Below, piece after piece: positions 1 to 64,000 of a DNA stretch of 64,000 bases. Under the pieces are notes generated by a model. It ran no database searches, was not told the origin of the DNA, and saw only the letters and a list, made by a program, of their open reading frames with translations. The stretch's first letter is position 1; each line of letters begins with the position of its first letter. The translations under genes were made by a program, and so were the position numbers. This DNA comes from Kalmusia sp. IMI 367209 (Eukaryota > Ascomycota > Dothideomycetes > Pleosporales > Didymosphaeriaceae). The stretch covers positions 496,001 through 560,000 of the forward strand of contig JAPEUQ010000006.1 in assembly GCA_027946365.1 (NCBI GenBank), given 5' to 3'.

Positions 1-1617
1 GTAAGCCTCCATGGCTCATAGCCGTACTGTGACTCAAGCGATTCGTCTCCGAAGCCGTAGTTGGTGTAAGTCGTCAACTTGCGGCTGGGCTGGCCCTTGT
101 TCCAGATGTCGCGGGTTTGCGAAGCCCACTTGATGGCGAAGTCGTCGAGCTTGGAGTTGGGGTGGTATCGGATGATAGCGGCACTGTATGTACGTATTAG
201 CCTGGTTCGGAAAAGGGTACTCGTAGTTATACGTACACAAGGAGATCGTCGTCACGTAGTGCGTAGGCGGTGCTGGCCGGGTCCACAGCAAGGACACCTT
301 GGAGCGAGTAGCCCTCCATAACAATAACTGAGCCAAGAATAGCCGGGTCATAAAAGATGTTCTTTTTGAACAGCTCAAAGACTTGACGCTGGGCAGTGAC
401 GTTGTAAAGCTTCAGGCCAGCGTTCATCTGCATGCGCTGGTCACCCTTCTCGCACAGAGGACCCCTCAGCATGGGTACCCTCAGCCACTGGGACTTGGGG
501 ATAGGTGAGCATCTGTGCCACAGAGTTGATCGGACCAAGATCTTCGAAAGGCTTGAGATACGGCGCGGCCAATTCTGCAGTGCCACCGATGTACTCAAAG
601 GCCCAGTGAATGACGGGGTCCGTCGTGCTGACGGACGGGTCAACCAAGTATAGGGACCAGTTAATGATCTCAGGAATCTGCTTCTTGGCCAGCTCATTGA
701 GAAGGGTATGGAACTTCTCAAGCTTAGTGGAGTTGAAGGTGTAGATCTTGCTGAACCAAAGATCGCCATCACGGGGATAGATCTTGTGCTCGAAGCTAGT
801 AACAATACCGAAGTTGTGGCCGGCGCCTCGCATACCCCAGAAAAGGTCAGGGTTGGAAGACTCAGATACGGTCGTAGTGGAACCATCGGCAAGAACAACG
901 TTCAGCTTGACAAAGTGGTCGAGAATGAGACCATGTCTTCCTTGCATACGGCCGTGACCACCACCAAGACCGGGTCCGAGGAGAGAGACGCAGCCGCAGC
1001 TTCCCGTACCTAAGAAAAGAGTAAGAATGATATTCTAGAGTCAAAAGTGTCTTGATTTACCGGTAATGTAACCTTGACCCCACATGTATTCTATGACCTG
1101 CTTGCCATATACACCACCCTGGAGGATAGCAGTCTTCTTGTCAGGCTGGATGGTAATGCCCCTCAGTTGGGTCAACGAGATCTGGATACCATTGAACTTT
1201 CCTAGAGTCTTTGTGGAGCCATGACCAGTGTTCCTAGTGTAGAAAGGAACATTGTAGCTGTTCGCATATTTGACCTTCACATCCATTAGCTCTCGATGCT
1301 TTACTAGACCGCTACAAAAGCACCAGACTTACAATCTTGGGAACATCAGCCTCGGACCCAGGCTCAATGACAAGGTAGACATTGGGGTAGTTCCATGTCT
1401 GCCAGCGTGCAGTTGCGTTCGCCCAGCGTGGGTCACCAGCAGTGTAGACGGCAGCACTGGTGGATAGACTGGGCATAAGCTCCTTTCCGACCTGCTCAGC
1501 ACTGAGTTTAGTCGCTCTGGGCGTGAAGTCCCTGAACGGCAAGGCGGAAGCCGCGGTGCTGGTAAGCAGCGTGGCGATAACGCAGGCAAGAAGCCCACGA
1601 ACAGATTGTCGGAGCAT
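1..1617 (-). CDS. FAD-linked oxidoreductase, BBE type (3' end outside window; one internal frame break)
   Basis: The product is a secreted or ER-lumen flavoprotein oxidase of the berberine-bridge-enzyme family, which in PKS clusters oxidises alcohols or drives oxidative ring formation. Translation from the ATG at 1615-1617 begins with a hydrophobic signal peptide (MLRQSVRGLLACVIATLL). Then come the FAD_binding_4 region with the TGHGS segment whose His normally bonds FAD, the GSCGC segment with a possible second flavin-linked Cys, LGPGLGGGHG, and a C-terminal YGYEPWRL typical of the family that runs off the edge. I place introns at about 1290-1332, 1018-1069 and 190-245. Between about 450 and 485 the frame shifts by one base at a GGGG run, with good family-like sequence on both sides and no room for an intron, so this is either a lesion or an error. 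It is the first gene of the PKS cluster. Family is certain; substrate is unknown. Confidence 0.85.
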
Positions 1618-2618
1618 GGCCAAGGACGGACTCTGCAAGGCACCAAAAAAATGAAGGTCAAAGATCCAATGAGAGAGGAGTTGAAGTCCCAGGATATGCG
1701 TGCTGGAATACCAAGACATGTGGGCTAGATTAATATATATATGAAGATCCAATGAGAGGCCTGTGCAGAGATGTATCCCCGGATTACTCGGCGATGCGGT
1801 GATTGAATGTCACATTATCGGGGAATCGGGTATTGCATAGCATAGTCGAACCATCATCATCAGAGTACGTACCTGAGTAAGACCCTTCGTGGAGGGCTTA
1901 TGCGGTCTTGCAATGGAATAAATAGAAACGTGCCCTGCATTAGTGGTGACAGAATACTGGAGTGGGTCCGGATCGTGCCGGGATTGTGGGGAGATTCTTA
2001 GGCGGTTGCTCCAATGCGCAGCCGTGATGTATAATACGCATTGCCGATCGCAAGGTACGCTGTAAGAGATCTAGCAAAGCTGGAACCTTCCCCAACATTC
2101 TCTCCCTCATTTTCTTAGTAAAGAATGAGTTCGATCACGTGACCATGTGATCATCAGTGAATTAGTGATGAAAACTTTTTCTTGATGTAATATAAATGCG
2201 ATTGTGTGCAAGGGTATATGATGCTATATTGAATATTGCCGTCAGGTTGCGCCCGAATCCAAAGCAATACCTAGAGCTGCACCGACACTAATGCTAAAAT
2301 ATGTTTGATATTTTTGAAGTAAACATTTTCTCCGTGGCGTCTATGGGCACGCATGAGCCATCCACTGTAAACTTTCTCAAAATCGAGTGCCAAGGTGGGA
2401 CAGAGTGCACTAGTTCGAAGGCTCAAGCGTGAAATCAAATTTTAATTGGGGACATGAACGAAACGATTGGTATCATAGAACTTCATTATTGATTGATTCG
2501 GATATTTCGTAAACCTAGACCATACCATAAGTACATCATCATTCTAGTTTTGCAGCCTGACACCCCTGACACCCTTCTCTGTGTCTGCCTAAGCATACCC
2601 CATACCCCTGATGTTAGA
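1618..2618. other. Intergenic, promoter of the FAD oxidase
   Basis: I see no credible gene here. The stretch lies between the start of the FAD oxidase and the end of the P450. It contains TCGGCGATGCGG at 1788-1799, 171 bp upstream of the oxidase start, a motif that recurs in other promoters of the cluster. Confidence 0.6.
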
Positions 2619-4429
2619 TCACGGAGCCATCGCCGGAGGCAATCGCTGAGCCGGCGTAAGTTTAACCAGCTGGTCCCAGTAAATCATGAGCGCCAAGTTC
2701 TTTGACTTCCACGGTTGATCAGGCGTGGTGCTCTCGAGCTCGAAGCGGCGGAACATCTGCATAGACAAATAAGCGAATTATCAACTTGAATCACCATGAA
2801 GCAACTCACCTCAAGACACAGCTTTTGCGTCATCAGTTCAGCCACATTCTTGCCAAGGCACTGCCTCGCACCATATCCCCAGCTCATGAGGTACTTGCTC
2901 ATCTCACGCGACCGCTCCTCACTCTCCAACCAGCGGTCGGGGTTGAACTCGAAGGCATCCTCGCCGAAGACGCCCTTGTCGCGGTGAATCACGTACGGGT
3001 TTGCGGCCATCTCAATGCCTTCGGGAACGTACTTGCCGTGAACTTTGAGGCCGCCCTTGGAGACCATACGCGGAAGAGCTACAGGCGTAGAGGGGCTGAA
3101 ACGTAGTGTTTCCTGTACGCACGCATTGAAGAAGGGTAGCTTCTTCGCTTCCTCGTGCTTGACAACGCCGGGTGAGAAGGCACCGGCAGCTTCGGCATTT
3201 TGGATTTCGCGACGTAGACGAGCATGTACTTTAGGGTTTTGAATCACGTAGTTTGCGAAAGGACCGATGAAGGCTGCGGTGGTGTCGGGCCCAGCGACCA
3301 TGAGGACGAAAGCTTCAGCCTTGATTTCGTCTTCGGTCATGTATGACCCGTCCGCATTTTTAGCGTTCATCAGGCTTGAGACATTGTTAGCCTTATGGTA
3401 AATATCTTGATTTTGGATTCGTACTTGTCTAAGAAATCACCGTGAGCGTTGGCGTGGCGATCTGCCAAACGTGCTCGCAACATGTCATCACGATACTGCA
3501 CACGTCAGTAGGTTCCTTGGTGTCCTAAACTTCTAAATCTTACCTTCATAATTTGCCCGGTACCGGTTCCGTCACCCGGGCTAGGCATGAGATAATCTCC
3601 AAGAATGGGCGCATTCAAGAGCGGATTCATCCAATTTGGTATAGCGGCAACAATACCGGCCATAGGTGCCATAGCGTGAAATTTCTGGATCAAACCTTCG
3701 ATATCCTTACCCTGGTCGACAAAACCAACCTTTTTGCCAAAAGCCATGGACGATATCGTGTCGTACACGAACCACCTACACGGCGCATTTGTCAGTCTGA
3801 CGTGTATCCAACAGGAATATTCAGAGACTCACTTGATCCAATCGGAGATGTCCAATGGCTTACCAGTGTCGACGAATCGTTTCTGCCACTGGCTGAACAA
3901 TTCCTCAATAGTTTCGTCTACATCAGCCTCTATCCGTCGCAGACTTGAAATCTGAAACGAGGCAGCTATGCGCTTCCGCTTAGCGGCATGCTCCTTGTGG
4001 TCAAGAGTCTGGAATGGTGGGCGAAGACGGCCAAGAACACCAGGGCTGTAGAAGTCGGATTTGTCGGCGTTACGGTGGTAAACAATGGGAACAAGCTTGG
4101 GATCATTGAAAACCAACATGTTGGGCGCAACGCGAACGATTGGCCCTATAGATAATTTAGCTACATTGCACCAATAAACACGGAGTAGTTGGAATTCTAC
4201 CATAGGTCTTGTGGTAATCGATGGCTCTGGTATGCGATTGCTTCGTCGATAGAATCCATAGCTTCCAGAAATTGGAGATCGATGCCCAAAATGGACCAGG
4301 GAAGGCGCTTAAAGAGTGGAAATAGCGGGTGTAAATACAACTCGTGAAATAGTATACCAAGAACGCGGATCCAGCTGCTTTGAGGACATTGATGGGCGTA
4401 ACATCTTCCGGGGAGATAATCTGCGCCAT
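2619..4429 (-). CDS. Cytochrome P450 monooxygenase
   Basis: This is a microsomal P450 of about 500 residues, which would hydroxylate or epoxidise the polyketide. I read six exons. The start at 4427-4429 gives an N-terminal membrane anchor (AAGSAFLVYYFTSCIYTRYF) followed by a proline-rich hinge (LSAFPGPF); an upstream ATG at 4621 would only add a non-anchor leader. The I-helix oxygen-binding motif AGPDTT, the K-helix ETLR (ExxR), the PERF-like FNPDRW and the haem loop WGYGARQCLGK with the axial Cys are all present; Trp replaces the usual first Phe of the haem loop. The last short exon (from about 2755) ends at the TGA at 2619-2621. It is divergently transcribed from the SDR at 4724, sharing a 294-bp intergenic region, so the two are probably co-regulated. 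Substrate cannot be told from sequence. Confidence 0.93.
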
Positions 4430-4723
4430 GATGAATGGCTTCAAAGTCAGAGCACAGAACAAACAATGTTGAGCACCCGATAATGATAATAACTTCGCAT
4501 ACCTTTGAGGTGTAAGTATGAGGTGTGCTAGTGGCTCGAAGCCCATCGCACTCCGAACATGTGCAGTCATAACCGAATCACCGACCCCCATTCGGCAATG
4601 ACTTTTCTCCGGCGCCTGCAAGAAAACGGTGATATCAGGTGAGATAAACGAAGAAAAGAGTGGAGTAGTAGTTCTTGCAATTCTTGAGGTGTTTCTCGAT
4701 ACCGCATCGCAACTTCAATCACA
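4430..4723. promoter_or_regulatory. Bidirectional promoter between P450 and SDR
   Basis: This 294-bp gap separates two divergent start codons. It holds TCGGCAATG at 4592-4600, which matches the motif seen upstream of the FAD oxidase, cupin and PKS genes. Its role as an operator of the cluster regulator is an inference. Confidence 0.5.
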
Positions 4724-5616
4724 ATGGCCTTACTCATCGATGGCGTGGCACTCGTGACAGGAGCAGGTATGTTCAACACCTTGAGCATTCCCGCCAAGCT
4801 ACCTTATCACTAACGATGATTAATGTAGGTAGCGGCATTGGCCGAGAAGTATCGCTCGCGTATGCCGCACACGGAGCGCGCGCTCTCATCGCAGCGGACC
4901 TCAACCACGGTGCCGCAGCGGACACGGCACGTGAGAGCGAGAAACTAGCCAGTAACCCTGACTTCCGCACTCTTGCTCTCGCAGTCGACGTGTCGGACCC
5001 TAACAGCGTCAACTCCATGGTTGCAGCCGCAATCCAGGAGTTCGGACGCATAGACTACAGCATCAACAGTGCCGGCGTTGGCGTCCAGAAGCCCGCATCC
5101 GTCCAAGATGTCGATCTAGACGAAATGAACCGCTTTTGGAAAGTTAATGTCATGGGTACTTTGAACTCCATCAAGGCCGTTTCCAAGGCCATGCTCGCTC
5201 AAGATGTCCGACAGACCACAACGCGAGGACGCACGCGCGACATTGGCCGCGGCGTTATCATCAACCTCGGCTCATGCAGCAGCTACATGGCAACACCGGA
5301 CATCACGCAATACACTACGAGCAAGTACGCAGTTCTGGGCCTAACGAAGAATGCAGCGTTGGATCTTGCAAAACATGGCATCCGCGTCAACGCAATTTGC
5401 CCTAGCTGGGTCGAGACGCCGATGGTTGATGCGGCAATTGCGGGGAACGAGGAACTGCATAAGATGATGCAGCGCGTTATCCCCATGGGGCGAATTGCGA
5501 AGGTGGAAGAAGTCGCGGACGTAATTGTTTTCATGACTAGTCCGCTTGCGAGCTACGTGACAGGTGTTGGATGGATTGTGGATGGAGGAACGTTGTTGCA
5601 GCTTCAGTCTTCTTAA
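4724..5616 (+). CDS. Short-chain dehydrogenase/reductase (276 aa)
   Basis: This is a classical NAD(P)-dependent SDR, probably cytosolic, acting on a hydroxyl or keto group of the polyketide or its oxidised products. One 62-nt intron (4767-4828) interrupts the cofactor motif; splicing restores TGAGSGIG. The AADL acidic turn after beta-2 suggests NAD(H) preference. The catalytic set is present: NSAG (N-helix), Ser in LGSCSSY, and YTTSK. The C-terminus PMGRIAKVEEVADVIVFM and VDGGT is typical of the 3-oxoacyl-ACP-reductase-like branch. The length of 276 residues is normal for the family, and I see no lesion. It is divergent from the P450 and upstream of the cupin gene in the cluster. Confidence 0.93.
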
Positions 5617-6225
5617 GGGTCTTGCATATATCATGCATACAAGCCCTCATGCCAAGCATATAGCGAACTAATGAAAGACTTGTAAATGGGTTTTATTGAC
5701 TATGATTGGCTTTCCCTTTCGTTCCTTTGGCAGTTGGATATCTTGGCAATCTTGGCAAAGCATCTAGGTAGCTGGTTGCATCTCGCTTATGGGAACGTAT
5801 GGACGAATGCTTACTCCGTACATTGGCACCTTTTTGCGAATCCTCCTCATCTAATTACCCACCGCTAAAAGAAGTTAGAGTGATGTGGTAGGCAACTACG
5901 ATTGGTTCTAGGCTATAGGCTGTGTGTGCGAATCGTTGTTCCCGACTTGCCGACGTCCCCGATTTCGCCGAGGTGTGGCGGTAATCCAGCTTTCACCCCG
6001 TGATTTTTCAGGGTCCACGACTGTCACCTTCTGCTCCTCACGTGCTCGGGTACTCGAAGCAGCTCCAGCGGCATGCCCGTAGCAGTGCCATCACCATGTC
6101 TCAAACATAAGAGCATCTCTTCATGAAAACCATGGTATAACTATCCAACCTTCTTAACACGTCTCTTTCCGTACTTCGATATCATATCTCTTGTTCCTAA
6201 TATACCATTCAATATAAACATCGCC
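5617..6225. promoter_or_regulatory. Intergenic, promoter of the cupin gene with paired CGG-type sites
   Basis: No gene is visible. Two copies of the recurring motif lie close together on the minus strand at 5941-5953 (TCGGCAAGTCGGG) and 5957-5971 (TCGGCGAAATCGGGG). Both have two CGG half-sites, as expected for a Zn2Cys6 binding site. A CT/TA-rich stretch precedes the cupin ATG at 6226. Confidence 0.5.
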
Positions 6226-6938
6226 ATGTCACCTCCCAAGGCAGCCCCGGGGCCCGTGTACCACCCCGGTCCGATTAGCAAATTCCCTGCTGATGACCTG
6301 CGTCACGCACGCCGTTTCGTCACAGGACACAACACCAAGGGTGAGGGTATCTTCGTTAATGATGACGATGGTGCGCACCACCGCCTCATGGTGAACGGAA
6401 ATGCTGTCTCAAACATCATCTACACCACCGAGGGAAACCCTGTGGATATGAATGGTGACAAGGATCTTTTCTACGCGAGGGACAACGAGGTAAATCAATG
6501 CAGCCGTACAAACGGGAATTGCAGATTTGACGGTGACAGCCGGGAATTCACATTGCCAATGGCAGTGTTGCCCGCTTGATTGACTTTGCGCCCGGTGTTG
6601 AATCGCCGTTCCACCGTGCGGCGTCGATTGATTATGGCATCGTCGTAGAGGGAACTTTCGAGTTCACCCTGGACAGTGGCGAGAGCAAAATTATGTTTCC
6701 CGGAGATATGAGTGCGTCGATCCATGGTCTGTGGCTTGACAGGGTAGCTGACTTGGAGATAGGCGTAAACCGCGGTGCCATGCACAAGTGGAGAAACTGC
6801 GACCAGCACAAGAGTGGACGCATGCTGTTTGTTTTGCTCGATATCACCCCGTTGAAGGTTGGCGAGCATGCGCTAGGAGAGGATTTGGGTGACCTGGAGG
6901 GCGAGTATGCTGGATTAGGCCAACAAGGCCAGCCGTAA
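6226..6938 (+). CDS. Cupin-domain protein (203 aa)
   Basis: This is a single-domain cupin of the small beta-barrel type found in fungal polyketide clusters, where such proteins are proposed to act as cyclases, isomerases or decarboxylases. I infer three exons with introns at 6490-6539 and 6712-6762. The second intron (51 nt) keeps the frame open, so it is easily missed; removing it joins GDMS to [11 protein letters not shown], which matches the family pattern, whereas reading through inserts 17 odd residues. The barrel segments [13 protein letters not shown] and MHKWRN are present. The metal-binding His set is incomplete compared with true metallo-cupins, but I cannot judge activity from this. 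It sits between the SDR and the AflR-type regulator. Confidence 0.85.
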
Positions 6939-7009
6939 ATGGAATTAATGAGGGATATTTGTGGATTCGATGATTCCTTCGTAGATGATTCGTACATGTC
7001 ATTATATGG

Positions 7010-8139
7010 CTACTCCAACAGTTTGTTCTTGACTGCCTGTGCGCGCTGGTCCAACCACATGTGAATGCATTCGCAAGCGATTGCATGTGCCGAGTTGTTA
7101 TTCCCCGCCTTAATCCTATGCTCTTTCACCGATTCGCTCAATTGCTTCAATAACTTCTCTAGCTTCTGGAAATTTAGGAGCAGCAAATGCTGTTTAAGTT
7201 GTAGTTCTTCATCCCCTTCTATCGAGAGCATGCCCCATGTGAGTGGCGGTGAGGTACTCCCAGTCATCGCGAACCTCTGCTCCCATCCGGACCGATCGTT
7301 AGCCCCTAGTCCCTTTCCACTTTCTAAGGCAGCGTCGAATCCTTGGATGATACGACCCATGAGCAGCGTGATGGTCATTATAGTTAGTTCCTCAGTGATG
7401 CACCTATGATCGCAATCTATGCAGTCTTGACATATTAATATGGCGCGCTTTATAGAAGACAGTTGTAGGTCAATGGAGATGCCTTCGTGGTTGAAGAGAA
7501 CCAAAATAGACATAAGCTCAGTTGTGGCCCGAGATGCACAAGCGCACTTGGCGGTAGATCCCATGGGTATCTGTGGGAAGTCTTGGCTAGTAACGGTCGG
7601 CGAGCGGAGGCCGAAATCGTCTATTACCGATGGTGGTGTCATGTCGAAATCGAAGCCTGCAGCGGAAAAATTCTCTAGAAAGCAAGGTGGGGTTTGGAGC
7701 GGGTCAGACTGGGCGAAGCCCGTGGGCGTCTGGAAGCCAGAGGGTGTCGAGAAGCCCGTGGGTGTAGGGGAATCCTGATCACGCGGCGACAGGGCGAGTA
7801 GTGAAGAGAGGCTGTCTTGCGGAAAGTCATGGTCGGTGTCGCTGTTTCCGGCGAACGAGGTCTAAGGCGAGTATGGTTAGATTGTATCGTAAGCCTGTTG
7901 CGGTGAGGATTTACCATTTGGTTGTTTTGAAGTAGCAGGGGGGCGATTGAAGCACCTACGCGAGGCGCGCTTCGATGGCTGCGTCTCGAGAGGCCATATA
8001 TGCATGTGACGGACTGCTTCTGGCACCGTGTACAGGAAGGCTTCGACTGGCTACAGCGGACTTTGCTTTCATTGCAGGCATCGCAGGATGCTCGCAGTCT
8101 CGCAGCTTTGCCATCTATCATCAGAGGTGAGTCTGCCAT
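7010..8139 (-). CDS. AflR-type Zn2Cys6 transcription factor (358 aa)
   Basis: This is a nuclear pathway-specific activator. The zinc cluster lies near the N-terminus (CDACNESKVRC then CTRCQKQSVTC, spacing C-x2-C-x6-C-x6-C-x2-C-x6-C). One intron (7862-7914) follows residue 75. The middle contains a Pro/Thr/Gly/Phe repeat (PTGFSTPSGFQTPTGF) before a C-terminal region resembling the aflatoxin regulatory protein domain (TELMSILVLF; LLMGRIIQGFD; HMWLDQRAQAVKNKLLE). I chose the ATG at 8137-8139 because it precedes the zinc cluster by a short leader; an in-frame ATG at 8190 would add 17 residues. It lies inside the cluster and is the likely activator of the PKS and tailoring genes. The family is clear; target genes are inferred. 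Confidence 0.92.
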
Positions 8140-8594
8140 GGTAGCTGTGGAGGGGGGTGGTTCGATCTGGGCGCGGCGTGTGCAAATCAACTAGGGCGAG
8201 TGAGGCTTATTTGAAGATCAAGCTTATCCACCACCCTGGAGGCTTGGTATAGCTAGGACATGTATAAAACATAGCTTCAGGTTGGACGGTGGCCGACGAC
8301 GGACAGCGATCAAAAGCAGAACCAGCGTGGAGCGATGGAATTGAAAATCGTCATGTGCATTCACGCTTTCTAGCGGGAGGCCTACAACGCACGTAAGGGT
8401 GGCGGCCCGGAGCGTCGGCAAGCGCACCGCGTGCTAGCCTGCTTCTGGCTCTTCTGCTGGGGTAGGCGCACCCCGCTCACGCTAATGCCTACTTCGGGTT
8501 CGCCGATTCTCGCTTGACCGTCTCCATCCGCCCCGCAGCCTGCATTCCCATCCCCATTCCCACTCCGACTCCCATCCCATCCTCCTCCGCCTCG
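8140..8594. other. Intergenic, promoter of the AflR-type regulator
   Basis: There is no gene. The stretch includes TCGGCAAGC at 8415-8423, a weaker copy of the shared motif and a possible autoregulation site. A C/T-rich tract at about 8515-8595 lies just past the end of the neighbouring SDR. Confidence 0.5.
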
Positions 8595-9649
8595 TTACGC
8601 TCGCTCCACCTTCAGCTTATTGAGGTTGAACCACTTGGTGAACAGGCCGTCCCAGTACGTGCGCGGCAAGAACATGTCGCCCCAGCGCACAATCGACGTG
8701 GTCGCGCCCGTCCAGAACCAGGCCTGCGAATGGCGCTTGCTGACCTCGCCCACCACCGCCGCCGCGTACTGTTGGGGTGTCGTTGTGTCTGCCGTTCGTC
8801 GGTCAGTGTCCTTCGCTCACAGTGTACGCCATTTTCCGTCTGGGAGCACTCACTGGGTGTCCTGTCTACATGGCCTGCGAATTCCGCCGCCAAGGGCGCG
8901 TACAGCGATCCCGCGGGCAGCGTCCGACCCCGGTCGCTCTTCAGGATGTTGGTTGCAACCTCGCCAGAGATGATATTCACCACGTCGACCCTGCATTCGC
9001 GTCAGCGCATCGCCACGGCCCGAGCAACTGGCAACCCCTACCCCAACGGCTTAAGCTCCACGCGCAGCGTATTACCCCAGTGGTGCAGCGCCGCCTTGCT
9101 TGCATTGTACGACGCGCCGTACACGTAGGGCACGATGCCGCCCACGCTGCCAATGTTGACTACCTTGCCTTTCGCCGCGACCAGCAGCTTGTGAAAATGC
9201 ACTACCATTCTCATCGGCCCAAATACGTTGACTGCGAACATCTTCTCCGCCTGCGCCACATCGTGGTCGACGGCTGTCATGGTGTAGCATATCCCCCTGC
9301 CAGCGTCAATCGTCTCTGCACTCTGTGGGGGCAATTGCTTACTTACGCGTTGTTGACGAGCACATCCAAGTGACCGTCAGTCAACTCACTGACCTGCTTC
9401 CGCAAGCCCTCGAGGTCCGCATCTTTCGTCACGTCGGCGACAAACGAGTGGATGCCAGCCTCGACGAGGTGCGTATTGTCCTCGTGCGCCAACAGCGTTG
9501 TGATCACCGTGTAGCCTTTCGCCTTGAACTCTTTAGCAAGCGCATGCCCGATGCCCCCGTTGCCGCAACTGCAAATTGGTTAGCCGCGTGCTGACCAGTA
9601 CTGCGATAACCTACCCTGTGATGAGAACGGCAGGATTTCGTGCTACCAT
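8595..9649 (-). CDS. SDR of the AYR1-like (1-acyl-DHAP reductase-like) group
   Basis: This is an NADPH-dependent reductase. I read five exons. Splicing at the first intron creates the cofactor motif TGCGNGGIG; the second intron joins VNNA to GICYTM; the third falls after ELKPLG; the fourth after HVDRTP. Catalytic residues are present: Ser in IGSVGG and YNASK. The layout VNNAGxxYT, NVFGPMRMV, KGKVVNIGS and SYNASKAAL is typical of fungal AYR1-type reductases. The C-terminus WGDMFLPRTYWDGLFTKWF may associate with membranes. It is divergent from the PKS with 449 bp between start codons, so both may respond to the same regulator. Its role is probably reduction of a polyketide carbonyl; a housekeeping lipid role is possible. 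Confidence 0.88.
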
Positions 9650-10098
9650 CGTGTTAATCTTAACCGCGTTGAGTCTAGATTTTGATCAAGATTCGCTGTG
9701 TAGCTAACTCAGCGAGGATGGAACTTCGATCGTTAACTTCGCCGGGAAATTTTTATTGACGTTTTGACGATGCTATCGGTGAAGCAGAGTTGTCGGTCTC
9801 CCTTCGAGTCGGCGATGCAGAGCGCAGTGCCCGACAACGGCGTTCTTCGGGCTTGAGGCTCTTGTGCACGCACATCCTGAGTCGGGGAGCCGCATCAGAG
9901 CTGGGGCACTACCATCATGTAAAAGCCAGCTTCCTGGATGAAACAACGGTACCTCAGTCACAACACTCGTCATCTCCCCATCACGAGCGCTGCTGTGGCC
10001 TAAGAGGAATTTGTCCAATCTAACGACGCTGCTTCAACTTCAGCTACCTTCCTCCCCCCTTCCCCATTTCCGTCGTGTCGTTGTGGACAGATTCGAAA
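9650..10098. promoter_or_regulatory. Divergent promoter of SDR and PKS
   Basis: The gap holds a perfect 8-base inverted repeat, GTTGTCGG at 9789-9796 and CCGACAAC at 9831-9838. Between its arms lies TCGGCGATG (9809-9817), the same nine bases as in the FAD-oxidase promoter. CGG half-sites in inverted orientation suit a Zn2Cys6 dimer. A C-rich tract comes just before the PKS start. Confidence 0.5.
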
Positions 10099-13000
10099 AT
10101 GGCTCCGATTAGACTGACAGATTCCTCAAATAAGCCTTCTCCTGCTTCAGGCCCTGCCTCAAAGGAGCCTATTGCCATTTGTGGATTGGGTATGGTTTAC
10201 TCTACCGGCCCAAATATGGTGACGCACAATATGATACTAACAACATTATTCAGCATGTCGATTGCCAGGAGATTCCACTTCGCCTGCTAAGCTTTGGGAA
10301 CTCATCGCTAATGCCCGGTCTGGCAAGTGTGCCGTTCCCCAGTCGCGATTTAACATCGATGGCTTCTACCACCCCCAAGGCAATGATCGCTCTGGTAGCG
10401 TAATCACTAAAGGAGGATACTTCCTGAATGAAGACACTCGGGAATTCGAAAATACCTTCTTTGGAATTAACAACTTGGAGGCAACATACATGGACCCGCA
10501 ACAGCGTAAGCTGCTCGAAGTCGTCTACGAGTGTCTCGAGAACGCAGGTGTTCCTCTCGATGCTGCGTCTGGTTCCAACACTGGTGTTTATGTTGGTAAC
10601 TTCACATTCGATTATTTAATCATGCAAAGTCGCGATGCCGATTACCTTACTCGATACAACTCGACTGGTATGGGCACGTCTATCCTGGGAAACCGTATCA
10701 GTCACGTGTACAACCTGAAAGGCCCGAGTTTGGTCGTTGATACTGCCTGCTCTTCCTCACTTTACTGTCTGCACGTTGCTTGCGTCGCATTGGAGAACTA
10801 CGAGTGTGATGCCGCCATTGTTGCAGGTGCCAATCTTATCCAATCAGCCGAGCAACACATAGGCACTATGAAAGCTGGTGTGCTGTCGCCCACCTCGGAA
10901 TGCCACACCTTTGATGCTTCTGCCGATGGTTACGGACGAGCTGAGGGTATTGGCGCTCTTTACGTCAAGCGATTAAGCGACGCTCTTCGGGACGGTGATC
11001 CCATCCGCAGTGTGGTTAGAGCATCTGCTATCAACGCGTAAGTTTCACCGACTTACTACAAGATCCCCATATTAAACTATCCAGAAACGGCAAAACCGCC
11101 GGTATCGCGCTCCCAAGTGCCGATGGCCAGGAGGCGGTTGTCCGCAAAGCGATGACTAAGGCTGGCCTGAGCCCCGACGACATTTCGTATCTCGAGTGCC
11201 ACGGTACGGGCACAAAGGTCGGTGATGCTATCGAAGTAGAGGGTCTTTCCCGTGTCTTCAACCGTTCTCCTGATCGTCGCTTGGTCATTGGGTCCGTTAA
11301 ATCCAACGTTGGTCATTCCGAGGCTGCAAGTGGTATTGCTGGTGTGATCAAGGCTACTATGGCGATTGAGCGTGGCCAAATTCCCCCGACTCATGGCCTC
11401 AAGAACCTGAACCCGAAGCTGGCGCCTTTTGAAAAGGGTGGTAAGTCTACCACATATACGCAACGCACTGTGAACACAAGCTGATTGTGAATCTTTTTCT
11501 AGTTTCCATTCCGACAGAGCTAGTCCCGTGGCCAGGTAAGGCTGGAGAAGTAAGACGTGCTGGTAAGCCAAGTATGCTCCCATCGAAACCACAGTGACTG
11601 AGCAACGCAGGTATCAACTCCTTCGGATATGGCGGAGCTAACGCCCACGTTATCCTCGAGCAAAGCCCTCGCCTTGGCGTTGAGAAGGAATTGGTGACTC
11701 CGCAACCTACTGTCGTCCTTCCTCTTTCTGCTGCTACCACAGCTGCTCTGGAAGGACGCAGAAGTGATCTGATCGACTTTAACTTCAAGGACACGAACAT
11801 CCTCGATCTAGCTTACACACTTGGGTCTCGCCGCACCAACTTCCAGAACCGCGGCTATCTGCTTGCCTCGACCTCTACAAACCTTGGCGACACTTTCAAC
11901 ACGAAAGACCTCGTGACAGGATCCGCATCGTCAAGTGTGTCAAGCCAGCCCTTGGCTTTCGTCTTCACTGGTCAGGGATCTCAATGGGCCGGCATGTGCA
12001 AAGAGCTTTTCCAATTCCCTGTCTTTAGCGACGCTTTCGCCGAGATGGATGCTGCACTGCAAAGCATTCCCGAGTCGCCGTCTTGGACACTCAAGGAGGC
12101 GGTCCTTGACACTTCGAACCCAGACCTGATTAACACTCCACAGCGCTCGCAGCCATGCTGTACTGCGGTGCAGGTAGCTTTGATCCAGCTTCTTGCTTCG
12201 TGGGGCATCGTGCCAAATACGACTGTGGGCCACTCTAGCGGTGAAATTGCGGCCGCTTTCGCAGCCGGCCATCTGTCTGCGGCTGAATCTATCATTATCG
12301 CCTATTACCGTGGTTACTGTGTATCCAGGAAGACGAGTGACGGTGCTATGATGGCTGCTGGACTATCCGAGACTGAAGCAACCAAGAAGATCGCCGAAGC
12401 TGGCCTTGAAGGCAAAATTCGCGTGGCCTGTGTCAACTCGCCAGAAGGTGTCACCATTTCTGGAGATAACCCTGCCATCGACAGCATAATTGCTGTCCTT
12501 CAAGGAAACGGAACCTTTGCAAGAAAACTCAAGACGGGTGGCCAGGCTTACCACTCGCAGCATATGTTGCCAGTTGGCCAGGAGTACCAGAGCTTCTTGG
12601 ACAAGGTTCTGCCGACTTTGGCCCCCTCCACCACGCTACCAAAGGCTGCGACGGTCGTGTCCTCCGTCACCGCGGAGCCCAAATCGAATGGCTTCAATTC
12701 CAGCTACTGGAGAAGCAATCTGGAAGGCCAAGTGAAATTTGCACAAGCTATCAAGAGGCTCCACGCTGACGGTCAGCACACTTTCTTGGAGCTTGGTCCT
12801 CACACATCCATGGAGCTTCCCGTCAAGCAGACTCTTGCCAAAGAGGGAATATCCGGATCTAACGTCCAGTACTTCGGTCCTATTAAACGCAACACTGAGG
12901 CGACTGAGACTGCTCTCAGTGTGCCAGCCAAGCTCTGGCTGCACGGCTATGAGATTGACTGGAACCGCGTCAACGGTTTGAGCGACGCTCCAGAGGGAAC

Positions 13001-16000
13001 GTTCAGTGTTGTGACCGATCTTCCGCGCTACCGCTTCCAGTATTCCGAGTTACTCTGGAACGAGGGACGTCCTAGTCTTGAATACCGTCAGCGAAAGCAC
13101 ACGCGCCACGAACTCCTTGGAACCCTCATTCCTGGTGGCAACGGCGATGACTTGATTTTCCGCAACATCATACAGGTGTCGGACTTCAAGTGGCTCGAGG
13201 ATCATAAACTCGAAGATACGGTAGTGTTCCCGGGAACTGCGTATCTCGGCACGGCCATGGAGGCTGTCATGCGTGCAGCAGACATACCTGTTTCCGAGAA
13301 GCCCACGTTCAGCTTCTCAAATGTTCACGTCCTAAACGCCTTAGCGTTGTCCACTGAAGCAGCCGCGAAGATGGAAATCTTTACATCACTGCACAAGTCC
13401 AACATTACCAATGCTGCAACCTCCTCTAAGTGGTGGGATTTCGTCATCTCGACTTTCCAGAATGGTTCATCTGTCCAGCACGCCAAAGGTAGCGTCTCTA
13501 TCACGACTGAGAATGTTACTTTGCAATCAAAGTATGGAGCTCCTGATGGCACCCTGGAGCCCACTGCGAAGCGTACCTGGTACGATAGACTTGTCAAGAA
13601 TGGTTTGAACTATGGCCCTCACTTCCAGCCCATCACTGAGTTCTTGACCCCCAGCATGGCCTCGGCGCCTTATGCTGGTGCTAAATTGCCGCTGATCACG
13701 ACATCCGGAGATGAATTAGCAGTTTATCCCATCCATCCCATCACGCTTGATGCCATGCTACAAACTGCTATAGTAGCTACTGCAAATGGTCTTCCTAACG
13801 AACTCAGCGCTAAGGTACCGACTAGGTTTGGATCTATTACTCTCAAGACTACTACAAGCGGACCCTCCCAAATCTACGCCCTGTCCAAGAGCGTCGGTTT
13901 TGGAGCTGTTGAGACTGGATCCGAAATCGTGGATGCCGATGGTCAGGTTGTGGTTCAATTTGACAAAGTGCGCTTGAGCCCATACTCCTCCGGCGCTCCT
14001 GTGGACACAGCGGGCGAGCGTCATCCTATGCTCCGTAACTTGTGGAAGCCGGATCTCTACGGCTTGGGATTCATTGATGTCAGCGACTTCCAGAAGCACA
14101 TGGATGGATTTGTGGCTGAAGCAGACTCACCACTTGAGGATGATAGCATCATTCGTCTCGGTGCTGCCCTTGATCTCGCGGTGCACAAGAATTCCCGTGT
14201 GCGCGTTCTTGAGTTAGGCAACGACATCCACGAAATATCGCTTGCTGTCTTGGATCTGCTTGCCTCCAAGAACGAATTTAAGAGGGCTGCCAACTATAGC
14301 ACGGCTTCTTTCACCGAAGCTGGCACGCTTTCAGGAGGTCTCGTTGATTTGGAGACTGGCGAGCGCTCTGAAGCCGAAGATTTGGCTGGCGAGAAATACC
14401 ATATTATCTTGATTCCAGTGGCTGGACCCTGGCTTGAGCAGCACGCTGACAAGATCCAAGAGTTCCTCGAAGAGGATGGCACAGTGCTGGCTCTTGCTCC
14501 TACCTCGTCTGCAAAGGCATTCGCTTCCGATGTCTTGACTTCTCAGGCTTACCCTATTCACTCAGGACAAACGTCGGTCGTGATCGCCCGAAAGACTCCG
14601 GCAACCGAACAGTCCACCAAACTGCAGAAATACTTGATCGTTGAACGCGATGGGCAATCGGCTCTTGGATTCGGTATCGAGAATGCGCTATCCGGAAAGC
14701 AGGTGCACCGTGTGCAACTCCAAGAGGTGACTGAGGAATTGGTTTCTGATAAGCCAATTGTTTTCAACCTTGCCGAAGCCAAGGACCCACTATTGTCCGT
14801 CATCAATGACGCCGACATGCTCAAGATCAAGCTCTTGACGGACAACGCAGGTTCCATGGTGTGGGTCACAAACGGAAACATCACCAAGGGTGAACGGCCG
14901 GACTTCGCGCTTATTTCTGGTCTCGCTCGTGCTCTCTCTCTTGAACAGCCATCTCTCAAGCTCTATGTATACGATATCGATACCGCCGCTCCAGATGTCA
15001 CTGCGACCACCAGCAAGCTCTTGAGCGTATTGAACCAGTCGAGCCGCTACCCTGATCTTGAATTCGCCCAGAAGGGTAATTTGGTTCACGTAAGTCGTTT
15101 CGTGCCCGACGATGGTCTCAACACGGCTTTCAGGTCGAAGCAGGGTCTTCACCTGGAGACCTTGGCACTCAAGGATGCAGGCGAAGTGCGTCTGGACATT
15201 GCAAAGGTTGGACAGTACGACTCAATCTTCTATAAGGCGCAAGAGGTTGTTGGCAGCATCCCACCCACGCACATTCGCATCAAGGTAGCATCAGCCGGTA
15301 TCAACGCAAAGGACTACTATCTTCTCGGTGGCAAGGTTGACGTCGTGAACGCGACCTCGTCTAACGAGTACGCCGGTTTTGTTGAAGAAGTAGGCTCCCA
15401 GGTCACCAAATTTCAAGCAGGGGACAGTGTCGTCGTCATGGCGCCTTCGCACTTCCAGACATACCAGACCATTCCTGAATGGGCTGCCGTGAAGCTTGAG
15501 GAAGGGGAAGACCTAAACGTGGCGGCAACGCTTCCTGTTGTGTGGGCTACTGCCATCTACGCTCTGCATAACCGAGCTGCAATTCAAGCTGGCGAAAGTG
15601 TTCTCATCCACAGCGGCGCTGGTGGTGTTGGCATTGCCGCCATTCAGATTGCCCAGCAGGCCGGTGCTGAAGTATACACCACCGTCTCCACCGAGGAAAA
15701 GAAGCAATATCTGGTCGATACTTTCGGTCTTAACCCTGCCAATATCTTCAGCTCGCTTGATGACTCTTTCCTTACTGGCATCCTCGAAGCGACTGGTGGC
15801 CGAGGTGTGGATGTGGTGCTGAACTCTCTCACAGGTGATCAGCTGCACGCAACCTGGCGCAGCATTGCAGAGTGTGGTCGCTTTGTTGAGATCGGCAAGA
15901 TGGATCTTACGAACGCTGGCCGTCTTGAGATGGACCAATTCTTGAAGAACACAACCTTCACCGCCTTCGACCTTGCTCATCTTTACTTCTCCGAAAATCC

Positions 16001-17459
16001 CAAGTTGAACGCGACTTGGCACCAGCTTCTCGATGACACCGTGCAGCTTTGGCGATCTGGCAAGCTGGCCGGGTTCGATACCCTTCAGGTCTTCGACATA
16101 GCCGATGCTACTGCGGCTTTCCGTCGCTTCTCCTCTCGAAGCCGTATGGGCAAGGTCGCAATTAACCTACAGAATGGTGACTCAAAGATTCCAGTGCGAC
16201 CATTGAAGCATGCCACTCGCTTCGCTAGCGACAAGAGCTACGTAATGGTTGGCTGCTTGGGAGGTCTTGGACGTACGCTTACCCGATGGATGTTGCAGCG
16301 CGGTGCGAAGAAATTCGCCTTCTTGGGACGTTCTGGTCTTGACAAGCCGGCTGCTCGTGCTCTCGTCAATGACGTGAAGCTCGCCGGTGGTGAGGCTGTA
16401 GTTGTCCGTGGTGATGTCTGCAGCGAGAAGGATGTTGCTGCCGTGGTTGAAGCTGCGACAGGCGAAATTGGAGGTGTTGTTCAGGCTGCTATGGGCTTGA
16501 ATGAGGCACTTTTCACAGTGATGCCCAATGAATGGTGGCACACCGGTATCGATCCCAAGGTTCACGGAACGTGGTATCTGCACAACGCTCTACGCGCCTC
16601 CGGACGCGACAGCAACCTTGATTTCTTCCTAATGACCTCTTCCATCTCAGGCAGTGTCGGCACAGCTACCGAGTGCAACTACTGCTCTGGCAATTACTTC
16701 CTTGATATCTTCGCCCGTTACCGCCGCTCCCTTGGCCTACCTGCCACCTCAGTCGGACTTGGTATGATTTCCGGAGCTGGGTACCTGCATGACAACCCAG
16801 AGATTGAGGCTCTGTTGCTCCGAAAGGGTATTCAGGCTATTGACCAGGATGAACTACTCCAGATTCTCGATATCGCTCTTAGCGCTAACGATATCTCTGG
16901 TATCCACCATCCGTACGATTACGCCGCCACTGGTCATATTCTCACTGGTCTCGAGCCCATGGGTCTCAAAGAGCTCCGTAAGAAGGGTTTCGAGGGTACC
17001 AATCCTACTCTCGATGACCCTCGTGCCAACCTTCTCTCCAGCGCTCTCGACGGTCAGGAAGATGTCCTACGTCACAGCTCCACCGACGGTCTCCCGCCAC
17101 CTCTTGCGCAGGCGCTTGAGGAAGGACAGACACTCAAGGAAGCGCTGCTCGACTTCATGCGCAAGCGATTTGGTAACCTTACCCTCATCAAATTCGATGA
17201 TGTGGACGTCCAGCTGCCATTCGTCAAGTTTGGTATGGACAGTATGTTGGCGGCGGAGTTCAGGACCTGGTTCTACCAGACACTTACGGTGGATGTTCCC
17301 TTCCTTATGTTCATGGACAAGAACACTACGCTGGAGGGAATGAGGGACTTTGTGCTCGGAGAAATGGAGGGTGCGAAGGCGGCTGATACGAAAGAGGAAG
17401 CGGCGACGGTGAGCGCCGAGACTCCTGCTGTGGCGGCTGCTCCTTTGGTAGCAGCATAG
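10099..17459 (+). CDS. Highly reducing type I polyketide synthase (2379 aa)
   Basis: This iterative HR-PKS is built from five exons (10099-10189, 10254-11037, 11085-11440, 11503-11562, 11611-17459); these sum to exactly 2380 codons. Domains in order: KS about 25-450 with active Cys in DTACSSS (about residue 196) and HGTGT; AT about 545-870 with GHSSG (Ser about 639); DH about 930-1230 with His about 962 (EDHKLED) and Asp about 1144 (HPITLD); a methyltransferase-like region whose SAM motif reads LELGND rather than LEIGxGTG and so looks inactive; ER about 1640-1960 (HSGAGGVGIAA); KR about 1970-2150 (GCLGGLG, Ser, NYCSGN); and ACP with GMDS, phosphopantetheine Ser about 2308. There is no thioesterase or reductase tail, so release needs a partner or water. 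It would make a reduced, C-unmethylated chain from malonyl-CoA. It is the core of the cluster. Confidence 0.96.
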
Positions 17460-18646
17460 AGGCTTGGTTGGTATATATAATGTGTAGATGACTTTCCTTT
17501 GTATAGTTTCATTTGTAGATTAATGGAGTATACTCCCTTTCATAAATCACTCTTTTTATTTTTTATGTTTTAATGCTTTCGCTTTCTTCTCTTACTCAAC
17601 CTAGCTTTTTAGAAAATATTGAGGTAGCATAGATGGATTCGTAATTAGGTCGGTGTTGTCTTGACAAACATGTGCGACAGGCTAGTGGAATACGTTACAA
17701 GATGAAGCGACATACTGCATTACTGGGTCGGCATGCGTACTTTTCCCCAGCGTCCAGGTAGAAGTCGCGCTCTACTACGAAGCTACCTTTCTAGTAGAGC
17801 CTATGAAAAATGTAGTCGTCATTACAGGGTCGCGCTCTAGAACAGAGATAGCATCCCCCCAAGCTTTGCAATTGTTCGACGCCCAATTCTCCCTTTAGCG
17901 AGAGGCACCCAACTCTAAGTTCCCCAGAAATATTGGTATAATTCACGTCACATCTCACGAACTTCACGCCCTTTCAGGCATAGTTCGAGATAGTAGCTCT
18001 GAAACATGCGCCTTTCAGCCCATCGATTTCATGCTCTTCAATCGGCCAAATCGACATACGAGCCTCCGCCATCATTCACTCACGGGTTACGGGACGAGGG
18101 AAAGTTGAAAGGAACTAGGGATATGTGTAAGTAGATACCGAGTGGTGGCAATGATATTTCCGAGCGAGGGCGGGTGGAAGGGCGACCACCTATTGGAGCC
18201 CTGGGTGACATCTATCCGGAATTCGTCACTGGAGGAAGCGTTCCTCTTGTTATCGGTTGGCTTACAGCTTTAGATAAGGACAAACCATTATATCTGATTA
18301 CGACCAGTCTTATACCACATCATGAAAGAAGCACTAATAGTCACGTCGACAATGTCGTAGCATTTATTGACTCCACAGAGTTTGGCGCCGTGGCGCCACT
18401 GTCGATACTCTCTCATGACATGAAATCCGATTTTAGATTCGATGGGTACTATTCAAGTTTCCCGTTACACATTACCAGTAGCTATCTCTATCAAGTTCCC
18501 GCTCTGCCCAGTTTTGCGGTCCTTGGTATTCAAGGCGCACACCGCATCGCCTCTGGAGGGTGAGGGTGTTCCAAAAATGTAAAGCGTCTACAGGATAAGT
18601 CTTTGCAGCGGGTCCAATTTCACGTAATAAATTCTTTAGTAGCTTC
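17460..18646. other. Intergenic stretch between PKS and enoyl-CoA hydratase
   Basis: Both flanking genes end here, so it holds two 3' regions. The first 150 bases are A/T-rich, as expected for a 3' UTR. An open frame at 18174-18563 lacks any recognisable family feature and I do not call it. I see nothing else. Confidence 0.5.
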
Positions 18647-19666
18647 TCAAACATTCCACGGGCCCTCGCCGACTAACTTCAGTACTTCTGAGTCAAGGTT
18701 GAGCTCATACCCTAAGTCAGTCTGCAAACCCAATTCGGCAGCCTTAGCTATACGCGCCTGTACATTTGGATCCTCGAACGCCTTCATAGCTGTAGCGTAA
18801 TCTTCTTGCTGTTCTTCAATTGTTGGCCATGGAGTACGCTTGTCAATAAGCTCCTTAGCGTTGACAATGCCGTACTTGTCCCAGCCTGCAACACGACAAG
18901 CAAATTTGTCAACAAAGGTTTCGAACTCAGTATCTGAGATCGCGCGATTGATCCCTGTTTATGGGTTAATGACGTTCTGTAGAAGATACACGTAGGAGAA
19001 GAAGAGAGTATACGTACAGCCATATTGGGCCGCTGTTTCAGCGTCAAAGTCGTCGCCTCCTAGAATGATCTCAAGTGCTCGCTTCCGGCCGAGTATCCTA
19101 GGCAACAATCCGACTCCGCCGCCACCTGGTAGCGTCCCTATAATCGCTCATCAGTGTCCATTCGATTTTGTCAATTTTCGCATGTTATCTTCACCTAGCG
19201 CGACCTCATCTTGTGAGAAAACAGCCTTTTCCTTGCTCCCAAAAGCAACATCAAAAGCCGTAACAAATTCGGCCCCGCCACCACGCACAATACCTCTCAC
19301 AGCAGCAACAGTAAGAACGGGTAAATTAGCCAATGTCGTTAGATTTGACCAAAGGCCGTCCCTAAGTTCATCTGGAACACCGTTAATGATGTCCAGGTGC
19401 GCAATGTAAAAGTCTGGATTGCTGGAGTCGAAAACGACGACTTTGACCTCCCCATCGTTTGCAATTTCGTCTATAACGGCGTAGAAAGATTTGTAGAACG
19501 CTGTGTCTTGGACATTAAAAGGTGGGTTGGAGAAAGTGGCGCGCCAGTAGGAGGAGGTAACTTTCGTGATGGCAATGGGTGCGGTAGAGTTGATGGGCGC
19601 TGCAAGTGCAGCACAAATAGCTATGATGGGGGATGCCGCAATCGAAAATAATGAGAGGATTTTCAT
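18647..19666 (-). CDS. Enoyl-CoA hydratase/isomerase family protein with signal-like N-terminus
   Basis: This is a crotonase-fold protein of about 295 residues, from three exons with introns at about 19141-19197 and 18959-19020. The fold is shown by the oxyanion-hole segment TVAAVRGIVRGGGAEF, the FSQDEVALG strand, and TLPGGGGVGLLPRILGRKRALEIIL. The first 25 residues (MKILSLFSIAASPIIAICAALA) form a hydrophobic, signal-peptide-like leader, which is odd for a cytosolic or peroxisomal enzyme; no PTS1 tail is seen (it ends GPWNV). The DDFDAETAAQYG and VNAKELID segments resemble fungal ECH proteins found beside secondary-metabolite genes. It could act on an acyl intermediate of the adjacent PKS, but membership of the cluster rests only on position. 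No break is visible. Confidence 0.85.
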
Positions 19667-20524
19667 TTTTCGTGGCCGATATTGTCTCTGAGTGTATTCA
19701 ATTATCAGATGTAGTGTTCGAAGGGCAGCTACATCAACTTTCTAATATTCATACTTATAACGAAATTAATATTAGCGAGAAGTGTCTTCACGTGCCAGGC
19801 CGGAGAGACTTCGTGTTTCAATGATTTCTGATAGTGCCTATAACGACAACAATCTCGGGAAGATTTGTCGTTATGCTCGGGACCGGAGAGATGATTGAAC
19901 CGAACAGGGGTATCATCTTGCGAAAGGAGTGACACTAGCTGGCGAGCTAATTCCTGCGCATTTTATGTCAGCGAGGACCCATAGGATATCGATCATCATA
20001 TGATGCCTTCACATATCGGCAAAGCAGAGGCTATTGCTAACAGAAAGTCTTCTCCTCCGAGGCTCTGTACATCATATGAATTACCACACAAAGTCAATAT
20101 TCTGTAGGATCTTGACACATATAGATTTCATCAGATGCTGAGAATTGTAGCAATCTAAATTGAGGCGCTCATGGTCAAAATCAGTCATGGATTGGTGGAG
20201 TACTAGGTAGAGACGATACGCTATTGAGGATATTCGGAACCGGATCGAGTAGTCCTCGGTGTTCGCACCAAAATTACATTGTAGATGAAAATCGTTCAGT
20301 TCCAACGGATACAAATTTATTCCTCATGAGTTGTAGGATCGTTGTCTCTGACCATGTATATTTCTCCGACAAGGACGGGGCAAGCGATGATCATTACGAG
20401 GCTTATGACGGGTAGCCTGACTGGAAAGAAATCAAAACATCTCATTAGAATGTGTTCCTTCGCCAACACACTTCACCACCTGATATCGGATATCTCTTGT
20501 CATACGTATGTGACACGTGATACT
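19667..20524. other. Intergenic, between enoyl-CoA hydratase and PKS pseudogene
   Basis: I see no gene. TCGGCAAAG at 20016-20024 weakly matches the cluster motif about 350 bp upstream of the hydratase start. The region where the pseudogene's N-terminal KS should lie is not recognisable as KS sequence. Confidence 0.45.
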
Positions 20525-23500
20525 AAGCTTCTGGAATGCACATATGAAGCCTTCGAGAATGCTGGAGACACATGGGAGAGTGTCTCGGGCTCTAGGACTG
20601 GTGTATTTGTTGGCGACATCTGTTTCGACAATTATTTGACCCAGACACGCGACTGGGACTACAGCGGGAAATATTCCGCCACGGGGTCATTCCCAAATAT
20701 GCTAGCCAATCGTCTCCACTACATTTTCAACCTCAAGGGACCAAGCCTTCTCATAAACAGTGCGTGCACATCGGCCATGTACGCCCTTCATTTAGCGATC
20801 ACTTCAATGCGCAATGGGGATTGTGACTCGGCCATTGTGGCTGGGTCAAACTGGATCATGGATCCAAATTGCCACATTGCAATGGGGAAGCTAGGTGCTT
20901 TATCTGCCACCTCCAGGAGTCACACGTTCGATGCATCAGCCGACGGTTATGCTCGAGGTGAAGGCTTTGCTGCACTTTATTTGAAGACACCTTCCTAAGC
21001 ACTTCGAGATGCATCCCCTATTCGCGGCCTCATCATGGGAACTGCTGTCAACTCTAATGGCCGCACCAAAGGGATAACAAACCCAAGCGGCCCAGCGCAA
21101 GAAATAGTTATTCGCGAGGCGTAAGTTTTCGCAGTATCTTCTCAAGCATATTTACTGAGAGTAGTGTAGCTACAAAAATGCTGGCCTTGACCCTTCAGCA
21201 ACGACATTACTGGAGTGTCACGGCACTGGTACACGCGTTGGCGATCCGATCGAAGTGCATGCTGCTGGCAAAGTTTTCGGATCTTCCAGGTCCGATTCAT
21301 ATGAGGATCTTCTGATAGTCGGGTCCGTCAAAACCAACATGGGGCATTTGGAAGGTGCATGTGCACTCCCCGGTATTCTCAAAGTCGTGGCTGCTCTTGA
21401 GGCAGGAGAAATTCCGCCAACCCTTGGGTACAAAACTGCCAATCCCCGCATCGATTTTGACAACGCAAAAGCCAGAGTCAACACGGATGTTGAGCCTTGG
21501 CCTAAAAACAAACTCAAGCGAGCTAGCGTTACGTCGGCCGGCTTTGGTGGCAACAATGGACACTGCATTATTGATCACGTCCATAATGTCATACCGCTCT
21601 ATCTCAAGCCTGGTATCGTTAGTTCACCTCTAGAAGAATTGAATGGGTTCAACGGCCATATAGAGAACAGAGTCAATGGACACGTGACCAATGGATCGAA
21701 TGGATATTCGTCAAATGGATTGAATGGGCATTCAACAAATGGCTATCATCCGAATGTAATCAGCGAGAATGGAAGCGGAGACAAGCATCAATCTCAGCAC
21801 TCTCCTATCGTTAATGCACCGCACATGTCCAGGACGGCCAATGCGGGCACTCGTCAGCTGATCGTGCTCCCGTTCTCCGCCCATAACCAAGCATCGCTCA
21901 AGGCAAATATGAATGCTTTGTCCCACGTCATTGATCGACATTCGCTGGCCGATATTGCTTACACACTCTCCGCTAAGCGTTCACGCTTTATACAACGAGC
22001 CTTCTGTATTGTGGATAAGGACCACGTTGCAGAGGTAGTGGAGCTGGTTCAAACACCGAAAGTCTTCTCTTCACCACAGCCGGTTCGCATTGGCTTTGCT
22101 TTCACTGGGCAAGGTGCTCAGTGGCACGCTATGGGCGCTGACCTCTTTGAATACGCCGTCTTCCGCAATACAATCTCTTAACTGGATCAGATCCTTACCA
22201 TGCTTCCACATCCCGTTTCATGGAACATCACAGACGTTCTTTCAGGGAAATGCAAGAAAGACCTGATACAGATACCGGCTGTATCTCAAAAAGCTTGTAC
22301 AGCGCTTCAGATTGGCCTTGTCGATCTTCTGGCATCGTGGTCGATCCGACCCGCAGGTGTTGTGGGGCATTCGTCTGGAGAAATGGCGGCGGCATATGCG
22401 GCAGGACGCATCACCGCCGCTGAAGCTATCACAGCTGCATACTACCGCGGGTATATGGTGTCTTTCAACAAACGAAAAGGTGCCATGTTGGCAGTAGGCG
22501 TAGGGCCTGAGAATGGAGTCGAATACATTCGGGAAGCTGGGTTGGAAGAGAAAGTCAGGGTTGCTGCGATAAACTCTCCTTCCAGTATCACCATGTCCGG
22601 AGATGCTGAAGCTATCGAAGAACTATCCAAAACTTTAAGCCAACAAGGCATCTTCAATAGGCTGCTTCAGGCAGGTGGGCTTGCTTATCACTCTCACCAT
22701 ATGCTTCCTCTAGGCCACGACTACACGGACGCGGTAGAAAATGGAAGGAGAAGTCTTGAGAAGAATCGTATCTCTGAGGAAAGCCAAAAGTATCCAAGTA
22801 TTCCTTGGTTTTCGTCTGTTACACCTGAAAAGGACATGACCATGTCAGGGCAGGGTATGCCAACATCTTACTGGAGATTGAATCTCGAATCTCCAGTCCG
22901 CTTTAATGAGGCTCTTTCCAAGCTACTTAGTGCGAAAGACTTGGGAATTGGCGCAGTGATTGAGATTGGTCCTCATGCAGCTCTCAAGAGTCCCGTGGGT
23001 CAGATTGCAAAAGCATTAGGAAAGAGTATACCACACCTCGCATCACTAAGAGGTTTGACGGTGGTCAAAGCTCGATGCTAGATCTTGCTGGAACGCTCTT
23101 CGCTCTGAACGCCGACGTGGACTTGGTGGCTGTCAATGGTGTCGATGAGCATAACGGCGGAAATCTTGTGCATGGCAGCACAGCTATTGATCTACCGCCA
23201 TACCAGTATACTTACGGGCCAATTCAGTACCATGAAACTCGAGCGAGCAAAGAATACCGCCTGCGTAAAGTCCCCCGTCATGATTTACTTGGATCCAAAA
23301 TTGCGGGAACAACCAGACTGCGTCCACAATGGCGCAATATGCTCCGGCTGAAGGATCTTCCCTGGTTGGATGACCATAGGGTTCCACCTCATGTCCTTCA
23401 TCCTGGTGCAGCGCACATCGTCATGGCTATGTTGGCTGCTGAGCAAGCTTACAACGATCTTCCTGGCGCACTCCCAGTCACAGGCATTTCCCTGCGCAAT

Positions 23501-26500
23501 GTGTCAATCAAGAAGACGTTGGTAGTGCCAGAAGATGATCATGGAATTGAGATTGTTCTCAGTATGGAGCTTGAAGATGGAGCAACGGCCAAGTCGCCTG
23601 GATGGGCCACCTTTTCGATCTCTTCCATCGTCCGTGACACGGAGCAATGGACCGAGCACTGTTCCAGTCTCACCAAAGTTGAGGTCTCTGCATTCCAGGA
23701 AATTGCTCCCATCAACACGACCATGGATGGAAAAGCTGTAGATGCAGAAACTTGGTATAAGCGCTTTGCTGAGATGGGTCTTCAATTTGGCCCCTCATTC
23801 CAGGGCTACTCAGACATACGTGCAGATTCGCCTCGGGCTCATGGCATGCAATGGCGGTCAGGCTGAAACGGGTAGTGTCCAACTTCCAATCCATTTGGAT
23901 CAAATGCGATTCAAGCTCGGTAGCCTGAAACACCAAGAATGGGCTACTGGTCTCGCAAAGGGCGAGTTGCGTGGCCTCCGTGGTGCCTATGCTCAGCTCC
24001 AAATGCTAGGTGAAAATGGAGACGTCATATTAGACGTAGACAATATGCGCTTCATTGACTTAGCCAACGAACAGCAATCATCATCTACCACGAGTCAAAC
24101 AAGTAAAGTATATTCGAGCCCGTTCAATCGCCTTATCTGGAGACCCGATATCCGAACCTTTAGTAAGAACCAATACAGCGCTTTGTTTGGTGCTTCCGAG
24201 GCCAATACTGGGCCATTTCCACAGCTCTCTAAAATCTTTGACCTAATGGGCCATGCCAAACCTGACCTCCGAGTATTACAGCTGGGAGCCAGCCGTGACT
24301 TAGGTGCAAGTCAAACAGTCTTGAAAACTCTTATCGATTCAAATGGCATCAAACGCTACCGGGAGTATCTGGTGACCGACATCTCGGAAGATCTACTCGC
24401 GGCTCCAGATTCTGAACTCCGAGATATCAAAACTTCGGTGTTAGACATCACTAAGGACCCTTTGAAGCAAGGCTTCAAGCCCGTATATGATATTGTCTTA
24501 TCAGTCAATGCTGTTCATGATTCTGCCAGCGTGGAACAAGCTATCCGGAATTGTGAAAGACTTCTCCGACCAGGTGGCAGGCTCGTGTTGCTCGAGCCTA
24601 CCGACAATAATTGGGATGAATTCTTGCTAAAAGCTGGGTTCAAATCAGGAGCTGAACTGATGCTGAAGGAGCATGATTTGACCCTCTTGATGTCCACTCA
24701 ATCCAGCACAGAGAAGCAGCGTGACGAAAGAATACCAGAGCTTCACCTTCTCCACGGTAACAAAGGAACACCAGCGCTACTGACTCACCTGGCGCATGAA
24801 TTCGAACGGCATGGACTAAGTACCAAGACCATTTGCTTCGACGATGCCCATGATATCTCACCCAACTCACGTGTGGTGGCATTTTTGGACGAAGAAAATC
24901 TTCTTCTCAACACAGACCAGAATCGTATTAGGCTTTTCCAATATCTTGCTGCAAACTCTGTCAGTATGATCTGGCTTACATCATGTGGGATGGTGAAGGG
25001 TCGCAACCCCGATGGGGCTTTTGTCTCGGGGTTATTGCGCACATTGGGTTCTGAAACCCCGCTAGCCAATTCCTCTCGATAGACATTGATGCCAATGACT
25101 TCACACTATCTAGCGAGGACCTTGATGAGCTAGTACGCTGTGTTGTTGACCAAGAGCTCGCTCTACATGCGGAAAGTGGAGACGATAGCGTGAACCGAGA
25201 ATACACTTGGCAAGACGGCTGTTTATGGGTTAGTCGAATTGTTCCCGATGATCATCTTCAAGGATATGCCGATGCATTAACCGCTCCCGATGACCAAGAA
25301 CTTGAGACGGTGCCGTTGAGCACCCAAGGCCCAGTCAGAGCGGCGTTTGGGACGCCCGGAATTCTCAGCTCCCTGTATTTCAAGCCATATCTGGAGCTTC
25401 TCCAACCACTGCCTAAAGATTGGATCGAGGTCAAAGTACTTGCAGTCGGTCTCAATTGGAAAGACTTGGGTCTTTGTACCGGTCGATTTGACCAGAACAA
25501 TCTTTCAAATGAATATTGCGGTGTTGTAACCAAGCTAGGATCCAGCGTAAGCCACCTCGAGATTGGCAACCGTGTCTACGGTATGGGCAAGGGCCATTTC
25601 GGAAACTACACGCGTGTTCCAGCGGTACTGGCACAAAAGCTTCGACCGGACATAAATCCCATTCAAGCCGCTACCATCCCATTGGTGTACATGACTGCAG
25701 TGTACGCTTTTGAGCATGTCACACGATTACGGAAAGGCCAGAAGGTACTCATTCAATCCGCCTCTGGCGGTCTCGGACTTGCAGCGATTCAACTAGCGCG
25801 TTCAAAGGGCGCCATAATATTCGTCACCGCAGGTACGGAGGGAAAGACTCGCTTTTTGACCGAGCAAATGGGCATACCCTCCAGCCACATCTTTTCGTCG
25901 GGCGATATTACGGATGTCAAACGCATGGTTGACGCAACACGAACTGGTGGCTTTGATATGATTCTCAGCAACTCACAAGGGGATATGCTTTACGAGTCTA
26001 TCAAGGCATTGGCACCTCTAGGCCATCTGATTGACGTCGGTCGATTAGATGTCACGAGTTCTAATAACATTGCCCTAGAGCTGTTCCAGAAGAGCGCCAG
26101 CTTCACATCTTTTGACCTTGGCCTGGTCATTGAGCGCGACGTCGAACTTGGCGGAGAACTGATGCGGTCGGTAGACGAGCATTTTACCGCGTCACGTATC
26201 GGTCCCATTAGTCCAAATACAACATTAGACATTTCACAGCTTGACCAAGCGCTACTCCGCTTCTCGAAGGGAACTCACATTGGAAAGATGGTGGTATCAT
26301 ACCAAGACCCCAATTCCAAGATCAAGAAGCAAAAATCTGTCATTCCTGCGACATTCGACCCAGAGGCTCGTTATGTCCTAGTTGGAGGACTGAGTGGCCT
26401 CGGGCGGTCAATTGTCCGCTTCATGAGTGATCGTGGAGCCCGACACTTGGCTGTCTGGTCCAGAAATGGTCCAAATAATCTAAGTCCCGAATCCAAAGCT

Positions 26501-27631
26501 CTCATTGATGAATTAGCGGCCAAGGGTGTCAATGTCCAGGCTATTACCTGCGATGTTAGCATACGGGATCAGGTCATACGGGCCATACAATATGCCAGCT
26601 CTGACCGCACTGTGCGCGGAGTTCTCAATTTCGCGGTCTCTTACCAGGACATCTCGTTTGACAAGATGACCGCAGAGAAGTTCCACGAAGGTATGGCAGC
26701 GAAGGTACTAGGGACTAGAAATCTCCATGAAGCCACGGCTTCCTTGCCTTTGGACTTTTTCTCCATGATCTCTTCATTTGGCACTGTCTATGCGTTCCCA
26801 ACGCAAAGCACGTATCTAGCGGCGAATAACTTCCTGGATTACTTTGCGCGCTATCGGCGACAATGCGGGCTGCCTGTATCAACAGTCTCTCTGGGATTCA
26901 TTAGTGACTTGGGCGCATTAACACAGGACGCCGTCACTGTCAATCTCTTTGCACGCACGAAAGGCCAGACCGTCACGGGAAGCCAGGTCTTACGTATGCT
27001 AGAGCCGGCCTTTGTAAGCGACAACAACAATCATAATGCGCACGATCTATGGCTTGGCTATTCAGAAGATCCTTTGTCGGGAGCTAATATCGTTACGGGC
27101 ATAGACCCTGCCGTTCTGGCCGCTGTGAAACGAGAAGAGGCTAAGGTGGCCAAGATTACCTCGTCCAGCTCAGTACCTAGGTGGTATCATGACGCTCGTG
27201 TTTCTGTGATGTTGCGCGCCGTGGATGATGCATGGCGACACCAAGCTGGGGACGATGCCGCAAAGGTTATGCAGGATATGGACAACACTGCCGACAAATC
27301 ACCAGCTGCGCAATTGCGGAGGCAGTTCCAGGTGTCAATGAATATAGTCAAGGAGCAAGAGAGCAGTGATAACAAGGCGGAATACCTCAATACAGTCGCG
27401 TTTGTCACCGATGCCATCCGGAAGACGGTCGCTGGAATGCTTTTTGTTGATCCGTCAGCGGTAGATCCGTCGGGCACAGTTGCAGACCACGGTATTGACA
27501 GTCTACTGGCTGCTGAGTTTCGGAACTGGCTTCATAGTGCTTTCGGGAAGAATATTAGCATGTTAGATTTGATGGACGCGAGGACGAAGATCGACGCACT
27601 GGCCCAAAAAATTGTGGATGAGGCAGCGTGA
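20525..27631 (+). pseudogene. Degenerate highly reducing polyketide synthase
   Basis: This is a broken HR-PKS with remnants of every domain. KS starts abruptly at KLLECTYEAFENAG, so about the first 100 residues are missing; the active Cys remains in NSACTSA. One intron (21121-21169) is still spliceable. In-frame stops are TAA at 20996-20998 and TAA at 22179-22181. Frame breaks occur near 23050 (one base lost between KS-AT and DH), near 23830-23860, and near 25070. At 23830-23860 the sequence passes from FGPSFQGYSDIRAD directly to MACNGGQAE, so the DH segment with the catalytic Asp is missing. AT keeps GHSSG, the MT-like part reads LQLGASR (inactive type), ER keeps QSASGGLGLAA, KR keeps GGLSGLG and STYLAANN, ACP keeps GIDS. 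KS-AT are joined by an Asn-Gly-rich linker. It is not a recent copy of the neighbouring PKS: the two proteins differ widely. Confidence 0.93.
21642..21780 (+). repeat. Asn/Gly-rich repeats in the KS-AT linker of the PKS pseudogene
   Basis: The translated linker repeats a short unit of the form NGxNGH / NGxSNGY about eight times, encoded by imperfect repeats around AATGG. Such low-complexity linkers occur in fungal PKSs and may expand by slippage. Confidence 0.7.
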
Positions 27632-28138
27632 TAGTATGAGACACGAAATGGCGGGCAATTAGGACAAGAGCAAATCGTATATTGAGAAAAAACGGAGAGT
27701 ACAAGCGAGCACGCCTCCTAGGTAAACATGCCACCTTTACGAATTCTTTTGCTCCTGCAATAGCGAAAATGAATAGGTAATCTACTACCCAATAGCCTAA
27801 AAAATTCAAATGTGACCTTTTTACCATGGTAAATAAAGATCCCAATAACTTTGATCTTAACAACGTCATGGCCATCCACAGGCTAAGCGGACACTGCAAA
27901 AACACATGGATCGCCGACTATGTAAGCTAGGTAAAGCTTATTAACGGGCAGTGCTACATTATTGAATACTAAGATAGGAATGATTAGCTTCAGCTTAAGT
28001 CTCATTGCATCCGTATTCAAAATATCATTAATCCACCCTTAAGATTCCATAGCAAATAGTTTACAAGGGCTAATAAACTTTTTAGGCAATAGGTTAATTA
28101 TCGAATACTTGTAGTGGACCTACTATATAGCTTTCTAG
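27632..28138. other. Intergenic, A/T-rich
   Basis: I see no gene. This A/T-rich stretch separates the ends of the convergent PKS pseudogene and HET gene. Confidence 0.5.
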
Positions 28139-30456
28139 CTAAATAAGCGTAATGGACTCACTTTTCTTCCAAGCCTTAAGGTGTGACAGCTTAAATGATG
28201 AAAAGGAGAAAGTACCAACCCTTAGATACGTATCCACTTCATGCTTTTCTACACTCACGTTAGGCTTGATAATCAAGCCTTGTATAGACCGCACAGTTTC
28301 GCTCTCATCGCCTTGACGCTCATCAACATGAACCATCAGCGCAAGGTACTCCTCTGGCGCGAACATGTTGTAGTCGACTTCCGGCTCAAATGTCCCCTCT
28401 CTAACGAGACTTGTTGTAGTAGCCAATATGTAAGCATTTCCGTCCTCTTCTTCAGCGATGAAAAGATTTTGTGAAGAACGTATGGGATTGGTCGTTATTC
28501 TTGGATCGTCATCTTCGTATTGAGGTGGATAATCGTCGAAATCCGCGTTTCCATAAGGATAATCTCTAGCAAATCCCTCTGTGTATTGTTTGCTGCGGAT
28601 CAATGGCAGGAATAGGCTCTTGACAGTAATAGCAGCCGATGTGACTTCGCCATAAGGATTAGATTTATCTTTCAGAGATATTCTCGCATCAATCAATTCG
28701 ATGCTCATGAAAGTCTCTGGTAAATCATCCCATTCATCGTAAAGAATTCGTTCCTCAGTTACTGCCCATGACCACGACGGTGCGCGATATTGCACCACAT
28801 GTTTGCATGTTCGCATCTCCTTTTTCCAGAGCAGACCATATGCCAGATCTGAGGACCAGAGGCCTGCCAGATACGTACCCCCAACGGTGGATTGGATGCG
28901 TCCACTGATACCAGAGAATGCTGGTAGCTTGTCGGAACCGAAGGTCAAATTGCGATGAGAGTACAACTCTATCAACCCATAATAATCCCTAAGTAAAAGT
29001 TGGCGGGCCGGCAGTTCATCTCTTCGAACACGACTGATGCTACGGTAGAGGACGGTAGACAAGTAGGGAACCGGATATGCTGGAATCCGTAGGCCATTCG
29101 AGGTGCCGTCCGCAGCCTGGTATCCCGCAGGGCAGCGCCAGTACAACTGACTCGCTCCATAGTAAACTTGTCGTGGAGATAGTATGGACTCTTGCAAGCA
29201 CCATCCTCGGCTTGATAGGGGTCCTGAAGAGTTCAAACTGTCTAGTGTCTCCTCGTCGAAGTCCTCCCGTGACACAGTGACCGTCGTCTCACTGGTGCTG
29301 GAAATCCTAATGCATACAGGCCTAGGAGGCGATGCTTCTGTTCGTACGTTCCGAGGAATGATACCATGCTTACTACCTGGGGAAGCCATGGCCGAGATCG
29401 TCAAGGTGGAGTCTCTATATATTTGTCCCATTCTCTTCGACTCCTCCTCCCAGTCTGCCCTAGAATCTTGTATGATGCAAAGTGAATCAATCCAGATATA
29501 GCCGACACCAAGTCGCCTAGTTATTGATATAGCATCCTGGAAGTTGGCAGGTAGTTCATGAAAAGGGAGCCGAAGCTGGAAGCGGTCAATCGTCCTAGTT
29601 GTCAGTACCGGCGTTATAGGGCCACCCCAGCAATGGCTCAATGCTGTGTATGCGCTGGCTTTTCCTCTCCCATGGACGATTCGAACATCAGTCCAGTCTT
29701 CTCGCTTACCCACATCTATTACTCGAGTTGGAAGCTCTGAAGTGTTATGTCCGAGGCACTTTGGGTGCGAAGTCTGACACTCCAGCAGCCATTCTTTGGC
29801 AATTTCGATATTGCTTTCTGCGTCCAACGATTGGTCTACCGCTAAACGTCCAATGCGGAAGCGCCCACAAATGGCAGGTTTCTCTGCATGATTGGCTATA
29901 GCTTAGTGAATTGAACAGCAGTTTCTGGAAGCCCACGTCTTCCACACATACCTCGTGAGGTAGTCAAGGTTAAACGAAGGAACGGAAACTCATCGGGATC
30001 TTCTTCTGGTTCGTCGTAGATATCCACTTCCGGCTGATCACCTAGCGAATAAGGCCCAAGCGCGACTTGAAGAGCGTCGAGTACTTTAACATCATCGAAG
30101 CTAGCATCCTGGTCTAAATCGCAGGAAGTAAGGCAAATCCTCACGTTGGAGCATGAAAGCTGCTTTGAGAGAGTATATAAAGACCACTCCTGCTCGCATT
30201 TTTCAGGTTGCCAATTTCTAGCTATCCAGCCGTAGTCGTTTGGACCTCTCTGATATGCCTTGAAGCAAGTGAGGAGTAGGTCGCAAAATTCGCAGCCGGC
30301 CTTTGCAGCAGTTTCAAGATCTTCGATAGAGTCGTGCAGCACGTAACATGCAGCCTTCGGTACTCCCTCATCTCGCGAGAACTTCTTATAGGCAAGATCG
30401 ACAAGATGCTCGATTGTCAGACTGGCGCATCGTGTACACTGGACGCCAATCTTCAT
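28139..30456 (-). CDS. HET-domain (heterokaryon incompatibility) protein (753 aa)
   Basis: This is a predicted cytosolic protein of the HET family, which mediates non-self recognition and cell death in filamentous fungi. Two exons (30456-29952 and 29895-28139) add up to 754 codons. The HET domain is in the second exon: YTALSHCWGG, then RRLGVGYIWIDSLCIIQDS, then DWEEESKRMGQIYRDSTLTISA, about residues 245-390. The N-terminal part has a CxxC pair (CTRC) and CEFCDLLL, common before HET domains, and an acidic stretch (DEPEEDPDEF). The C-terminal part is a variable tail. No partner gene (for example a SesB or NLR) is next to it. Such genes are frequent in gene-poor subtelomeric DNA, and I see no link to the PKS cluster. 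Confidence 0.92.
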
Positions 30457-31944
30457 TTTATCGCAATAATGGATCTGTGATTGGCATTATATAGTCGATA
30501 TAGTTGTTTGGTTAATTGCTGACTGGTTTTATTTTTTTTGAATGTGCCCCGCATTGGATGGCGTCCAACTAGAACCGTTTAATATGGTTAGGCAGCAATC
30601 ATAGGCTATGGTATAAGATTATTCATTACTCAGCCACTTAAGAATGCTAGGGTACGATTAACTGAATGTCGTGAGGGAGCTGGTTCCCGAACGGTACTCA
30701 GAAGGGTAGAAAGTTAATTGAACGTTACAAGTGCACTGCCTGGTTGTTGATGGATGATCGATCTCCTCCCATTCTCCACTGAGCCCCGAGTATGCATCGG
30801 GGCTTGGGTTTCTCCGTTCCGACACCCACGTGGTTCACTCCGCCAAAATGTGTCGGAAAAGTGGTAAGCTTTCACTTGCCTATTGTCTTTAGAAACTATC
30901 ATAGCCTTGTTATATTTAACACCCAAGGTCTAGATTATATAATAACTATCTTACTGCTAACCGGGTTACAGCCCGCATTATCGTTCTTTTGCGGCTTACG
31001 AGTACGTCGATCAAGTAACTCCAAGATAATGAAGACGCGCCTGAAGACCACGCCCAGTATGCTTCGGAGCTAACGCGGCATCATGGCTTGTGCAAACACT
31101 GCGGCAGATGATGATGGATGACAATTATGTACATCTCGAGACAGATGTCTGAGGTTCTTGATCAAAGCGTATATGAGGCAGCTAAGCGAGGCGGTCTGCT
31201 TTCGCGGGGAACATTATTACGAAGATAATAACACCTCATCGTCACTACCTTTTAATATGCCTTTTCGGGTGAATATGTAGGACGGATCCGCTGCTATTTT
31301 TTTCACTTTACTATCTAAAACTACGTACGTTCCTTTGCTGCTTGGTAATACATATACATAGTATCCCATAGGCTTCATTGACCTTTGGACCCATTCAGTC
31401 CGTTACGAGCCTGCAGAGATGGAAGGAACACAGTGAGTGGTCGACAGACCGCTATACTATGCAGTTCTATCTGGAAGAACTTGAGAGAGACATAGACACC
31501 CTCTACATGCCACTACTGTTGGCTTGGAATAGACCTCCGCACACACTGCACTTCGTGTTCGCATTTCGCCCCTCCGATGTTCCACACTGTCGTCACCCGT
31601 AGATAGCGCGCTGGCCTGAGAGTACCCTCCCCACTAAATAAACATGTTGGATACTGCCGACTAGCCCAGAGGGCGAGTAGACTTAGAAACGTAGATCTGA
31701 ACATACAGCCTCACTGGACTGGACTTGCTTACATCTACATCGCGGACTCGTCTAGGACAACATTGCAACACTAGGCCGCCTCTGTGTCTCGCAAGCACCC
31801 TCTGACGGGTGCTTGATATCATTTACCTAACTGTAGGTTGATTTGTTCGTGCGTAGATACTTCGCGAATCCTGCATTGTAAATAGATTCAAGTGCGCTGT
31901 TCTTCATCGATAGAATAAGAACATGCACTGTCCGGGAAGGTAAA
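30457..31944. other. Gene-poor stretch
   Basis: About 1.5 kb without a supported gene. Open frames are short and lack family features. It includes the promoter of the HET gene and the 3' side of the membrane-protein gene. Confidence 0.5.
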
Positions 31945-32964
31945 TTATCTCTCATTTGAGTTGGAATCGAATGTGCTGAGTTGTGTGCTTGCATGCTCTT
32001 CCTGGTCGGTGCATACTTGCGACGTCGTCACAGTCGTACCTTTGGCATGTTCGCCTGTCGAGCCGACTTCGTCGATCTTGACGAAGGTGCCGGGGCTGCG
32101 CGGGCCAGTGCTGAATTGGGTCTTCTTGCTTCCGGTCCAGTTGCCAAGGGAAAAAGAGTTGCTACCGAGAGCTCCTCGATTGCTGATTATGTCCTTGTGT
32201 TTGACGATGCGGACGAGACGGTTGAGGACGGAGAATTCCATTTTTAGCTTCACGCTGTATACGGCCGTCTTGTACGTCGTCTGAAGCTCATAATGCCCGG
32301 AGAACTGTACGACAAGGAGGGTGATATCGAAGACCAGAATCATAACGTTGACGAAGATGAGATGCATGAGCAGCTTCTTCAGGGGTCTTCGACTGCTACC
32401 GCCGCCCGGTCCTAGCAAATGTACTGTTTCGTAGATGTAGATGATAGAGATAACGGCCTCTTGGACAGAGATGACTACGATCTGGACCTTGTCGTATATT
32501 AAGAAACCCGGCAGGAATCGAGCTGATTGCTTAGAATTTGTGCCCAGCGCTAGGGTGATGAGGGGCACGCCGAGAACAATGGCATTAAAAACAATCATGC
32601 GCAGTACCCAACGGATCTTGGCCTTGTCCTGAACGACGAGATGCAGCCGAGAATATAGCACGACTGATTGTCCTATCACCATACACACCCAGCCAACACC
32701 AACTATGGCGCTTGATAGTAGGTCTAAAGTGGTGACCTGGAAGAACTTTAGGATGAATCCAACGGCGTGAGGGACGATACCCCAATTGGCGATGACGCAA
32801 CTCCAAAAGTAGATTCCCTTTCGTTGCTTAAAGACGGTGAAGATGAGGACGGTGGTCTCGATAACATTGTACAGCGCAATGGATAGGAACGCTCCCATGG
32901 TCATCAATATTGGGAGGCCGACATTCACGCCACCGACGATGCCCACGTCCTCCTCTTTGACCAT
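31945..32964 (-). CDS. Seven-helix integral membrane protein, DUF7703-like (339 aa)
   Basis: This is a single-exon protein with about seven hydrophobic helices, including VGLPILMTMGAFLSIALYNV, FWSCVIANWGIVPHAVGFIL, AIVGVGWVCMVIGQSVVLY and LIFVNVMILVFDITLLVVQF. The pattern LYSRLHLVV, then the helix with MIVFNAIVLGVP, then the MEFSVLNRLV end of the last helix, is what I know from a large fungus-specific family of GPCR-like membrane proteins (DUF7703). The last 90 residues form a polar Ser/Thr-rich cytosolic tail. Function is unknown. It is not obviously tied to either biosynthetic locus. Confidence 0.87.
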   Translation of the reverse strand: MVKEEDVGIVGGVNVGLPILMTMGAFLSIALYNVIETTVLIFTVFKQRKGIYFWSCVIANWGIVPHAVGFILKFFQVTTLDLLSSAIVGVGWVCMVIGQSVVLYSRLHLVVQDKAKIRWVLRMIVFNAIVLGVPLITLALGTNSKQSARFLPGFLIYDKVQIVVISVQEAVISIIYIYETVHLLGPGGGSSRRPLKKLLMHLIFVNVMILVFDITLLVVQFSGHYELQTTYKTAVYSVKLKMEFSVLNRLVRIVKHKDIISNRGALGSNSFSLGNWTGSKKTQFSTGPRSPGTFVKIDEVGSTGEHAKGTTVTTSQVCTDQEEHASTQLSTFDSNSNER

Positions 32965-35900
32965 GATCGGATGCGAAGACTGCGTTGAGCGCGAAGATTC
33001 GTCGGTGAGGAATTACGCAATCGCTGAGAAGTGAGTGAGTTGGCATGCCCTGCACACGGAGCTTCAAAAGAGTATGTGTACCAACGATTGTACGAAGGAG
33101 AAATATCGCACCCAACAAGAGAACATCGGTTGTAAGGTCGATTTAGGCTGCATGACTGAGGCGAACCTACGATTTAATCTCGCCTGCAGTTAAGAGAACA
33201 CTGACCGATCACTGAAGTGGTACGATGCACAGAAACAGGTGCTCGACGCCTCCGCTACCACACAAAAGCTGTTTCGTCGAGAAGGCTCTTGAAGGTTTGT
33301 CAGGGCCTCGGAATCAAATCTGCCACTGTGATCCTTCTCACTGCTGGAAGGCGGATCGCGTTCCCCGGATTTCATGAGGCGAGCATGATTGGACCAGGAA
33401 GCCCGTGCGCGTGATGGGGCGTCGCTTGGTTGCAGGTTTTCACGCCATGGCTCCGGGATCGTGTGGCACCTGCATCTGCGCTAGTCCAAAAGGGCACACG
33501 CTACACCTGTCATTCGTTCTCGGAGTGCCGAGGTGCACCGGGTTGAACCTTAATTCACGGTCCATGCTTGCATTGAACGCGTGTTTTGCAGTATAGGGGC
33601 ATGCACATAATGTCGAAGGCTCGTGCGGATGAAGTTCAGCCCTAGAGGTGGGCCCACTCACTCCAGCCATGGAGTTGTGTGGAAGGCAATCCTTTGTTGG
33701 GAGCCAGGGCAGGCGATAATGGTAGCAAGGTAGTAGGAGGAATAAAGCGCAAAGATGACGAGGTTCGTAATGTAGAGGTGTCCCATATGTATGATGACGA
33801 GGGCTGTTCCTAGCAGGAAAGTTTACCTAGGAATTCTGGACAGCGCTTTATGTTGCACTGGGGCTAGGACATGCGGGACTTGAGATCGCTGACGAAGGAA
33901 GTAAATCGATAGCCGAAGCAATAGAGCCTATGCTAGATGCATTTGTAGAAGATGTAGATCTTCTCTTGCAGTGTTGAGAGAAGTCGCCGCTTGAGGTGTC
34001 GTTGCGGTATAGAGTCATTGACCTAGGGGGCAGATAACAGCCCACTTTTGCACGCACTTGGCGGTGCGAGCAGCCCAGGGACCGTGCCAAGGTTGTGATC
34101 TTCAAGAAGCCTCGGCCACACCGTCTTTTGAAGCCAAGGCGAGAGGTGGATCAGTTGGTGGGTCATTGTACCTGTGGCAGCGGCGGCTGCCATCTTCGTA
34201 TACTGGTGGTTCAGCTGATCGTCAAGCTATCGCAAGCGGTTCGGCTATGAACTTTGACTGCATTGTACTCCGTAGGCGGCCTATTTTTGCCGTTTTCTAA
34301 AGGTAAATAGGCCCACCAGAGCGATGACGTGTTACCACGCCTCGTAAAGTGATGACAGGGCACGTTAGGCTCTCATGAGCAGTCGCTAGGCTTGGAGCAA
34401 ACCAAATGCCGTCTTCACTTTCGGTGGTTCATCCAGCCAAGTATATGACTGCAGTGTTTCTGGACCAAATTATCAGACAAAGTTATCTTCACCATGGAGC
34501 AGCGTGGCGCATCGACGGCCGGTCTGTAAATCTATGTGCTAGCATTGGTAGTCGTAGGTAATGAGTAGCTCTGGGATCGGTAGTGCTGGCGAGTCTGCAG
34601 AGTGCTAGGCGAGGTTTGCCTCATCTATGATTTGGACAGGCTCAAGAAGCAGGAAGATCACCTCCTAGGATATAAAAATGCATGTACAGTTCACGTTTCT
34701 ACAAAGCTGAGGCGTGGCTGAAGTGAGATGATATGTGTCGACAGGTTCGGCAGGCAAGGAGATATTACACTCTTCAATGTAAATTAGAAGCCGTTGGAGA
34801 ACCTCTGTGATGGAGGCATGGCTGTTAGGTGCACATAGATTTAAAGACATGATGAGTATGGAAAGATAATGCACGCGTTTTCATGATTCCGCAATTCGCG
34901 TGGTTAGTATTTCCTGTTTCATACTAGTGGATTAACATTTGAATCACACTAGTGGTTCAAGTTGGCTTTGCTCCAATGCGTAGACGAGTTCGTCAAACGA
35001 CTAAGTAGTTTGGAGTAAGCCGGGATACTTTGACGGGCCGAAGAATTAGATGAAAGATAGCAACGTCTCCATCATGTTGGCACGAGTTTGAGATGCTGAA
35101 TGCCAACGCAGAGTTGGGTCCTATAGCCATGTAGGCATATCCAAGCGGTTAATCCGAGTATTGCAAAGCGAGTTCTGCCCGAACCGAGATTCTTAATTTG
35201 ACAAAGGTCCACTGTCAGTGTATCTCCACCTTGAACCCATTTACTTGCCAGTCAATCTTTACTCACGATCCCCAAAGGTGAGGAAGGAATGAGTATAACC
35301 GCATCAGCAATATGACAATGAATTATATGTGTCTTCCTCACTTTTTCACATCTGCTATGTACTGAACTAAGCGGCTTATACCTATAGATGCTGTTTCAAC
35401 TCTCCTAGATACCATTGACGATAGTAGCAAGGCTAATGAGATCGCAGAATGTACCACCATGTTCACCGTAGCCGGCCAAATCAGCAACATGTTTGCTAGA
35501 GGTGTGATGCCTACAATTCAAGAATTCATGAATGAACAGGCGTAACTTGAAGGATGGCAATAGGGCTTCTTAATTGTTGGGGTGGAGGGTACAGTGAAAT
35601 ATCACTTCGCTGCTATTACAGGTGACATTTTTGCTTCTGAGCTCTGTCAATACAATCGCCGAAACTTACGTAAAACGAGTATTTGAGACTCTGTAAGTAT
35701 CATCCTGAAGCTTGCTTTAGATGTATCCATATTGCTTTCCATCGGTTCACGACCGGCTCTTTTCGCTCATATCAACAACCTAGGTCAGCCTTCGGACTTT
35801 CTTGCCTTAAGAAAGAAGTGTTGGGAGAAGTCGCGAAGGGAAATTCTCCTGAGCACGTCACCTCTCCGCATCAAAGGCGCTGCTAGAAGCCACGAAACAT

Positions 35901-36109
35901 TTTGGTATCGTTTTTAAATGCTGCTCAATGATTTATATGGCTTCGTATTATTGGCCAATAATCTATACGATGAAACCCAGGCAGTATCTTTGAATATATC
36001 TAGCAAAATGAGTGAATTTAGCTTGATGATGAAAAAATTGCGCATTCTTTGAACCCTTCGCATGGTACTAACTTCCATGGTTCTCACTACTGTAGCTCGA
36101 CATCTGGAC
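32965..36109. other. Long gene-poor region (3.1 kb)
   Basis: I find no complete gene. A stretch at about 35390-35545 reads as plausible protein for some 50 codons (DTIDDSSKANEIAECTTMF then MFARGVMPTIQEFMNE) without a start context, and ends in TAA; it may be a fragment of a lost gene. I see no transposon ends or tRNA. Confidence 0.4.
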
Positions 36110-37080
36110 TTAAAGCCATCGTTTATTTCCATGATGCGATAAGAATTCTCCCGAATCTTTCAACGTAATGTTGTGGATGACATTTAACTGCGCATCCACA
36201 CTCTCCTCTGGTCGAATAGGGCCGTTGAAGCTTGGTTCGTATTTGCGGAATTTTGCCGTCAATTCCTTGTACATGGCCGCGTACTCCGGGGGAACTATAC
36301 CATCGAGGCAAGAGATTAGTCATAGAAGCTGTTTCTCAACATAGTAGAATGACAGGAAGACCTGAGACTGGGCGAAAAGGTCGAGACGTACTGTTATCTG
36401 GATCCGTTGACGTGTGCACCATGCCCGGACTGAGCGCCAAAAATATCACACCATCCTGCTTGTACTCAACCGCATACTTGGCAACAAGAATGTTCACCGC
36501 CGCTTTGCTCATCGAATACGGAATTGAACCAGCGACCTCACTCACTCCCACAATTTCGGGGTCCGCCATACCAGTTGATATCACGATAACCTTCTTCACG
36601 CTGCTCTTCTTCACCAGCTCGATGAATGCATTGATGCTGAAGAGCACCCCTGCAGCATTCGCGTGAATGCTCGCATTTAGCTCGCTGAGGAAGTATTCCT
36701 CTTTACCGAGATATGCTGAGGGATCGAGGGGGCCGGTTTCAACGTTCAGGTACGCGCCATTGACGATCAGATAGTCCACGACGCCATTGGTGAGCTTGGA
36801 GACTGCTGCGGCCGCTGCTTTGAGGGACGTGGGATCGGTGAGATCACCTTGGACAACTTGCACGTTTGATGGCAATTTGTCGGCCTTAATTTTTTCCTGA
36901 ACAGATGAGGGTGTGCGGGCTACTCCAATGATGGTGTTCGAGGAGTTTGAGGAAAGTGTTTTGAGGAATTGATACTGAGGGCAGTCAGAAAGGTAAATGT
37001 GGAAGAGTGGAGAGATTCAGGTTCAAAGTTAGACGTACTCCCAGACCGCGTGAGGCACCGATGATAACATAAGTCGACAT
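36110..37080 (-). CDS. Short-chain dehydrogenase, fungal C-factor-like group
   Basis: This is an atypical cytosolic SDR. Three exons: a short first exon with the cofactor motif IIGASRGLG, an intron of about 64 nt, a long second exon (VVQGDLTDPTSLKAAA, DYLIVNGAYLN, VIVISTGMAD, YSMSKAAVN, LALSPGMVHT), an intron at about 36302-36411, and a last exon ending in SHHGNKRWL. The catalytic Ser, Tyr and Lys are present, with Ala-Tyr replacing the usual NNAG. The ATG at 37078-37080 places the Rossmann motif five residues from the start, as usual in this group. It sits alone in gene-poor DNA, and its substrate is unknown. The second intron boundaries are less certain than the first. Confidence 0.83.
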
Positions 37081-39420
37081 CGTGAAGTTTTGTATGGTAT
37101 CTAGGGTCGTAGAAAGGTTTATGGAGCCTTTTGATATTACTCTAATGAAGCAATGGTCTCGATGTCTCTGTTCTTTCTGGTATGGCAACAGAAAACAAGC
37201 ACCTTAAATATTTCCAGCTGTTTGAATCCGACATTATTAAGCGTCACACTCCATACCTGAAAGTATCGATCCTATGGTGCTATCGAGCATCTGTTCAAAC
37301 AATCCTACTGACACGCACTAATTTCGTCGGACTGTAAGGCTGAGCTTGTAGTGAATATGTAAGCATAGCCTGTCTTGATTACTTAAATGATTAACCACGC
37401 AGTCATACAATTGAATCCCCTATTCTGTTTCGAGCCGTTCCTCTTTCCGTTTTAGATTAACGGTATAACTAGGAGAACACGCTATACTCTTTCGAGCCGT
37501 TCCTCTTTCCATTTTAGGTTAGCCATCCGACTCCAAGTCTGTAGCACCAAACAGCACACTACGTGTACCAACTATGAACTTGGTTCGTGTGAGGCGGTGC
37601 GTGCGGAGTCTCGGACGAATTTAGTGAATCATGGCAATATTTCCCGATAAGATTGAATAAGCCGGTCACGCAAAAGTGTATCGTGTGGAGCCGAGGGATA
37701 TCAGATTATTAAGGCTACAGCGCTCCCAATGGATTTGATTATGGCACTGCATACGCTATCTTACAGGTCTTCAATATTGCCTTTTACCTCTCGTCCAACT
37801 TTTGCTAGTTCATTGTCTATGCAACTTCTACACGTATATATTAAACCAAGTTCAAGCTACCAATCGCTACTTGATCCCCGTCCTTCGCGTCTCACCTAGG
37901 GATAGTGCAACACCATCATGACAATCAATGCTCCTATCCTACTTGTACGATCTCCGATCTTAGCTCCTCATTGCCGATCCGTTTCTCTTTTGGTGAGGTA
38001 GCGCAAGAGGTAAACGGGAGCTGGGGCCAGATTTGTACCATTTGACGGCCATATGTAAAAGCTGACTAGGAGACGAGCGAACTTCACAGCAAACGTCAGT
38101 ATCTAACAAAAAGGATGAATATATTTAGCCAATAAGAAGTAGCGTCTCATGACAATCATCTCGGAACGCGGTAGCAAATTCGATAAGGTAGGCTCTTGAC
38201 TACGTTTCAACTAGCCACAGGAAGAGCTAAGAGTAAACGCGCTGCATACTAATTGAGCTGTTATTTGAAATCTCTTATCTTGTAGTTAGAAGTTCCAATA
38301 TCGCCTTGTGACCTTTATGTGCAACCCAAAACTATAGATCTCGGGCCCCTTGGTCTTTTTGGTAAGGATCGGTGCCATACTCCAGAAGTAATCTCAGAAC
38401 ACCTTCGCGCCCCTGGTGCGAGGAAACCATAGTGACGTACGATCATTAGAATTTTGGCGAATCTAGGGCCTGTTCAGCTTTTGATCAACGATTAGGATTG
38501 TGACTTAGGCTGCAATTACTGCAAATATGTCCTTTGCGCATCCGCGAATAGCGTCAAGCAAATCGATATGAAAGCATTGCAACCTGCGAATGTGCCAAGT
38601 CGTACGGTTAGAGAGCCTTAATCTGAGACGGCACAGGTTGAGGCCACTGGTCATAGCGACGCAATAGCACATGTTATCTAGAACTCTGTGTCGTGCCGAG
38701 GATATGTCAAGCTTAAGCCCGCGCTCGCTCCAGCAAAATTGTGCATGCGCTCTCATGCATTGAATGAAACTAATACAGTGTCACTAACAATTGCTTTTTT
38801 TTCTCTTCTAGTGAGCAGATACATAATCCCGGTCAAACCCATGTTGGCGCACAGTGTCTCGCAGATGCCGATGCATATCTCCCAGTATAGCGACGCCGAG
38901 TGGAAGACGCAAAGCTTATCTAGTATCCTACAAATAGTAGTGAATCATTTCTTATTGGAAAGCATGTTCAAGACACTAGTCCTCGAGCCCAGTCTACTCA
39001 TGCTCACGTGACAAGCTCGAGACGAACTTCGACTGCTCTCTGTCGCTGATTTTTTACGTGCCGGAGATGTACGAAAAAGCATGGTCTTTTCAATATCTTG
39101 TTAGCGATTGACTAGATCGGCGTCTCGACGCTCGAGAACCCCCGTAGATGTTGCAATTCAATGCTCTAAAACCCGTTTAGACCCTACTTTTCGAAGCTTC
39201 AAGTTTCGCATAGTCTTCACTTCCCTTCGTTCCATATGCAGGAAGTCTTCTGCATTCCAAAGCTCCAGTTCACGGGCACTCTTTTCATCTTGGCACTACA
39301 TGCCGCAGATGTTATCATATACGCGCACAGAGTATGCTCTCACCATAGCCCCCATATTTTCAATCATGAAGCAATTCTAGGTTATTCAACCCGCCTATCT
39401 CGCTATATAATCTAAGCACC
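37081..39420. other. Gene-poor region
   Basis: No supported gene in 2.3 kb. It contains a 31-bp direct repeat (see 37428-37520). Open frames here are short and unconvincing. Confidence 0.45.
37428..37520 (+). repeat. Direct repeat of about 31 bp, two copies 62 bp apart
   Basis: Copy 1 at 37428-37458 and copy 2 at 37490-37520 share TTTCGAGCCGTTCCTCTTTC and, further on, TTTTAG plus GTT/ATT, with two mismatches. No coding frame spans them. The origin could be local duplication or a mobile-element remnant. Confidence 0.7.
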
Positions 39421-39585
39421 GAGGCCCAGCCCGGAACTGGACAACATTGTGCCGCACGACTTCACAGCGACCGACTGTGAGAGCTGGATTGATAGGCTTG
39501 AGACATGCTCGGAACGGGGTATGAAGGCAGTGCAACATGTTTAGCTATAGAACGAAGATGTTGAAAGAGATTGATTCAATCAATC

Positions 39586-40075
39586 GATAATATGAAGATC
39601 TATAAATACTTACCCGTTAGACATCTTTGGAATATTATCACACTTCTTCAATCCTCTTCCAAAGAATCACTTTCCAGCATTCGCCTCAAATATTCTTCGC
39701 CAAACGAATCGAAAACTCCCCAGTCCTTTACCCGATCTATCAGACGTTATTGATTTTGGAATAAGCTTCATCATAAAATCAACCATCGGACTCATCACCT
39801 TCCTACATGTCACTGGTGCACTTGCCCTTTCCGCCAGGACCGCAGCCAAAACTGCAGCTCTTGAACAAGGATGCGGGGCTCTTGGGGTTCAGGATGTACC
39901 TGAGGGTGCGGAAGCAGCTGACTACCGTCACTGCATAGACCACCTTCTGGGAGCTGATCGCCGCAAGTACGAGAACCAGTCATTGAGTCCGGGCCAGAGC
40001 GATCAGAACCGCAACAATGTTGGCAACATCAAAGCTGCGGACATTTTTGGAAGAAAGGAGCAGGCATGCTATTGA
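39586..40075 (+). other. Open frame of about 160 codons without ATG; possible gene fragment
   Basis: The frame is open from just after a TGA near 39586 to the TGA at 40073-40075. It reads like real protein (DVIDFGISFIIKSTIGLITF, LEQGCGALGVQDVPEGAEAA, YRHCIDHLLGADRRKY) but lacks a start codon. Upstream, at 39421-39543, another frame also reads protein-like (NIVPHDFTATDCESWIDRLE). They may be exons of one gene or fragments of a dead one. I recognise no family. Confidence 0.3.
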
Positions 40076-40590
40076 GGTGCCTCGTCCGGCTGCAGTGGCG
40101 GCTATTACTGGAAGGCATGTGGTGGATCTGACGAACGGTGCTGAACTGCTAAGGGTGATGGTGGCGGTGATTGGCTACAGTGCAGCAGCTACGAAGACTG
40201 TGATACAAATGCGAATTGTGGGAAGGAATGCCAACCAGGCAATAAGGCCTACGGGTGTAGCTGCTAGATGGAGCATCTTCGCATTGTCAGAGATATGAAT
40301 GGGAAGGCATCTGGGCTTTGTGTCGCGAATATATAACCATGCTTCGGACGTAGGATAAGTTGGCTGGGTCTTCACTTATTTGGGTACACATTTCACTCAC
40401 TTAACCATCAATGTAACTATGATGAAAATGTTTTGGTGTAGATATACTAGCTGCAGCTTCCTGATTGGCAATGTTCTTCGGTTCCGCATGTTGCTGCATA
40501 TGGCTGTAGTGCCTACGTCAAAATCCGCCTTGCCGACTCTAACGCGTGGCTCCAACCTATCCACTGCCATGGCAATATCACATCTATGAT
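40076..40590. other. Intergenic
   Basis: No supported gene between the fragment above and the end of the DUF1264 gene. Confidence 0.45.
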
Positions 40591-41319
40591 TTAGTCAACC
40601 ACGACCCGAGCCCTTGTGCCTGCTGGCCCTTTGAATCCAGTCGTGTTTTTCAACTCTAGAGTTAAAACAAAGCCCTTCTTCCATGAATCCGCGCCATCGA
40701 TGACTGGCGGAGCAATGATATCTGTCCTATTCTCTGCAATTGTCGTATGATTCAACCCAAACATTTTGTCCCTACTTTCAACGTACGAAGCGTTTAATTG
40801 CCCATCTGCAGTATAACCATTGACGATCTCGGGGATGCCAAGCGGGATGGTGTTGTTCTTAGAATCGTAGCGCCAAGTGTGGAATGTTTTGCCATATGTG
40901 TTCACAAGGATTTTCATAGCTTCCTTGTCAACATTCTCGGGCATTCCAGGTTCGACCAATAACCCGCTTGTGACTTCGTATTGGTGTGAATGCCAGAGCT
41001 CCCTCTCTTCCATGGGCAATGTTTCGAAAGCTGGACCTGAGATGATGTATTCCACGCCTGCAAGACGCGCAGGGTTGGTATCGGGCACGAAGATGGCGCA
41101 CTGGATGAAGTCGGCGGACATGATACTGCAGTGGTGATTTGCGTGAAGCACCTGGCCAGGATGTCCGGAGATGAAGTGGAAACCATTCAAGAACAACATG
41201 GCGGAAGAGGGCCCAATCAACCCAAATTGATTTCGTGGTTCGCTACCCTGAGAGAACACATGGTTCGCAAGAGTGAGTAATTGCGCGAAAATTGTACGAA
41301 GGGTTATAGAACGATGCAT
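40591..41319 (-). CDS. DUF1264 / OBAP-like protein with N-terminal signal (242 aa)
   Basis: This single-exon protein matches the oil-body-associated-protein family (DUF1264). Family segments are HHCSIMSADFIQCAIFVPD, LAGVEYIISGPAFETLPMEE and ELWHSHQYEVTSGLL, with the characteristic WHSHxYEV block. Fungal and plant members are small, and their biochemical role is not established. The first 24 residues (RTIFAQLLTLANHVFSQG) look like a signal peptide, so this copy may be secreted or routed to the ER. It has several N-glycosylation sequons near the C-terminus (NTT, NAS, NHT, NRT). It lies about 1.9 kb from the RiPP-like precursor; I have no evidence that it belongs with it. Confidence 0.8.
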   Translation of the reverse strand: MHRSITLRTIFAQLLTLANHVFSQGSEPRNQFGLIGPSSAMLFLNGFHFISGHPGQVLHANHHCSIMSADFIQCAIFVPDTNPARLAGVEYIISGPAFETLPMEERELWHSHQYEVTSGLLVEPGMPENVDKEAMKILVNTYGKTFHTWRYDSKNNTIPLGIPEIVNGYTADGQLNASYVESRDKMFGLNHTTIAENRTDIIAPPVIDGADSWKKGFVLTLELKNTTGFKGPAGTRARVVVD

Positions 41320-43185
41320 AGTGGAATTTTCGACAGAAAGGTGGCCGTGTTCAGTGTTAACGATGAAATCTGCGCTGGCTATCCAGTCTACACCAGCAGT
41401 AGCCTTTTATGTCGCACGATTGTTGGCATCGGACTCCCGACCTCCGTCTTTCGCCGAATCCCCAGGGTCAATTCATCACAATCCTGGTTGTCATCGGCGA
41501 CGTTGCGAACAAACTATCCCGTATTGGTCCCTTTTTCTCCCAGTTGAAGGTGATAATAAGCTTTGCGGAGCTGCTGTCGCATACACAGTGTTCTGAAGAC
41601 GGCAAAATTCCATTCCCGGATGCAGTCGGAGTCGTATTCAGTAGTGTACGTATTGAAATCGGGTCTTGATACAGCCAAAAAGCCTTCATCGAGGATTACA
41701 TCGACAAGAATGGTGCAAGAAGTACGTATACGGCGCATTCAATTCGTTAGACATGATCCAGCCGTGCGTTCAAGGTTTCTGGAGCTGTTGCAATTCTGCG
41801 AAATCGAGATTTTGTGATCGTGTAAGCGGAGCAACATGCTGAGTATTAGCTCGGCGACCTGATTTTGTTCGGCGACCTAGCCCTGGTTCTCCCCTCCTTT
41901 GATCGGACAGCCCCACCTCCTCAATGTCCAGATCTTCATCTTTTACCCGTCTATGTTACTTCTTGGGTAAAAAACTTACGCAAATATGCTCAAGTGCACG
42001 CTTTGTCAGCCGCGCTAGCCGGGAAAGTCGGCAAGGGATTAGGTGATCTTGCAAAGATGGAGGAGCCTTCGGACAAGATAAAAAGAAGACGTACCACTTG
42101 AAGCAGGCCTTGGGCTTCTTATAAAGTAATGCAATGCCCATTTCACGTGGAATTGCGTGATTGACGCTACGCGCTATGAAGACAATTTTTACTGTGTCAT
42201 TGTCAATTCCGGTCAAGCCAATGTATTGTAGGCCCTATCAGTCTCGAATATGGTTGGTCACACTTCTATTGTGTTCAGCAATTACACTCTGAATGCCTCA
42301 TCCATCGGCCGGATGCCTGTATTGTAACGGACACGAGGAAGGCGATAGTTGACGTGCGACAACACAAGGTATCCGCTTTACGCTTTCTAGATGTTGGCCT
42401 GACCAATTGAGTCTTTATCATGAGATTGATAATCGCTCGCTCGATGTTGATATAAATTTAATTCAAGTACAAGTGCCGTAGCTGGGTCGTGATACCAATG
42501 GCAGCTTACCCTCCAACGTTTGTAGACGCCATGTTCAAATTTGTGTACTTTAGGCTCTCATATCACTACCCCGATCACCAGATAGCTGTTCTACCTGCGA
42601 CGGTGATGTCTTGTGGTTTGGAGAGCCTTTTTGCTATCTAAGGAAGTTGTCACGTGAGCAGGATTCCGATGTTCTTGGCAACACTCAGCAACCCGGCGAT
42701 TCATGCACCCCTTTCATCTCATATAGTAATATAAGAGTTAGAATAGGATGACATGTGTTTTAGGTCTTAATAATCGCGGGTAATTTGTGGCTGTTAGGGC
42801 AGGGGGTCCGAGAGACGACACCTCACCCACCACCTTACTCATCGCAGGATAGTAATACATCGCAAGACAGCCTAGATCCTACTTACCAATTGCGGATCCC
42901 ATCGAAAATATGATGCAGTATATCACGCGTAGCCTGTATTATTTCTCCCAACGGCTTACGTACTGTTGGCATATTGCGAGATTTCCACGTTTACCTGAGC
43001 TTGCCGAATCAAGAATGGAGATACTAAGAACTTCTTATTGAAGGACTAGATCAATATCAATCTCATGTCTCCGATTTGTGAGATTAAATAACTGTCGTTT
43101 ATAAATCAATGACCAGCAATGTGATTCCAGTCCGTAATAGTACGAACTTGTTACATATGGTAAGCGAGACCCGCCTACGTGTGCT
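41320..43185. other. Gene-poor region
   Basis: 1.9 kb without a supported gene. Several short open frames are present on both strands, none with family features. Confidence 0.45.
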
Positions 43186-43829
43186 CTATTCCTTCAGTCC
43201 GAAATAAGCAACGTTTACGAAGGCTTCATCAACAGAAGTCTCCTCCTCCCCACGCTTAGCCCTCGCCTCAGCTGCTTCCCTCTCCTTTAGTCCAATGTAG
43301 GCAATGTTGTTGAAAGCTTGGTCCACGGACGTATCTGCCTCCTCGCGCTTGGCCAAAGCCTCGGCTTCCTCTCTCTCCTTCAAGCCAAAGTATGCGACAT
43401 TAACAAAGGCCTGATCTACGGAGCTCTCATCTGTAGATGCTTCAGCCTCAGCCTCAGCCTCTCTTTCCTTCAGCCCAAAGTACGCAACGTTAACAAAGGC
43501 TTGATCAACAGAGGCCTCCTCTTCTTCACGCTTCGCAGCTTCAGCTGCTTCTCTCTCCTTCAGGCCAAAGTAGGCGACGTTAACGAACGCTTGGTCGACA
43601 GAACTTTCATCGGTAGATGCTTCTGCCTCTGCCTCTCTCTCCTTCAGACCGAAATACGCAACATTGACAAAATGCCTGGTCCACAGAGGTCTCTTCCTGC
43701 CAATCTTCAGCAAATCCTTACAGCAGACTTTGATGGCGTGCAGTAACTCACAGTGTCCGGTGTAGGGACTGGGGCAGCCAGAACAGAGGCCACGAAGAGG
43801 GCTGAGAGGATGCTGCTGGAAAACTTCAT
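43186..43829 (-). CDS. Repeat-containing secreted precursor peptide, Kex2-processed, dikaritin/RiPP-like
   Basis: A signal peptide (MKFSSSILSALFVASVLAA) starts at the ATG 43827-43829; an intron (43697-43751) follows codon 26. Then come six repeats of about 27-31 residues, each with SVDQAF followed by VNVAYFGLKE; repeat 5 reads NNIAYIGLKE. Spacers are of two kinds: ERE(A)-EAEAEA-STDES without a dibasic site, and a type ending AKR-EE, with Kex2-like KR sites after repeats 2, 4 and 5. This is the layout of fungal Kex2-processed repeat peptides such as the ustiloxin and phomopsin precursors: secreted, cut in the Golgi, core with an invariant Tyr. In repeat 1 a TTTT run (43669-43672) has one T more than the other repeats, breaking the frame from the expected CAG acceptor. 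An acceptor four bases further on (GAAG) restores the repeat frame. Two UstYa-family genes lie next to it. The bioactivity is unknown. Confidence 0.82.
43189..43696 (-). repeat. Six tandem in-frame coding repeats of the precursor peptide
   Basis: Six units of about 81-93 bp, highly similar in the AYFGLKER part and variable in the spacers. Spacer types alternate: repeats 1 and 3 have the STDES spacer, repeats 2, 4 and 5 the KR spacer; repeat 6 ends the protein. This suggests duplication of a two-repeat unit. Confidence 0.85.
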
Positions 43830-44544
43830 ATTGGCGGTCAAGGAAGAGAACCTGTGGCTTCGAAGGATGATTGACACACTTAAGACAACGAAGTGAAGAG
43901 ATGGGTCTACGCACTATTCCAACGACAAGGTCGGAACTTGACTTCTTATACCACCCGAGACCGACAGAGCAAGCTCTGACATAATTGTGTCAGAGTTGGG
44001 TTGTAGCACGTTTACTAACCGGAACTTAGTTAATCATTCACCATCGACCGTTATAGCAAGGGCCAACAAAGGCTTTCGAACCGAGTATGCAAGACAATCT
44101 AAGCCCCACATCTTCTGGACCTGAGTATTACAACTAGAGGGGAAGGTAGTTCTGAGTTGCGGTGGACACATGTCGCACGAACACTATCGTTGGATGCGCT
44201 ACAGAAGGATCCGAAGCAGTCGGTGAGTTAATTGGCCCGATGCGACTATCATGTGCTTATTACTGCATTTACTACTTCATGTTGTTCGCACCAAGTTCGG
44301 TTAAAGGCATCTCATACTATCCTAGATATCCCTGTCTATGCGTGCATGTATCACGCTAGAAGGATCCGGAAGGATAATGGGTCGCCTTACCGGCGATCGC
44401 GGAATATTCCAAAGTTCTTGTTTCAACGCCGTACGACCACCATTTCTCGCACGATAGCAGCTGACAGCACTTGAGAGAGACTACCCAACGGCGGCATCCT
44501 CACTCGACTTCCTCAACCTTTTCGCTCCTTCTGTGCGCCGAAAG
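43830..44544. other. Intergenic between precursor and UstYa-family gene
   Basis: The stretch contains the divergent promoters of the precursor (minus) and the first UstYa-family gene (plus). No gene is seen in it. Divergent layout with 715 bp suggests possible shared control. Confidence 0.5.
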
Positions 44545-45527
44545 ATGAAACCATCACTAGCCAGAGACTACCAACCTGTCAATCAGCGAGAGAGCATTGA
44601 AGATTCCGATGACGCAGAAAAACTGAGCGAAGCTTCCTCGACTGAGTTTGGTCAAAAGAGTCCTCGTTTGTATCTTTCAAAAAAATCACTCTGGACTGTA
44701 TGCGCTCGATGGGTACCTTGGTTTCTCATATTATGTCTGACGGTGTCGAACTGGTACGCATGGGCGAAGCACTCTACCGTTAAACCTCACAATGCAATAT
44801 TCTGTAAGCTCTCTTAGGAACATTCATTTCTCCTGGCTATTCTTACAATTGAATCACAGCTCCAGCATCGTCAGCGATAAAATACAAGGAAGTCGTCTTC
44901 CAAGCAGGCATTGATAGTGATACAAGCGCCTATCAAGGCCCACCCTCAGAGGAAAGCGACCATATGTGGGAAGAGCTACATAGATGTGAGAAATCCACGC
45001 ATCCGGGTGATATTAAAGCTAACAACATTCTGTTAAGATGGGGTCAGTAGGATCCCGATGAGCGAAGCTGCCCAGCTCGCAAACCGAACATCGCCCATCC
45101 CTGGCGACGAAGGGTACTACGTCGTGATTCTGGAAGTTTTCCACCAACTCCACTGTCTGGTACGTCCACCTGCCTAGTATTTGCATCGATGATCTTGAGC
45201 TGACCCTACATTTAGAGTCACGTACGCAGGCGCCTTTTCTGGAATGAGTCGACACCTCCGGATGATGATGAAGCATTGTCAATGAAGCATTTGGATCACT
45301 GCATCGATTCGATCCGCCAAAGCCTTATGTGCTCAGCCGATGTTACACCGTTACCATATGTATGGTGGCGGAAGTACAATCAGCTGATGCCGTCGTCTGC
45401 AGTTACGCACACTTGTCGTGACTTTGATGCACTGCGCGAGTGGGCAAAGGAACATCGAGCTGGAAAAGTGGATGCGTTCGTGCAAGTTCACGATCCTCTC
45501 GGCGAGCAAGTAGTGTACGATGTATGA
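44545..45527 (+). CDS. UstYa-family (DUF3328) protein (272 aa)
   Basis: Members such as UstYa and UstYb of ustiloxin biosynthesis are membrane proteins that act in oxidative cyclisation of fungal RiPPs. Four exons (44545-44803, 44860-44985, 45039-45160, 45216-45527) add up to 273 codons. A cytosolic N-tail is followed by one transmembrane helix (WVPWFLILCLTVSNWYAW) and a lumenal domain with the two signature blocks: HQLHCL and HLDHCIDSIRQSLMC. The end THTCRDFDALREWA is also typical. The first of the blocks is interrupted by an intron right after HQLHCL, as I know from relatives. It lies next to the repeat precursor and a second family member at 46212. The reaction on this peptide is inferred. 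Confidence 0.92.
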
Positions 45528-46211
45528 AACATTTCAAAAGCAGGCCAAAATCTTTGGATCGACTGTATTTCTCGAGTGCTGCAAATGACGTGAAGAGAGC
45601 CCAACCGAATCTATGAGCTGCATGAGTCTGAGACCAGGGTGTTGTTCCTTGCTATACAGGACTAGCCTAGCGCAAGTGTATGTCACTAGCACGCCTTAAC
45701 TTTGCTGATCGCCTAAGCTTCGCGTGCTTATAATCGCCCCGCATGGTACTACACGTGTAATATCTGGTATACACTAGGTTTACCTTCCTATCGTAGATGT
45801 GATCCTCATGCCCCCATTTGGTAGGTGGTCAATTCGAATCCAACAGCTACCCATGCTCCGCCTAGTACCATTATACACAACCGTGCAAGTCTACATTAAG
45901 CCGAAGGAGCGAGACCTCGACATTAACGATGACATCGGTGGCTCACCTTTTCATTGTAGCTGCGGGGTTGTCTCACCATTGAAAGATGTTCCTTCGTCCC
46001 GCACTATCGGTCTCTTAATCCCGCATCAACCGGTGTGACCCAAAATCTCGCTCACAGGGGTTTCGACTGCCCCATTTGCCCCCGTTCGCAACAGACACTC
46101 TTTTCTGGATAGTGCACGCTCAGACTTCGGTCAGAGGACCTGGGAGCTGTTGTCATCTCCTCCAAACTCTCTCTCTCCATCCAGGCTACTCGCCCACTAC
46201 ATTCGCCCGGT
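45528..46211. other. Intergenic between the two UstYa-family genes
   Basis: No supported gene; the open frame at 45799-46038 has no family features. It holds the promoter of the second UstYa-family gene. Confidence 0.5.
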
Positions 46212-46968
46212 ATGGAGTCCGCGCAAGACTCCGCACGCACAACTCTCTGCGACGAAGAGAAATTCAAAGATTTTTCAGACATAGATTCAGAAGACGCGCC
46301 GTCACTAATACAGCATCCCACAAGATTTCGTTTCTTCCGTCCTATCATCATCTTGATCGCCATCATTGTGATTTCAATACCACTTATCTACCTTACCATT
46401 CCTCGCCAAAAGAACCTCAGATATGATCAATGCGGCACGACCGCAGACGAGGCACGAGCACGTGACTGTGTCTTCGAGACAACTGGATTCACCTGGTTAC
46501 CGAAAGAATGCCACGACGTAGAAACCGAAATCGAATTCCTCGAGTTCATCGCGAGTCACGAGTTGAATATCTATCGCGATACAAATTACACGGATGTTGT
46601 GCCAATCGAAGAAGTAAAGCTAGGCAACGGGCCAGGCTGTTCGTACACCTTTGATCCCTTGGTAGACTGCTATCACTTTGCTGACAGCTATCGCAGTTTT
46701 TGTGCGCCAACAATACCATGTAACACATTGCCTATTTCTCCTAAAAAAACTCCACCGCACAACTGCGGCTGGTAAGATCCTCGACGGTCAGATCATGCCG
46801 ACACATCATACCGAGCACTGCATCGATATGGCACTGAAGCCGCCTGGCTTTCGCAAGGACGCGATACAGCTCTCGTATACGAAGTATCCGTATTGTGGAA
46901 AACCTGGGGGGTTTGACGTAGCGTGGGATCAACAACATGGCAAGGCTGCAGGATGGACAGATTATTGA
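46212..46968 (+). CDS. Second UstYa-family (DUF3328-like) protein, UstYb-like (232 aa)
   Basis: This protein has a polar N-tail, one transmembrane helix (FFRPIIILIAIIVISIPLIY) and a lumenal domain. Signature segments are ARDCVFETTGFTWLPKEC, YHVTHCLFLLKKLHR and THHTEHCID, i.e. two His-x-x-His-Cys type blocks as in the longer members of the family. I infer two exons, 46212-46638 and 46697-46968, joined by a 58-nt intron with a GTTCGT donor; this restores the frame between KLGNGPG and FFVRQQYHV and gives 233 codons. The donor is uncommon, so the boundary is moderately secure. With the neighbour at 44545 it makes a pair, as in the ustiloxin cluster, where two such proteins are needed for cyclisation. 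Confidence 0.85.
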
Positions 46969-47153
46969 AAAAAAGGCAATCCCAAATGTGAGATGTGTAT
47001 ATAGCGAAGTATTCCAACAACACACAGCTGAATTCAAGAATATCCTCTATATTCCCCAATAATCTTATGCTATGAGCCTGCGCTATCAATGGTGAGCAAG
47101 ACATTATATGTGCATGCTCTAAGCCTTGTGTAGTCTGGACACCATCTGTTGAC

Positions 47154-47489
47154 ATGACTCAGACAAGTCCCACATCAACCGTCACTTCATCATTCATAAC
47201 AAATTTTCCATCAGAACCATGCACGACCATCACTAGTCCCTCAACGCCCAGCACCAGTACTAAAGCGGGCATTGGTATTAGTATTTGCCTCGGCGCTATA
47301 CTCCTCAGTGAGCTTCCACTTTTTCTCTTCGTACGGTGGAGGTGCAGCGATCAAGCGCACGGGTCCGAGTTGGAAGGAAGACCAGGATATGGGATGGAAG
47401 ATCAGGATAAAGACCATAGTCGATGGAGGTGGTTCTTAGGGCGCAGATGGAGAATTGAATCAAAGCAAAGAACAAACCGACGGAACTAA
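47154..47489 (+). CDS. Small single-span membrane protein, Ser/Thr-rich ectodomain (111 aa)
   Basis: The translation has a Ser/Thr/Pro-rich N-terminus (TSPTSTVTSSFI, SPSTPSTSTK), one transmembrane helix (AGIGISICLGAILLSELPLFLF) and a basic, Arg/Trp-rich cytosolic tail. This is the layout of the fungal Mid2-like or WSC-tail type of small membrane proteins; it lacks any catalytic domain and its start lacks a signal peptide. It follows the second UstYa-family gene by 185 bp. It may be a true small gene or a truncated one. Function unknown. Confidence 0.5.
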   Translation: MTQTSPTSTVTSSFITNFPSEPCTTITSPSTPSTSTKAGIGISICLGAILLSELPLFLFVRWRCSDQAHGSELEGRPGYGMEDQDKDHSRWRWFLGRRWRIESKQRTNRRN

Positions 47490-47608
47490 AATTAGGGGCT
47501 ATGAGTGTGATGCCTGGTCCGCCGCAAGAGTTGGAGGCTATCTAGTGCGTTGTTCTACTAGTTCGGCGCGGCATCGTCCAAAACCCTGCCACCAATTTCT
47601 TCGTTGCC

Positions 47609-49729
47609 CTACGTTTCCAACGGCCAACTCCTCCACACGTCCCTCCAATCCTCATCCTCCCTATGCGGCCAAAGATGTCTGAATACAAGCGAAGCCCCAC
47701 GTTCCTCACGCTGATTATCCCCCTTCTCTTTTGATCGCTGGTAACTCTCCCTCGACCTCTTGTCCCGGAACTCGCGCCCCTCCTTGCTCAACTCCACGAT
47801 GTTGACATCATCATTACCATTCTCGATCCTAGAAACATGATATGCCCGTGAAACATGGGATACTATTTCCGTGAGGCCACCAGATGGAGAATTATCAAGC
47901 ATGCTTCCACCGAAGGTTTTGAGCTCCATGCTTTTTAGACTACTCTTATTGCGCGTGCAATTGACAACGGACCATATTTGGCGGGCTAGTGTTTCGTCCA
48001 GTGCGGAGTTAATAATGGCGCGTTTCAGATACTTCATATACCCGTTGTACGATTCCGGCATGGAGCCTTCGTGTGTTTGCGTGTCTATGTCGTAGGCGTC
48101 GAACCACGTCTCAGGGCGCTGTTCCCACTCGCTTGTATCCGTGCAGTCGAGCCTCAGCTGCAAGCGTTCTAGATTTTTGAAAGCGCCTTTTTTGGGATTA
48201 GTACTATAAGATATATTGTAGTGAAGGTTAGGACACTGCTTGTGGAGTACATACCTATTGCTTCGTAGCATCTCGTCTCTGTTTGATCGCCCATTGACCG
48301 CTTCAATAACAACAACATCCTCGTCAGCCTTGGACATCCTGCTGCTAGTACGCCTATGTCCTTTGCAGTGATGCGCATTGGCTTTGGCATAATATATAGG
48401 TCTGCATATGGGATCAATGACAAACCCTGTAAAGTACTACCATGCCTGTCCGCAATGATGACTAGAAGTTGGCTATGCAACGTGCCGAAAAGATTGAGGA
48501 TTTTCAAGGGATTGAGGACAGCAAAAAGGTTTTCGACTGTTGGGTACCATCTTGAAAAGTCATCGCTGTCAGCTCTAGGTTGTAGGCTCATCGTGAGGCT
48601 GGTGATGGACGGAAACGTGCCGGAGATGGAGAGGTGGTGAAGGACAGACGGAGATCCAATAGAGCAAGCGAGAACTTCTAGAGATGAGAAGTCAGCCACT
48701 GCTTCCCACCTCGCCAATCTCTGAAGGGTGAGCTCGTCGTTGTGGCCTGTGAAACCTAAGGTCTCAAGCTTGGCCTTTGCCCTGTTTTGAGACCTGCTCT
48801 CATCGATAGGCGGTATGAAGCCTTTCCACGGTTTGAGCGGTCTTTCTTTTGCTTGATACAGCTTGATCGAAACAGCCGGGCTGCATCCTAGCATTCTAAC
48901 GTGCTTAATATTTGGTGCTAGCGCAACGGTATGTAGAGCAGCGGCTCCATTGTGGTCCTCTACGCCATCGGTGTCTCGGTACATGTACATGATGCTGAGA
49001 GCATGTAAATTGGTTGATATAGCTAAGGAACGCTCGTCCGGGTCCGTGACATTGTTGTGAAGACTCTTGTACCTAAAGTCTCTTAAATGCACTCTACATT
49101 TCGGATAATGCTCCGCCACCGTCGCCACGAGGTCTGGAGGCATCCGTGTTTGCAGTTGAATAACAATGTCGGAAAGGTTCTTGAATTGAGCAATGAGGGT
49201 GATGATTGGCTCCCATGTCTGACGCAATACTTCACGATCCTCTTCAGGATCGGATATATGGATGCCACGTTCCTCTTCACGATCAGTTGTAAAAATGTCA
49301 TTAAATACGGGGGTTATAGGCTCGTGAAGCGAGAAATCTGGAGGTAAGGGTCCAAAATTGGTCGTAATGGCATCGGCTTTGTCCCCCTTTGCTATCCATT
49401 GCAATATTTTGGTGGTCAGATAAACATATCTAGTCTCAGGCAGTTGGTAAGCGTTGTAAGTCATACTAGGAGCGACCACGGAGTACACACCTAGCATGTT
49501 CCAGATACTTTCTCGCAAACTCATTCTCCATCAATTTCTTTGCATCCTCTTTTATTGCCTCTTTCGAGACCACGACCAACGCGAGGCCCCTGTACACGAA
49601 TGGTTCGGCTACAGCGCGCCAGGCCTTGGACACTTGCCATAGCGAGCGCACTAATTCAATGCTCTCATGGTATAGTGCTTCGCAGATTAAACGTTTAGCA
49701 TCTTCTGGTAAATTTTGTAGAGTAGCCAT
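47609..49729 (-). CDS. F-box-like protein with irregular leucine-rich region
   Basis: The product is a predicted substrate adaptor of the fungal F-box kind. It begins with an F-box-like helix pair (LQNLPEDAKRLICEALYHES then LWQVSKAWRAVAEPFVYRGL) and continues with irregular leucine-rich segments (LHALSIMYMY, LAPNIKHVRMLG, FSSLEVLACSIGSPSVLHHL, ITSLTMSLQP, LKILNLFGTLHSQL). I infer three exons. The first ends at LEHAR near 49488, with an intron of about 62 nt. The second ends at CYEAIG near 48249; an intron of about 68 nt then joins it to AFKNLERLQLRLD. An in-frame ATG 12 bases upstream (49741) is equally possible. The C-terminus is charged (RDKRSRESYQRSKEKGD). No link to the RiPP-like genes is evident. 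Confidence 0.78.
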
Positions 49730-49902
49730 ATCAAGCTTCATGTAACATTGTGGCGCGGTAGCGATGGTGGCAGCGAGCATAGATGCCTGATGGAATGCGC
49801 GGCTAAACCTGCAGCCAAGAAGCATGTGGGGGCCAGGCCGTGTAGAATTGCCAGTCAACGCGTGACGCGCTACGCGTTCATTGAAATCCTTCCTTCTGCA
49901 AG

Positions 49903-50550
49903 TTGATACCTCCATCCAGTCTCTTCTTCCCTTGCTTCATTCGCGCTTTCCAAAGTAGCCGCGCGCCTCCGATATCTCCCATCGTCCGAACCCACACCAG
50001 CAAAACACATCCCCAGACGCCCTACTCATGCCCAACTAGCACCATATCCCAGTACAGCCTATTCCAATTCAACTCCGGCAATGAACATGTGGAGCCCACA
50101 GCTCCCAACGTCCAACGCACTCGTACCGACCCGTATAATCACTATCTTTTCCGTACGGGCAAATACTATGGGCTGACGCCAAAAGCCGTCCACGCAAAAG
50201 ACGCACAATACCTAGTCTGGATGAAGCGCACGAAGTATCACGGTCTAGCCAAAACTCACATCGTACGTCGACTACTAGACCAGTGGATCGCGACCGAAGG
50301 CATTGCCGAGAAGTGGACCCCTCCGCCGCTCTACGAGTCACCTGCAAAGTTCAAGTCTCGGTCGCCCGACGGTGGATCAAGTTACATCTATGTCTCTGGC
50401 GCATTTATCAAGAAGGTTTTCAAAGTGACACCAGAAGAGATGGAGGAGGCGGGCGCATTCTGCTATCAGAAGGGGAACGCGAAGAATAAGAAGTTCGCGC
50501 TGTATCATGTGTACGTACGCGATAGCGGAGAGAGGGATGTCGCTCGCTGA
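49903..50550 (+). CDS. Uncharacterised protein, exonuclease-X-C-terminal-like fold possible
   Basis: An open frame of about 215 codons without an ATG at its head; the first in-frame ATG is at about 50221, so the true start probably lies in a missed exon or the gene is broken. The segment YLFRTGKYYGLTPKAVHAKD then YLVWMKRTKY resembles the short DNA/RNA-binding motif of ExoX-like C-terminal domains (FGKYKGxxxxxVPxxYLxWL); I offer this tentatively. Right after the stop, another frame continues as convincing protein (LAEADEAVDKEVARMLTKAS), so the 3' end may be mis-framed too. Treat the borders as unsafe. Confidence 0.45.
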   Translation: MIPPSSLFFPCFIRAFQSSRAPPISPIVRTHTSKTHPQTPYSCPTSTISQYSLFQFNSGNEHVEPTAPNVQRTRTDPYNHYLFRTGKYYGLTPKAVHAKDAQYLVWMKRTKYHGLAKTHIVRRLLDQWIATEGIAEKWTPPPLYESPAKFKSRSPDGGSSYIYVSGAFIKKVFKVTPEEMEEAGAFCYQKGNAKNKKFALYHVYVRDSGERDVAR

Positions 50551-50799
50551 AGCCGATGAGGCGGTCGACAAGGAGGTGGCGCGCATGCTGACGAAGGCGT
50601 CAGCTTGGAATAAGAGAATGGTTTGCGAGGGACATGCGGGATGTGAGTGCATCCACTGCTGATGATGAAGTGGTGGAATTCACACTGAGGAGGTGCCTTT
50701 TCAATTTGGTTTGCGGACTGTACATAGATTCTCTCGCGTTGATACCCTTTTCGTAGCGCACTGATTATTTAGGGTTCTTTTCTCTTTGAAACCCTTTGT

Positions 50800-51450
50800 A
50801 TGGGCGCAAGAGGACATGTGCTCTCTTACAGTTCCCAAGCCTCTGTCTTCACCCAACTTTACAAAAAATGGGGACGCATAGATGCTCTACTCGCTAATGC
50901 GGGTCACTCGGATCGCGGTTCGATTTATATCTTGGATCATCGAGGAAAAGAGGATATACCGCCGGAGCCTGGGCTCATATTAATCGATGTCTGTTATAAG
51001 AGTGTGTTGTATGGTGTGCAGTTGGCAATCCATTTCATGAGGAAGAACGAGGTGCCTAGAGAGAAGACACTAGCGACATCCAGCATCGGGGGGTTGCATC
51101 ATCATCATCAGACGTTTCCGGAGTATCGCGGGGCCAAAGCAGCGGTAAGTGGTCGAAGGATTACGAAAGGGTATCTGAAGCTGATCTGATAGATAAACTA
51201 ATCTGTGCGAACTGTGGCTCCTGTACTGCGACTCGTAAGATGCTCCTCGATGCACCTCGTTTCATGTGCCGGATGCTGTTTGGTTCCAGAAGAGAACATC
51301 GACATCAATGCAGTGCTCCCTAGTATTGTCATCACAGGCGCGGTACCGCAAGCTTCTATCGACGCGACTACTCCGGAACAGTACGCGATCCGAGTGTTGC
51401 CGAAGTATTGCCACTACAATAATGTAGCATCACACCGGTCTAGACAGTAG
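50800..51450 (+). pseudogene. Remnant of a short-chain dehydrogenase
   Basis: The translation enters an SDR in the middle: KKWGRIDALLANAG, then SVLYGVQLAIHFM, LATSSIGGL and YRGAKAA, but the N-terminal cofactor motif GxxxGxG is missing upstream. After KAA a GTAAGT donor is present, and later pieces (VRTVAPVLRL; ENIDINAVLPSIVITGA) belong to the C-terminal part, yet a TAA falls in the second piece's frame near 51195. It resembles the 15-hydroxyprostaglandin-dehydrogenase-like fungal SDRs. It is probably dead. Confidence 0.65.
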
Positions 51451-52260
51451 TAGAAGCATATAGATTGTGCCTGCAATGTCCTTTGATAACCGGCCAGTTG
51501 GTTGAGTGCTCAACGAATAAGCATTTCTTTCTCCGGAGCCTGAAATGGCGAATGGAGCGGTGACGAAGCGGGCGTGTACTGTGTGAGAGCCTCTATTTGA
51601 AAAGAAACACCATGAGCGATCGGTATTAGAAGGCGCGATTCCTTGAACATGACCAATACAAAAGATAATCCAAAACCAGTAGAAGCTAGCTGGAAATTAC
51701 GATAACGAATGAAACAAGCCTAAGATTCTGGTTTACGGCCTAATAGTTAGGCGGTCAAAACCTATGAAACAATCTTCTTTGTACAAAGCTCGTATAATTT
51801 GTCCAATTTACCAATGCGCTGCGCATTGCTATTCGAAGGGTGCGCAACAGCGTACTCGTGCTCGAGTTCTCGATCAAGATCTAGTTGCCAGTAAGGGTTC
51901 GTATATTTGGGTTCCAATCCATAGATATGGCTGGATGTTACAATAGCATGTCAGAGTCACGAGCTGGTTCAACGTTTAAGAATTTGAAAGTAACGCTTAT
52001 ATTAATCTGTACGGCTGAGGCAATGATAACTCTGGTTTTAGCCTGTACTATGCGTGCACGGAAGTCGCTGTAACCAAACTAGGATCCCGACACAATTGTT
52101 GATAAGTTTCTGCAACCATGGAAATTGCCTTTAATAATTGGAAAAACCAGTTGCTGTCACGTTACAGTACACTGTCGACAATGTCTACCTCCAAAAGTAA
52201 TGCGTCAAGCATTGGGAGCGCACCCATTGAAAACCACCACGACAAACAGTAAACCACAAA
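51451..52260. other. Intergenic
   Basis: No supported gene in about 800 bp. It includes the promoter of the beta-propeller gene. Confidence 0.45.
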
Positions 52261-53340
52261 ATGTATCTCACCTTTATCACAATAATTGTGCTCTCCCTCA
52301 CTCCTTCTCTGTCCGCCACCACGGTGGCCTCACAACCTATCACAGACTCCCAAGGCTCCCTATACATAGTCGATCGAGGGTACAATCGCTATTTGGAGCC
52401 AGTGACACCGCGGTCATATAATCAACTCCGTCGCATCAACACTGACGGTACCAACAACACTGTTCTCGCTAATTTCTTCTCTGAACATGTATGGGTCCCT
52501 CCAAACCCGACCGCCTTTACGTATAGTCCTGTTCACCGCCACTTCTACATCGCGACCAGCGAAGGCATTGTTCGCACCGAGTTCGACGGTTCAAACGCCA
52601 CGACAGTAATCGAAGAAGGCGGTGCCACTGCGCTAGTTATAGATGGGGAGAAGCTGTGGTGGGGCGCACCGAGCATAGGTCTCATAAAACGAGCGGATCT
52701 GGACGGGAAAGGTGTGGAGACCTTCTTGAACATCTCCCAAGGATTGAGGTATGACTATAACATTGGTCTAACGACGGCACTGAGCGACACTACTGGCCTT
52801 GCGATTGATTCTGAGGAAGGCTTTGTTTACTGGGGCGCGAGCAGTTTGCCGCCCGATGATGCCTTCCATCTGCCGCACCTCGGGTCTATACGACGTGCGC
52901 CGCTTATCGCGAACACTACCGCTGTCGAAATACTAGCTGAAGATATCTACTTGCCTGGTACGCTGCGCCTTTTTGGGAATACATTATACTGGGCAGAGCT
53001 GGCTAGGTACCGACCGGGGTCGACTTCGCTGCGGCGGGCAATCGTTCCGGGAAAATCGCCTCTAAGACCCGGAGACTTGCATATCGAGACTCTACTAGAC
53101 TCTGGGACCTCGAATGTGTTTCCAAAGAACTTGATCGGGGTTACCGGGTTTACAATTGATGACATGGAAGGAAGGATATGGGCCGTCGTGGAGACGGGGC
53201 CGCCTGATCAAGGGAGCGAAAAATGGGGAGTCTTGCTACAGAGCGATGTAGATGGCGGGAATTGGAAGGTACTGGAACAGAACGTCACGCAAATTGGCAT
53301 GCCGGTTGGTGTTGAATTCGCGGCGACCGAGGGCGCCTAG
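52261..53340 (+). CDS. Secreted beta-propeller (YWTD/NHL-like) protein (359 aa)
   Basis: A single-exon gene for a secreted protein: signal peptide MYLTFITIIVLSLTPSLSA, then repeated blades of about 45-50 residues. Typical blade edges are HFYIATSEGIVRTEFDGSN, KLWWGAPSIGLIKRADLDGK, GFVYWGASSLPP followed by LGSIRRAPLI, and TLYWAELARYRPGSTSLRRA, close to the YWTD (LDL-receptor type) pattern with a Trp/Tyr strand followed by an I/L-x-R-x-x-L-D-G turn. Several N-glycosylation sequons support secretion. Fungal proteins of this kind are mostly uncharacterised; some resemble lactonases or SMP-30, but no metal-binding set is obvious here. Neighbours give no functional clue. Confidence 0.83.
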   Translation: MYLTFITIIVLSLTPSLSATTVASQPITDSQGSLYIVDRGYNRYLEPVTPRSYNQLRRINTDGTNNTVLANFFSEHVWVPPNPTAFTYSPVHRHFYIATSEGIVRTEFDGSNATTVIEEGGATALVIDGEKLWWGAPSIGLIKRADLDGKGVETFLNISQGLRYDYNIGLTTALSDTTGLAIDSEEGFVYWGASSLPPDDAFHLPHLGSIRRAPLIANTTAVEILAEDIYLPGTLRLFGNTLYWAELARYRPGSTSLRRAIVPGKSPLRPGDLHIETLLDSGTSNVFPKNLIGVTGFTIDDMEGRIWAVVETGPPDQGSEKWGVLLQSDVDGGNWKVLEQNVTQIGMPVGVEFAATEGA

Positions 53341-54044
53341 GACAGATGTCAAGAACGATGATACCATTTAGTGCTGGTACTAAGAAGGTTAGAAACTTAG
53401 GATCCACCGAATGTAGATCAGGGTCCTGCATAAGGCCTCGAACGTGCTGTGGCTTATTGACGCGACCGTGCCTCGTGTAATAAGGTTCTAGTTGTAGTAG
53501 TTGGTTGAAATCAGAATCGCGGCAACGATAAGTTTTTCGCATCGCGGATCAAAGTAGACCAAGATATCAACGAATTTAAATCATGAAACTTTTTGATATG
53601 TGGGGATCAGGATTGAAGCTGTGTTGCGACTCTGAATATAGACCCTAGGGATGGAGTGATCTATTGGGATCTATACGTGGGGTAGAAAACAGTGAACACT
53701 CCGAGTTGGAAGGCTCGAAATGTGCCTCTCTAAACCACAATTGCGACTGCCGACGTTGATCTGGGCAATAATCGCACCCGGAACACCTTAGGCTAGGCGT
53801 GAAGCCTTGGATTGGTCCGTACCCCACGAAGTCACACCCCGGAGTTATGTCCCCGCACGCCACGCGGGATTCACCCTTGCAAAAGCTGGAGCATGTGGTA
53901 CTCCCCACATTTTAGTGCGCTCCCGCGCCCTGCAATCTAGATCCATCCCAAAATCATTTTTGTTCTGTAGGATCCTCGATTTAACATATTGAGAGTGTGC
54001 CATTCATTGCACAGTACCAATCGCACGGAAACGAGATCGTAACC
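53341..54044. other. Intergenic
   Basis: No supported gene. It includes the 5' region of the MFS transporter; an in-frame ATG at 53997 would extend that protein by 16 residues. Confidence 0.45.
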
Positions 54045-55831
54045 ATGCCCCTGGGTATACTTGATGACAACAAGCTCGAACACGTCCCCGGTACAGCTCC
54101 CCTAAGCGAATTAGGCCGGCTGGACCTGGAAGTAGCGACTGGTGTTGACCGTGGCCTTCTCAAACACGATGCGACCGGCAAGATCGTTCTAGTGCCACAA
54201 CCCTCCGACTCCCCCAACGATCCGTACAATTGGCCGAGATGGAAAAAGGAAATGTTCACGATAGTAATCGCTTATGGTTGCGGGTGTGTAGGAGGTGAGA
54301 CATTTCCTTCGGCGAACAAACTTCCACTGACAATCATGCAGCTGTCGGACCTTTGCTAACACCAGCGTTTGTGCCGCTCGCTGAACAGTTTGGCGTACCA
54401 CTCCAACGTTTCACCCTAGGTAAGGATGACTATCAAGTACAGCGAGCATACGCTAACGATCCTCTCTAGGCTGCAACGGAGCCTGCATTGTCGCTATCGC
54501 CGCTGGCAGTCTTATCTGCAACACGTTGGCTGTTAAGGTCGGCAAGCGGCCGGTTTACCTTTTGACCACTCTTGGGCTGGCCGTCTCATGTTTCTGGGCC
54601 GCGGAAGTCACAAGCTTTGCCTCGCTGGCCGGCGCGAGAACCATTCAAGGGTTTTGCATGGCTCCTTTCGAAGCTTTGATTCCCGCTTCAGTTGCAGACA
54701 TCTGGCATGTCCATGAACGTGGGCTAAGAATGGCGATCTTCAATCTTGGTGTGCTCGGTGGTATTAACCTTGCAGGACCAATCGCCGGCTCTGTCATACA
54801 GCAAGGCTCTTATCGCATAGCTATGCATGGCATGGGCGGGGCTTTTGTACTGATGCTCCTGCTTGTGATATTCTTTATGCCCGAATCGGCTTTCACTCGA
54901 CACGGTGCACTCAATATCGACACTAGCGACAAGACGGTTGAAGTCGAAGCGTCTGAAAAAGAGAAGGTGGTGCAAATCGAACATCGAACTCCTGCCAGCG
55001 TCGCGTCGGAACCCCGAAAGTCATTCGTTCAAGAACTGACTCCTTGGAGCGGATACTGGGATCACGTTTCCTTTTGGAGAACGCTCCTCCGACCTTTTGT
55101 TCTCATCCTGTCACCGATTGTGATGTGGGCGACGCTTCTGTTCACCATTTGCATCTCCTGGCTCGTCCTGATATCTATAACACTATCGCAAATTTTTTCG
55201 GCACCGCCATACAACTTCTCCGTTAGTGCAGTGGGTGCAACAAACGTTTCATCATTCGTTGCATCTGTATTAGCGACATTAGTTGCTGGATATGTCATTG
55301 ACGGAGTTGCTAAATACATGTCAAAACGCAACAACGGAATCTTTGGTGAGTCATCTTCGTCTAATACATCGAATAACGAATTGCATGGCTGACTTCGCAG
55401 AACCTGAATTCCGACTCCCAGTCATGATCACGTACCTGATCTTCACGGCTACTGGCTTTTTCGCTTGGGGTGAGAGCTTGTACAAGCAGGACCCTTGGCC
55501 AATCCCTGTCATCGTTTGCATGGGATTGATCAACCTCGGCGTCCAACTCGGAACCACATCTGTCGTTACATACGTCAGCGACTGTCACCGTGAACAATCT
55601 GCCGAAGCGTTCGCAATCATGAATTTCATCAAGAATATGTTCGCATTTGGTCTTACGTTCTACGCAAACGACTGGATTGCTGTACAAGGAGTGAGGAATT
55701 GCTTTTTTGTCATTGGAGGCACGACAGTCGCTGTTACGGTTACGACTATTCCTATGTACATCTTTGGTAAGAAAGCGAGAAGCTGGGTATACCGGTATCG
55801 TGTGCTTGATAGGGTGTTGAAGAAAGAGTGA
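54045..55831 (+). CDS. MFS transporter, drug:H+ antiporter-like (DHA1)
   Basis: This is a plasma-membrane exporter with about twelve transmembrane helices. Four exons are joined by introns at about 54292-54342, 54420-54469 and 55346-55401. The N-terminal tail ends in DPYNWPRWKKEMFT, the classic start of fungal polyamine/caffeine-type DHA1 members. Motif A-like (KVGKRPVYLLTTLGL) and motif C-like (LGVLGGINLAGPIAGS) are present, followed by MPESAFTRHG and a long charged central loop with KTVEVEASEKEKVVQIEH. The second half retains FSVSAVGATNV and GYVIDGVAKYMSKRNNGIFG. The gene looks intact. It could export a product of a local pathway, for example the RiPP, but this rests on location only, 7 kb away. 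Confidence 0.9.
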
Positions 55832-56063
55832 CGGTACTCTGCACCATAATTTTAGGCTTACGTGTCAATGTATGCCTACTTGTGGTTGTACGTAGAGAAA
55901 ATGTACGAGTTTACAAGAACTTTCTACTGCTGGCCAATCTCAGCAACGTCATCACCTGCAGAGAACTATTATTTGTATCGTATAATAAATCAAGGCAAGT
56001 GGCCCGAATGATGAGCATTGAGGGGTGTAGCTTCTGAAGCTTGCTATTGAAAAATCTGCGCCA

Positions 56064-57073
56064 GTGATCGTTCGGCTAGGCTCCAGCATCGATGCGAATC
56101 CGAAGCTGAAAACTACGACAGATAATTTTTACTGGAGCGGCTTCCTATGCGTGCCGGGGTTTATCAATGATTTTGGCGTCAAGGACGCTGATGGCAGATA
56201 CCTTCTACCGTCCACGTGGCAGTCAGCAGCATCAGACATACCCACTGCCGGTGTGGCCATTGGATGTCTGGTCACCGGTCTTCTTGGACATAAGTTCGGA
56301 AGAGTCAAAGTGTTTCTTGTCGCCGGTGCCATTGCCCTTGTCGGCGTCCTGATCCAATCGACTGCATTCGGCAATTTCTGGCAACTTATGGCCGGTCGGA
56401 TCATCACTGCCGTGTCCATGGGCGTTATTTGCAAGTGAGTCGCAACTACTCAGGTTTCATTATCTTTCCTAAACTTCGTCACCAGTGCTGTCCCCACGTA
56501 CCAAAGTGAACTCGCGCTAGCGAATATTCGTGGCTCGCTTATTGATGCTTATCAATTCTTTCTTCTTGTCGGCGCTGTCATGGTGTCGGTCGCCAACTAG
56601 AGATTCAAGGACCACACAGAGTAGTGGGCATACCGTGGTACAATCATACTGCAATTTCTTGTTTCCATTGTCATGATATTCGGCGGACTTCTGCTACCAG
56701 AATCTTCTCGATGGCTACTAGGACAAGGCCGAGCAGATGAAGCACGAAGAGTGCTGCAATTTGTAGGAAAGGACAAGCCCGATTCTGTCATCGAAGAATA
56801 GATTGCTTTGAAAACTCGGAGCATCGAAGGAATGGAACTTGTTTCGTCAAGATGGATTGGCACGATTCTGGTTCCAGCCCTGACCTCAAGAACAGCTTCT
56901 CGATTAACCATTACGGAGCGGTGTATGCCACTGCCAAAATCTTGACCCCCAACACTGGCACTGAATATAGCGACCTCGATGATTTTGAAGAGACTTTCTA
57001 CAAGAATGGAGAAATTATAGGTAAAGTTGGAAGAAAGATATCCCCCTACTTGTATGCTTCCTTTATTCCCTAA
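56064..57073 (+). pseudogene. Truncated MFS sugar-transporter pseudogene
   Basis: The frame shows the N-terminal half of a sugar porter: NFYWSGFLCVPGFINDFGV, PTAGVAIGCLVTGLLGHKFGR, NFWQLMAGRIITAVSMG, an intron at about 56434-56485, then VPTYQSELALANIRGSLIDA and YQFFLLVGAVMVS. Three in-frame stops follow: TAG at 56598, 56622 and 56800, between family segments WAYRGT and PESSRWLLGQGRADEA. All three could come from single C-to-T or G-to-A changes (CAG or TGG to TAG). No ATG context is at the front, and helices 7-12 are missing. It is dead. Confidence 0.85.
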
Positions 57074-57319
57074 TGTCTGGTCTTCAACACCACAATATAC
57101 CCATTATCAGTTTAGGCACCATAGGCTGTGCATGGAGTAGAAGTCTATCTTATCTCGCTTAGTTATAGATAGGATATCCGTTACGCACAAAGAAGGGTAG
57201 CAATTCGTCTGTTATAGCTCACTAATGAATATACTCTATTTTTAGCCCCTATCTACTGCATTACACCATGAAAGTGCCTAATTTCCTCACATTAACACCC
57301 AAGCAGGACTATAGCATAC

Positions 57320-58569
57320 TTAAGCTGTCCCAGCAGCCGCCTCCTTGACCGACAACTCACTCACAGCCTTGTCCTTCGAAGTCCCATATGTGTCGGCGTA
57401 GCGTCCCGATATCCATTCGCCCACAGTGACTGGTGGATACTTCGCCCCCTCCTGCGTCTGGTTCGCCTCGAATTGTGTGAAGCACTTTACAAGAAAGTGT
57501 GGGTTGCCAGAGAAGAAAAATGGCACGCTATAGCGCTCTTTCCCAGTCTTATTGATCACACGATGAAGGTTGGACATGTATCGGTCGTTGGTCCAACGCA
57601 TCATCAAGTTCCCGAGATTCACAACCAGCGCGCCTGACGTTGGCTCGACATCGATCCACGACTGAGTCGCGCGATCAAGGACTTGGAGGCCCCCGACTTG
57701 ATCCTGTAGAAGTATGGTGATGGCGCCGAAGTCAGTATGAGCCCCAATACCTTATAGCTAGTCAGGCATAGATTGCACTAGATAAGGAGCGAAACGAAAA
57801 CCTACCTCGTTCTAGCTCGGAAGCGTCTGGCGGCTGCGGGGGATAATGCAGCAATCTTAGTACTGCAATTGGCGTCTCAATATATTGTGAGACCCAGCTA
57901 TCCTCAACACTCAGCGTTGCACAAAGCGTTCTCAAGATATCTTCCGCTAGTTGTCGCATGACTGTGTGATAAGTGTCGATGGTTCTTTTGAAATGTTCAG
58001 GGCTCTTGACATGCCGCGGGTATTTGTTTGGCCCGAGTCCAAACGTTTTCGCAGCGACTTTGGGATGGGATGCAGGAAGATCCAGCCCGAAGTAGTAGCC
58101 CTCTTTCAAATCACCTTTGGTACGCTCTGAACGTGAAAGTGCGACTTTAGTGACCTTGTCTAGTTACATTTGTACATGAATACCTACTCTCGAAATTCTG
58201 TGCGCGAAGACGTTCGTAGCCGCGATTGAAGCCACCGATGTCTGTGGACGTCAGCGTCAGGGCGCAGAATGGAGTCTGAATATATTTAACCTTTGCTATA
58301 TGTCTCCTTGACATCTAATGGGAGTGAAAAAAGCTCTTCGCTGCATGCCAAAATATCTTGTTGCAACGTCTCGGGAATGCCATGGTTCACAAGTTGGAAG
58401 AAACCTGACTGTCGACAAGCTGCTCCAACTTGCTCAACCAGCGCATTACGTTCCTCGATACTATCACTGCGGAATGCTATGACCATATTAGCCAAAGACC
58501 AAGGACTCCCGTGAATTCCTTTTGGGTGAGAAAGTACCCGAGAAGTCGATGACTGGAATCGTCGTAGCC
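57320..58569 (-). CDS. Fe(II)/2-oxoglutarate-dependent oxygenase
   Basis: This is a plant-type (isopenicillin-N-synthase-like) dioxygenase, cytosolic, using Fe(II), O2 and 2-oxoglutarate to hydroxylate, desaturate or rearrange a small molecule. I infer five exons; the start MATTIPVIDFS is followed at once by a 65-nt intron to AFRSDSIEERN. The DIOX_N region holds CRQSGFFQLVNHGI and SLPLDVKETYSK. The iron site is complete: HTD in GIGAHTDFGAITIL and His in SNLHRVINKTG, with the 2-oxoglutarate Arg in RYSVPFF. The last exons join at a GTAG..AAG intron at about 57757-57805. About 340 residues is normal for the family. The neighbour on the right is a broken hydrolase, and another oxygenase of this family lies 4 kb away. 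Confidence 0.91.
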
Positions 58570-59007
58570 ATTGCTATTTTGTGTTTGATCGTGATGTATT
58601 ACAGCAAGTTCCTCCGGGTGTTAAGTGCATCTTATGGTTTTGGTCGGTAGCATTGGCCACAGGTGTCGCGCGGGCCGCGCGGGCCAAGCGGACCAATAGT
58701 CCGAGGACCCAACTCGCCCGCGGGTGAGATTGCAGCTTGCATCCGTATCTTGGCCGAGGGTGTCTGAAGGAGCACATCGCCCGAGATAGGATGGCCGCGC
58801 CTGTATCTTCGCCGAAGACAAAGGCGCAAATCGCCTAAAGCCGCCAAAGCTTGTGCGGGGCTGAAAAGTTCACTTGATGCCAACGTGGCAGGAGGAGCTA
58901 CCTAAACGAACGTTTTCATCTTGTCAATTCGAAACGATCACACATTCATAGACCACAACATCTTTTCTTCGAGGACTTATTCAGAGAGGTAGCACCACCT
59001 ATTAGCT
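58570..59007. promoter_or_regulatory. Divergent promoter of the oxygenase and the hydrolase
   Basis: This 438-bp gap separates two divergent start codons and includes a G/C-rich stretch with CGCGGGCCGCGCGGGCC near 58668. No gene is supported in it. Confidence 0.45.
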
Positions 59008-59848
59008 ATGACGGTCCCGGGCAATCGGACAGAGCCAATTCGGAAGTCGGTTTTTGCAGATGTGGTTGGATACAATATATTTGTCGAGTTGGACGGCTCC
59101 GGCCCATACATGATCATGACCCACGGCTTGGGCGCCAACACCAATGTTTTCCAGCCGCTCATGGAATTATTTTCATCCGACTTTACAGTGGTCCGCTTCG
59201 ACTGGCCAGGTTGTGGGAAGAGCAGCTTGCACAAGTCGGGCTCAGCGATCACGGTCCCAGGCTTGCTCGAGGTGTTTAAAGGGGTCATGGATTTTCTCAG
59301 CATCGGATCCGCAGTCCTGATCGGTCACAGTTTAGGAGGCGTAGCGTCGATACTTGGCAGCAGCATATCCTGAGCGCGTACGGGGGTTAGCAGTGGTTGG
59401 AGCGGGGCGAACACGGGCAGTGGATTCTCCCATCAAGACAGCAACCCTGGCATATGTGGAGGACACCAGAAGTCGCGGCATCTGGCCGGTGGTTGATGAG
59501 AGAGTGGAGGGGAACATCCCTAAGGCAATTGGAAACCCGCTCCTGGCAAGGGCGTTGCTGCGGGCTATTACGTCTGTCACTGATCCAGAGGGCTACGCGC
59601 AGATATGCGAGGCAATGTGCGCTGACTCGCACAAGGACCCAGACTATTCTAGGATAGTATGCCCTACATGCGTGGTGGGGGGAGAGTTTGACCTCATCGC
59701 GCCTGTAGCCGTCACCAGAGAAATTGCTGGGCTCATTGCACGGAGCGGGAGAGAGCCCATCTTCAAGATACTGAGGACTGGACACATGATGAACATTGAG
59801 GACTATGAGGGATTGGCCCGCGGTTGTGCGCCAGATGCTTCAAATTGA
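59008..59848 (+). pseudogene. Alpha/beta hydrolase with two one-base frame breaks
   Basis: The protein is an alpha/beta hydrolase of the 3-oxoadipate-enol-lactonase-like type: MIMTHGLGANTNVF (oxyanion region), FDWPGCGKSS, nucleophile elbow IGHSLGG, acid in GGEFDLIAP and His in TGHMMNIED. After the nucleophile the frame shifts at about 59362, where one extra G (CTTGGCAGCAG) separates VASIL from AAAYPERVRG. A second extra G near 59822 switches to a frame that would end VVRQMLQIETVREMGMI, closer to the family's usual ending. Both could be sequencing errors in GG pairs; if so the gene is whole, about 285 residues. The catalytic triad residues are all present. It is divergent from the oxygenase at 57320. 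Confidence 0.72.
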
Positions 59849-60168
59849 AACAGTCAGGGAGATGGGAATGATTTGAGCGAGTAGAGAGAGGATTTAGTTG
59901 TGAAGGAAGGGTTACAGAGAAGGATGAAAGATAATGATGCTGCCAAGGCCGCTAGTTGGCCAAGTGCCGTGCTAGATGGGTAAGAGCGGTACCCTTGGTA
60001 GGAAGGAGCGGGGTTGATTAATTAGGCACATCACGTGCACCTCCCTCCGGAACGTTAGATACGACGTTGATAAGAAAATCTTTATAAGATACAAACACAC
60101 CTCGCCTTCACAGCCAGCACATCTTGTCCCACAGAACGACCCTACCCTTGCTCACACTTTGAAGTCTA
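59849..60168. other. Short intergenic, promoter of the Zn2Cys6 gene
   Basis: About 320 bp without a gene. It contains the palindrome CACGTG at 60031-60036, an E-box-like site. Confidence 0.5.
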
Positions 60169-62487
60169 ATGTCGGAGCTGCCCAATGCAAGACGCAGCCA
60201 GCGACGGCCACTCTCCTGCTCTAGTTGTGCTCGCTCCAAGATCCGCTGTAGCAAGACGATCCCGTGTCTCTCGTGCATCGACCGCGGCCAAGAAGCGACA
60301 TGCCATCGAGAAATGGTTCGGGTCACTACGAATGGTAGCTCCAGGAAGCGGCAACGCTGCACCGGGTCGGGCATAGGCGACATGCCTCCACAGTTCGCCG
60401 ACGTGGATGATTCCGCGCCTGATTCCTCCCCAACCCGGGAGCCTACAATCTCTACCGCAGCCGCAGAGCAGCTTTGCCAGTCCGTCTCTACTTTAGTAGA
60501 ATCACCAGCTGCCTCTGACTTACGCTCCCAAGCTCGCATTCCTAACATTCAAAACGACGCAGCAGTCACGCTGGAGTTCCTCTCACATGGCCGGCAGAGC
60601 ATTCTGCGCATCGGTGATAGCGCTCTACAAAAGCAGCTCCAATGGGCACAGAGCCCTGTGGCATTGACAAATGGTTTATCGGCTGGAAGTGTAGCATGGG
60701 ACCTGTTCTTCACTTTGGACCAAGCACGCGCCCTCTTCGCCCATCACCAAGAACAAGTTGCGTGGATGCACAATGGTGAGCCTGCTATAGTCCGCTAATG
60801 ACGTCTGTGCGCTAATATGCATACATCTATAGTCGTCCACATGCCAACTGTTCGAAGTGAGCTTGAGGCTTACATTTCTGATCCACCACGTGACAGAGGT
60901 TGGGTTGCATTATACTATGCGCTGATCTGTGCAAGTGGCATCATATGCTCTTTCAACTAGTCCTTGTCTGATAATCGTGCACAGTCAACGGTATACCACG
61001 CGGATAAGGCGCAAGTACTAGACATGGGTATCACACCTTCGCGTGAGTGATGGCAAATCCAGACGTTCCACACGGATCCGCACGAGATTGACATGACAAT
61101 AGCATCCCTCATACAAAAGCTGTACAATCTGTGCATACAGTCGATATATGAAGCAAATTTCATGGCAATACACAGTCTTACCAGCGTCCAGGCAATATGC
61201 GTGCTCTCGCAAGTAGCCCACAATTTGGACCAGTCCGATCTCGTTCAAGTCCTCCTTTCTACAGCCACCCGCATCTCGCAATCGCTAGGCCTTAACCGCT
61301 TGGGCCCTGATCGAGAACCACTTCATCTTCCAGAGGGCACCACAGTCATACGCTATCTCATCGACCGAGAAGTAAAGAAGCGTACTTGGTGGTTTCTTGT
61401 GCGACAAGACTGGCTCCAAATCCCGTTCCAGAACACGTTCGTGATTCACGCTAACCAGTTCAACACACCCATGCCTCTAAACTGTTATGAAGATGAACAT
61501 GATATGATCCAAGGCAGGAAAATTGTGGTACAGCCTCTGTTAACGTATACTCAGACCAGCTATTCCAATGAAATTCATAAAGGTAAGTTCTTTCCGGTAG
61601 CTCGCAACCTGGATTAACAAGCTCAAGTGGCAATTATTATCTGGAAGCATCAAGACCGAACGTGCTCTGTTGGCCATCCAGGGAATAGTCGCGAGGGCAT
61701 TCTACGTCTCTATGATCAGACGTTATGGGCGGACACCGAATTGAAGCAGAAATACAAAGATATGCCGACTTTCTTTCAGGATCGGCACTGGTGGTCGTTA
61801 GGACTACCGGAATATGTCAAACAATTGCCATCCATTCATCTCTTATCTACTGCCCACAAGGTACGCCATAAATCGACTTGTCTTTTCATAAATGAGTGCG
61901 AAAGATGTTAATCTCAAGGGCAGATTCACACCATCCATCGTTGCTTCCAGCTGCGAAGCTTTCAAGACAAAACCTTCGCCTACACTCAGGTACGCCCACA
62001 TTCCTCAACAGACTCTTCATATTGACGTCATCGCTCTCAGCATTCGTGTGTCGCCATCTCTGAGCGATGTATCAAGGACGTTGAAAAGTGGCCATCAAAT
62101 GCGGCTGCTCGTATTGAAATGAAAATGTGGACTGTCATTACGCACATTATCACCTGCTGCATCAACCTAACGTTTGCTTCAATTTTTCGCAATGAGAACA
62201 TACTGCTATATGATGGTCCGGAGATGCAACGGCTCTCCAGAATTGGGCGTGAAGCGATTCGCCCAGCTGAGGAATGGAGCTCAATTGCTCGCAGAGGGGG
62301 TGTTTTGTTGGATGCCCTTTTTGACATTGAGAACTCCATTTGCTGGTCAGATCAAGCACAGTTCAAGATCGAGGACATCATTAAAAGGGTCTTACAAGTC
62401 GATGGTGCTTTGCAGGGGGACTTTTCACTGGCACCGGAGATTGAGGACTTGCAATTCGATTTTAATGTTGATTGGTTTGTAGATTGA
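60169..62487 (+). CDS. Zn2Cys6 transcription factor with fungal-specific TF domain (one in-frame TAG)
   Basis: A nuclear regulator with an N-terminal zinc cluster (CSSCARSKIRCSKTIPCLSC then IDRGQEATC, C-x2-C-x6-C-x5-C-x2-C-x8-C) and a fungal_trans region: GWVALYYALICASG, SLTSVQAICVLSQVA, ATRISQSLGLNRLG, EVKKRTWWFLVRQDW. I place introns at about 60776-60832, 61043-61103, 61583-61628, 61861-61925 and 61990-62040; after them the reading IHRCFQLRSFQDKTFAYTQ and CVAISERCIKDVEKWPSN is typical of the family. A TGA at 61048 lies inside a good GTGAGT intron and is not a lesion. A TAG at 60958 is in frame, unless a weak 87-nt intron from about 60932 to 61018 is used. It is therefore either a nearly intact gene or a young pseudogene. 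It may control the flanking oxygenase genes. Confidence 0.75.
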
Positions 62488-62568
62488 GGAAAAAGAAGAA
62501 AGATACATTTTGAAACCCGCTGCAGTTACACCGAGTAATACGAACCTAAAGCTTCCGTTCTCGGGGCT

Positions 62569-63689
62569 TCAGGTTTTGATTAAATGGTTCGACTCCAGCA
62601 GACCATGATTTGCGACCTCTAGCTTCCGCACAAGTTGTAGCATGTCGGTGTCAATGCCTTCGAAGGTATTGGTTCTTGACTTGAGATCCTGGATGCTACC
62701 GTACGTCAATCGAAGGCGGATCTTGTAGAAATCTCTGTATGTAAGCGATGGCTCGTTGTCCTGACTTGCGCCGGGGGTTCGAAGCGAAGCATCTGGAAAA
62801 TGGTGAGCACTTGTCGATTCTCGCTAAGATACTATGCCTAGACGTACCATAGTTAGGGTTCACAAAGTATGCAATGCTATAACGGTCCTTGTCCATGGGC
62901 AAGTTCTCCCAAGTTATACGATGGAGCGTGGACTTGAGTGCTTTCCCAGTCCACAAAGACAACGCATCGCCGATGTTAACGACGATGCCGCCTGGAACTA
63001 CGGGGACCTGGCACCACTTATCCTTTGGATCTTGAATCTCCAACCCGCCCTGCGTAGTAAAGACAAATGTCAAGCTTCCCCAGTCCGTATGTTCGGATAG
63101 TCTTGGAATGCCATCAGTCTGCTCCTCTATCTTAGGGTATTTGATGAGCTTCAAGTTATTGCCAGGCTCCTTGTTGTGCAAATGAGAGTCCAAAAAGAAG
63201 CTTTCATCAAGCCCTAATTCTGCTGAGAAGCAAGACAGGATATTGGCGCTCAGATTGTAGCACTGTGACTTGAAATCTTCGATCTCTTTGCGCCTGGATT
63301 GATCCCACCATGAAGGCAGATTTTCAGTCTTGAGTATGCCGCCGGCAGGAAGCGCAAAAGAGATGCCTTCGGAAGCGGCAAACGTCGTCATGTTCTTCCC
63401 ATCGTAACCGACAGCCTGCTCGTTCATGACCTTCTCAGCTTTCTCCCCGAATGGAAGATCGAAGAACTGGTGTGACTAAATTTGAATTTCATTAGCATCA
63501 CAGAATGATGAGCGGACTGAGAAAATCACATACCAATTCGAACATGCGATCGACGTTTTCGAGGCCAGTGTCGGTGAGCACGAAGAATCCCCAGTCGTGG
63601 CTTGCACTGAACACCTTCTTCGAGAACGCATCGCGACTCGACTTGAATTCCGAAAAGCTCAAAATTGGGAAAGGTTTCATGGAGGCCAT
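62569..63689 (-). CDS. Fe(II)/2-oxoglutarate-dependent oxygenase (second)
   Basis: Another plant-type dioxygenase, three exons. The first, MASMKPFPILSFSEFKSSRD, carries the DIOX_N region (ASHDWGFFVLTDTG); an intron of about 58 nt leads to SHQFFDLPFGEKAEKVM. The iron ligands are HTD in LSEHTDWGSLTFVF and His in STLHRITWENL; the 2-oxoglutarate Arg is in RYSIAYFVNPNY. A last intron of about 55 nt (62791-62845) leads to the C-terminal SLTYRDFYKIRLRLTYG. The gene appears whole (about 335 residues). It is convergent with the Zn2Cys6 gene, whose stop is only about 80 bp away. The protein is distinct from the oxygenase at 57320, sharing the fold but not the detail. Confidence 0.9.
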
Positions 63690-64000
63690 TTGAGGAATTT
63701 TGGTCTGAATAGATCTCGAGAATCGTGGAGCATTGTCTGGGTGTGATGTGTCTTATAAACTACTTTAGGTGACAAGGTGAGCACAGAGTCTAGTCGGCAT
63801 ATCTCGCACCCTCGCTGAAATCACCTCAATGCGAAAAAAGCAGATCATAGTGAGAATCAGCGACATGAGACAATTGATTGGTGGGGTTCCGCCGCAAGCT
63901 ATGCAGATTCGAAACGATCAACCATTACTAGCAATCAATGAGCGATTGTGGGGTCATCGACTGTGGGGTATCACAGATAGTGGAGATGCAACGGCGTGGA
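63690..64000. other. 5' region of the second oxygenase, to window end
   Basis: No gene is visible. It is the upstream region of the oxygenase ending at 63689 and possibly the flank of a gene beyond the window. Confidence 0.4.

Follow-up and report, generated by a model that had tools for sequence, protein, structure and literature searches.

Dikaritins are defined by a Kex2-processed repeat precursor together with UstYa/DUF3328 proteins (PMC10512285; PMC12048977). Ustiloxin, phomopsin, asperipin-2a, epichloecyclin, and victorin are listed as members in a 2022 review, which counts only five reported dikaritins compared with 838 predicted repeat precursor types (PMC10512285). According to the survey of Umemura 2020, DUF3328 genes are concentrated beside repeat precursors and tyrosine occurs in 65.6% of the repeats there; a tyrosinase is required for ustiloxin and phomopsin, and the asperipin-2a cluster has a single DUF3328 gene (PMC7329392). 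The HxxHC motif is the motif of the UstYa family (PMC12048977).

In the window, the whole stretch of 64,000 nucleotides that was analysed, we found a repeat precursor gene on the minus strand and, beside it, two genes with full reading frames, UstYa1 and UstYa2 (Table 1). Judged from the sequence, this locus is probably a minimal dikaritin-type RiPP cluster (probability about 0.8). It resembles the dikaritins in its signal-like exon, tyrosine-bearing tandem cores, KR sites, and adjoining UstYa gene, and differs from them in that two of the five spacers lack KR and the second enzyme is related to UstYa only remotely. The dikaritin-type reading given in the preliminary description held at the gene level, as the repeat precursor adjoins UstYa proteins in the way described for dikaritins (PMC10512285; PMC12048977). 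UstYa1 accompanies the precursor at a distance of 715 bases, and the stretch between them is possibly a bidirectional promoter.

Table 1. Positions of the precursor gene and its neighbours in the window.
Feature	Position	Strand	Details
Precursor, repeat region	43186-43680	-	six units, three of them (2, 4, and 5) followed by KR; ends in stop codon 43186-43188
Precursor, intron	43697-43751	-	55 bases with CAG acceptor; 59 with AAG acceptor ending at 43693; read by eye
Precursor, signal-like exon	43829-43752	-	26 aa, MKFSSSILSALFVASVLAAPVPTPDT; followed by GTGAGT donor; read by eye
Intergenic stretch, precursor/UstYa1	43830-44544		715 bases; genes divergently transcribed
UstYa1, 272 aa	44545-45527	+	exons 44545-44803, 44860-44985, 45038-45159, 45216-45527
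UstYa2 (UstYa-like), 232 aa	46212-46968	+	exons 46212-46638, 46697-46968

The six-repeat precursor described before was recovered on the minus strand behind the signal-like exon, with five units reading FVNVAYFGLKE and one (unit 5) reading FNNIAYIGLKE, and Tandem Repeats Finder gave the array a score of 292 with a period of 90 bases. The five identical repeat peptides showed 65 synonymous and 0 non-synonymous differences (sum over 10 pairs). Among the core units, pS was 0.895 and pN 0.053 (15 unit pairs), and these values are given instead of dN/dS, which comes out as 0 because pS is saturated. From this difference, past selection has kept the repeat peptide rather than its DNA. The precursor frame was also the sole window ORF that passed the repeat-plus-dibasic test (no further ORF of at least 60 aa passed, frames longer than 800 aa being tested at 800 aa), which together with the synonymous-only differences places the repeats above chance. 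In Pfam, the frame gave three matches, the best of them YpmT (24.4 compared with 25 bits, 14 residues); all were below the cut-offs and were dismissed as chance. KR had been noted in some spacers and was indeed located behind units 2, 4, and 5; spacers 1 and 3, of the STDESS type, have no dibasic site, leaving four stretches with 2, 2, 1, and 1 units. Because of these two spacers, and because the core end reads KER instead of KR or KKR, Kex2 alone would leave units 1 and 2, and units 3 and 4, joined. For comparison, Kex2-processed repeat proteins (KEPs) are defined by an ER signal peptide and by three or more tandem repeats, each 8 aa or longer, that lie between the Kex2 sites KR, KK, RK, or RR (PMC7329392, Methods).

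The N-terminal exon of the precursor was hydrophobic by eye, and the N-terminus of P0002, the best relative of the precursor, resembles it. With the ordinary CAG acceptor, unit 1 begins in one frame and goes on in another, so that the earlier repeat claim had to be corrected: six units are present, but unit 1 is out of register with this acceptor. With the AAG acceptor four bases downstream, the signal exon and all six units were read by eye in one frame. The model of UstYa1 intron 2 also has an AAG acceptor, with a junction matching the deposited relative P0068, and so, by eye, does the precursor of the paralogous cluster L026. No precursor protein from strain IMI 367209 was found among the deposited matches of about 90-287 aa, and the gene seems to be absent from the deposited annotation. 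That the gene is decaying, with the out-of-register unit 1 blocking a working product, would fit the frame change at the CAG acceptor, the seemingly missing annotation, and the single frame of P0002 through its first unit. We consider decay unlikely, since the AAG acceptor would restore the frame and recurs in the two genes named above, the repeats are free of stops, and both partner genes are intact in frame. Tandem repeats are hard to polish. Short reads were used in polishing the assembly of the source, the endophyte cf. Kalmusia sp. IMI 367209 (PMC10027605).

Both neighbours had been assigned to the UstYa family, and this assignment stood for UstYa1, which matched PF11807 with 177.6 bits at profile positions 6-220 of 220, above the 25-bit gathering cut-off. 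UstYa1 carries HQLHC at 164, HLDHC at 194, and an N-terminal hydrophobic stretch. An N-terminal transmembrane stretch is typical of the UstYa family. The last exon of UstYa1 has relatives in the sequence search; the search by sequence for a relative of solved structure found none for UstYa1, its one match having an E value of 0.42. UstYa2 has the motifs, HVTHC at 150 and HTEHC at 180, with a hydrophobic stretch beginning at residue 45, but it reached only 15.4 bits (E 0.017) against PF11807, below the cut-off. The histidines and cysteines of both motifs are invariant in 27/27 aligned sequences, 17 of which match UstYa at E ≤0.1 (best 3.2e-4), and profile-profile comparison of UstYa2 with UstYa gave probabilities of 71.6% and 68.5%, spanning both HxxHC motifs. 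The AlphaFold model of the UstYa2 family had a mean pLDDT of 78.1 and a pTM of 0.64, and a Foldseek search of this fold against PDB returned 27 matches at E ≤10 and none at E ≤0.001. By sequence comparison, UstYa2 is only a remote relative of UstYa. NCBIfam assigned no family to any of the five proteins submitted. The UstYa2 splice model equals the deposited protein P0004 (N0V90_006397) across all 232 residues; this identity and the 58-base intron (GTTCGT...CAG) ruled out a broken gene, considered for the frames that overlap at 46666-46775. In Byssothecium circinans, UstYa2 is 75% identical to that of the window, and UstYa2 relatives were also returned from Paraphaeosphaeria, Karstenula, and Bimuria.

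In other genomes, P0002 repeats the core and has 63% identity over 62% of the query, and dibasic sites lie between the units of both P0002 and a further relative, P0003; the precursor relatives returned include none from a named species. For P0002 and the UstYa2 relative P0042, the longest contigs are equal in length (26,840 bases), and this equality alone suggests that their genes are linked. Counting that of the window, the search gave 54 UstYa2-type proteins, one of which has a longest contig equal in length to that of a precursor relative; no UstYa1 relative has one. This comparison bears indirectly on the refuting condition set earlier, that homologues of the precursor lack UstYa neighbours. 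Relatives of UstYa1 and UstYa2 formed six pairs with equal longest contigs, compared with a mean of 0.09 coincidences when the lengths were shifted by 1-200 bases.

In the same genome, the layout of a minus-strand precursor with a UstYa and a UstYa2-like gene on the plus strand was found at L026, L011, and L017 (three of the 20 other UstYa regions) with different repeats, and the L017 place carries additional UstYa genes. A Kex2-type repeat ORF was present in 10 of these 20 regions, which are 19 non-random, highest-scoring UstYa places (L017 and L018 being one place), and in none of five control stretches of 8 kb placed arbitrarily at round numbers. Nine of the 10 were returned by a strict script, and L013, missed by it because the best word split the KR site, was added on inspection. 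Each of the 11 UstYa2-like matches returned for the genome has a PF11807 match no more than about 7 kb away; two of the 11 are exons from the window. On examination of about 20 UstYa places out of roughly 55, at least 11 precursor/UstYa pairs, including the window's, were counted in the genome, compared with a mean of 5.25 repeat precursors of all kinds for each Ascomycota strain in a survey with other criteria (PMC7329392). L026 (G000:C26:1822900-1832899) has the gene order and orientation of the window, a UstYa2 that is 56% identical, and a precursor whose signal exon ends similarly and is likewise followed by a GTGAGT donor. Its precursor differs in having a PTVDEGFSKIIYKR-like unit with a dibasic site behind every unit, and most core residues are unlike the window's. 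The window locus is a small, defined cluster, and a direct comparison of its core and enzymes with the diverged core and like enzymes of this paralogue could show what UstYa-type proteins recognise; the endophyte is the source of a large precursor/UstYa set.

Fungal alpha-pheromone precursors are secreted and repeated, with Kex2-type sites and EA-rich spacers; the window precursor, which is predicted to be secreted, shares the repeats and Kex2-type sites, and its EA dipeptide-rich spacers resemble theirs. The precursor could accordingly be read as the source of pheromone-like linear signalling peptides, made by Kex2 cutting and EAEA dipeptide trimming, with the UstYa neighbours incidental, and 6120 of the 7878 repeat precursors surveyed have no DUF3328 gene nearby (PMC7329392). 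Pheromone precursors themselves almost never adjoin such genes, with three cases in that survey (PMC7329392), whereas the window precursor does, and its layout occurs three more times in the genome. Because UstYa genes adjoin the precursor, we rejected the pheromone reading as quite improbable. A secreted structural protein whose repeats are never cut, a reading for which the two spacers without dibasic sites might speak, is more improbable still and was rejected because of the three KR sites and the relatives, with dibasic sites between the units of P0002 and P0003 and behind every unit of the L026 precursor, beside the UstYa neighbours.

In the dikaritin-type reading that we prefer, the signal peptide would bring the precursor into the secretory pathway, where two membrane-anchored HxxHC proteins with domains facing the lumen would oxidise each core and link the VAYFGL tyrosine to a neighbouring side chain. 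Kex2 would cut the KR sites, further peptidases would trim the acidic EAEA-type spacers, and the secreted end product would be a small cyclic peptide. Against this reading speak the units that Kex2 alone would leave joined, the out-of-register unit 1, the gene seemingly missing from the deposited annotation, the lack of a tyrosinase among the frames scanned, the UstYa2 score below the Pfam cut-off, the single longest-contig match with a precursor relative, the lack of precursor relatives from named species, and the use of UstYa-type genes in other kinds of cluster, with polyketide synthase frames in the window. We tentatively suggest, as a possibility that is still doubtful, that the precursor/UstYa/UstYa2-like cassette may be a distinct and repeatedly duplicated Pleosporales RiPP subclass, in which a fixed pair of cross-linking enzymes (the second in an unnamed family outside PF11807) was copied with the precursor while the core changed almost completely, and that the Kex2 site at the core end in the window may now be KER, with another protease freeing the ring.

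Asperipin-2a comes from a small cluster in which a UstYa-type protein would cross-link without a tyrosinase, as proposed for the window locus, and its core differs from the window core. The asperipin-2a cluster has one DUF3328 gene, compared with two HxxHC proteins here. Unlike the dikaritins, the window locus had no tyrosinase, peptidase, or methyltransferase family among the 30 scanned of the 57 listed window frames (those of at least 140 aa), in agreement with the earlier remark that no obvious methyltransferase or peptidase is nearby. A full-text search of the literature, supplementary tables (where the core may be listed) lying outside its reach, did not find AYFGLK. As far as this search reaches, the word "undescribed" applies to the core peptide; clusters of this kind are well known, and the genome holds at least 10 further precursor/UstYa pairs. 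The letters YTGGLK returned three papers, all unrelated. UstYa-type genes serve polyketide and non-ribosomal clusters as well (PMC12048977), and polyketide synthase frames are located in the window between 11.6 and 27.6 kb.

The locus is a dikaritin-type cluster at the gene level, a kind already known, and its core is undescribed as far as a literature text search reaches. All three genes of the preliminary description proved real: a six-unit precursor with a signal-like exon, a PF11807 protein (UstYa1), and a second membrane protein (UstYa2) that is already deposited. Beyond the core, we consider it notable that the cassette is duplicated, that its cores have diverged and that a second family of enzymes lies outside PF11807. 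The strain belongs to Didymosphaeriaceae, Pleosporales. The genome report describes an endophyte whose assembly (30 contigs, 42.78 Mb) was made from long reads polished with short reads (PMC10027605).

The precursor carries FVNVAYFGLKE five times and FNNIAYIGLKE once. Summed over the 15 pairs of the six core units, 95.5 of 106.7 synonymous sites differed (pS 0.895) against 20.5 of 388.3 non-synonymous sites (pN 0.053), and the five units with identical peptides showed 65 synonymous versus 0 non-synonymous differences. The same pattern was found in the precursor of L026, the paralogous cluster (pS 0.734, pN 0.061). Given the high pS and low pN, the window repeats are old and what was kept is the peptide, which speaks of history and is not proof that the gene works today. 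Aligned by eye, the units of the window (SVDQAFVNVAYFGLKERE), the precursor relative P0002 (TVDADFIGIVYNGLKKREE) and L026 (PTVDEGFSKIIYKRE) share VD together with an aromatic residue and a tyrosine; they also have in common a terminal basic stretch, which is KER in the window version. The KR sites described for some spacers lie further down, in three of five. Cutting at KR only is predicted to give stretches of 2, 2, 1 and 1 units; since this leaves units joined, either KER would be cut as well or another protease would complete the release.

If the CAG acceptor of the precursor is used, unit 1 is split over two frames, and an AAG acceptor 4 bases downstream would put the repeats in frame. AAG is likewise the acceptor in the model of UstYa1 intron 2, where the junction matches the deposited relative P0068, and, by eye, in the L026 precursor; P0002 reads through its own first unit in a single frame. 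The frame change in the window copy may be a genuine slip, an assembly error or the result of splice-site choice. No precursor protein of IMI 367209 was returned among deposited proteins of about 90-287 aa, and the deposited annotation seems to hold none at 43186-43829 (-), so surveys starting from annotated proteins would miss it.

The description of two UstYa-family proteins stood in full for UstYa1 (177.6 bits to PF11807), whereas UstYa2 scored 15.4 bits, below the cut-off of 25, and is, judging from its sequence, UstYa-like. It has a hydrophobic N-terminal stretch and two HxxHC motifs; 17 of 27 aligned family members gave a UstYa match at E <=0.1, and profile comparisons with UstYa aligned both motifs (probability 71.6% and 68.5%). 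A structure model of the family had no significant match in the PDB. The spliced UstYa2 model agrees at all 232 residues with hypothetical protein N0V90_006397 of IMI 367209. Searching 144 candidates with UstYa2 gave 54 proteins at E <=1e-5, including the window's own and the L026 paralogue; the named ones presumably all come from Pleosporales genera.

Among 7996 scored candidates, two precursor relatives were found: P0002 (63% identity, 62% of the query covered) and the fragmentary P0003 (64% over 34%). Both keep FVNVAY(F/Y)GLKERE, and their spacers differ. For P0002 and the UstYa2 relative P0042, which come from the same source, the longest contig is given with the same length (26,840 bases), and equal longest contigs also occur in six pairs of UstYa1 and UstYa2 relatives, one from Byssothecium circinans, against a mean of 0.09 coincidences when lengths were shifted by 1 to 200 bases. 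This indirectly suggests linkage of the precursor and UstYa-type relatives; however, only one of the 54 UstYa2-type proteins (P0042) matches the longest contig of a precursor relative, and none of the UstYa1 relatives has one equal to that of P0002.

The Pfam scan covered 30 of the 57 window frames of >=140 aa, with pieces and splices of the three genes. In agreement with the preliminary description, which had noted no obvious methyltransferase or peptidase nearby, these 30 frames showed neither family, nor a tyrosinase. The polyketide synthase frames, upstream of which lie P450 and SDR frames, carry acyltransferase, dehydratase, zinc-binding dehydrogenase, KR and carrier domains and are a separate natural-product locus.

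Features of the window and of repeat precursors elsewhere in the genome
Feature	Position	Strand	Remark
Precursor, signal-like exon	43829-43752	-	read from sequence
Precursor, repeat region	intron after signal-like exon, then six units ending at 43186	-	
DUF1264	40594-41406		Pfam
2OG-Fe(II) oxygenases	57-63 kb		Pfam
Zn-cluster factor	60-61 kb		Pfam
SDR frames, HET, DUF7703, MFS, P450	window		Pfam
Polyketide synthase frames	11598-17456 and 25055-27628	+	Pfam
L010/L027 precursor	G000:C30:1360400-1370399, L027 3021-3431	-	units like TYAPLVYTGGLKR
L013 precursor, eleven copies	G000:C25:95100-105099, 2881-3621	-	units TNIYPGIKYLGDED, KR between successive copies
L024 precursor, twenty copies	G000:C23:3915900-3925899, 1580-2431	-	units like xxDEDAAKY(S/G)KR

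A PF11807 search of the genome gave 102 exon matches (100 above the cut-off), which manual grouping assigned to about 55 places. For the best-scoring of these, 20 regions, each 10 kb long, were analysed, and ten held a repeat ORF whose units are separated by dibasic sites (L011, L013, L017, L019, L021, L023, L024, L026, L027 and L028), L013 being added by inspection and the others found by script. The script returned none in five 8-kb control stretches and none in the window apart from the precursor (Poisson comparison of 10 in 200 kb with 0 in about 100 kb, ~0.02, the control being small). The layout precursor (-), UstYa (+), UstYa2-like (+) occurs at four loci, the window, L026, L011 and L017; a UstYa2-like match is also present at L013 and L018, in a different arrangement, and the remaining precursor-bearing regions had none at the same threshold. 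The genome search for UstYa2-like sequences returned 11 matches, two of which are the exons in the window, and every one has a PF11807 match no more than ~7 kb away.

Besides itself, the repeat protein matched only L010/L027 in the genome (36%, E 0.03). This too is a repeat precursor, separate from the window's, with a UstYa gene beside it; in the literature searched, the letters YTGGLK of its unit turned up in three unrelated papers only. Several UstYa genes occur at the place of the L013 precursor, and the L024 precursor lies near UstYa matches. Six more Kex2-type repeat ORFs, each with a different repeat, lie by UstYa genes in L011, L017, L019, L021, L023 and L028.
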